NCBI RefSeq assembly: GCF_006335115.1
Contig: NZ_VDMJ01000034.1
Coordinates: forward strand, 1 to 33,507
From: Streptomyces sp. NP160
GTDB taxonomy: Bacteria > Actinomycetota > Actinomycetes > Actinomycetales > Quadrisphaeraceae
Direction of reading: 5' to 3'
DNA length: 33,507 nucleotides
Every line of letters begins with the position of its first letter. Within the stretch, counting starts at the first letter, position 1. Under the pieces are notes generated by a model. It had not been told where the DNA came from and ran no database searches. It worked only from the letters and a program-made list of their open reading frames with translations. Of this stretch, positions 1 through 33,507 are shown piece by piece. The position numbers and the translations under genes were made by a program.

Positions 1-5
1 CGATG

Positions 6-22
6 GTCAGCGAGACGCTGAC
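6..22. repeat. Dispersed palindrome copy 1 (AGA loop)
   Basis: Perfect 7-bp inverted repeat GTCAGCG-AGA-CGCTGAC followed by CGG. The same palindrome recurs near 10770, 13921, 14867, 17700, 17729 and 31595. It lies just upstream of a short decayed reading frame. Confidence 0.7.
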
Positions 23-33
23 CGGACGGCACG

Positions 34-180
34 GGTACCGCGCTGCTCACCGGCGCAGGGGTCCTGCTCGCCGCGGCGGTCTTCGTGCTCATCCGCGCCC
101 CCCGCGCCGGTCAGCTTCTAGCCGCCGGCAACGACGGCATCGTCCGTGACCACTGCGAGACGCAAAGCGACGAGGTGGTC
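34..180 (+). pseudogene. Possible remnant of an MFS-type transporter C-terminus
   Basis: A plus-strand frame reads a hydrophobic helix (GVLLAAAVFVLIRAP) followed by a short tail and a stop. That is how many MFS transporters end. An in-frame TGA at 19-21 and the palindrome upstream cut it off from any start, so at most it is a fragment. The call rests on the single helix and is weak. Confidence 0.2.
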
Positions 181-189
181 GCGACGACC

Positions 190-370
190 GCGACAGCGCC
201 AAGGCCAGCAGGTTGGTGACGACCACCAGTGCTGCCAGTGCCAGAGGTGAAGCACGGGAGACGCGGGCGGGCGGGTCAGCCTCACGGGGTTCACCGCGAT
301 GATGGCCACCAGCAGCACCGCCTCGAGGGCGGGCACGGCCCAGCGTGCGGTCAGCAGGAGGTGTTGGGGC
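190..370 (-). pseudogene. Frameshifted remnant of an integral membrane protein
   Basis: On the minus strand one frame reads WAVPALEAVLLVAIIAVNP and continues to about LTRPPA. A second, shifted frame continues with SPLALAALVVVTNLLALAL. Joined, they resemble a common actinobacterial multi-helix membrane protein family of unknown function, with a 'PALE.VLL' helix, an NP turn and an N-rich next helix. Neither frame is complete. From roughly 370 to 790 I see no further gene. Confidence 0.4.
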
Positions 371-789
371 AGAAGATCTTACAGGGTCCCGGCCGCGACG
401 ACAGCCACTGAGGGTGGCCACCGCAGCTCCCCGGGGCGCCTGCGGGGTGTCCCAGATCCGCTGGCGTGTCCACCCGCTCCCGTGCTCACGGCGAGGCCCG
501 CGTGGCGCCGGCGACCGGTCCGAGCCTGCTCCAGAAAGCCATGACGGCCTGGTCGCAGTGACAGCTGCGGTCGGGGGCTGACGGGGAGGTGGCGGCGAGC
601 ACCGCAGCAGACCTCCAGGACATCGTGTCCGGCGGCCCCTGCTGTGGAGCGGCAGCGCTCATCATGCACTGGTCGATGACACTCGCGGGCCGTCCCACGA
701 GGCACGGCAGGACTTCAGAGCAACAGGCGCAGGCAACACGAGCACTGCGCCGCTACGTCCACAGACCCGTGGGATGCTCACCGGCCACA
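371..789. other. No recognisable gene
   Basis: The open frames on both strands here have arginine/glycine-rich, unstructured translations without recognisable domains. With the remnants to the left, the stretch looks like decayed intergenic DNA downstream of the DedA gene. Confidence 0.5.
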
Positions 790-1410
790 TCAGGTGACCG
801 AGGAGGTCCGCTGGCGCCGCCGCCGCAGCCGGTGGCTGACCACCAGCGCGACTACGACGACGCCGGCGACGGCTGCGGCAGCAGGACCGACTCGGTCGGT
901 GACAGCCCGGTAGGAGTCACCGGCGAGGTAGCCCACCAGAACCGCTGCGGCTCCCCAGGCGAGGCCGCCAAGACCGTTCCAGACCAGGAAGCGCGGGTAA
1001 GGCATGTGAGCTATCCCAGCCAGCGCCGGCATCGCGGCGCGTCCGAAGGCGAAGAACCGTCCTGCCAGCACTGCCGACCCACCTCGGCGGGCCAGGCGCT
1101 CAGCGGCGGCGTCCAAGCGGGCCCGGCGAGTGGTCAGGAGTCGGGAAGCCATCAGGGGCCGTCCGAAGCGGCGCCCGACCTCATAGCCGACACTGTCCCC
1201 CAGGACTGCTGCGAGAACGACGGCTGCCACCGCGATGGCCAGCTCGATGTGACCGCGGGAGGCGTCAACGCCGACGAGCACCGCCGCGGTCTCACCGGGG
1301 ATGAGGAAGCCGATGAAGACGGCGTCCTCGAGGAAGACGAAGCCGGCCGCGACCAGATAGACCCACACCGGGGCCAGCGAGGTGGCCTGCTGCAGCAGGG
1401 TGTCGAACAC
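790..1410 (-). CDS. DedA family membrane protein
   Basis: A 206-aa integral membrane protein of the DedA/VTT (SNARE-associated) family. Visible family marks are an N-terminal helix with FLEDAVFIGFLIPGE (about residues 25-40), a GY.VGRRFG segment, and the conserved block GRFFAFGRAAMPALAGIAHM followed by PRF.VWN.LG..AW. Several DedA proteins (UptA type) are known to return undecaprenyl phosphate across the membrane. That role fits the neighbour 54 nt upstream, an undecaprenyl-pyrophosphate phosphatase on the same strand and probably the same transcript. The start is GTG, preceded by AGGAGGA about 9 nt upstream. The C-terminus is basic. Family assignment is firm; the lipid-carrier role is inferred from context. 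Confidence 0.88.
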   Translation of the reverse strand: MFDTLLQQATSLAPVWVYLVAAGFVFLEDAVFIGFLIPGETAAVLVGVDASRGHIELAIAVAAVVLAAVLGDSVGYEVGRRFGRPLMASRLLTTRRARLDAAAERLARRGGSAVLAGRFFAFGRAAMPALAGIAHMPYPRFLVWNGLGGLAWGAAAVLVGYLAGDSYRAVTDRVGPAAAAVAGVVVVALVVSHRLRRRRQRTSSVT

Positions 1411-1464
1411 GGTAGCTCTTCCTCCTGGCGGTCAGATGATCTGGCGGTCCGGCGGGTGGGCAGG

Positions 1465-2571
1465 TCAGACGAGCAGCGCCAGGCTGATCAGTCCGGCCAG
1501 GACGCAGTACAGGGCGTAGGGGCGCAGCGAGCCGTGGGCGAACCAGCGGTCCAGGAAGCGCACTGCCAGGTAGGCACTCACTCCGGACAGCGCGCTGCCC
1601 AGCAGCACCTGCCCGCGGATGCCGTCGCCGAGGGGGCCGAACAGGTCCGGCAGCTTCAGCAGTCCCGCGGCGGCGATGACGGAGGTGGCCAGAAGGAAGG
1701 AGAAGCGTGCGGCGTCCTGGTGGCTCAGGCCCGCGCGCAGCCCCGCGGCCATCGTGATGCCGGAGCGGCTGATGCCCGGTGCCAGCGCGGCGATCTGAGC
1801 AGTCCCCACCAGCACGGCCTGCCCCAGCGGTAGTCCTGCCAGACGCCGGTCGGTCAATACCTCGCTGGTGCCGGTGCTTGTAGGAGTCGCGGACGCAGGT
1901 CCCGCAACCCGGCTAGGGGTGACTGCGAGGCGGGGTCCCCCCGCCCACCCAGCCCCAGCAGCCGCCGTGCTGCGGGTGCTGGCGGCCGCGGTGGTGGTGG
2001 TGACCACCTGATGGCCACCCCCTAGCAGGGAGCGGCTGAGGGCGAGTGTCTGACCAGCATCAGCGTCTTGCGCGCGCCGGCGGCGGCGGTCGATCAGGTA
2101 CAGCACCACCCCGTTGAGGACCAGGAACGCAGCCGTTGGGACGGGGCGCGCCAGGACAGTGCGCAGGGGGTGCTCCAGTAGCAGTCCGGTCACCCCGACG
2201 GGGATGGTGGCGAGGACCAGCAGCCAGCCCAGGCGTGCGACGGGTCCGGTGATGCGCCGGTGGCGCACCGAGGAGAGCAGGCCGGTGGTGATGCGGGCCC
2301 AGTCGCGGCAATAGAAAAGCACCAGTGCGGCGGCGGTGGCCACGTGCAGGCCGACGATGAAGGCCAGGTAGGGCGACTCGGGCTTGGAGACGTCCAGGTC
2401 GCGGGCCCAGCTACCGCCGATGATGGCGGGCAGCAGCACCGAGTGCGCGAGGCTGGAGACGGGGAACAGCTCGGTCAGGCCCTGGAGCAGTCCGATGACG
2501 GTGGCTTCGGTCCAGCTCAGGTGCGCCGCGCTGGACGCGGCAGGGCCTGCGGCCAGGAGCAGCGGGTGCAT
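1465..2571 (-). CDS. uppP: Undecaprenyl-diphosphate phosphatase (UppP/BacA)
   Basis: Membrane phosphatase that converts undecaprenyl pyrophosphate to the monophosphate carrier for peptidoglycan synthesis; overproduction is linked to bacitracin resistance. Both signature motifs are present: QGLTELFPVSS (about residues 30-40) and PGISRSG (about 265-271), followed by FSFLLATSVI. The 368 aa from this ATG are longer than the usual 260-290 because of a low-complexity Ala/Thr/Gly-rich insert at about 165-240 between the two halves. The ATG at 2571 is chosen for its strong GGAGGT 6 nt upstream and family-like N-terminus. An in-frame GTG at 2640, 5 nt after a -10 box, could start a leaderless 391-aa form. 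The next gene downstream is the DedA gene. Confidence 0.9.
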   Translation of the reverse strand: MHPLLLAAGPAASSAAHLSWTEATVIGLLQGLTELFPVSSLAHSVLLPAIIGGSWARDLDVSKPESPYLAFIVGLHVATAAALVLFYCRDWARITTGLLSSVRHRRITGPVARLGWLLVLATIPVGVTGLLLEHPLRTVLARPVPTAAFLVLNGVVLYLIDRRRRRAQDADAGQTLALSRSLLGGGHQVVTTTTAAASTRSTAAAGAGWAGGPRLAVTPSRVAGPASATPTSTGTSEVLTDRRLAGLPLGQAVLVGTAQIAALAPGISRSGITMAAGLRAGLSHQDAARFSFLLATSVIAAAGLLKLPDLFGPLGDGIRGQVLLGSALSGVSAYLAVRFLDRWFAHGSLRPYALYCVLAGLISLALLV

Positions 2572-2643
2572 CACGGGACCTCCGGGGAGTCCGGAAAGGG
2601 GTCGGGGGACGGCGCCCCCAGGGGCTAGGAGCACCGTCACCAA

Positions 2644-2680
2644 GGACGCTAGGAGGCCCACCTGACGCATGGATGACGCC
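2644..2680 (-). promoter_or_regulatory. Promoter/operator upstream of uppP (copy B of a 37-bp element)
   Basis: Matches the element at 7565-7601 at 31 of 37 positions. Read toward uppP, it has 11-bp-spaced half-sites GCGTCATC, GCGTCAGG and GCCTCC, then TAGCGT (2651-2646) as a likely -10 box. A GTG in the uppP frame lies 5 nt downstream. Direct repeats at one-helical-turn spacing are typical of OmpR/PhoB-family sites. The obvious candidate protein is the response regulator encoded at 4286-4963. Confidence 0.7.
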
Positions 2681-2736
2681 TGTCGGGGTCGCACACCCTC
2701 TGCCCGTCGTGCTCGAGACGTTGGTCGCGAGCAGGG

Positions 2737-4293
2737 TCAGGAGGAGGCGAGTGGCAGCACCACGGTGACCCAGGTGCCCTCATCCGGGTGGGTGCACGGC
2801 ACGGCAAAACGCTCGATCGCGCGGTGGTGAGCACCTCGAGAGCACAGTCGCAGCTCTCCACCGACGGCGCTGACCAGCTGGTCGACCACCGACAGGCCCA
2901 GCCCGGAGCCAGGCCGCTCGCGCGCCTCGCCGGCTCGGGCGAAGCGCAGCAGTGCCGTGGGCAGGAAGTCCGCAGCCATCCCGGCCCCGTCATCGCTGAC
3001 GGACAGGGCCACCACTCCCGGGCCGGCCAGGTAGAGGCACACCTGCACGTGCGGACCGCCGTGCCGGGCGGCGTTGCCGAGGAGGTTGAAGAGCCCCTGA
3101 CGCAGCGCTCGCTCGCCCACCAGGACGGGCGCCGGCCGCGCGTCGTCGTGGATGGTGGTCTTCCAGGTCGGTGGCAGGCTGTCGGCGCCACCGCCGGACA
3201 GCCTCGCGACCTCGTCCACGACCACCGCAAGGTCCGTGGGCGTCGACGGCGGCGGAGCAGCGGTGCTGAGGTCGAGCAGCTGCTGGGCGAGGGCCTGGAG
3301 CTCACGCAGGTCGACATCGAGCTCGGCGAGCACCTCCCCGAGCTCCTCACGGGTGCGCGGGCGGCGCCGGGCCAGCTCCACCCGGGTGCGCAGCAGCGTC
3401 AGCGGGGTGCGCAGCTCATGGCTGGCGTCTTGCACGAAGCGCCGCTCACGGGCCATCGCCGCATCCAGGGCGGTGAGCATGTCGTTGAGGGTGTGACCAA
3501 GGCGCGTGACCTCATCGTCACGGTCGGCGGGCACGTCCAGGCGCACATCGGGTTCACCGGCGGCCACCGCGTGGGCTTGGGTGCGGTAGCGCTCCACGGG
3601 GCGCAAAGCCGCCGAGGCCAGCCGGTCGCCCACCACCGTGGTGAGCACCAGCGTGGCCAGCCCTACCAGGGCCAGCTGGGCGAGCAGTTCGCGCAGCGCC
3701 TCGTCGCTGGCCGCTCGGCTCGTGGCGACCACGAGCACCGCCGCAGAGCCCGCCGACCCTGCCGAGCCCGAAGGGCTGGGTGAACCCGGTGGGCCGCCCA
3801 CGGGCACGGCGTACAGGCGCAGCGGCCTGTCGTGAAGCGGCAGAGGGGAGCCGACGTCGAAGTACACCGGCCCAGCCAGCGCCGCTTGCACCACGCTGGA
3901 GGGCAGCAGGGGCGCACTGCCGATGGCTGCACCGGCGGCGAGGACCTGGCCGGAGGCATCCAGGACTTGGTGCTGGGACAGCGCCGCACCGTCGTCAGGG
4001 TCATCACCGGGGATCGACCCGTCGGTCTGGACCAGCGGCAGCAGCTGGGCCGAGGCCACGCGCAGGTCACTGTTGACGCGGCGGTCCAAGGCGTAGTCGA
4101 CACGCCAGAAGATGAACGCCCCTCCAGCTGCCAGGACCACGGCCATGACCGCGGCGAAACCAGCGACGAGGCGGGTCCGCAGCGGCAGCCGGCGCAGGCG
4201 CTGGTGAAGGCGGTGATGAAGGCGGTGCGGCAGCAGGCTCGCCACCCGGTGTCCACGATGGGCGCGCTGCCCCTCGCCCGTGGGGTCAGCCAC
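2737..4293 (-). CDS. Two-component sensor histidine kinase
   Basis: A 518-aa membrane sensor kinase. A basic N-terminus precedes TM1 (about 42-63). An extracytoplasmic sensor region of about 135 residues follows, with a Gly/Ser/Pro-rich stretch near 166-184. TM2 is at about 203-222, then a HAMP linker. The dimerisation box contains FVQDASHELRTPL with phospho-acceptor His292. The ATPase domain shows the N box LLGNAARHGG (Asn407), G1 DDGAGM (about 434-439) and G2 GSGLGL (about 462-467). It starts with GTG and overlaps the response regulator stop by 8 nt, so the pair is translationally coupled. Location between the ABC operon and uppP-dedA suggests it senses envelope stress or a cell-wall antibiotic; the ligand is not visible. 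Confidence 0.93.
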   Translation of the reverse strand: MADPTGEGQRAHRGHRVASLLPHRLHHRLHQRLRRLPLRTRLVAGFAAVMAVVLAAGGAFIFWRVDYALDRRVNSDLRVASAQLLPLVQTDGSIPGDDPDDGAALSQHQVLDASGQVLAAGAAIGSAPLLPSSVVQAALAGPVYFDVGSPLPLHDRPLRLYAVPVGGPPGSPSPSGSAGSAGSAAVLVVATSRAASDEALRELLAQLALVGLATLVLTTVVGDRLASAALRPVERYRTQAHAVAAGEPDVRLDVPADRDDEVTRLGHTLNDMLTALDAAMARERRFVQDASHELRTPLTLLRTRVELARRRPRTREELGEVLAELDVDLRELQALAQQLLDLSTAAPPPSTPTDLAVVVDEVARLSGGGADSLPPTWKTTIHDDARPAPVLVGERALRQGLFNLLGNAARHGGPHVQVCLYLAGPGVVALSVSDDGAGMAADFLPTALLRFARAGEARERPGSGLGLSVVDQLVSAVGGELRLCSRGAHHRAIERFAVPCTHPDEGTWVTVVLPLASS

Positions 4294-4963
4294 CGGCGGG
4301 GTCCAGGCGGTAGCCGGCTCCGCGCAGGGTCTGAATGGCGCTGCGCCCGAACGGGGTGTCGATCTTGCCGCGCAGCCGGCCGATGTGGACGTCGATGACG
4401 TTGCTGGAGATGTCGGTGTCGCCGTCCCAGACCTCCTCCAGGATCCGGTAGCGGCTCACCGCGTGTCCGACCTCCTCCATGAACAAGGCGAGGATGTCGA
4501 ACTCCCGGGCGGTGAGGTCCACCTCGGTGGGGCCGCGGAAGACGCGGCGGGTCTGGGGGTCCACCACAAGGTCTCCGGCGCGGTGGGCTGCCACGATCGA
4601 GGCGGTGGCGCGACGGTGCAGTGCCCGTAGCCGCGCCAGCAGCTCGGCGACTTCGAAGGGCTTGGCGAGGTGGTCGTCGGCGCCGACGTCCAGCGCGGTG
4701 ACCCGATCGTCCAGGGCGGTGCGGGCGGTGAGCATGAGCACCGGTACCGCGTGCCCCTCGGCGCGCATGGCCTGCAGCACGGCAGGGCCGTCCAGGTCGG
4801 GCAGCATCCAGTCGAGCACGACGCCGTCGAAGCCCCCTGTGCGCACCGCTTCCAAGCCAGTGGCGCCGTCCGCAGCGGCGGTGGCGCTCCAGCCCTCTTC
4901 GGTCAGGGTCTGCACCAGCAACGCCGCCAGCCGCGGCTCGTCCTCCACCACCAGCACCCGCAT
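4286..4963 (-). CDS. OmpR-family response regulator
   Basis: A 225-aa DNA-binding response regulator. The receiver has the acidic pair E7/D8, phospho-acceptor Asp51 in LDWMLPD, Thr79 and Lys101 (AKPF). The C-terminal half is a winged-helix effector domain (VFRGPTEVDLTAREFDILAL, then ISSNVIDVHIGRLRGKI and GAGYRL). The ATG at 4963 has GGGAGA 5 nt upstream. It is the first gene of the pair with the kinase. It is the natural candidate to bind the two 37-bp elements at 2644-2680 and 7565-7601; I do not see a full third copy in its own upstream region. Confidence 0.94.
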   Translation of the reverse strand: MRVLVVEDEPRLAALLVQTLTEEGWSATAAADGATGLEAVRTGGFDGVVLDWMLPDLDGPAVLQAMRAEGHAVPVLMLTARTALDDRVTALDVGADDHLAKPFEVAELLARLRALHRRATASIVAAHRAGDLVVDPQTRRVFRGPTEVDLTAREFDILALFMEEVGHAVSRYRILEEVWDGDTDISSNVIDVHIGRLRGKIDTPFGRSAIQTLRGAGYRLDPAGG

Positions 4964-5017
4964 GTGAGTCTCCCCGTCCGTTCCAGGCCCGCTGCAGCAG
5001 CCTGCCCGAATGTCAGC

Positions 5018-5040
5018 CAGCGCTCAGGCTGGCGGCTCAC
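5018..5040. repeat. Inverted repeat upstream of the response regulator gene
   Basis: GCCAGC and GCTGGC arms separated by 6 nt lie about 55-75 nt upstream of the response regulator start. It may be an operator or the end of the preceding operon; nothing decides between these. Confidence 0.3.
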
Positions 5041-5086
5041 GATGGCGGGTCGGGCGCTCGGGCCGGCTCCAGGCCGGGCCGTGCCC

Positions 5087-5635
5087 TCAGGCAGAGGCGT
5101 CGGGGTCCATGCACACGTCGAAGGCGTAGACGGGGTTGGTCACCTCACGTCCGGCGGTGTCGGTCACGGTGAAGGAGCCGACCTTGCTGCCGGGGCCGCT
5201 GGCGGTGAAGCAGCTGTTGGCGTGCACGTTCAGCTCGAACTTTCCCGGCTCGGTCTGCCCGGTCCACGTCATCTGGCAGATCCAGTCGCCCCCGGGCCCG
5301 GCGTCGGGCACGTTGGGGCCGCCCTTGTCGCAACTGGCTGCGGGGTGCACCTGCGCGGGGGTCATCGGGTGGCCGGTCTCGGTCTGCTGCAGCGCCCACA
5401 GGTTGGCGAAGGAGGTCTGAAGGGAGTTCTGCACCTTCACTCGGGTGACGTCCTGGCCGCCGGAGACGCTGAGCACCGCGGCGGCAGCAACGACGATCAC
5501 CCCGGTGACCGCGGCTCCCGCCGAGGGCCGCAGCCTCGCCCACCGCCGACGACGAGTGCCTTTGTCGGCGGTGGTGGAGCCGCTGGTGTCCGGGCCCCCG
5601 GCGGCCGTCGAACGTGAGGTGGTCTTCGTAGTCAT
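5087..5635 (-). CDS. Membrane-anchored extracytoplasmic protein, unknown function, ABC-transporter partner
   Basis: A 182-aa protein with a short basic cytoplasmic N-terminus, one helix (about GAAVTGVIVVAAAAVLSVSGG) and an exported domain of about 120 residues. That domain has four cysteines in ASCDK, WICQM, NSCFT and DVCMD contexts, enough for two disulfides. I do not recognise a named domain; it loosely resembles small actinobacterial Cys-pair secreted domains such as DUF4333. The ATG at 5635 has GAGGA 5 nt upstream. An alternative ATG at 5647 overlaps the permease stop as ATGA. Tight coupling to the ATPase and permease genes suggests it acts with the transporter. An open frame running further upstream is antisense-like overlap with the permease and was not used. 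Confidence 0.75.
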   Translation of the reverse strand: MTTKTTSRSTAAGGPDTSGSTTADKGTRRRRWARLRPSAGAAVTGVIVVAAAAVLSVSGGQDVTRVKVQNSLQTSFANLWALQQTETGHPMTPAQVHPAASCDKGGPNVPDAGPGGDWICQMTWTGQTEPGKFELNVHANSCFTASGPGSKVGSFTVTDTAGREVTNPVYAFDVCMDPDASA

Positions 5636-5643
5636 CGTCGTCC

Positions 5644-6539
5644 TCATCCTCCGGTGATGTCGCGGCGCGCCAGGTGCGCACGGGCCAGCAGCAGGCACGC
5701 CACGGTCCACACCGCGCAGGTCGCCAGCCCCTGCCAGATCGAGCTCGTGAACGTCGGGGCCGTGAACAGCCCGTGCCAGGACTCGAAGGCCGTGGTGGGC
5801 AGCGCCCTGCGCAACAGGTGGGTGCCGCCGACGGCGCCCAGCAGGGTCATCAGCAGACCGATCACCACAGGACCCACGACGCCGACGGCGGGATTGCGCA
5901 CCCGCGCCGACAGCAGCAGCGCGATGGCGGTCAGCGCCAGCAGCGGGGCTGCGGCCAGCGCCCAGCTGGTCGCGACCAGTTGCAGCGAGGTCGACGAGCC
6001 GATGGCCTGGCCTGATAGGCCGACCAGCGGCTGGGTGCCCACCAGCAGCATCCCCGAGGCGGTGGCGCTGACGGCCATGAGCACCAGCGCCAGCAGGCTC
6101 ACGACCGCCGAGAGCACGCACTTGGCCCAGAAGACGTGCGACCTGCTCACCGACCGCGTCAGGAGGGTCTTCCAGGTGCCGTGGGCCTCCTCCCCGGCGA
6201 AGGCGTCACCGGCGACGAGGCTGGCGACCAGGGGCAGCACCCACTGAGCGGCGAAGCCCAGCAGCAGCAGAGAGTCGGCGTAGCCGCTCTCGTGCACCCA
6301 CCGCCCGTAGATGGTGTCCGACGGGGGCCGCTGTCCCGCCAGGACGGCGACGACGACGGGCGGGACGACCACGCAGGCGGCCAACAGCAGCTTGGCGCGC
6401 AGCTGGGCGGCCAGCTTGGTGGTCTCCGCCCGCAGGGCTGCAGCCAAGCCACCTCGCGGCGTGCCGGTCAGCGGGAGGCGCGCCGCAGCGGCAGCGCCCC
6501 CCGCGGGAGTGGTGGCCGCGCCCGGTCTCGATGGCGCGC

Positions 6540-6543
<4 letters not shown>
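5644..6543 (-). CDS. ABC-2 type transporter permease
   Basis: A 299-aa membrane protein with about six hydrophobic helices: one after LRAK (about 50-70), then about 90-115, 140-170, 185-215, 220-245 and 270-290. GDAFAGEEAHGTWKTLLTRSVSR is the typical ABC-2 amphipathic segment following the second helix. The GTG start at 6543 overlaps the ATPase stop (GTGA), with GGGAAG upstream, and the stop overlaps a possible ATG of the next gene. ATPase, permease and small exported protein therefore form one operon. Substrate unknown. Presence beside uppP and a two-component system suggests antimicrobial or lipid-linked cargo. Confidence 0.88.
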
Positions 6544-7559
<1,016 letters not shown>

Positions 7560-7564
7560 GCGAC

Positions 7565-7601
7565 GGACGCTAGGAGGCTCTCCTGACGCTCAGATGACGC
7601 T
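7565..7601 (-). promoter_or_regulatory. Promoter/operator of the ABC operon (copy A of a 37-bp element)
   Basis: Toward the ATPase gene it reads 11-bp-spaced half-sites GCGTCATC, GCGTCAGG and GCCTCC, then TAGCGT (7572-7567). The ATG follows 7 nt later. It is 31/37 identical to the element before uppP, and conservation covers the half-sites and -10 while the 3-nt spacers vary. That pattern indicates selection on protein contacts. Confidence 0.75.
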
Positions 7602-7650
7602 CGCCAGCGGTAGCAGCCGCGCTGAGGACGGGTCGAGATCGGTAGGAGGT

Positions 7651-8202
7651 CTAGCGGCCGCGCACCGCCTCGTAGACGTGCTCGGCGTAGGTCTCCAAGC
7701 GCGCTTCGCAGCGCTTGAGGTGCGCGCCAGCCTCGTTGCCGGCCTCGGTTCCGAGTAGGTCGCGAGAGCGCAAGTCGCGGTACCAGCGCCGCAGCCGCTC
7801 CAGGCTCTGCTCCTCCTCCTCCAACTCGGCCAGGGTGAACTTGCCGATCTCCTCCTCGTGGTCGAGCTCGGCCAGGTACTTGTCCGCGTCGGCGGCGAAC
7901 TCCGCCCACTCCTGCTCGCGCTGAGCGCGGTGGCGGGAGTGCAGCGCGAAGGCGTCAGCCTCGCGGTGACCGCTCACGTCCAACACCACCAGCTCACCAC
8001 CTGCAACATCGGCCAGCTCCTGCGCCCGCTCCACCAGGGCATCGACCACCGCCGAGCGCGGCAGGCACCACGCGCTCTGTCCCACCGGCACCGCTCCAGC
8101 ACGGCGCAGCTCACGCCACAGCGCCATCCGGAATCGCGCCGGCTCAGCCGGCATCCGCGCCAGCAGCATCACCCACATCTGCACGACATCAGAATGCTCC
8201 AT
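7651..8202 (-). CDS. ChrB-like (N-terminal type) protein
   Basis: A 183-aa soluble protein. Its N-terminus (WVMLLARMPAEPARFRMALW, then RELRRAGAVPVGQSAWCLP) matches the ChrB N-terminal domain family found beside transporters in actinobacteria. The C-terminal half is charged and probably helical (Glu-rich EELEEEEQ near residue 120), typical of the stand-alone form. It lacks the second ChrB domain that carries chromate sensing in the longer proteins. It is divergent from an MFS transporter 59 nt away and probably functions with it. A chromate role is known for some members only. Confidence 0.7.
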   Translation of the reverse strand: MEHSDVVQMWVMLLARMPAEPARFRMALWRELRRAGAVPVGQSAWCLPRSAVVDALVERAQELADVAGGELVVLDVSGHREADAFALHSRHRAQREQEWAEFAADADKYLAELDHEEEIGKFTLAELEEEEQSLERLRRWYRDLRSRDLLGTEAGNEAGAHLKRCEARLETYAEHVYEAVRGR

Positions 8203-8245
8203 CGCATGGTGTCACAGTCGTAACATCTGCTCCAGTCACATGACA

Positions 8246-8265
8246 CCACCCGTTGTGACGGGTGG
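8246..8265. promoter_or_regulatory. Hairpin/operator between chrB-like and MFS genes
   Basis: Perfect 8-bp arms CCACCCGT and ACGGGTGG around TGTG. A wider pair, GTGTCA (8209) and TGACAC (8241), flanks the gap on its left. The right arm covers the first possible GTG of the MFS gene, which argues for a downstream start. Likely operator or leader hairpin. Confidence 0.45.
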
Positions 8266-9716
8266 CCCTGTACGTTCCAGGAGGAGTCTTGGTCGAGCCC
8301 TTGGCGCGCTCGAGCGCCACTGCTGATGGACACCCAGTCCGCCCCGACCGTTCAGCTCGCCCCGCCGGCACGCTGGCCGTATGGACGCCCTGGCGCCTCG
8401 TCGTTGGCTTCGGCGTCGTCAGCCTGGCCGCGGACATGGTCTACGAAGGAGCCCGGTCCATCACCGGACCGCTGCTGGGAACCCTCGGCGCCTCCGCCCT
8501 GGCCGTCGGCCTGGTCGTCGGCGCCGGGGAGGCCGCCGCGATGCTGCTGCGCCTGGCCTTCGGGCCACTGGCCGACCGCACCCGCCGCTACTGGAGCCTG
8601 ACCCTGGCCGGGTATGCCCTGACCGCCATGTGCGTCCCCCTACTGGCCTTCACCCCGTTCCTAGGAGCAGCGGGACTGGGCGTGGCAGCGGCTCTGATCC
8701 TGGCTGAGCGCGCTGGCAAGGCCGTGCGCAGCCCCGCGAAGTCCGCGCTGCTGGCCCAGGCAGCCTCGGGAACGGGACTGGGACGCGGGTTCGCGGTGCA
8801 CAAGGCGCTGGACCAGGTCGGTGCCTTCAGCGGACCGCTGGTTGTGGCTGCGGTGGTCGCGGCGACAGGCGTGGTGTGGCCGGCCCTAGCGCTGCTGGCC
8901 CTGCCCGGGGCCGCAGCGATCGTCGTTCTGGTCCTCCTTCGCCGCCGGACCCCCACCCTTGACCGCGAGTCCGGCCATCCACCGGCGAGGCCCGAGACCG
9001 CGGGCGCCACCAGCCAGGCTCACCGCGTCGACACACCGCCCGCATCGCCAACCACCGCGCCACCCACTGCCCCGGCGCAGCACCCTGCACGTCGCTCCTC
9101 GCCTCATCATGCGCAGGGGCTCCGTGGCTGGCTGGGTCTAGACCTGCCGAGCCGCTTCTTCGTGTTCGCCGCTGCCGCGGCTGCGGCCACCGCAGGGCTG
9201 GCCACCTTCGGGATGATCTCCTTCCACGCTACCCGGACCGGCCTGCTGACCCTGGCGAACGTTCCGCTGGTGTACGCGGCGGCGATGGCAGCCGCGGCGG
9301 TCTCCGCGATGGCCAGCGGGTGGCTCTTCGACCGCTGGCACGCCCGTGTGCTGCTGGCTCTGCCCCTGCTGGGCGCCGCGGTACCGGCGCTGGCGTTCTC
9401 CACCAGCACCGGCGCACTGGTAGCAGGTGCCCTGCTGTGGGGAGCGGCCGGCGGAGTGCAGGACTCCACCGTCAAGGCCCTGGTCGCCGACCTCGTCCCG
9501 GCCGGGCGCCGGGCCAGCGCCTACGGCGTCTTCGCCGCGATCCAAGGGGCCGCCGCACTTGTGGGTGGAGCGCTGGCCGGCCTGCTCTACGAACGGTCGC
9601 TGACGGTCCTGGTCACCGCGCTTGCCGCTTGCCAGGTGTTGGCCCTGGGTCTGCTGGTCGTGCAGCTGACAGCGGGCTCCCGTACAGCCTCGGTCGCCCG
9701 TCCCGCAGACCACTAG
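8262..9716 (+). CDS. MFS transporter
   Basis: Up to 484 aa with two bundles of hydrophobic helices. The first begins at about residue 42 (TPWRLVVGFGVVSLAADMVYEG) and contains FGPLADRTRRYW, the MFS loop 2-3 motif. A long Pro/Thr/Ala-rich linker (about 230-285) joins the second bundle, which ends near ARPADH. The GTG at 8262 falls inside a hairpin. AGGAGGAG at 8279-8286 points to TTG at 8289 or 8301 as the real start. Divergent pairing with a ChrB-like protein is recurrent in actinobacteria. Substrate unknown; drug or metal-oxyanion efflux is plausible. Confidence 0.85.
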   Translation: MALYVPGGVLVEPLARSSATADGHPVRPDRSARPAGTLAVWTPWRLVVGFGVVSLAADMVYEGARSITGPLLGTLGASALAVGLVVGAGEAAAMLLRLAFGPLADRTRRYWSLTLAGYALTAMCVPLLAFTPFLGAAGLGVAAALILAERAGKAVRSPAKSALLAQAASGTGLGRGFAVHKALDQVGAFSGPLVVAAVVAATGVVWPALALLALPGAAAIVVLVLLRRRTPTLDRESGHPPARPETAGATSQAHRVDTPPASPTTAPPTAPAQHPARRSSPHHAQGLRGWLGLDLPSRFFVFAAAAAAATAGLATFGMISFHATRTGLLTLANVPLVYAAAMAAAAVSAMASGWLFDRWHARVLLALPLLGAAVPALAFSTSTGALVAGALLWGAAGGVQDSTVKALVADLVPAGRRASAYGVFAAIQGAAALVGGALAGLLYERSLTVLVTALAACQVLALGLLVVQLTAGSRTASVARPADH

Positions 9717-9787
9717 CCCACCGCAGGAGCGGTCTGGCGCCGCGGGGCGGGTCTGCCAAGGAGTCGACGCCGCTGCGGTGGCGGGTC

Positions 9788-10138
9788 TCAGGGCTTGTAC
9801 TGGACGTCCAAGGCATCGGTCAGCCCTGTGATCTCGAACAGCCGCAGCACCGACGGGTGGGTGGCCCACACCTGGACCGGGACCGGCTGCGCGGCATGCA
9901 GCACCCGCACGAGGTGGCCGAGACCGGAGGAGTTCATGAACGTCACTGCGGTCAGGTCGAAGACCAGCCCACCGGGGTTTGACTCCAGTGCGCTGCGACC
10001 GACCCCGCTGAGCTGAGCGGCGTTGGTGATGTCGATCTCGCCGGCGACGACGATGCTGACGACGACGCCGGAGCTAGCCACGGTGATGGTCAGGTCGCTG
10101 ACATTAGTGGGCTCAGGCACATGTCGTGAGTAGCGCAT
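9788..10138 (-). CDS. STAS-domain anti-anti-sigma factor
   Basis: A 116-aa STAS protein of the SpoIIAA/RsbV type. It shows VSIVVAGEIDITNA near the N-terminus and the phosphorylation-site loop FMNSSGLG (Ser at about 70-71). Such proteins bind anti-sigma kinases and are switched by serine phosphorylation. No cognate RsbW-like kinase or sigma factor is in the window, so the partner is elsewhere. The ATG at 10138 gives the usual family length. A GTG at 10198 would add 20 residues without family resemblance. Confidence 0.82.
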   Translation of the reverse strand: MRYSRHVPEPTNVSDLTITVASSGVVVSIVVAGEIDITNAAQLSGVGRSALESNPGGLVFDLTAVTFMNSSGLGHLVRVLHAAQPVPVQVWATHPSVLRLFEITGLTDALDVQYKP

Positions 10139-10139
10139 C

Positions 10140-10941
10140 GTCGAGCCCGACACACCCAACCAGCCCCAAGCGGAGGCATGCGAGAGGTGCCCTCCCACCG
10201 CAACCTGGCAGGGAGGGCTCGGCGCCGCGTGCTGCGAGTCGGCGCCTCGTGAGTGGACCTGCGACCGGTACCGCCTCCGGCTGTGAGCGCCGACACGTGG
10301 GTGTCGGCGATGACAGCGGTGACACCAGTGCCCTGCTCCTCAACGGTTCCGGCCGTGGTTGATGGTGGCCTCGTCCCGGCCGCGGTGGCGGATACCTCTT
10401 CGTGGCCGGTAGCGACGTGCTTGGTCTCCGCCGAGGCTGATGGCTTGATGACGATGCCGGTGGTGACCGGGGTGGCGCTGGACGGGGGTGGGCAAGGACG
10501 GCGAGGGCGGGGTTCAACGCCTCCGGCCAGGTCGGTGGCGAGGACGCCCCAGCGGCGTTCGGGGTGCTGATCACCGTCCCCAGCGCCTCCGTGTCGACGA
10601 TGCGGACGTGCCTCGTGGCCACTGCACACCTTCGGCGATGACGGCGCAGTCGGCGCACTGGCTGTAGAGCACGGCCCGAAGCGACCGGCGGCCTGATGGT
10701 CCTGCTGGAGCCCGTCACCTGCTGCGACTGGCGGTGCACATCACGGCTCAGCTGTACCACTTGGGGATCGTCAGCGTTCCGCTGACCGGAGAAGGAGCCC
10801 CTCTGCGACGGATCGCGGCGTCGGGTGTCCGGACCGACGTAGGCGACACGAGTAGCCGGGTGACCTTGTTCATGGCAGCACGTGCAACGGCGCGACCAAC
10901 TCCGTGGACACTGACGATCAGCAGGTTGTAAACACCCAGTC
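10140..10941. other. Long intergenic region, no confident gene
   Basis: About 800 bp without a supported gene. On the minus strand around 10230-10640 a frame has gene-like codon use (TGVTAVIADTHVSALTAGG), but continuity needs frameshifts and I recognise no family, so it may be a decayed gene. The palindrome family occurs at 10770, with an extended repeat after it. Confidence 0.4.
10770..10815 (+). repeat. Dispersed palindrome copy 2 with extended repeat
   Basis: GTCAGCG-TTC-CGCTGAC followed by CCGGAGAAGGAGCCCC and TCTGCGACGGA. It aligns over about 45 bp with the copy at 13921-13966. It sits about 130 nt upstream of the peptidase E gene. Confidence 0.7.
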
Positions 10942-11628
10942 ATGACCGTGTACCTGGGGGGTGGAGGCACCTCGCAGCAGGAAGCGGCCCTCTGGGGTCC
11001 GATGCTCGCTGGTCGCCCACGCGTCCTGTACTGGCCGTTCGCCCTTGACGACGGCATGCTCCCCGGGGCCGAGAGCTGGCTGCGCGGATCCCTCGAGAAG
11101 TTCCAGAGCGGCCTCGACGTGGTCACCTGGACCTCCCTCGAGGGCCACCACCGAGCGGAGATGACGGGCTTCCATCTGCTCTTCATCGGCGGGGGCAACA
11201 CCTACGACCTGCTGACCCACCTGCGCGCCCACAGCGCCCTGGACTGGGTGCGCGCCCACCTGGACGGCGGCGGGGCCCTGTACGGGGGCAGCGCCGGGGC
11301 CATCCTCGCCGGGGCCTCGATCGACATCGCCGCCTGGCACGACGAGAACGGCACCGACCTCATCACCTCCGCGGACCTCGCCGGGCTCGGCCTACTGCCC
11401 GGGCGGGTGCTTCTGCCGCACTGCACCGCAGCTGACGCGCCGCGCGCCGAGGAGTGGGCGGCGCGGCACGGGCTCGAGGTGCTCGGGGTCCCGGAGTGCT
11501 CCGGGCTCGTCGTCGACGGCGACGACATCGTGGTGTCCGGACCGGACCCGGTCTGGTTGTTCACCCCGGGGGGCACCACCACGCTGCCCGCCGACGCCGC
11601 GGTCCCACGAGGAGGGAGCGCCTCGTGA
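10942..11628 (+). CDS. Peptidase E-like (family S51) protein
   Basis: A 228-aa soluble protein with the alpha/beta fold of dipeptidase E/cyanophycinase relatives. FIGGGNTYDLL precedes the nucleophile loop YGGSAGAI, where Ser117 is the expected catalytic serine. Members hydrolyse Asp-X dipeptides, or belong to related amidotransferase-like groups. The GTGA overlap with the next gene, a methyltransferase, indicates one operon. Start is ATG with a weak upstream Shine-Dalgarno sequence. Exact substrate uncertain. Confidence 0.85.
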   Translation: MTVYLGGGGTSQQEAALWGPMLAGRPRVLYWPFALDDGMLPGAESWLRGSLEKFQSGLDVVTWTSLEGHHRAEMTGFHLLFIGGGNTYDLLTHLRAHSALDWVRAHLDGGGALYGGSAGAILAGASIDIAAWHDENGTDLITSADLAGLGLLPGRVLLPHCTAADAPRAEEWAARHGLEVLGVPECSGLVVDGDDIVVSGPDPVWLFTPGGTTTLPADAAVPRGGSAS

Positions 11629-12335
11629 GCGCCTCGTCGTGCCCTGGGTGGCTACTGGACGAGGTGGCCAGCGCCGGCCGAGAGAACCTCGACGCCGAGC
11701 ACGTCGCCCGCTACGACGGCAAAGAGGACGCCGGCGCCGTCGCCGAGGTGGCCCTGCTGCAGCACCTCGGACTGGTTGCTGAGTCCGTCGTCGTGGAGAT
11801 CGGCACCGGCACCGGCCAGTTCGCCCTAGCCGTCGCACCGGTCTGCGCACGCGTCGTCACCGTCGACGTCTCTCCCGTCATGCTCGAGCTACTGCGCGCC
11901 AAGACGACAACTACGGCCGCGGGCAACGTCGAGGTGGTCCAGGCCGGGTTCCTCACCCACGAGCACCACGGTGAGCCCGCCGACGTCGTCTACACCCGTT
12001 ATGCGCTGCACCACCTGCCCGACGCGTGGAAGGCCATCGCCTTGGTCCGGATGCGGCGGATGCTGCGCACAGGTGGGCTGCTGCGGCTGTGGGACGTCGT
12101 CTACGACTTCGCCGCCGACCAGGCCGCCGAGCGACTGGAGGCCTGGTGCGCCACCGGCGGCGAGGTGGTCGAGGGTGAGTGGAGCCGCGCGGAGTACGAG
12201 GAGCACGTGCGCGATGAGCACTCGACGTTCACGTGGCTGCTGGAGCCGATGATTACCCGCGCCGACTTCACCATCGAGACGGCCGAGCACAGCGAGGACG
12301 GCATCTTCGCCAAGTACGTCCTGCGCGCTGTTTGA
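11625..12335 (+). CDS. Class I SAM-dependent methyltransferase
   Basis: A 236-aa enzyme. SAM motif I is VVEIGTGTGQFALAVA, the acidic end of strand 2 is VVTVDVSP, and YTRYALHHLPD marks the later conserved core. The C-terminal part (GEWSRAEYEEHVRDEHSTF) is typical of the small-molecule methyltransferases related to UbiE/methyltransf_25 proteins. The GTG start overlaps the peptidase stop (GTGA), with GGAGGGAG upstream. Substrate unknown. Coupling to an S51 peptidase is the only functional clue. Confidence 0.85.
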   Translation: MSASSCPGWLLDEVASAGRENLDAEHVARYDGKEDAGAVAEVALLQHLGLVAESVVVEIGTGTGQFALAVAPVCARVVTVDVSPVMLELLRAKTTTTAAGNVEVVQAGFLTHEHHGEPADVVYTRYALHHLPDAWKAIALVRMRRMLRTGGLLRLWDVVYDFAADQAAERLEAWCATGGEVVEGEWSRAEYEEHVRDEHSTFTWLLEPMITRADFTIETAEHSEDGIFAKYVLRAV

Positions 12336-12521
12336 GATGGGGTACCGGCAGGCGCGGTGCCCGTGACCACGTCCCCGGAGTCTGTTCAAGGATCGTCTGA
12401 CGGGCATGCCGAATGCAATCCATCGACTACGCCGCGCCGCTCCCTCCTCAGCATCCGCGCGCAACGCCTGCCTGGCTGGTGGTCCGGCGCCGGCGGTCGT
12501 GCCCTGGTGAGGCCCCTGCGG
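12336..12521. other. Intergenic, convergent gene ends
   Basis: About 190 bp between the convergent methyltransferase and ApeA-like genes. I see no gene and no clear terminator hairpin. Confidence 0.5.
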
Positions 12522-13883
12522 TCAAGGCCCGGTCAAGGCTCCTCGCCGCCGCAGGTGCTCGTGCCAGCGGAGTACGGGCTGGCTGCTCAGCGCCATGTCC
12601 ATTGCCTCCTGCGGGACGTGGGCGGCCTGGAGGAGGGAGAAGGTGGCGAGCAGGTGAGCCGAGGAGCTGAGGTCGGCGGTGAGCTGCCAGTCAGAGCCCG
12701 CGGCCTCGTGGCGGAAGTCGCCGTGTCCGAGGGAGTTTCGATCCGCGACGACGGCAGCGATCCACGTCTCCACGTCGGTCCACAACACGACCGACTCGAA
12801 GCCTGGAAGGCGCCGCAATAGCTCCAGAGTCCGGCCGCGGTAGGTTTTCTCTCCGACTACCAGCAACTTGCCCATTGCCTCTAGGCAGGCATAAGCCGTC
12901 ATCGCGGTGTCTTCGAGGTAACGCTGCTGTCGGTCGTGGTGGGTGGCCACGCGACCAGCGAGGTAGCGCAACGGCTTCGAGAGCTCCATCCATCTGGCGG
13001 GCCCGGCGTCACCCCCGAAGGCGTCGAAGTCGAGTAGTGCGTCGACGAGGGCCAGGCGGGGCGGCGGTCTTGTCTCCTCGCCGGACGTCCTCGTGACCCA
13101 GCCCTTCACCTGGCTTCGCGCCTCCCACGGCGGCTGCTCGGGTAGGCCGAGGCGGACGTGGTCGACGGTGATGTGACGCTCGAAGAGGAGCTCCAAGAGC
13201 GTCCTGAGATGAGCGGCGTCATCGAGGCAGACCTCATAGGCCGTCGGCGAGTCGTACTCCACCACCAGCTTGCAGTGGCGCTCGTAGCTGACTCGCAGGT
13301 GGCTCCAGTGCTCCTGGAACGACGAGTGCAGGCTGATGCGCCCGCGCGAGAACGGGTGACCGTCGCAGAGAATCGGGAGGGGGACGCGGGTCACGGAAGC
13401 GCCGTCTGTCTGTTCGCTCTCCATCCACGTGCGGGTGTTCCACACCGCTAAGGCCTCGCTCTCGACGACGAGCGTGGTGAAGGTCGTCCCGGGGGTTACG
13501 TGGTGTCCGATGACCACCTCGCCCGCCCGCCACCGCTCGACGGTGTGTCCTGATCCAGATTGGCCGCCCGCGTAGGTCGCATCGATGATCGAAACGGGAC
13601 CTCGAACGGTCGAGCCGAAGATGTGTCGAGGAGCGACGGAGACGGCGCGGTGGTGGCGCTCGTCATCGGCGAGAGGAGCGAGGAGAGACAACCTGGCCGT
13701 TCCGCGCTCGTCGAGCGCTAGCGTTCCCCAGGCCTGTTTCGCCTCAGAGGGAAACCACCAGAACCCTGCGTACTCGTCCGGCGGTTCGCGCGGCGCCTCC
13801 ACGGGCCAAGAATGCTGGCGGCGACCCAGCCTTGACAGTGCTTTTCGCTTAGCACTTACTAGATCAACTCTGAGCCGATGCAT
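12522..13883 (-). CDS. ApeA-like HEPN protein, probable anti-phage defence
   Basis: A 453-aa protein. Residues about 38-260 resemble the ApeA N-terminal domain: YAGFWWFP, a G.L.LDE..ARLSLL strand series, FGSTVRGPVSIIDATY. The C-terminal part (about 300-440) is helical and carries the HEPN RNase motif R-x4-H as RNSLGHG (Arg382, His387). ApeA proteins are known single-gene defence systems against phages in Enterobacteria, acting through a HEPN RNase. The ATG at 13883 is chosen because the frame upstream turns into low-complexity sequence and overlaps the divergent methyltransferase. Dispersed palindromes flank the gene. Its TTA, AGA and TCA codon use is less biased than its neighbours, consistent with transfer. 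Confidence 0.75.
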   Translation of the reverse strand: MHRLRVDLVSAKRKALSRLGRRQHSWPVEAPREPPDEYAGFWWFPSEAKQAWGTLALDERGTARLSLLAPLADDERHHRAVSVAPRHIFGSTVRGPVSIIDATYAGGQSGSGHTVERWRAGEVVIGHHVTPGTTFTTLVVESEALAVWNTRTWMESEQTDGASVTRVPLPILCDGHPFSRGRISLHSSFQEHWSHLRVSYERHCKLVVEYDSPTAYEVCLDDAAHLRTLLELLFERHITVDHVRLGLPEQPPWEARSQVKGWVTRTSGEETRPPPRLALVDALLDFDAFGGDAGPARWMELSKPLRYLAGRVATHHDRQQRYLEDTAMTAYACLEAMGKLLVVGEKTYRGRTLELLRRLPGFESVVLWTDVETWIAAVVADRNSLGHGDFRHEAAGSDWQLTADLSSSAHLLATFSLLQAAHVPQEAMDMALSSQPVLRWHEHLRRRGALTGP

Positions 13884-13920
13884 GGCGACGCGTCTTCCCG
13901 GTCGCGTCCTCGCGACCATC

Positions 13921-13966
13921 GTCAGCGTGCCGCTGACCGGATGAGGATCCCATCTGCGACGGAAGA
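13921..13966 (+). repeat. Dispersed palindrome copy 3 with extended repeat
   Basis: GTCAGCG-TGC-CGCTGAC followed by CGGATGAGGATCCCA and TCTGCGACGGA. It lies in the 185-bp divergent gap between the ApeA-like gene and the methyltransferase at 14069, about 37 nt upstream of the ApeA-like start. Confidence 0.7.
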
Positions 13967-14068
13967 CGACCTCGAGCACCAACATCGTCGGCGGCGCCAC
14001 GAGGTGGGCGGTCAGCGGTCGTCGAACGGCACTGCCACCGCGCCGCTCGTTAGTAGGACGATGACGTC

Positions 14069-14773
14069 GTGAGTGACCCAACAGGCGACGGACCAGGAGA
14101 CACCGCCCCCGATGGATCCGCGGTCGAGCTCTACGCCCGCCTACCCCCAGGTTCGGACCCCGAGCTGCTGCACAGCCGTATGCCTCCCGGCGCCAACATC
14201 CTCGACCTGGGCGCCGGCACAGGACGCCTGGCCGACCCACTCGTCGACCTCGGGCACCCAGTGCTCGCCGTGGACGCCTCCCCCACCATGCTCGCTCGGG
14301 TCCGAAGCGCCGCCACACTCACCAGCAGCATCCAAGATCTCCACCTACCCCAGCGCTTTGATGCGGTCCTCCTGGCGAGTCATCTCATCAACTCGCCGAC
14401 CAAAGATCTGCGCCGAGACCTCCTCTCAAGTGTCGAACGACATCTGCTCGGCACAGGTCAAGCCTTCATCGAGTGGCACCCGCCATCGTGGTTCGACGCC
14501 CTGGACCCCGAGCGCTCGTACACCGGCACCATCGGTGACTTCACCACCACCTTGGAGATCCACTCGCTGGCGCAAGGACTGCTGCATGCCACCGTCGCCT
14601 ACCAAGACCACCGGACTGATCAGACGGCGTCGACGTGGCGCCACACCTTCACTGCGCAGCGCCTGACGCGCGAGCTGCTGCAGGCTGAGGCCGATGCTGT
14701 CGGCTTGACCATCGGCCACGCACTGCCCGGCGCGGAGCACTGGCTGATCGCATCTCCACGCCCCGGCACGTAG
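14069..14773 (+). CDS. Class I SAM-dependent methyltransferase
   Basis: A 234-aa enzyme with motif I ILDLGAGTGRLADPL, VLAVDASPTML at strand 2 and a core that reads RFDAVLLASHLIN. The C-terminal half (FIEWHPPSWFDAL, then TFTAQRLTRELL) fits the methyltransf_25-like group. It starts with GTG and has no good Shine-Dalgarno sequence; TAGGAC 9 nt upstream could be a -10 box. It is monocistronic and flanked by palindromes. Its target is unknown. It sits divergent from the ApeA-like gene, but nothing shows they work together. Confidence 0.8.
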   Translation: MSDPTGDGPGDTAPDGSAVELYARLPPGSDPELLHSRMPPGANILDLGAGTGRLADPLVDLGHPVLAVDASPTMLARVRSAATLTSSIQDLHLPQRFDAVLLASHLINSPTKDLRRDLLSSVERHLLGTGQAFIEWHPPSWFDALDPERSYTGTIGDFTTTLEIHSLAQGLLHATVAYQDHRTDQTASTWRHTFTAQRLTRELLQAEADAVGLTIGHALPGAEHWLIASPRPGT

Positions 14774-14789
14774 CCCCAAGCGATCCGGT

Positions 14790-14812
14790 GAGCGATCTCT
14801 GCTGCAACGGAT
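14790..14812 (+). repeat. Degenerate partial copy of the extended repeat
   Basis: GTGAGCGATCTCTGCTGCAA followed by CGGATGC resembles the second half of the extended element (GATCCCATCTGCGACGG) seen at 13946-13966. Confidence 0.35.
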
Positions 14813-14866
14813 GCCCCCCAGCCGCTCGGTGCTCGCGAGAAGCCGCGCAGCGGGCGGTGAGCGGTG

Positions 14867-14883
14867 GTCAACGAGACGTTGAG
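14867..14883. repeat. Dispersed palindrome copy 4, variant arms
   Basis: GTCAACG-AGA-CGTTGAG. Relative to the GTCAGCG form, the left arm has G to A and the right arm the matching C to T, so the inner pair is preserved. The last base of the right arm differs. Paired change suggests that folding or two-fold symmetry matters. Confidence 0.55.
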
Positions 14884-14969
14884 CCGCTTCGCCGGCCGGC
14901 GGCTCGTAGGCCTGGGCGCCAGTGAAGCGCCGGACGGAAAGCCTCCCCCTCGCCTGCCAGTCTGCAGCC

Positions 14970-15317
14970 ATGACCAAGCGGCGGCCTGACGCTGTTACCC
15001 GCGCCCACAACACCGATCGCCGAAACGGTGATCGGCTCTGGGATGACCGAGGGAAGGAGTGGCAGAGAGTGCGGACTGGCACCTACTACTTGTCCGCGAG
15101 TGAGCTGCAGCAGGCGCTGGCCGCTGACCCCGCACCTCGAGTGGCCCTTCAAGCCGACCACTCACCCCTTCAATGGCCTGTTGCCAATCGAGTGATGGGC
15201 ATCCTCAACGGCACTGACACGACCTTCCCCGGGAACGGCAACTCTTGTGCTGTGACCAGGTGGGCGCCCGTCACCGGCGCGAGCGCCAGGCTGCTCCTCG
15301 TCGAGGAAGTGCACTGA
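14970..15317 (+). CDS. Hypothetical protein
   Basis: A 115-aa hydrophilic protein with balanced composition and no low-complexity tract. Recognisable stretches are RLWDDRGKEWQRVRTGTYYL and GTDTTFPGNGNSCAVTRWAPV. I recognise no domain. The ATG at 14970 is preferred over an upstream ATG at 14922 because it has the more natural N-terminus (MTKRRPDAVTRAHN). Codon third positions are less GC-rich than in neighbours. Flanked by palindrome 14867 and a repeat fragment at 15321, like other single genes in this zone. Confidence 0.45.
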   Translation: MTKRRPDAVTRAHNTDRRNGDRLWDDRGKEWQRVRTGTYYLSASELQQALAADPAPRVALQADHSPLQWPVANRVMGILNGTDTTFPGNGNSCAVTRWAPVTGASARLLLVEEVH

Positions 15318-15340
15318 GCGATCCCATCTACGACGGACGG
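15318..15340 (+). repeat. Fragment of the extended repeat
   Basis: GATCCCATCTACGACGGACG differs at one base from GATCCCATCTGCGACGGAAG at 13948 over its core, but the palindromic half is missing. It lies directly after the hypothetical gene stop. Confidence 0.5.
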
Positions 15341-15413
15341 CGGCACCGAGCGTCCGGGCTCGCCAGCTGCATCGAGGCGGACGGTGAGCGGTCGGCTACC
15401 GGACACCTCAGGG

Positions 15414-15842
15414 TCAGGTGTCATCTGTCCCTGGTCCAGTGCCGCTGTCCGGCGCGATGATGTGACAGATCCTGGTGTCGGTGCAGTCGGCAGGGTCGAG
15501 TTGGTCGCTGCGGCTGATGAGACCTTGGAGCTCTGCCTCGAGTTCGGCGAGTTCACGTTGCCGGGCTCGGATGCCGTCCAGCTTTGAGTGGAGCAGCGAG
15601 TCGACGTGCGCGCACGGGACGGTGCCGTCGCGACGTAGTTGGAGGATGCTGGAGACCTCGAGCAGGGTGAGTCCGGCCGCCTGTCCGCTGCGGATGAACG
15701 CCAGCCGCGCTAGGACCGAGGGGTCGTACTCCCGGTATCCATTGGCGCCCCGCTGCGGCTGGGGCAGCAGACCCCGGCGCTCGTAGAAGCGGATGGTCTG
15801 CGTCGGCACACCAGCCGCGGCTGCCACCTCTCCGATGCGCAT
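15414..15842 (-). CDS. MerR-family metal-responsive regulator
   Basis: A 142-aa regulator. The N-terminal winged HTH reads MRIGEVAAAAGVPTQTIRFY, then ERRGLLPQPQR and YREYD. A dimerisation helix and three cysteines follow: Cys77, Cys120 and Cys126, spaced as in mercury-binding MerR proteins (82, 117, 126 in Tn501 MerR). It would bind the operator at 15858-15889 and activate the divergent thioredoxin-like/reductase genes when metal is bound. Mercury is the likeliest effector by cysteine pattern, but other soft metals are possible. Confidence 0.87.
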   Translation of the reverse strand: MRIGEVAAAAGVPTQTIRFYERRGLLPQPQRGANGYREYDPSVLARLAFIRSGQAAGLTLLEVSSILQLRRDGTVPCAHVDSLLHSKLDGIRARQRELAELEAELQGLISRSDQLDPADCTDTRICHIIAPDSGTGPGTDDT

Positions 15843-15857
15843 GAGGCAACCCTACGA

Positions 15858-15889
15858 CTTGACCTTGTACCGCGGGTCAAGGTTTAACG
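15858..15889 (+). promoter_or_regulatory. MerR-type operator/promoter
   Basis: CTTGACC (15858-15864) and GGTCAAG (15875-15881) form 7-bp arms. TTGACC serves as -35, and TTTAAC or TTAACG as -10 after 18 or 19 bp. An over-long spacer with a dyad inside it is the hallmark of MerR-activated promoters. The start codon of the next gene is about 9 nt beyond the -10 box. Confidence 0.82.
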
Positions 15890-15897
15890 TCGTCGGC

Positions 15898-16197
15898 ATG
15901 GACATCGCGCTGCTCTCCTTCGAGGACTGCCCGAACTGGAAGGTCGCCGAGCAACGGCTGACGGCCCTCGCCACAGAGCGCCCGGACATCCGCGTGAGCC
16001 GCCACCTCGTCGACACCCCGGAGGAGGCCGAGCGCACCCGGCTCCACGGCTTGCCCAGCATCCAGGTCGACGGCGTGGACCCCTTCGCCGCGCCCGACGC
16101 CAAGGTCGGCCTGTCGTGTCGCCGGTACGCCATACCTGACGGGAACCAGGGCGCACCCACGCTCGAGCAGCTGCGGGCGGTCCTCGCCGATGCCTGA
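15898..16197 (+). CDS. Thioredoxin-like small protein of the mer-type operon
   Basis: A 99-aa thioredoxin-fold protein starting MDIALLSFEDCPNW, where the redox motif is reduced to one cysteine (CPNW). GLPSIQVDGVDPF resembles the cis-Pro region, and SCRRY follows near the C-terminus. Similar small proteins sit beside MerR regulators in actinobacteria and may bind or hand over metal. The start is the ATG at 15898, right after the MerR promoter; frames extending upstream run through the operator. It is followed 66 nt later by a flavin disulfide reductase. Confidence 0.78.
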   Translation: MDIALLSFEDCPNWKVAEQRLTALATERPDIRVSRHLVDTPEEAERTRLHGLPSIQVDGVDPFAAPDAKVGLSCRRYAIPDGNQGAPTLEQLRAVLADA

Positions 16198-16205
16198 GCG
16201 GACCA

Positions 16206-16253
16206 CCAATAGCAGCACCGACAGCACCGGCAGCAGCACCGACGGCAGCAGGG
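16206..16253 (+). repeat. Short imperfect tandem repeat (AGCACCGAC/GGC units)
   Basis: The gap before the reductase is built from degenerate 9-mers such as AGCACCGAC, AGCACCGGC and AGCACCGACGGC, ending in a GGGAG Shine-Dalgarno sequence 8 nt before the ATG. Similar GACAGCACC units occur at 28040-28095. Confidence 0.55.
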
Positions 16254-16263
16254 AGTATCGCTC

Positions 16264-17616
16264 ATGAGCCAGCACTTCGACCTGATCGTCATCGGCGCCG
16301 GCATGGCCGGTGTCGCGGCCGCGCACAAGTGCGCAGCCGCAGGATGGCAGGTGGCCATCGTCGACGCACTGCCTTATGGGGGTACGTGCGCGTTGCGGGG
16401 TTGTGACCCGAAGAAGATCCTGCGACGGGGCGCCGAGGTCATCGACAGTGCGCGCCTGATGCGCGGCAAGGGCATCGACGACACGGGCCTGTCGATCAAC
16501 TGGGCGGACCTGATGAAGCACAAGCACGGCTTCACCAACCCCGTCCCCGCGAGCATGGAGGAGGGACTGAGCGGCAGCGGGGTCACCACCCTGCACGGCC
16601 TCGCCAGGTTCACCGCCCCCCGCCAGCTGGAGATCGAGGGGGTTCCCTACGACGCCGAACGCTTCCTGGTCGCAGCCGGCGCGCGACCCAGGCCCCTGGA
16701 CTTCCCCGGCCAGGAGCACCTCATCGACAGCACCGACTTCCTGGAGCTGGAGGAGCTGCCTTCCCGGGTCCTGTTCGTCGGAGGCGGCTTCATCTCCTTC
16801 GAGTTCGCCCACATCGCCGCCCGCGCCGGCAGCTCGCCAGTCATCGTCGACCGCGGCGAACGACCGCTGAAGGGCTTCGACCCCGACCTCGTCGAGCTCC
16901 TGGTCGACCGCGGCGGACAGGTCGGTGTCCAGCTGCGCCACACCACCACGATCGTCGACGTGCGACCCGCCGGCGGTGCCTACCAGGTCACCCTCGCCCA
17001 CGACGGCGCCCAAGAGACGATCGAGACCGACCTCGTGGTGCATGGTGCGGGACGCGTCGCGGCACTGGCCGACCTCGGCCTCGATGTCGCCGGCGTCGAG
17101 TGGGGCAAGCGGGGCCTCCGCGTCGCCGCGCACCTGCAGAGCACGACGAACCCGGCCGTCTGGGCCGCTGGGGACTCAGCCGACACCGACGGCATGCCGC
17201 TCACCCCGGTCGCCGTCTCCGAAGCCAAGGTCGCTGCCTCCAACATGATCAAAGCCACCACCACGGCCCCGGACTACAGCGGCATCCCCACCGCGGTCTT
17301 CACCATCCCGGAGCTCACCCGTGTCGGCATGCTCGAGTCCGAGGCCCGCGAGCAGGGCATCGACCTCACCGTCCGCTACTCCGACACCAGCGGCTGGTAC
17401 TCCAACTACCGCATCGGCGAGACCACCGCAGCCGCCAAGATCCTCATCGACCAGTCGACAGACCAGATCGTCGGCGCCCACCTCCTCGGCCCGGAGTACG
17501 GCGAGCTGATCAACACCTTCGGCCTGGCCATCAAGCTCGGCCTCACCACCCGCCAGCTCAAGTCCGCCACCGCCGCATACCCCACCGTCGGCTCCGACCT
17601 CGGCTCCATGCTCTAG
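16264..17616 (+). CDS. FAD-dependent pyridine nucleotide-disulfide oxidoreductase (MerA-like, without the C-terminal Cys pair)
   Basis: A 450-aa flavoprotein. FAD-binding GAGMAG (11-16) is followed by the redox-active disulfide GGTCALRGC (Cys42, Cys47) and an NAD(P) site VLFVGGGFISFEFAHIAARAG near 175-195. AAGDSA marks the second FAD contact, and there is a C-terminal dimerisation domain. Architecture and operon match mercuric reductase. However, the C-terminus ends YPTVGSDLGSML, with no vicinal Cys pair and no N-terminal MerA-like metal-binding domain. The Tyr replaces the catalytic His of lipoamide dehydrogenases, as also happens in MerA relatives. It may reduce another metal, a thiol or a disulfide partner. 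GGGAG Shine-Dalgarno sequence 8 nt upstream. Confidence 0.87.
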   Translation: MSQHFDLIVIGAGMAGVAAAHKCAAAGWQVAIVDALPYGGTCALRGCDPKKILRRGAEVIDSARLMRGKGIDDTGLSINWADLMKHKHGFTNPVPASMEEGLSGSGVTTLHGLARFTAPRQLEIEGVPYDAERFLVAAGARPRPLDFPGQEHLIDSTDFLELEELPSRVLFVGGGFISFEFAHIAARAGSSPVIVDRGERPLKGFDPDLVELLVDRGGQVGVQLRHTTTIVDVRPAGGAYQVTLAHDGAQETIETDLVVHGAGRVAALADLGLDVAGVEWGKRGLRVAAHLQSTTNPAVWAAGDSADTDGMPLTPVAVSEAKVAASNMIKATTTAPDYSGIPTAVFTIPELTRVGMLESEAREQGIDLTVRYSDTSGWYSNYRIGETTAAAKILIDQSTDQIVGAHLLGPEYGELINTFGLAIKLGLTTRQLKSATAAYPTVGSDLGSML

Positions 17617-17699
17617 GCACTCCCAAGCCACGATGCTGTTCAGGACAGGCTGGGACGACCGACGGATCTGCTGACCGGCTACATCGGCACCAGGCGATC

Positions 17700-17745
17700 G
17701 TCAGCGTGCCGCTGACCGGAGCGGGATGGTCAGCGAGACGCTCCC
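17700..17745 (+). repeat. Dispersed palindrome copies 5 and 6 in tandem
   Basis: GTCAGCG-TGC-CGCTGAC (17700-17716), then a second half-intact unit GTCAGCG-AGA-CGCTCCC starting at 17729. Each is followed by CCGGAGC. The two loop classes (TGC and AGA) are thus side by side, 29 bp apart. Confidence 0.7.
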
Positions 17746-17801
17746 CGGAGCAGGGTGGTCGACGGCACGCGTCGGACACCTTGCCCAGGCATGCTGAGAC
17801 C

Positions 17802-18047
17802 GTGAGCAGCCCTCGACCCCGGGGCGCGCCATCGACCCTCATTGTCGAAGTCGACTACATCGAGCCGGGTCGTTGGATCGTGGCCATCGATGCACCTGGC
17901 GGTTCTTTCTCCACCGAGACCAACGCTGCATCGAAGGTCGAGGCGGCGGCTCGAGCGGCGATCGCTGAGGTCCTTCGCGTCGTCGATGTCGAGCTCGTCT
18001 TCGTTGGCTTCGACGGGCGACCTTGGTCCCCATCGGCGACAGACTGA
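17802..18047 (+). CDS. Small HicB-like protein, orphan
   Basis: An 81-aa protein. A strand-strand-helix pattern (LIVEVDYIEPGRWIVAIDAP then SFSTETNAASKVEAAARAAI) resembles the partial RNase H fold of HicB-type antitoxins. There is no C-terminal DNA-binding helix and no HicA-like toxin next to it, so it is probably an orphan. GTG start. The tandem palindromes at 17700-17745 lie just upstream. Function unknown. Confidence 0.5.
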   Translation: MSSPRPRGAPSTLIVEVDYIEPGRWIVAIDAPGGSFSTETNAASKVEAAARAAIAEVLRVVDVELVFVGFDGRPWSPSATD

Positions 18048-18240
18048 GAGTCGCTCAGCCAGTCATCGTCAGCCAGAGACCGACCGAATGACGGTCCCCC
18101 AGCGGCACGCTCCCGCTCACCGATGGCGGCCTCCACATCTCTTCTCGCGGCCTTGACCTCTGCCTAGGCATGAAGAGTCCCACCATTGCGACGCTCCTGA
18201 CCGAAGGCTTGTAACTGCCGACGCCCTCACGCCCTGTGCG
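18048..18240. other. Intergenic region with a degenerate palindrome
   Basis: No gene seen. AGCGGCACGCT near 18103 is the reverse complement of the AGCGTGCCGCT core of the TGC-loop palindrome, but its outer arms are lost. Confidence 0.35.
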
Positions 18241-18246
18241 TAGCCT
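18241..18246 (+). promoter_or_regulatory. Candidate -10 box of the LysR gene
   Basis: TAGCCT ends 7 nt before the ATG at 18254, so the transcript would be leaderless. No convincing -35 box is visible. Confidence 0.4.
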
Positions 18247-18253
18247 CGGCCCG

Positions 18254-19306
18254 ATGGACGTCCACGGGCTCGACCTACCTCGTCTGAGGGCTTTGGCGGC
18301 CTCCGTCGAGCTCGGCAGCCAAGAGGCAGCAGCCGAGGCGCTGGGCCTCACCCCGTCCGCCCTCTCCCAGCGACTGCAGGCCCTGGAGGCGGCCACGGGA
18401 CGTCCCGTGCTGGTCCGCTCCCGCCCCGTGCTCCCCACAGCGACGGGGCTCGTCCTGATCGACCTGTTGAAGCAGATCGAAGGACTCGAGCCCGCGGCTC
18501 CTCAGCGGGACGCCTCACCGTCCCCCTACCCCGCTCACCGCCCGCGGCTGTCCATAGCGGTGCCGCCGGAGCTGGTGACATGGGCGCTGACCGCGCTCGT
18601 CGGCCTGTCCGTGCAGTGGCAGGTCTCAGTCCTGGAAGCAGACGCCACAGCAGCAGCGGACCTGCTGCGCGCAGGTGAGGTGCTCGGCGCTCTGGTCCTC
18701 TCTCCCCAGCCCATCGGGGGCTGCACCCGCATCGACCTGGGGGCCCTGACCTACAGGGCAGTAGCTAGCCCCGCCTTCGCCGAGCGGTACGGCCTGACGA
18801 GCACTGATGACGCGGACATCACCTCGGCGGTGCGCAGCGCACCGGCGGTGAAGGCCCAGGGTGCTGGCGCTGACCTGTTGGACCAGGTGACCCGGCTGGA
18901 CCAGTCGAGCGAACTCGAGCACGACCTGAGGGCCAGGGCCGACATCCCTGCACACGTACTCCCCGCCGGGGCCAGCCAGATCTCCGCGGTGACGCTGGGC
19001 CTGGGGTGGGCCGTACTGACCGAACCGCAGGTCAGCGAGCTGCTCAAGAGCGGTGACCTGGTCGACGTCGCAGCAGGGCGCGTCCTGCAGCGGACGCTGA
19101 GCTGGCAGCACTGGAACCTCGCGACGCCCGCGGTGAATGAGCTGACCGACGCCGTCGTGGCCGCCTCAGCGCGGCTCCTCGCCGGCGTGACCCCGGCCGG
19201 GACCGACCAGCCGGTGACGACCTCCGAGGTGGATGCGACGTCCGAGCCGGCCAATCACATCCGACCCGCCGCGTCCAATGAGAGGCACGGTGGCGAGTCG
19301 TGGTGA
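18254..19306 (+). CDS. LysR-type regulator, LysG/ArgP-like
   Basis: A 350-aa regulator. The winged HTH contains GSQEAAAEALGLTPSALSQR followed by LQALEAATGRPVLVRSRP. In the effector domain, LRAGEVLGALVLSPQPIGGC matches the LysG/ArgP subfamily, whose members sense lysine or arginine and activate an amino-acid exporter of the LysE/ArgO type. No LysE-like gene is next to it here. A less conserved Ala/Asp-rich stretch lies at about 85-95, and there is an unstructured C-terminal tail. ATG at 18254 chosen from the HTH position. An Lrp-type regulator gene follows on the same strand. Confidence 0.85.
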   Translation: MDVHGLDLPRLRALAASVELGSQEAAAEALGLTPSALSQRLQALEAATGRPVLVRSRPVLPTATGLVLIDLLKQIEGLEPAAPQRDASPSPYPAHRPRLSIAVPPELVTWALTALVGLSVQWQVSVLEADATAAADLLRAGEVLGALVLSPQPIGGCTRIDLGALTYRAVASPAFAERYGLTSTDDADITSAVRSAPAVKAQGAGADLLDQVTRLDQSSELEHDLRARADIPAHVLPAGASQISAVTLGLGWAVLTEPQVSELLKSGDLVDVAAGRVLQRTLSWQHWNLATPAVNELTDAVVAASARLLAGVTPAGTDQPVTTSEVDATSEPANHIRPAASNERHGGESW

Positions 19307-19396
19307 CCGCTCACGGTCGAGGTGCACCGACTGGGAGGGGCCGCGGTGCAGCCAGCTTGAGCAGCTCGGGCCCAGGGGCGGGCAAGGCGGTGCGCT

Positions 19397-19858
19397 GTGA
19401 CGCGTGACCTGGACGACATCGACTTGCGTCTGCTCACCGAGCTGCGCGCCAACGCCCGAGCGAGCCACGCACGGCTCGAGGAGTTGGTGCGGCTCTCGCG
19501 CAACGCGGTGCGACAGCGCATCGACCGGCTCGAGCGCACCGGGCACATCAGCGGCTACACGATCACCGAAGGCAGCGGTACCGCGGGAGCGGCCGCGTCG
19601 GCCGTCAGCGCCACCCTGCTCATCGACAGGGTCGACCGGATGCGCGGTGCGGAGGTGCTGGCGGTCCTGCGGTCGATCCCGGAGGTGGTGCGCTGCGAGG
19701 TCGTCGCCGGAGAGCTGGACCTGTTGGTCCGCGTGGAAGCAGCACACCCCTCCCGGGTGCAGGAGATCTGGACCCAGCTGGCCGCGCTGGCGGGGGTGCG
19801 GGACATCACGACCGCGATGACGCTCAGCAGGGTCATCGACAAGACGGCGGGAGCGTAG
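19397..19858 (+). CDS. Lrp/AsnC family transcriptional regulator
   Basis: A 153-aa regulator. The HTH includes DIDLRLLTELRANARASHAR, then LVRLSRNAVRQRIDRLERTG. The C-terminal RAM/AsnC ligand-binding domain spans about 65-150 (ATLLIDRVDRMRG, VRCEVVAGELDLLVRV). These proteins bind amino acids. It converges on the broken aldehyde dehydrogenase and may belong to the amino-acid locus to the right. GTG start. Confidence 0.9.
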   Translation: MTRDLDDIDLRLLTELRANARASHARLEELVRLSRNAVRQRIDRLERTGHISGYTITEGSGTAGAAASAVSATLLIDRVDRMRGAEVLAVLRSIPEVVRCEVVAGELDLLVRVEAAHPSRVQEIWTQLAALAGVRDITTAMTLSRVIDKTAGA

Positions 19859-19870
19859 GTCACCTCTGTG

Positions 19871-19931
19871 GGCCAGCACCGGGCCAGCACCGGGCCGGCA
19901 GTGGGCCGGCAGTGGGCCGGCAGTGGGCCGT
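19871..19931. repeat. 11-bp tandem repeat
   Basis: About 5.5 copies of an 11-bp unit: two of GGCCAGCACCG, then three of GGCCGGCAGTG, then a partial. It fills the gap between the convergent Lrp-type and aldehyde dehydrogenase genes. Confidence 0.75.
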
Positions 19932-19988
19932 CGCCGATCCTCGCGGTCCCCTCGCTAGTCAACAGGCCGCGTCACCGTGCGATCGCCG

Positions 19989-20934
19989 TCACAGTGCGAT
20001 CGCCACGACCTTGGGCTGCGTCATCTCCTCGAAGGCGAACCGCACACTCTCACGTCCCATCGAGCCGTACTTCGACCCCCCGAAGGGCATCGCGTCCAGG
20101 CGGAAGTCCGACGAGTCGTTGATCATCACTCCTCCTGCCTCGACCGCTTCGGCCACCCGCAGCGCCGTCGTGAGGTCACGGGTGAAGACCCCCGCCTGCA
20201 GGGCGTACTCGCAGTCGTTGGCGGCCGCTACGGCCTCCTGCTCCTGCTCGAAGGTCTCGATGACGACCACAGGGGCGAAGACCTCCTGCTGCCACAGTCC
20301 GCAGCTGCGCGGCACCTCACTGAGCACCGCAGGAGTCAGCTGCGACCCGCGGCGGCCGCCACCGGTCAGCAGCCGCGCACCACCGGACACTGCCTCCTGG
20401 ATCACCGCTGCAGCAGCGCTGGCCGCATCGGCACTGATCATGGGACCGACGTCGGTGGCCTCCTGGCGCGGGTCACCGACCACCAGTGCCGCGGTGGCTG
20501 CCACGAGCTGGTCGGTGAAGTCCTTGGCCACGTCGCGGTGCACCAGCAGGCGCTGGGCCCCGATGCAGTTCTGCCCGGCCGCCCAGAACGCCCCCGAGGC
20601 GCAGGCGCGCACGGCCAGCTCCAGATCGGCATCAGGGAAGACGATCACCGGGGCGTTGCCGCCGAGCTCCATCGCCAACCGCTTGATGCCCGCGGTCGCG
20701 GCAATGGCGCGGGCGGTGGCGAAACCGCCGGTGAAGGAGACCATGCGAACCTCACGAGCTTGCACCAGCACCTGGGTCACCTCAGGGCCCCCGTGGATGA
20801 CGGTGACGACTTGCTCGGGTAGCCCGGCCTCGCGCAGCAGGTCCACCAGCAGCTCAGCGGCCAGCGGCGTGTGCTGGGAGGGTTTGAGGATGACGGCGTT
20901 GCCGCCGGCGATGGCGGGGCCGAGCTTGTGCGCC
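19989..20934 (-). pseudogene. Aldehyde dehydrogenase, C-terminal part (split by IS21 element)
   Basis: This segment encodes the ALDH catalytic and C-terminal regions: [11 protein letters not shown], the general-base Glu in MELGGNAP, the nucleophile Cys in GQNCIGAQR, and the end block APVVVIETF with [21 protein letters not shown]. The frame is intact up to the IS boundary. Removing the IS and one target copy joins it to 23329-23884 and gives an uninterrupted 498-aa protein, normal for the family. The junction then reads [15 protein letters not shown], a conserved ALDH motif. As it stands the gene lacks a start and its cofactor-binding N-terminus. Confidence 0.92.
20930..20934. repeat. Target-site duplication, left copy
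   Basis: GCGCC directly before the IS terminal TGTC; the same 5 bp occur at 23329-23333 after the other end. Confidence 0.85.
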
Positions 20935-21006
20935 TGTCAACGACGGCTGAAAACTGACCCCCTCGCGACGTCCGAAAGTTGACCCCCTAGTTGCTGGATG
21001 TGTCGG

Positions 21007-21891
21007 TCAGGAGTTCATCGACGACGACGTCGAGGAGGTGTTCGTGGTGGTGCGGGTCGCTGCTGTCGGCTGGGTGGCCAGCAGCTCACGGCGGGCTCGG
21101 GTACGCCAGGACGCCCCCGACAGGGTCACGACCTCGGCGTGGTGAACCAGCCGGTCGATCATCGCGGCGGCCACCACGTCATCACCGAAGACCTCACCCC
21201 AGCGCCCGAACGGCATGTTCGAGGTGATCAGCAGTGAGCCGCTCTCGTAGCGGGCGGCGACCAGCTGGAAGAACAGGTTCGCGGCGTGCTGGTCGAAGGG
21301 GATGTACCCGACCTCATCGATGATCAGCAGCCGGTGCTTGCGCAGCCGCTTGATCTCCGCGGCCAGCCGGCCCTCCTCGTGGGCGGCGCCCAGGCGTGCC
21401 AGCCACCCGGTCGCGGTGTCGAACAGCACCGGGTAGCCGGCCTGGACGGCCTTGTAGCCCAGCGCGATCGCCAGGTGGGTCTTGCCCACCCCCGGCGGGC
21501 CCAGCAGCACCAGGTTGTCGGCCCGACCCACGAAGGCGGCACTGGCCAGGTGGGCCAGCACCTCCCGGCGCAGCCCTGGCTGGTGGTCGACGTTGTAGTC
21601 CTCCAACGTCTTGATCGCCGGGAAGTGGGCCCCGGCAGTGCGGATGGCGCAGCCGTTGGCTTCGCGGTCAGCGACCTGACGTGCCAGCACCGCGGCCAGG
21701 TACTCCTCATAGGTCCAGCCCTGATCGCGGGCTTGGTCGGCCAGCACCTGCCAGGTCGCGGCGATGGTGGGGGTCTTCAGCGCCCGGGCCAGGTAGGTCA
21801 GGTGCGCCCCCACGGCGGCATGGTCGCGACCGGGCACGTACCCGGCGTCAGCGGGTAGACCCACCGCGCCGGGAGTGGCGATCGGGCTCAT
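21007..21891 (-). CDS. istB: IS21-family helper ATPase IstB
   Basis: A 294-aa AAA+ ATPase that assists the IstA transposase in target choice. Walker A is GPPGVGKTHLAIAL and Walker B LLIIDEVGYIPFD. The ATG overlaps the istA stop as ATGA. The C-terminus ends in a Thr/Ser/Asn-rich tail. Full length for the family, so apparently intact. Confidence 0.93.
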   Translation of the reverse strand: MSPIATPGAVGLPADAGYVPGRDHAAVGAHLTYLARALKTPTIAATWQVLADQARDQGWTYEEYLAAVLARQVADREANGCAIRTAGAHFPAIKTLEDYNVDHQPGLRREVLAHLASAAFVGRADNLVLLGPPGVGKTHLAIALGYKAVQAGYPVLFDTATGWLARLGAAHEEGRLAAEIKRLRKHRLLIIDEVGYIPFDQHAANLFFQLVAARYESGSLLITSNMPFGRWGEVFGDDVVAAAMIDRLVHHAEVVTLSGASWRTRARRELLATQPTAATRTTTNTSSTSSSMNS

Positions 21892-23259
21892 CGCTGCACC
21901 CCCGTGCTGGCATCAACGCCTGCGCTGACGTCGGGGTCGAAGTGGACCCCAAAGAGGGCGTCGTAGTCCGGTAGCGCCCGCAGCATCACCGGGTGGCCGT
22001 CGTCTTGGTAGTGCACCTGGGCGCGGGCGGCCTGCTCACGGGCGGCGCGCGCGACGGCGAAGTCCGCGCGCAGGGCCTTCGCGCGCACCACGTGCGCAGG
22101 GTCGGTGATGCTCTGGTGGCGGGCCCAGCAGCGCACATGGTCGGCCACCACCTGCCCACCAGTGCCCGTGCTCCTGCCGCTGGTCGTTGCGACCGCGATG
22201 CTCGAGCAGGTCGCCACCACGCGGGTGGGGGTGGTGACCACGTCGATGAAGCGGCCGATGGCGCTGGGGTCCACGGAGTAGTCGTTGCCGTCCACCCGCA
22301 CGTAGTAGTCCCGCCCCAGGCGCACCCGCAGCTGGTGACCGACCACTGGGGCCGCCTGCGGCAGGGCCACCATCGCCGCACGGTCAGCGACCAGGGCCAG
22401 CTCAGGTCGGGTGCCGGTGGCGCGCACCGGGCGGGCATTGGCCCGCGGCAGCCACGCCGCCAGCTGGGCGTTGAAGTCGGCTGGGCTGGCGAAGCGGCGC
22501 CCGGGCAGAAAGGAGGTGTCGCGTGATTGACAGGTAGCCGTTGGTGCGCTCGATGACGCCCTTGGACTCCGGGTCCCGCGGCGGGCACAGCCGCACCCGG
22601 GTGCCTAGCGTCCCGGCGAAGGCGGCCACCTCAGCAGCGACGTGTCCGGACCCACCGATGGCTGACTCCCGGTCCCACACCAGGGTGCGGGTCACCGCCC
22701 CCATCGCAGCGATCAGCTGCCACATCCCGGCCAGAAGGTCCGCGCCAGTACGGCTGGGCAGCATGACGGCGCTGATGTAACGGGAGTAGGCCAGCGTCAT
22801 CGTCAGCACCGGCAACTTGACGATCCCTCCCAGTGCGACAGGACCGGCGACCTGCCCGTAGCCGACGGGAACGGCGGCGGCGGGGAACCACAGGTCGCAC
22901 TGGGTGGCCTGACCCGCCAGGTGCACGATCCGGTCGGCGGGGTCGACGCCGGCGTACTCGGGCCGGATGGCCCGGACGCGGTCCTTCAGGATGGTGATCG
23001 AGTGCGTCCAGGCGATCCGCTCAGCGATCACCGTCGCCGGCATCCGCGGGTGCTCGGCCAGCAGCGCGCGCACCGCCGGTTCGACGGCATCGACCAGGGA
23101 GCCCTTGGCGGGGCGCTGGTAGCGCGGTGGCCGGTCAGCGGCCAGCGCCGCGCGCACGGTGTTGCGCGCTACGCCGAGCCGGCGGGCGACCTCCTTGATC
23201 GGTACCCCTTCAGCGCGGTGCAGTCGGCGGATCTCCGCCCAGTCCTCCACAGTGATCAC
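21888..23259 (-). pseudogene. istA: IS21-family transposase IstA, frameshifted
   Basis: The N-terminal part (23259 to about 22525) has the HTH region (VPIKEVARRLGVARNTVRAA) and the DDE core ending in KGVIERTNGYL. The rest, including FLPGRRFASPADFNAQLAAW and the C-terminal domain to 21888, is in another frame. The break is near 22525-22540, where the minus strand reads CTGTCAATCACGCGACACC. A 4-nt duplication (TCAA/ATCA) there explains the shift. Without it the protein would be about 455 aa, a normal IstA length. It could also be a sequencing error; programmed frameshifting is not usual in IS21. Confidence 0.82.
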
Positions 23260-23328
23260 CCTCCACAGGGTCGGAGGGGGTCAACATTCACCCGACGCCT
23301 GGGGGTCAGTTTTCACGCGTCGTCGACA

Positions 23329-23884
23329 GCGCCACGAGGTTCAGGGGGTCGTTGTAGGGGGTGATGGCCACCAGCAGTCCCAGCGGCTCTCGGGTGTACC
23401 AGCCGCGTCGTCCCTCAGCGCCGGGGAAGGTGTCGAAGGGGACCACCTCCCCCGCGTTGCGGGCGGCTTCAGCTGCTGACAAGCGCAGGGTGTTGACGGC
23501 TCTGGAGACCTCCTTGCGCGCTTGCCTGATGGTCTTGCCCGCCTCTGCCACCAGCAGGCTGGCGACTTCCTCGCTGCGTTCCAGCAGCCGGGTGGCGGCG
23601 CCCTCGAGGATGGCGGTGCGCTGGTGGCGTGGGAGCGCCGCGGCGATCCGGCAGGCCTGGGAGCCCCGGCGCACCGCTGCTGCGGCGTCCTCAGCGGTGT
23701 GCTGAGGCACGGTAGCGAGGACGTGGCCGGTGTACTTGTCACGGACGGGCAAGTCACCGGACAGATCACCGGGCTGGTCACCGGGCGACGCCGCGACCTT
23801 CCCGCCGGGATCACCGACCCCGGCCGCCACAGCCGCAGCGCTCACCATCGACCCTCCAGCGCGCGGTTCTGCCTGCTCAGACAT
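23329..23884 (-). pseudogene. Aldehyde dehydrogenase, N-terminal part (split by IS21 element)
   Basis: Encodes an unusual Gly/Ala/Asp-rich leader of about 45 residues, then VRDKYTGHVLATVPQHTAED and the cofactor-domain region with REPLGLLVAITPYNDPLNLVA. After that the frame runs into the IS end and stops. The ATG at 23884 overlaps the homoserine dehydrogenase stop by 8 nt, so ALDH was the second gene of that operon. Likely substrate, from the neighbour, is aspartate semialdehyde or a related semialdehyde (inference). Confidence 0.9.
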
Positions 23885-24977
23885 CAGCGCCGAGCCCAGC
23901 AGGGTTCACCGAGGGATCTTCGGCGGGGATGCTGCCGTGGGTGCCGGCGGGGGTGCCGGCGTGGATGCTGATGATGTCGGCGATCAGGGCGTAGGCGGTC
24001 TGGGTCCGTCCGGCCCCAGGACCGGTGATGGTGACCTCCCCGAGCAGGTCCGTCGTCAGGCTCAGCGCGTTGGTGGCACCGCTGACCGCCGCCAGGGGGT
24101 GGATGCCAGACAGGGCCCTGGGAGTCACCTGGGCGTGCACGCTGCCGTCGGCCTGCAGGTGGGCTGACCCGATGAGCTTCCAGCGCTCACCTCGCGCTGC
24201 GGCGCTGGTGATGTCGTGGGCGCTGATGCCTTCGATACCCGTGGTGGTGACCTGTGCGGGCAGCACGTGCGCCCCCAGGAGCTCATTGGCCAGGATCGCG
24301 ACCTTCAGCTGGACGTCGGAGCCCTGCAGGTCCGCGCTCGGGTCGGCTTCGGCGTAACCCATCTGCTGGGCCTCAGCGACGGCCTGGGCCATCGACAGTC
24401 CGGTCTCCATGCGGCCCAGGACGTAGTTGCAGGTGCCGTTGAGCACGCCCTGGAAGCCGGTGACGTGCACCCCTGCCAGGGGTCCGCGGATCAGGTTGAA
24501 CACCGGGGTGCCGCTGAGCACGCTGCCTTCGTGCGCGAAGCGCAGCCCCCGCGCCGTGGCCAGGGCGTGCAGGGCGGCCCCCTGCAGCGCCACTGGTCCC
24601 TTGTTGGTGGTGACTACGTGCTTTCCGGACTCCAGCGCCCACCGCACGTGACTGGAGGCCGGCTCCCCTTCGCGGGGGTCGGTGAAGGTGGCCTCCACCA
24701 CAATGTCAGCGGCACAGCCGCGGATCACCGCCTCGTTCTCCGGCGTGGCTGACCCACCGGGGGCACCTGCGAAGGTGGACCCGCGCGGCATGGCCAGCAC
24801 ACGGGCCAGGTCGATGCCGTCGGGCTGGACCAGGGAGCCCATGAGCAGGTCGGTGATGGCCACCACGCGCAGGCCGAACCCGAGCTGGGTGAAGCGCTGC
24901 CGGTCTTCGGCGACCAGCTGGGCCAGAGCCCGGCTGACGCCGCCGAAGCCCACCAGTGCCAGGTCGTAGGTCTGCAT
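23877..24977 (-). CDS. Homoserine dehydrogenase
   Basis: A 366-aa enzyme interconverting homoserine and aspartate semialdehyde. N-terminal NAD(P) site LALVGFGGVSRALAQL, catalytic-domain marks VVTTNKGPVA, GVLNGTCNYVL and GYAEADPSADLQGSDVQLK. There is no C-terminal ACT domain, so no sign of threonine feedback control, which suits a catabolic role. The ATG at 24977 has AGGAGGA 5 nt upstream. The gene was co-transcribed with the ALDH now broken by IS21. It is divergent from the XRE-cupin regulator and its operon. Confidence 0.9.
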   Translation of the reverse strand: MQTYDLALVGFGGVSRALAQLVAEDRQRFTQLGFGLRVVAITDLLMGSLVQPDGIDLARVLAMPRGSTFAGAPGGSATPENEAVIRGCAADIVVEATFTDPREGEPASSHVRWALESGKHVVTTNKGPVALQGAALHALATARGLRFAHEGSVLSGTPVFNLIRGPLAGVHVTGFQGVLNGTCNYVLGRMETGLSMAQAVAEAQQMGYAEADPSADLQGSDVQLKVAILANELLGAHVLPAQVTTTGIEGISAHDITSAAARGERWKLIGSAHLQADGSVHAQVTPRALSGIHPLAAVSGATNALSLTTDLLGEVTITGPGAGRTQTAYALIADIISIHAGTPAGTHGSIPAEDPSVNPAGLGADV

Positions 24978-24997
24978 CGCGATCCTCCTGTAGGTCA

Positions 24998-25026
24998 CCC
25001 CCGGTAGGTCATCCCCGGTAGGCCGT
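24998..25026. repeat. 14-bp tandem repeat upstream of homoserine dehydrogenase
   Basis: About three imperfect copies of a CCCGGTAGGTCA(C/T)C-like unit lie in the 5' leader, just upstream of the Shine-Dalgarno sequence. Confidence 0.5.
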
Positions 25027-25052
25027 CCCGCGCTTCTGCGTGCCGCGGTGAG

Positions 25053-25065
25053 GCTCACTGTGAGC
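25053..25065. promoter_or_regulatory. Palindromic operator candidate 1
   Basis: GCTCAC-T-GTGAGC, a perfect 13-bp palindrome in the divergent control region, closest to the homoserine dehydrogenase side. Confidence 0.45.
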
Positions 25066-25110
25066 GGCCTGCTGCACCAGCGGCGATGGTCGATCCGCTC
25101 GTGGGTGATG

Positions 25111-25139
25111 GCGATCTGCTCGTGGTGGGAGCAGATCGC
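25111..25139. promoter_or_regulatory. Long inverted repeat in the divergent control region
   Basis: Perfect 11-bp arms GCGATCTGCTC and GAGCAGATCGC around a 7-nt GTGGTGG loop. It could be an operator or a leader hairpin. There is no T-tract, so a terminator is unlikely. Confidence 0.55.
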
Positions 25140-25162
25140 TCAGGCTCCCGCGATGCACTCTT

Positions 25163-25197
25163 CTGCACTTCGGAGTGCAGTCGATGTGCGCTACGGT
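25163..25197 (+). promoter_or_regulatory. Promoter with palindromic operator of the XRE-cupin gene
   Basis: CTGCACT-TCGG-AGTGCAG (25163-25180) overlaps the expected -35 position. TACGGT (25192-25197) is a plausible -10 box, 6 nt before the ATG, giving a leaderless transcript. An additional TGCACT at 25154 repeats one half-site. Likely bound by the XRE-cupin protein itself. Confidence 0.6.
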
Positions 25198-25203
25198 GCT
25201 TGC

Positions 25204-25806
25204 ATGAGCGAGGCACAGCCCGTGGAGCACCGCGCGCAGGTCGGCGCCCTGGCCGAGGCCATCGGTGCTCGGGTCCGCGGGTGGCGCACGGAGCGCTCCT
25301 GGACCCTGGACGTGCTCGCGGACCGCTCCGGAGTCAGCCGGCGCACCCTCATCGGCATCGAGCAGGGACAGTCCAACCCCAGCGTCGGTGCCCTGCTGCG
25401 CCTGTCCGCGGCGCTTGGTGTCGCCCTGGCGGCTCTGGTGGAGGAGGAGCGCCCGGCGGGCCTTCAGGTCACCCGCGCAGGAAGCGCCCCGTGCCTGTGG
25501 CAGGGCAGTGCCGGGGGTCGAGGCCTGCTGGTCGGGGCCACCGAGCCGCCGAACGTCGCTGAGCTGTGGGACTGGGTGATGCAGCCCGGTGAGCAGCACT
25601 CCAGCGAGGCCCACACCCCCGGTACCCGTGAGGTGCTGCTGGTGCTGGAAGGGGAGCTGGAGGTGACGGTGGCCGCCCAGAGCAGCCGGCTGCAGGTCGG
25701 GGACTCCGCGGTCCTGGCGGGGGATCAGTCCCACGGGTATGCCTGCGCCGGGGAAGCCCCCACGCGCTTCTCCATGGCAGTCCTGCAGCCAGGAGTACGG
25801 GGCTGA
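25204..25806 (+). CDS. XRE-family regulator with C-terminal cupin domain
   Basis: A 200-aa regulator. HTH at about 15-70 (WTLDVLADRSGVSRRTLIGI, EQGQSNPSVGALLRLSAALG). The cupin domain at about 110-190 contains PGEQHSSEAHTPGTREVLLV and LEGELEVTV. Such regulators usually sense a small ligand through the cupin and control a neighbouring operon. It is the first gene on the rightward side of the divergent region and probably controls both directions. A regulator of this architecture is part of reported canavanine-utilisation loci (recalled, not checked). Confidence 0.87.
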   Translation: MSEAQPVEHRAQVGALAEAIGARVRGWRTERSWTLDVLADRSGVSRRTLIGIEQGQSNPSVGALLRLSAALGVALAALVEEERPAGLQVTRAGSAPCLWQGSAGGRGLLVGATEPPNVAELWDWVMQPGEQHSSEAHTPGTREVLLVLEGELEVTVAAQSSRLQVGDSAVLAGDQSHGYACAGEAPTRFSMAVLQPGVRG

Positions 25807-25933
25807 GGACCCAGCGGCCGCGTGAGCACCTCGGCCCACTCTGCGAGCAGCCCCCAGCAGCAAACAGCAGCCCCATCGACGCTCAGCAGCGCTCAGCGCA
25901 AACCCTACGACCACGACAGCAGGAGCCACCACC

Positions 25934-26659
25934 ATGAGCACGCACCCCACCGGTCAGCAGTGGCTGCAGGAAGCCACGGTCAGCGAGGCCGTCTACGCGC
26001 TGCGCCCGGACTACCGCGCGCTGCTCGTGCTGGCAGAAGACCTGCAGCCCGGCCCCAGCGATGCCAGCAGCGAGGCCCTGCTCGCCGCCGCCGAGCAGCA
26101 AGCCGCGACCGCGCTAGCGGGGGGCCGCCCGGAGGACCTGGCGCCGCTGGCCGCGTGGCGCGAGACCTACCGCGCCTTCGGCGCCAAGCCCCAGCGCACG
26201 CGCCCCAGCGTGGAGGCACTAGTGCGCCGGGTCGAGGCAGGCCTGCCGCGCATCGACCGCATCACCGACACCTACAACGCCATCTCGGTGTCACACCTGA
26301 TGCCGCTGGGCGGGGAGGACGCTGACCGCTACGACGGGCCGCCGCGCCTGGTCCGCGCCGACGGCTCCGAGCAGTTCCACACCGGAGCCGGTGGTGAGCC
26401 CGTCGTGGAGCACCCCGAGGTCGGTGAGGTCGTGTGGGCTGACGCGGCCGGGGTCACGTGCAGGCGCTGGAACTGGCGTCAGTGCACCCGCACCCAGATC
26501 GCCCAGGAGACCACCCGGGCCCTGTTCATCCTGGACAGCCTGCAGGACGTGCAGCCCCTGGAGGACCTGCACGCAGCTGCAGCCCAGCTGCAGACGGCCC
26601 TGGCCGCCTTCAGCCCGCGCGCCACGTTCGCCACGCGGTTGCTGGGTCCCACCGGCTGA
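25934..26659 (+). CDS. Stand-alone B3/B4-domain protein (CtdA-like tRNA-editing candidate)
   Basis: A 241-aa protein of the B3/B4 fold, the editing domain of phenylalanyl-tRNA synthetase beta. Marks are AWRETYRAFGAKPQRTRPSV, LPRIDRITDTYNAISVSHLM and the C-terminal CRRWNWRQCTRTQIAQETTR. A free-standing B3/B4 protein, CtdA, is known to deacylate canavanyl-tRNA(Arg) in a canavanine-degrading Pseudomonas. The next gene here is a gamma-lyase-type PLP enzyme, which fits. Other B3/B4 proteins have unknown roles. ATG with AGGAG 8 nt upstream. Confidence 0.82.
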   Translation: MSTHPTGQQWLQEATVSEAVYALRPDYRALLVLAEDLQPGPSDASSEALLAAAEQQAATALAGGRPEDLAPLAAWRETYRAFGAKPQRTRPSVEALVRRVEAGLPRIDRITDTYNAISVSHLMPLGGEDADRYDGPPRLVRADGSEQFHTGAGGEPVVEHPEVGEVVWADAAGVTCRRWNWRQCTRTQIAQETTRALFILDSLQDVQPLEDLHAAAAQLQTALAAFSPRATFATRLLGPTG

Positions 26660-26739
26660 GGCGGGCCAGCACCCACCCTCAGCGCCGCCCCAGGGCACCC
26701 GGCCCTCGGGCACCACCAGTGCCCTCTTCGGGGACGCCA

Positions 26740-26800
26740 GCCGTGACCACTTCAGGGACACGAGCTGTGACACCAGCAGCGACACCAGTAGTCAGGAGTC
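26740..26800 (+). repeat. Imperfect GACACCAG-type repeats before the PLP enzyme gene
   Basis: Degenerate units (GGGACACGAGC, GTGACACCAGC, AGCGACACCAGT) fill the leader just before the AGGAG Shine-Dalgarno sequence. Similar low-complexity leaders precede other genes in the window. Confidence 0.4.
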
Positions 26801-26807
26801 CGCCCTC

Positions 26808-28115
26808 ATGCCCTCCCCCACCGAGCCGGTGACCCGCCCCGACAAGACCGAGCCGGCCACCCTTGCCTTCGCCACCCAGGCCGTCCACGCCGGCAACACC
26901 ACCGACTCCGCCGGCGGAGCCATCCGCACCCCGATCGTGATGGCCAACTCCTACCTGCTGCCCGAAGACCCCTCCCAGATGGACTGGTCAGACACCGAGA
27001 CGCTGGCCTACACGCGCAACGCGGGGTTCAATCAGATCTGCCTTCAGAACAAGCTGGCGGCCTTCGAGCACGGCGACGATGCCGCCGTCTTCGCCACCGG
27101 CGTCGCCGCGCTGCACGCCATCTTCTTCACCTTCCTCAAAAGCGGCGACCACGTCGTCGTCGGCGACGTCACCTACCAGGCGGTCTGGCGCCTGATGGCC
27201 GAGATCCTGCCGACCAAGTACGGCATCGAGACCACCTTCGTGGACATGAGCGACCTGGACGCCGTCGCCGCAGCGATGCGGCCCAACACCCGCCTGGTGC
27301 ACACCGAGGCGATCGCCAACCCCACCACCAAGGTCGCCGACATCGCTGCCCTCGCCCAGATCGCCCACGCTGGCGATGCGCTGCTCAGCGTTGACTCCAC
27401 CTTCACCCCGCCGCCGTTCTTCCGGCCCCTGGAGCTGGGGGCGGACCTGGTGGCCCACTCCCTGACCAAGTACGTCAACGGCCACGGTGACGCGATGGGC
27501 GGAGTCGTCATCGGATCCCGTGAGCTGGTCAACGCGGTCAAGGCGGAGGCACTGGTCGACGTCGGCGGCGTCATCTCACCCTTCAACGCCTGGCTGATCA
27601 TGCGCGGGTCGGTGACGCTGCCGCTGCGGCTGCGCCAGCACCTGGCGAATGCCGAAGCGGTGGCCGCCTTCCTGGAGGCAGACCCGCGGGTGGCGTTCAC
27701 CTACTACCCGGGCCTGCCCTCCCACCCGCAGCACGAGGTCGCTGTGCGCCAGTTCGCCGGGCGCGGGTTCGGGGCGATGCTCGCCTTCGCCGTCGAAGGT
27801 GACCCCACCACGCAGAACAGGTTCGTGTCCCACCTGCGGATCATCACCTCAGCGGTCTCCCTCGGGCATGACGAGACGCTCATCGTCCACGTTGCTGCTG
27901 AAGCTCGTGGTGGCTCGGAGAGCTACCCGCCGCTGTTCCAGCAGTACGGGCACCTGCGTCTGTCCGTAGGGCTGGAGGAGAGTGAGGACCTCATCGCTGA
28001 CCTGCGCGCTGCCCTGGATGCCACCTTCGGTCCGGTCAGCACCGCCGACAGCACCGACAGCGGCCCCGCCGACAGCACCGCCGGCAGCACTGCGACGACC
28101 CACGGGCAGATGTAG
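26808..28115 (+). CDS. Cys/Met-metabolism PLP-dependent enzyme, candidate canavanine gamma-lyase
   Basis: A 435-aa enzyme of the cystathionine gamma-synthase/methionine gamma-lyase fold. ATQAVHAGNTTDSAGGAIRTPI opens the core, FATGVAALHAI binds PLP phosphate, DSTFTPP carries the cofactor Asp, and HSLTKYVNGHGDAMGG holds the Schiff-base Lys221. The ordinary CGS motif around the substrate Tyr is altered (YTRNAGFNQICLQNKLAAFE). Neighbours (B3/B4 protein, homoserine dehydrogenase, XRE-cupin) match those of canavanine gamma-lyase, which releases hydroxyguanidine and leaves homoserine. A methionine or O-acylhomoserine role cannot be excluded. The C-terminus carries a Ser/Thr/Asp/Gly repeat tail. ATG with AGGAG 9 nt upstream. 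Confidence 0.85.
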   Translation: MPSPTEPVTRPDKTEPATLAFATQAVHAGNTTDSAGGAIRTPIVMANSYLLPEDPSQMDWSDTETLAYTRNAGFNQICLQNKLAAFEHGDDAAVFATGVAALHAIFFTFLKSGDHVVVGDVTYQAVWRLMAEILPTKYGIETTFVDMSDLDAVAAAMRPNTRLVHTEAIANPTTKVADIAALAQIAHAGDALLSVDSTFTPPPFFRPLELGADLVAHSLTKYVNGHGDAMGGVVIGSRELVNAVKAEALVDVGGVISPFNAWLIMRGSVTLPLRLRQHLANAEAVAAFLEADPRVAFTYYPGLPSHPQHEVAVRQFAGRGFGAMLAFAVEGDPTTQNRFVSHLRIITSAVSLGHDETLIVHVAAEARGGSESYPPLFQQYGHLRLSVGLEESEDLIADLRAALDATFGPVSTADSTDSGPADSTAGSTATTHGQM

Positions 28116-28118
28116 CTG

Positions 28119-28433
28119 ATGGCGTGGGTCCTGCTCCTCGGCTCCGGTGCGATGGAGGCCGTCTGGGCCATCGCGCTGGCCGGAGCCGGCAAGACGCGAC
28201 GGATCGCACCAGCGGCCATCTTCGTGGGCGCGACCGCTCTCAGTCTGGGCGGTCTGGCCCTGGCGATGCGGGAGATCCCGACCGGCACCGCCTATGCGGT
28301 CTGGGCGGGCACCGGAGCCGCGCTGACAGTGCTGTAGACCATGGCCACCCGCCCCCAAGAACGATCGCTGACCAGGGTGGGCCTGCTGGTGGCGCTGATG
28401 AGCTGCGTCGTCGGCTTGAAGGTGACCGCCTGA
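28119..28433 (+). pseudogene. SMR (Gdx-type) transporter subunit with in-frame TAG
   Basis: Reads as a complete four-helix SMR protein of 104 codons except for TAG at codon 73 (28335-28337). The first three helices are intact: the essential Glu in GSGAMEAVWAIAL (Glu13) and IPTGTAYAVWAGTGAALTVL, typical of the Gdx/SugE guanidinium-exporter subtype. After TAG the frame continues as helix 4 (RVGLLVALMSCVVGLKVTA) to a TGA that overlaps the next ATG (TGATG). The stop replaces a residue in the middle of a helix of its partner. Recent nonsense mutation, sequencing error or readthrough are the options. Confidence 0.82.
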
Positions 28434-28867
28434 TGGCTTGGACGATCCTGATCATCAGCGCCTGCTTCGAAGCGGTCTGGGCCACGGCGCTGGGGCACTC
28501 TAACGGCCTGCGTGAGCCGATCCCCGTCGTGGTCTTCCTGGTCGCGTTGGTTATCAGCCTGACGGGGCTGTCTCGGGCGATGCGGACCATCTCGGTCAGC
28601 GTCGCCTACTGCGTCTGGGTCTCCATCGGCGCGGTGCTGACCGTGGTCGTAGCCATGGCCAGCGGTCAAGAGCCCGTGTCTGGGATGCGCGCGCTGCTCA
28701 TAGCCGGCGTGATCGCCTGCGTCATCGGACTGAAGGTCTCGACCCCCGAACCCGCCCAGGTCCCCGGCCTGAGCTCGTCTGCGACCCGCTCGGGCGGTGC
28801 AGGAGGCATCGAGCATCGTGCGGGTGGCCGGCCCGATGACCGCGCATCCCCTCGGCCCCGACGTTGA
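28433..28867 (+). CDS. SMR (paired, Gdx-like) transporter subunit
   Basis: A 144-aa four-helix small multidrug resistance protein. Conserved Glu in ISACFEAVWATALG, helix 3 VSVAYCVWVSIGAVLTVVV and helix 4 ALLIAGVIACVIGLKV, then a hydrophilic tail of about 40 residues. It starts at the ATG of TGATG, coupled to the upstream SMR gene, so the two would form a heterodimer. Gdx-type SMRs export guanidinium-like cations. With a gamma-lyase that may release hydroxyguanidine one gene away, export of that product is an attractive role. Confidence 0.85.
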   Translation: MAWTILIISACFEAVWATALGHSNGLREPIPVVVFLVALVISLTGLSRAMRTISVSVAYCVWVSIGAVLTVVVAMASGQEPVSGMRALLIAGVIACVIGLKVSTPEPAQVPGLSSSATRSGGAGGIEHRAGGRPDDRASPRPRR

Positions 28868-28957
28868 CCCCAGCAACGACCCCGACCCCGACCCCAGCCC
28901 CGACCTCTTCTCCTACTCCCACCCCGACTTCGAGTCCCCGACCTGAGAGCGAGTGAC
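28868..28957 (+). other. Low-complexity C-rich gap
   Basis: CCCCGACCCCGACCCCAGC-type repeats fill this 90-bp gap before the DapA-family start. No gene or hairpin seen. Confidence 0.5.
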
Positions 28958-29854
28958 GTGTTCACCGGATTGAGCGCCTTCCCCCTGACCCCCCTGGACG
29001 AGCAGACCGAGCAAGGCATCGACGAGGCCGCCTATGCCCACCTCGTGCGGCGCTGCGCCGCCGCCGGCGCCGACTCCATCACCGCTCTGGGCTCGACCGG
29101 CTCCTACGCCTACCTCACCCGCACCGAGCGGGCCCGCGTCGCCCAGCTCGCCGTCCAGCACGCCAACGGCGTCCCCGTCATCGTCGGGATCGGCGCCCTG
29201 CGCACCCAGCACGTGCTGCAGCTCGCCGAGGACGCCCAGTCCGCGGGAGCGTCGGGAGTGCTGCTCGCGCCGGTGTCCTACCAGCCCCTGACCCCCGACG
29301 ACGTCCTCGGCCTGTTCCAGGACGTCACCGCCCAGCTGTCGGTGCCGCTGGCCGTGTACGACAACCCCGGCACCACCCGCTTCACCTTCACCGACGACCT
29401 CTACCGCGCCGTCGCCGCCCTGCCCGGTGTCGCCTCGATCAAGATCCCCGGCATCGCGCAGGACCCCGCGGACGCGGCCGCGCGCGTCGCGCAGCTGCGG
29501 GCGCTGCTGCCCGCGCACGTCAGCGTCGGCATCTCCGGAGACTCCCAGGCCGCGCGCGGCCTGCTCGCCGGGTGCCAGGCCTGGTACTCCGTCATCGGCG
29601 GCACCCTGCCCGAGGTCGCGGTGGAGCTGACCGCGGCAGCCCTCGGAGGTGACACCGAGCGCACCGAGCAGCTCTCGGCGCGCCTGCGCCCGCTGTGGGA
29701 CCTGTTCTCCCGCCACGGCAGCTACCGCACGACCGCCGCCGTCGCGGAGCACCTCGGGCTCGCGCGGCGCTCCTGCCTGCCGCTGCCGGTCCGCGGCCTG
29801 GACGACGACGCCCGCGCGCAGGTGGCCCGCGTCGTGGACGCCCTGGGCCTGTGA
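28958..29854 (+). CDS. DapA/N-acetylneuraminate lyase family class I aldolase
   Basis: A 298-aa TIM-barrel enzyme. LGSTGSYAYLTRTER is the substrate-carboxylate loop, VYDNPGTTRF carries the catalytic Tyr134 and SIKIPG the Schiff-base Lys162. DapA itself condenses pyruvate with aspartate semialdehyde. The adjacent homoserine dehydrogenase would supply that semialdehyde, so a link is possible, but family members use many substrates. GTG start with GAGAGCGAG just upstream. Probably last enzyme gene of the rightward operon. Confidence 0.87.
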   Translation: MFTGLSAFPLTPLDEQTEQGIDEAAYAHLVRRCAAAGADSITALGSTGSYAYLTRTERARVAQLAVQHANGVPVIVGIGALRTQHVLQLAEDAQSAGASGVLLAPVSYQPLTPDDVLGLFQDVTAQLSVPLAVYDNPGTTRFTFTDDLYRAVAALPGVASIKIPGIAQDPADAAARVAQLRALLPAHVSVGISGDSQAARGLLAGCQAWYSVIGGTLPEVAVELTAAALGGDTERTEQLSARLRPLWDLFSRHGSYRTTAAVAEHLGLARRSCLPLPVRGLDDDARAQVARVVDALGL

Positions 29855-29949
29855 CCTCGACCCGCCAGCCCGCCTGCCTGACCGGCTTCCAGGACATCGA
29901 CCCGTCCGTTTGCCGGTCCAGCTGCCGGCCGAACTGAAAGTGCTGCGAC

Positions 29950-31353
29950 GTGGACGAAACTGTGCGCAGTCCTCGTGACGACTCCGCTGAGCGCTCCTTC
30001 GAGGGCTCCGTCCACAACCGCGGCGAAGACCCTATCGACGCCCCCGTCGATGACCCTGTTGACGATCCTGGTGACGGCCGTGGTGACGATGCGGGTGGCA
30101 TTACGCGGTCGGGTCTTGCCGGCACACGCCGGACCGCTTTGGCCCGCTACGTCATCGCCGCGACCCTGGCTCGCACCGCTGATGGCGGCGCGGTGGTGGC
30201 GATCGTGCTGCTGGTCACCACCACGGGTGGCCCAGGATGGCTTGGAGGCCTGCTCGCAGCGTGCCTGACCGCACCGCACCTGGCCGGACCGTTCATCGCC
30301 CGCCCTCTGGACACAGCACGCGACGGTCGAAAGGTCATCTCCGCGGCATGCCTGGGCCACGGCGCGACCCTGGCCGCAGCAGTCCTGCTGTATCCAATGG
30401 TCCACCCCGCGGTCTGCGCCCTGCTGCTGGCCGCCTCGGGACTGCTGGGCCCCCTGCTGACCGGGGGCATCAGCAGCCGGCTACCGGCCATCGCCGGCCC
30501 AGGCCAGCGCGACCAGCGCCGCGCCCAGGGCTGGGACGTGGCGACCTACGGCATCGGGGGGACCATCGGCCCGTCAGTGGTCGCAGCCGTGACCGCATGG
30601 TCCAGCGCAACCACCGCCGCGCTGGTGCTCGCCGCGGCCACCGTGGTCGCTGCCGCCCTGGTGATGCTGCTGCCCGCTGACCGCGTGAAGCCGACCTCAG
30701 CGGCGACGCCCCAACCGGCGGCGACGCTGGGGTTGATGCTGCGCCACGGGCCGCTGCGCCGGACGCTCTACCTGACGATGGCGGTGTCGGCCTCAGTCTC
30801 GGTGCTACCGGTGACCGCGGTGGCCTCCACCGGCGCGCTGGGCGTCGGGCACGCCGCTGCGGGGGTGCTGACCTCCGCGTACGGGATCGGCGGGCTCGCT
30901 GCCTCAGGGGTGCTGATGGTCCGCCCGCTGGCCGGGGATGCGGACCGCAGCACCACGGTGCTGGCGGTCGCCGTCGCAGGCGGCTTGGTCGCGGTGCTGG
31001 TCTCGGGGGTCTTCGGGGTGGCGGTGGCCACCTACGCGCTGGCGGGAGCGCTGAACTCGTTGTTCTTCGCAGCGACCTTAGCGGCGCGCAGCGAGTACGC
31101 GCCGGTGCAGGCGCGGGGGCAGGTGTTCGTCTGGATCGGAGCGTTGAAGATCACGGCCGGGTCTGCGGGGACGGCAACGGCTGGGGCGCTGGTGGCCGCC
31201 TCGGTGGCGTTGCCTCTGCTAATCGGTGTGGGACTGAGCTCGGTCGCGGCCTTGGCCAGCGCCCTCGAGCGGCACGGCATGCACCGCAGGCGGTCAGGCA
31301 CCGCCGCCGCTAGGGCAACCTCGGCTCCTGCACGGGTGCAGCGCCGCGAATAG
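29950..31353 (+). CDS. MFS transporter
   Basis: Up to 467 aa with about twelve hydrophobic helices from residue 66 on (ARYVIAATLARTADGGAVVA). RPLDTARDGRKVI is the loop after helix 2, and the protein ends in an Arg/Ala-rich tail. The N-terminal 60 residues are Asp-rich and repetitive (DAPVDDPVDDPGDGRGDD), unlike the rest, so a later start is possible. Transport substrate unknown; may serve uptake or efflux for the amino-acid locus. Confidence 0.82.
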   Translation: MDETVRSPRDDSAERSFEGSVHNRGEDPIDAPVDDPVDDPGDGRGDDAGGITRSGLAGTRRTALARYVIAATLARTADGGAVVAIVLLVTTTGGPGWLGGLLAACLTAPHLAGPFIARPLDTARDGRKVISAACLGHGATLAAAVLLYPMVHPAVCALLLAASGLLGPLLTGGISSRLPAIAGPGQRDQRRAQGWDVATYGIGGTIGPSVVAAVTAWSSATTAALVLAAATVVAAALVMLLPADRVKPTSAATPQPAATLGLMLRHGPLRRTLYLTMAVSASVSVLPVTAVASTGALGVGHAAAGVLTSAYGIGGLAASGVLMVRPLAGDADRSTTVLAVAVAGGLVAVLVSGVFGVAVATYALAGALNSLFFAATLAARSEYAPVQARGQVFVWIGALKITAGSAGTATAGALVAASVALPLLIGVGLSSVAALASALERHGMHRRRSGTAAARATSAPARVQRRE

Positions 31354-31660
31354 GTGAGACATGGTCCGCAACGGGCGTGCGCCACAGTAGGCACGACCGA
31401 CCGGCTGACGCCAAGGACGCGCCGGGTCGTATTTCAGCCCGTCTCACATGACGAACGATGACCGGGCGTTTCCGGCGCATGAGGCGCGCTCATCGCGACG
31501 ACGCAAGCTGTGTCACTCGCGGATCCGCTGTGAGACGGGCTTCGGCGTCCCCACTGAGTGCTCCGGAGCCAGCCAAAGCGCCCGGTGCGAGGTCGTCAGC
31601 GAGACGCTGACCGCAGCACGGTCCTCGTTGGACGCTTCGCCCATGCTCCGGTCCGGCCCC
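31354..31660. other. Intergenic region with inverted repeats
   Basis: No supported gene. CCGTCTCAC (31439-31447) and GTGAGACGG (31530-31538) form 9-bp arms 82 bp apart, and another GTGAGAC is at 31354. A palindrome copy is at 31595. Confidence 0.45.
31595..31611. repeat. Dispersed palindrome copy 7 (AGA loop)
   Basis: GTCAGCG-AGA-CGCTGAC followed by CGCAGCACGG, very close to the copy at 6-22. It lies about 60 nt upstream of the DUF6869-like gene. Confidence 0.7.
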
Positions 31661-31666
31661 TAGCGT
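31661..31666 (+). promoter_or_regulatory. Candidate -10 box (leaderless)
   Basis: TAGCGT, 6 nt before the GTG at 31673; the same hexamer and spacing as in the ABC and uppP promoters, but without the GCGTCA half-sites. Confidence 0.45.
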
Positions 31667-31672
31667 GGGGCG

Positions 31673-32086
31673 GTGGACGGCCAGCGTCGAGCCCTCGTCA
31701 GCGCGTACTGGCGTTTCTGCGAGCTCTTCTCGGGGGACCGCGCCCAGCGCCTGGCCTCTGATGCCCTGTGGTGGGCGCGGGAGGCCGTTCACGACTCTGT
31801 TGAGCAGGCCCCTTTGGCGGAGGTGATCGACCTGTTCGATGACCTGCTGGCCGCCCCAGAGGCCGACCTCAGCCGTTTCGGGGCCGGACCGCTGGAAGAC
31901 CTCCTTAGGGAGCGCCCCCTCGAAGAGCGCTTTGACGTCGCTACAGCGGTCGCCGAGCAGTGCCACCGCGGGGAAACCGCCGACCGGTGGCGCGAGGCCC
32001 TCACGAGCGTGTGGATCACGCAATATGATCGCGATTTGCTGCCGGCGCTGGACGATCACTTACCACCCCCCCTCGACCGCCACTGA
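31673..32086 (+). CDS. DUF6869-like protein
   Basis: A 137-aa soluble, mostly helical protein. Family-like features are DALWWAREAVHDSVEQAP, GAGPLEDLLRERP and a C-terminal RWREALTSVW. Proteins of this kind have no known function and often appear as single accessory genes. GTG start right after a -10 box. A palindrome lies upstream. Confidence 0.68.
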   Translation: MDGQRRALVSAYWRFCELFSGDRAQRLASDALWWAREAVHDSVEQAPLAEVIDLFDDLLAAPEADLSRFGAGPLEDLLRERPLEERFDVATAVAEQCHRGETADRWREALTSVWITQYDRDLLPALDDHLPPPLDRH

Positions 32087-32226
32087 GCCACCGATCCGCA
32101 CTTCGCCGCGGAGCGCACGAGGGTCGTCTTCGGTATAGCAGTCCCTCCTCCGGTCCTGCTGCTGCGGCGGTAGGAGCCTCAGCGCACTACCTTTCGGGCA
32201 CACCACTCCTAGCCACTGGAGACGTC

Positions 32227-32964
32227 ATGGCGCCCGGCGCGAACCACTCCCAGCCTGCGCCACCTCTTGCCCCCCGCACTCCAGAGGGGACCCACGGCGA
32301 AGCTCAGTGGCATCGAGCCTTGGCCATCGCCCAGACCATCCCTCTGCCAGCACGCGACGACCAGCCGCGCCAGGCCCGCCGCGGCAAGGCGGCCTTCGCT
32401 GCGGTCGTGCTGTCCCTGACGGCGACCGGCCTGGTCGTGGCCTACGGGCAGCACTCGGCCTCCGGCGCCGCCGCATCCACCACGTCGTCCGCGTCCTGGT
32501 CCCGCCTGGGCTTGCAGTTGGGTCTGACAGCCCTTGGTCTCGCCCTGCTGGTGACCGGTGTCGTTGTCATCGTGCGCAGCGGCTACTGGCGAGCTAGCGC
32601 CCGCGGCCCGCTGAGCGCTCTGGACCGTCCTGAGCGGCGGCTGGTGATGCGTCAGCTGCGCGGCCAGCAGCCCGTGGACACCGCCGACCAGCCGCACATG
32701 CTGGTGCTGCTGGCGGTGGCCGCGGGCCTTCGAAGGCCCTGGGGATATCTGCTGCTGGTCTGCGGAATGGTCACCAACGTCGCCGCCCAGGCTGTCGGGG
32801 CTGCTCGCCCGCCGGCGCTTGTGTGGGTTTGGGTGCTCTGCCTGGTGCTCTTCGCTGCCGCCTCGGTGCGACTGTTGCACGACAAGAAGGTTGCCGAGCG
32901 CTTCCTGGACCGGTACCTGTGGTCTGCGGGTGGCGGTGCAGATCTGGTGCGCCCGGGCCGGTGA
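32227..32964 (+). CDS. Membrane protein, unknown function
   Basis: A 245-aa protein. A Pro-rich hydrophilic N-terminus precedes two helices (about 55-73 and 95-115), then a cytoplasmic linker (SALDRPERRLVMRQLRGQQP) and two further helices (about 170-190 and 195-215). No family recognised. ATG with GGAG 5 nt upstream. The stop overlaps the next start (GTGA), so the two membrane proteins are coupled. Confidence 0.72.
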   Translation: MAPGANHSQPAPPLAPRTPEGTHGEAQWHRALAIAQTIPLPARDDQPRQARRGKAAFAAVVLSLTATGLVVAYGQHSASGAAASTTSSASWSRLGLQLGLTALGLALLVTGVVVIVRSGYWRASARGPLSALDRPERRLVMRQLRGQQPVDTADQPHMLVLLAVAAGLRRPWGYLLLVCGMVTNVAAQAVGAARPPALVWVWVLCLVLFAAASVRLLHDKKVAERFLDRYLWSAGGGADLVRPGR

Positions 32965-33461
32965 GTCCACTCGGTCTCAGCCGGCGTTCGGAGCCGATCC
33001 GGCTGTGGCGCTGGCCGCGCACCGAGTGGGAGCGGCTGCTTGCGGGGGTGCTTGCTGGGCTGCTCCTGGTCACCGGGATGGCGATCCTGCGCTCTGGGCC
33101 CGGTGCAGATGCCCGTGCGGCGCAGCTGCGAACCCAAGGGGTGCAGACCAGCGCCCACATCACCCGGATTGAGACCACCGGGCCCGGTGGACCACGGGTG
33201 AGCATCGAGTTCACCGCCGCCGACGGGCAGGTCGTGACAGCTGAGGGCGAGCGCCCCGGTGGCCAGTACAGCCTCGGCGGGAAGCTGGCGGTGGTGTACG
33301 ACCCTGATGACCCGCAGTCCTTCGCCTTCGGCCGTCGCACCGACGTGGATGCTCCTGAGCCGGTGTGGGCCTTCTTCGGCGGATTGACCACAGGTCTAGG
33401 GCTGTGGCAGCTGCTCAGGACTGTGGCTGGCCTACGGCTGCTGCGGCGTGCGGTCGCGTAG
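32961..33461 (+). CDS. DUF3592-like membrane protein
   Basis: A 166-aa protein with an N-terminal helix (LLAGVLAGLLLVTGMAIL), a small beta domain (ITRIETTGPGGPRVSIEFTA and LAVVYDPDDPQSFAFG, typical of DUF3592) and a C-terminal helix. Function unknown. GTG start overlapping the upstream stop. It ends 46 nt before the window edge. Confidence 0.75.
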   Translation: MSPLGLSRRSEPIRLWRWPRTEWERLLAGVLAGLLLVTGMAILRSGPGADARAAQLRTQGVQTSAHITRIETTGPGGPRVSIEFTAADGQVVTAEGERPGGQYSLGGKLAVVYDPDDPQSFAFGRRTDVDAPEPVWAFFGGLTTGLGLWQLLRTVAGLRLLRRAVA

Positions 33462-33464
33462 GCC

Positions 33465-33507
33465 GATCGTCTGCGCAGCAGCCCGGACAGCGATCGTCTG
33501 CGAAGCA
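33465..33507 (+). repeat. Direct repeat at the window edge
   Basis: CGATCGTCTGCGCAGCA and CGATCGTCTGCGAAGCA, about 29 bp apart and differing at one base. The repeat may continue beyond the window. Confidence 0.5.

Follow-up and report, generated by a model that had tools for sequence, protein, structure and literature searches.

Results

We asked whether a locus of Streptomyces sp. NP160 is an actinobacterial counterpart of the gene sets that deal with canavanine, a legume poison and major legume defense compound. To our knowledge, breakdown of canavanine and its exclusion from proteins have so far been described mainly in pseudomonads and rhizobia; Hauth et al. (2022) reportedly found a canavanine gamma-lyase (CanGL) pathway in Pseudomonas canavaninivorans and Rhizobiales, under a title that names Pseudomonadaceae and Rhizobiales. 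The locus lies in the window, by which we mean the whole 33,507-nucleotide stretch of DNA analyzed. A sequence-only reading had proposed an actinobacterial version of the canavanine set here, and the clade of the PLP enzyme, a CtdA-like match and the gene neighborhood support that proposal. Judging from these comparisons, we put at about 0.75 the probability that this is an actinobacterial canavanine locus combining cleavage with tRNA editing. In the proposed mechanism, the PLP enzyme would split L-canavanine into hydroxyguanidine and homoserine by gamma-elimination, and an ACT-less homoserine dehydrogenase (HSD) followed by an aldehyde dehydrogenase (ALDH) would take homoserine through aspartate semialdehyde to aspartate. 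A stand-alone B3/4 protein would hydrolyze canavanyl-tRNA(Arg), SMR proteins would export guanidine-type products, and an XRE-cupin protein would govern both arms via a shared divergent region.

Gene content and integrity of the locus

The rhizobial-type set of PLP, B3/4, regulator, SMR, HSD and ALDH genes is all present in the window, with the ALDH gene split and one SMR gene interrupted. A Rhizobium leguminosarum locus (L011) holds relatives of nine window families at 34 to 73% identity, the MFS transporter being the exception. The CanGL pathway loci of Pseudomonas and Rhizobiales have their PLP enzyme in the same clade as the window's; SMR, HSD, ALDH, Lrp and DapA-like genes are also common to both, and a B3/4 gene and a helix-turn-helix regulator lie close by in each. 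The window differs from those loci in its actinobacterial host, in HSD and ALDH genes on the opposite strand, in having two SMR genes and a split ALDH, and in an MFS gene where they have an ABC importer; no genes for the L011 canavanine ABC importer were found beside the window genes, and one distant ABC match falls outside the locus. Aspartate ammonia-lyase is likewise not in the locus (relatives at 49% and 44% identity occur elsewhere in the genome), nor is a phosphotransferase gene. The likeness to the Pseudomonas and Rhizobiales set drawn in the sequence-only reading was upheld by an R. leguminosarum-like neighborhood, which includes genes that the reading had omitted: both SMR genes and the DapA-like, MFS, ArgP-like and Lrp-like genes. 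It had also passed over the ALDH split, the stop in the first SMR gene and the solitary placement of most actinobacterial relatives of the PLP gene.

On the minus strand, the HSD gene (23877 to 24977, the latter its likely start) encodes a protein with a Homoserine_dh domain (195.3 bits) that scores 407.9 bits against NCBIfam NF004912 (cutoff, 373); its Pfam matches do not include ACT, in line with the earlier description as ACT-less. It is 59% identical to the copy in the R. leguminosarum locus and 61% to that of Streptomyces griseoruber (L035), while the other HSD copy in the same genome shows 39% identity over part of the length. An ALDH is also present as claimed, but it is broken into two minus-strand parts, an N-terminal one at 23306 to 23884 (positions 8 to 146 of the Pfam Aldedh profile) and a C-terminal one at 19989 to 20846 (profile positions 174 to 461). 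Between them lies an IS21-type element (20935 to 23328) with IstB (248.2 bits) and rve (42.5 bits) domains, termini that agree at 21 of 24 bases, and a flanking 5-base duplication, GCGCC, at 20930 to 20934 and 23329 to 23333. The left limit of the region previously singled out, 23329, is the edge of this element.

Downstream of the PLP gene on the plus strand are two SMR genes. The first (28119 to 28433) has an in-frame TAG at 28335 to 28337, upstream of which its product is 46% identical to that of the second (28433 to 28867). The latter is a possible guanidinium-type exporter (Multi_Drug_Res, 62.8 bits) whose best NCBIfam model, SugE, scores 63.5 bits, under the cutoff of 126. They are followed on this strand by a DapA-like gene (28958 to 29854; DHDPS, 104.7 bits), with relatives at 54 to 61% identity in similar pseudomonad and actinobacterial loci, and by the MFS gene (29950 to 31353; MFS_1, 38.7 bits), with relatives at 55 to 60% in L035, L174 and L180; both have putative roles in the locus. 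At the other end, also on the plus strand, are genes for an ArgP/LysG-like LysR regulator (18236 to 19306; NCBIfam NF002964, 212.6 bits against a cutoff of 197), 34% identical to the L011 ArgP, and for an Lrp/AsnC-like regulator (19397 to 19858), 54% identical to the L011 Lrp and 55% to Lrp proteins encoded close to Streptomyces PLP genes. LysE, which neighbors ArgP in R. leguminosarum, was sought in the window locus and rejected, none being detected.

The split ALDH and the SMR stop suggest that full carbon use may be lost while detoxification is still possible: the carbon branch may be blocked in this assembly, and cleavage and editing could still work. A stronger version, in which the locus is decaying and canavanine use has been lost from this strain, is compatible with the canavanine reading of the genes themselves. 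It would also fit the PLP enzyme's occurrence (at E 1e-150 or better) in only one of six genomes of the genus, that of NP160. We consider such decay unlikely, though it is the alternative that deserves the most weight. The PLP, B3/4, XRE, HSD, SMR2, DapA-like and MFS frames are all open, conserved positions are kept in the PLP enzyme and the B3/4 protein, and the draft assembly may contain errors; moreover, the 5-base duplication is still exact, which suggests that the insertion was recent.

The PLP enzyme belongs to a canavanine-locus clade

The predicted canavanine gamma-lyase (26808 to 28115, plus strand) was confirmed as a Cys/Met PLP enzyme by its Pfam domain (Cys_Met_Meta_PP, 355.6 bits) and by Lys221, which is kept in all 10 alignment rows and all 103 clade rows. 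Phylogeny placed it where the canavanine reading predicts, apart from methionine gamma-lyases and in a group with rhizobial and pseudomonad canavanine-locus enzymes (support, 100/100, in a careful tree built without L033, the second L012 copy, distant paralogues and identical rows; a quick tree left out L005, L006 and L008). It is 69 to 75% identical to these enzymes among the best 80 of at least 339 relatives, partial matches under 250 residues being excluded, while the sister group and next plasmid relatives among the matches listed reach at most 45%; the record survey lists 40 of 1,353 records. Within the clade, the enzyme has no settled branching position in the careful tree. It carries the clade residues A125 and V250 (each in 102 of 103 rows) and H354 and D355 (103 of 103), whose link to substrate choice is putative.

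In the other actinobacteria examined, genes of this clade are mostly solitary: among 25 such loci, a B3/4 gene lies nearby in 1, SMR in 2 and HSD in 1 (the table of actinobacterial PLP neighborhoods has 41 rows, 4 of which repeat a genome under another identifier). Clade membership alone is therefore no proof of canavanine use in this phylum, and this scarcity would suit a homoserine-yielding pathway in which a PLP enzyme from this clade acts on another gamma-substituted amino acid. That other pathways of this kind may exist is suggested by Rhizobium acidisoli (L116), in the sister group, where PLP, HSD, ALDH, ABC, aspartate ammonia-lyase and Lrp genes occur without B3/4 or SMR. However, the L116 enzyme is 42% identical to ours and falls in a separate group at 100/100, and the window's SMR genes, like its CtdA-like protein, indicate a guanidino compound, so that we regard another substrate as improbable. 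It is very improbable that the enzyme is a common methionine gamma-lyase, a cystathionine enzyme or an O-acetylhomoserine sulfhydrylase and has these neighbors by chance: the superfamily is the same, the top PDB matches are methionine gamma-lyases (at most 287.7 bits) and the top NCBIfam models bear such names, but all the models listed (25 of 55) score far under their cutoffs, the enzyme sits in its separate clade, B3/4, SMR, HSD and ALDH genes recur beside that clade, and the methionine gamma-lyase active-site Cys and Lys are absent, as in 102 of 103 clade rows per position, although mostly also in 25 more distant rows.

A CtdA-like protein is encoded in the locus

CtdA is a canavanyl-tRNA(Arg) deacylase (PMC10018355) and is likewise a stand-alone B3/4 protein. 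The window protein (25934 to 26659, plus strand), a predicted canavanyl-tRNA(Arg) deacylase, has B3_4 (73.6 bits) as its sole Pfam domain, in keeping with its earlier description as stand-alone. It matches the CtdA structure PDB 9f7e at 175 bits (E 2.3e-50), the alignment covering residues 16 to 241 of 241, most of the length. In rhizobial and pseudomonad canavanine loci, the B3/4 proteins are 43 to 44% identical to it. The one from Pseudomonas agronomica (L066), at 44%, is itself 98% identical to 9f7e and comes from a locus that also has the PLP gene.

The expectation that the protein would group with CtdA in a tree stood in part. It branches among actinobacterial homologues beside a 38-row proteobacterial CtdA clade and outside it, in an open fork of 74 rows (SH-aLRT, 87). 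The tree was built without PheT and without 24 loci, of which 23 were copies of longer loci and 1 (L140) had no longer copy. A Clostridium homologue at 35% identity is reported to be active (PMC10018355), so that CtdA function plausibly extends to the window protein; since that homologue is absent from the tree and the window protein lies outside the proteobacterial clade, we call the latter CtdA-like. Among the 62 proteobacterial loci of the clade, 40 carry a B3/4 gene near the PLP gene, as against 0 of 6 sister-group loci. Against the canavanine reading, we counted the 22 of 62 without one, a weak co-occurrence across the order, the absent ABC importer, and the positions of the two proteins in their trees.

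A candidate operator precedes the XRE-cupin gene

The single divergent promoter region described earlier corresponds to a 226-base gap (24978 to 25203) between the HSD gene and the plus-strand XRE gene (25204 to 25806), taking 24977 and the ATG at 25204 as their likely starts. HTH_3 and Cupin_2 domains (Pfam) bear out the assignment of an XRE-cupin regulator, which is 44 to 58% identical to regulators next to actinobacterial B3/4 genes. Within the gap lies a candidate operator (25154 to 25190) of TGCAC/GTGCA/GTGCG half-sites at 25154, 25164, 25175 and 25186; both its binding by the regulator and the ligand sensed are putative.

A TGCA repeat occurs upstream of 24 of 26 distinct window-type XRE genes, the window included (0.26 expected), a post hoc count because the motif was defined after inspecting the sequences; a few of the 26 regions share one genome. 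The two without it are in a Streptomyces NBC_01445 plasmid (L161, the same place as L012) and in Neorhizobium (L092). None of 36 distinct regions upstream of proteobacterial-type regulators has the motif. In nine fresh loci, mostly from other orders, an XRE gene adjoins B3/4 in two and the motif is present in one of these, so the repeat appears tied to the close XRE type and not to each B3/4 gene. Near other actinobacterial PLP genes, the operator was matched in one locus only (G099; L134, also L033), and near proteobacterial ones in L063; the two matches that this search gave in the window fall within its B3/4 gene, leaving the window's PLP gene with no detected operator of its own. Control by a guanidine riboswitch was considered and rejected: the whole window has no Rfam match at gathering score, and none of five weak matches in 24500 to 29100 is from a guanidine family.

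The locus unites genes that are mostly separate in other actinobacteria examined

CtdA-like genes of the other actinobacteria examined form a separate cassette of XRE-cupin and B3/4 genes, often with EamA and sometimes with DapA-like and MFS genes, for which we found no published name in literature other than subscription papers and preprints. The window shares with these cassettes the XRE and B3/4 types, the DapA-like gene, the upstream repeat and the MFS gene found in a few of them. CanGL-clade, HSD and SMR genes are not marked beside the cassettes; in contrast, the window's CanGL gene and its two SMR genes stand between the B3/4 and DapA-like genes, and EamA is absent. The window unites a CanGL-clade gene and a B3/4 cassette, which are mostly separate in the other actinobacteria examined.

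Across 396 genomes of the order, 25 have a strong B3/4 match (E 1e-60 or better): 3 of the 16 that are PLP-positive versus 22 of the 380 that are PLP-negative (P = 0.07), or 2 of 15 PLP-positive ones with NP160 itself removed (P = 0.23). Among 25 actinobacterial genomes or records taken from the matches listed, a sample that crosses orders and includes one plasmid, 9 have such a B3/4 match; in a phylum sample, 9 of 396 genomes, NP160 counted, have one at E 1e-55 or better.

The earlier impression that no actinobacterial canavanine locus had been described agrees with our search, which found no report of such a set in literature other than subscription papers and preprints; the word "actinobacteria" has no occurrence in PMC10018355. 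The system is a known one, newly arranged and with a candidate regulon, in a phylum from which we located no report of it. Through the joined set, one possible regulon would connect a candidate operator and an unexplained DapA-like enzyme with quality control of translation. More tentatively, and at somewhat less than even odds, actinobacteria may possess a protein-sensed canavanine defense regulon, in which XRE-cupin proteins acting on TGCAC repeats (10- to 11-base spacing) control a CtdA-like editor, transporters of the EamA and MFS families and a DapA-like enzyme whose function would be new; CanGL and homoserine catabolism would have been added in a few lineages, that of NP160 among them, turning resistance into a food pathway. 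In a soil study, Actinobacteria rose after canavanine addition for a reason that its authors called not clear (PMC8503639), and loci like the window's offer a testable reason for that rise.

The PLP enzyme groups with canavanine-locus enzymes

We searched 72,556 plasmid records by tblastn with the PLP enzyme (26808-28115, plus strand), a predicted canavanine gamma-lyase, and obtained matches in 1353, 15 at 60-80% identity and 1338 below 60%; among the best 40 of these 1353 records, the next best rows after the 15 were at 42-45%. Thirteen of the 15 came from Mesorhizobium, Rhizobium, Sinorhizobium or Agrobacterium, one from Paraburkholderia and one from Streptomyces. In a genome scan, the best 80 of 339 relatives were loci at 67-75% and included Actinomycetota, and within the order a match at E 1e-150 or better was found in 16 of 396 genomes (8 of 109 genera). 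A careful 100-row tree joined the members of this clade in one group with 100/100 support, apart from a sister group at 42-45%, with the window enzyme in an open fork alongside Streptomyces, Brevibacterium, rhizobial, pseudomonad/burkholderial and other actinobacterial branches.

Residues were compared with methionine gamma-lyase chain 3jw9 (PDB), which we take to be the Citrobacter freundii enzyme. Clade rows have Ala in place of its Cys at window position 125 and Val in place of its Lys at position 250, each in 102 of 103 rows; because 25 more distant rows mostly lack this Cys and Lys too, these positions mark a difference from methionine gamma-lyase, not a private clade signature. H354 and D355 are present in 103/103 clade rows and rare outside the clade. 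No chain named canavanine gamma-lyase occurred among the best 60 of 93 PDB matches. The tree places the enzyme with canavanine-locus enzymes, and the replaced residues set it apart from methionine gamma-lyases, as its proposed activity on canavanine had implied.

The neighborhood resembles a rhizobial canavanine locus

The window (bases 1-33507 of a contig in a 4.77-Mb draft genome) carries, in order, ArgP-like and Lrp-like genes, the aldehyde dehydrogenase (ALDH) C-part (19989-20846), an IS21-type element, the ALDH N-part (23306-23884), homoserine dehydrogenase (HSD; 23877-24977, minus strand) and a divergent gap, followed by XRE-cupin (25204-25806), B3/4 (25934-26659), the PLP enzyme, SMR1 (28119-28433), SMR2 (28433-28867), DapA-like (28958-29854) and MFS (29950-31353) genes. 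Export of guanidinium by SMR proteins is known. Homoserine dehydrogenase, aspartate semialdehyde dehydrogenase and aspartate ammonia-lyase reportedly act after canavanine gamma-lyase. The lyase yields homoserine and hydroxyguanidine, according to excerpts of PMC10018355 and PMC12508155, and P. canavaninivorans secretes hydroxyguanidine (PMC11018352, excerpt).

The Rhizobium leguminosarum pRLN3 locus (L011) comprises HTH, B3/4, four ABC, PLP, SMR, HSD, ALDH, dapA, aspartate ammonia-lyase, phosphotransferase, Lrp, second DapA, LysE and ArgP genes. Identities to the window were 73% (PLP), 59% (HSD), 55% and 58% (ALDH N- and C-parts), 54% (Lrp), 46% (second DapA), 43% (B3/4), 36% (SMR2) and 34% (XRE and ArgP). 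Near PLP, B3/4, SMR, HSD and ALDH genes were found in at least 40, 36, 33 and 53 of 62 proteobacterial clade loci, 1, 2, 1 and 3 of 25 other actinobacterial clade loci, and 0, 0, 1 and 1 of 6 sister-group loci, all lower bounds because loci cut by contig ends were included. Streptomyces griseoruber (L035) has relatives of PLP, Lrp, two SMR, AspA, ALDH, HSD and MFS; its B3/4 match, on the same contig at a distance of ~28 kb, is weaker (37%). Of the actinobacterial loci compared, the window has the most complete set.

The genes described in the sequence-only reading are real, and a canavanine locus is their best reading, resting as it does on the PLP clade, the B3/4 match to PDB 9f7e and the R. 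leguminosarum-like neighborhood. The system itself is known; here it has a new arrangement and lies in a phylum for which our search of open-access journal papers found no report.

Two sister-group loci differ in content. That of Rhizobium acidisoli pRapFH23b (L116:3236-13926; PLP 42%) has HSD, ALDH, ABC, aspartate ammonia-lyase, phosphotransferase and Lrp genes, with neither B3/4 nor SMR in this stretch, and may serve to break down another gamma-substituted amino acid to homoserine. In Rhizobium sp. SL42 (L119:10004-12171; 43%), the PLP gene adjoins a homocysteine S-methyltransferase family gene and ABC importer genes.

The B3/4 protein is a plausible canavanyl-tRNA deacylase

The B3/4 protein scored 175 bits against 9f7e, a PDB entry that bears the name CtdA canavanyl tRNA deacylase, and 156 bits against 9mkl. 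Pseudomonas agronomica (L066), whose B3/4 is 98% identical to 9f7e, groups HTH, B3/4, Lrp, ALDH, PLP, SMR and ABC genes at one place. In the B3/4 tree, actinobacterial rows were nearest, and the proteobacterial CtdA group (38 rows, SH-aLRT 100) neighbored the window protein inside an open 74-row fork (SH-aLRT 87), a placing that is weak because of long branches. We call the protein CtdA-like: it matches the solved CtdA in sequence and lies beside, not inside, the proteobacterial clade. Canavanyl-tRNA deacylation at 43-44% identity is plausible, since a Clostridium perfringens homologue at 35% also stopped canavanylation (PMC10018355, excerpt). The genome's one further B3_4 match (223.1 bits, within a 1241-residue open frame) was taken for PheT.

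Two modules meet in the window

Among 41 actinobacterial rows (window included, 4 repeats), no family other than the PLP enzyme occurred in more than six loci. Strong B3/4 relatives were found in 25 of 396 genomes of the order, and an XRE or HTH relative in 25 of 41 B3/4 loci (duplicates counted). Longer B3/4 stretches run XRE, then B3/4, often then a transporter (EamA in the one example scanned); several also have a DapA-like gene and a few an MFS gene. In actinobacteria, PLP genes and XRE-B3/4 cassettes are mostly separate. The window therefore looks like a CtdA cassette in which the lyase and SMR genes sit between the B3/4 and DapA-like genes, with an HSD-ALDH arm pointing the other way; the order of events that joined the modules is inferred.

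DapA-like relatives (54-58%) occur in Pseudomonas and Pantoea clade loci, beside B3/4 in Pseudomonas. The gene recurs with actinobacterial B3/4, also without nearby PLP, and with pseudomonad B3/4; the closest solved relative of its product is 2r8w, a protein from Agrobacterium whose only name is AGR_C_1641p. On Deinococcus plasmids (L208:4851-7510, L209:4859-6687), B3/4 (46%) follows GNAT acetyltransferase and pyridoxamine-oxidase-like genes, with EamA after it in L208, making this a B3/4 cassette of another kind. In Lactobacillus curiae, a GNAT selective for canavanine is known (abstract).

A candidate operator marks window-type regulators

Among 26 distinct XRE genes of the window type, 24 have TGCA-N6,7-TGCA between -150 and +45 (0.26 expected from shuffles); the pattern was fixed after inspection of the sequences and recurred in 1 of 2 in a small fresh test. 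The motif was present in 77 of 6384 background stretches, each 195 bases long, and none of 36 rhizobial-type regulators had it. In the window, candidate half-sites at 25154, 25164, 25175 and 25186 occupy the gap common to XRE and HSD. This candidate regulon is the more novel part of the finding. At L134:9294-12180 (genome G099), a divergent clade PLP gene (58%) has a window-type XRE gene ~1.1 kb downstream and itself a TGCA repeat at -76, a second hint that a PLP gene is under such a regulator.

Lesions and insertion elements

The proposed ALDH is present but split by an element (20935-23328); the related gene in R. leguminosarum reads through 472 residues without a break. SMR1 is interrupted by an in-frame stop, and the SMR2 frame is open. 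Provided that the assembly is correct, biosynthesis would have to take up the aspartate semialdehyde, and the locus would contribute more to detoxification than to growth.

In the IS21-type element, istA (21888-23259) spans two overlapping frames (21888-22427 and 22402-23259), which points to a frameshift, programmed or not. Insertion elements are found in rhizobial canavanine loci too (L015, L018); in Sinorhizobium alkalisoli, for example, an IS110 gene lies between HSD and ALDH. Elsewhere in the window, an ApeA_NTD1 domain (69.8 bits) was found in the protein encoded at 12522-14318; ApeA is an anti-phage protein.
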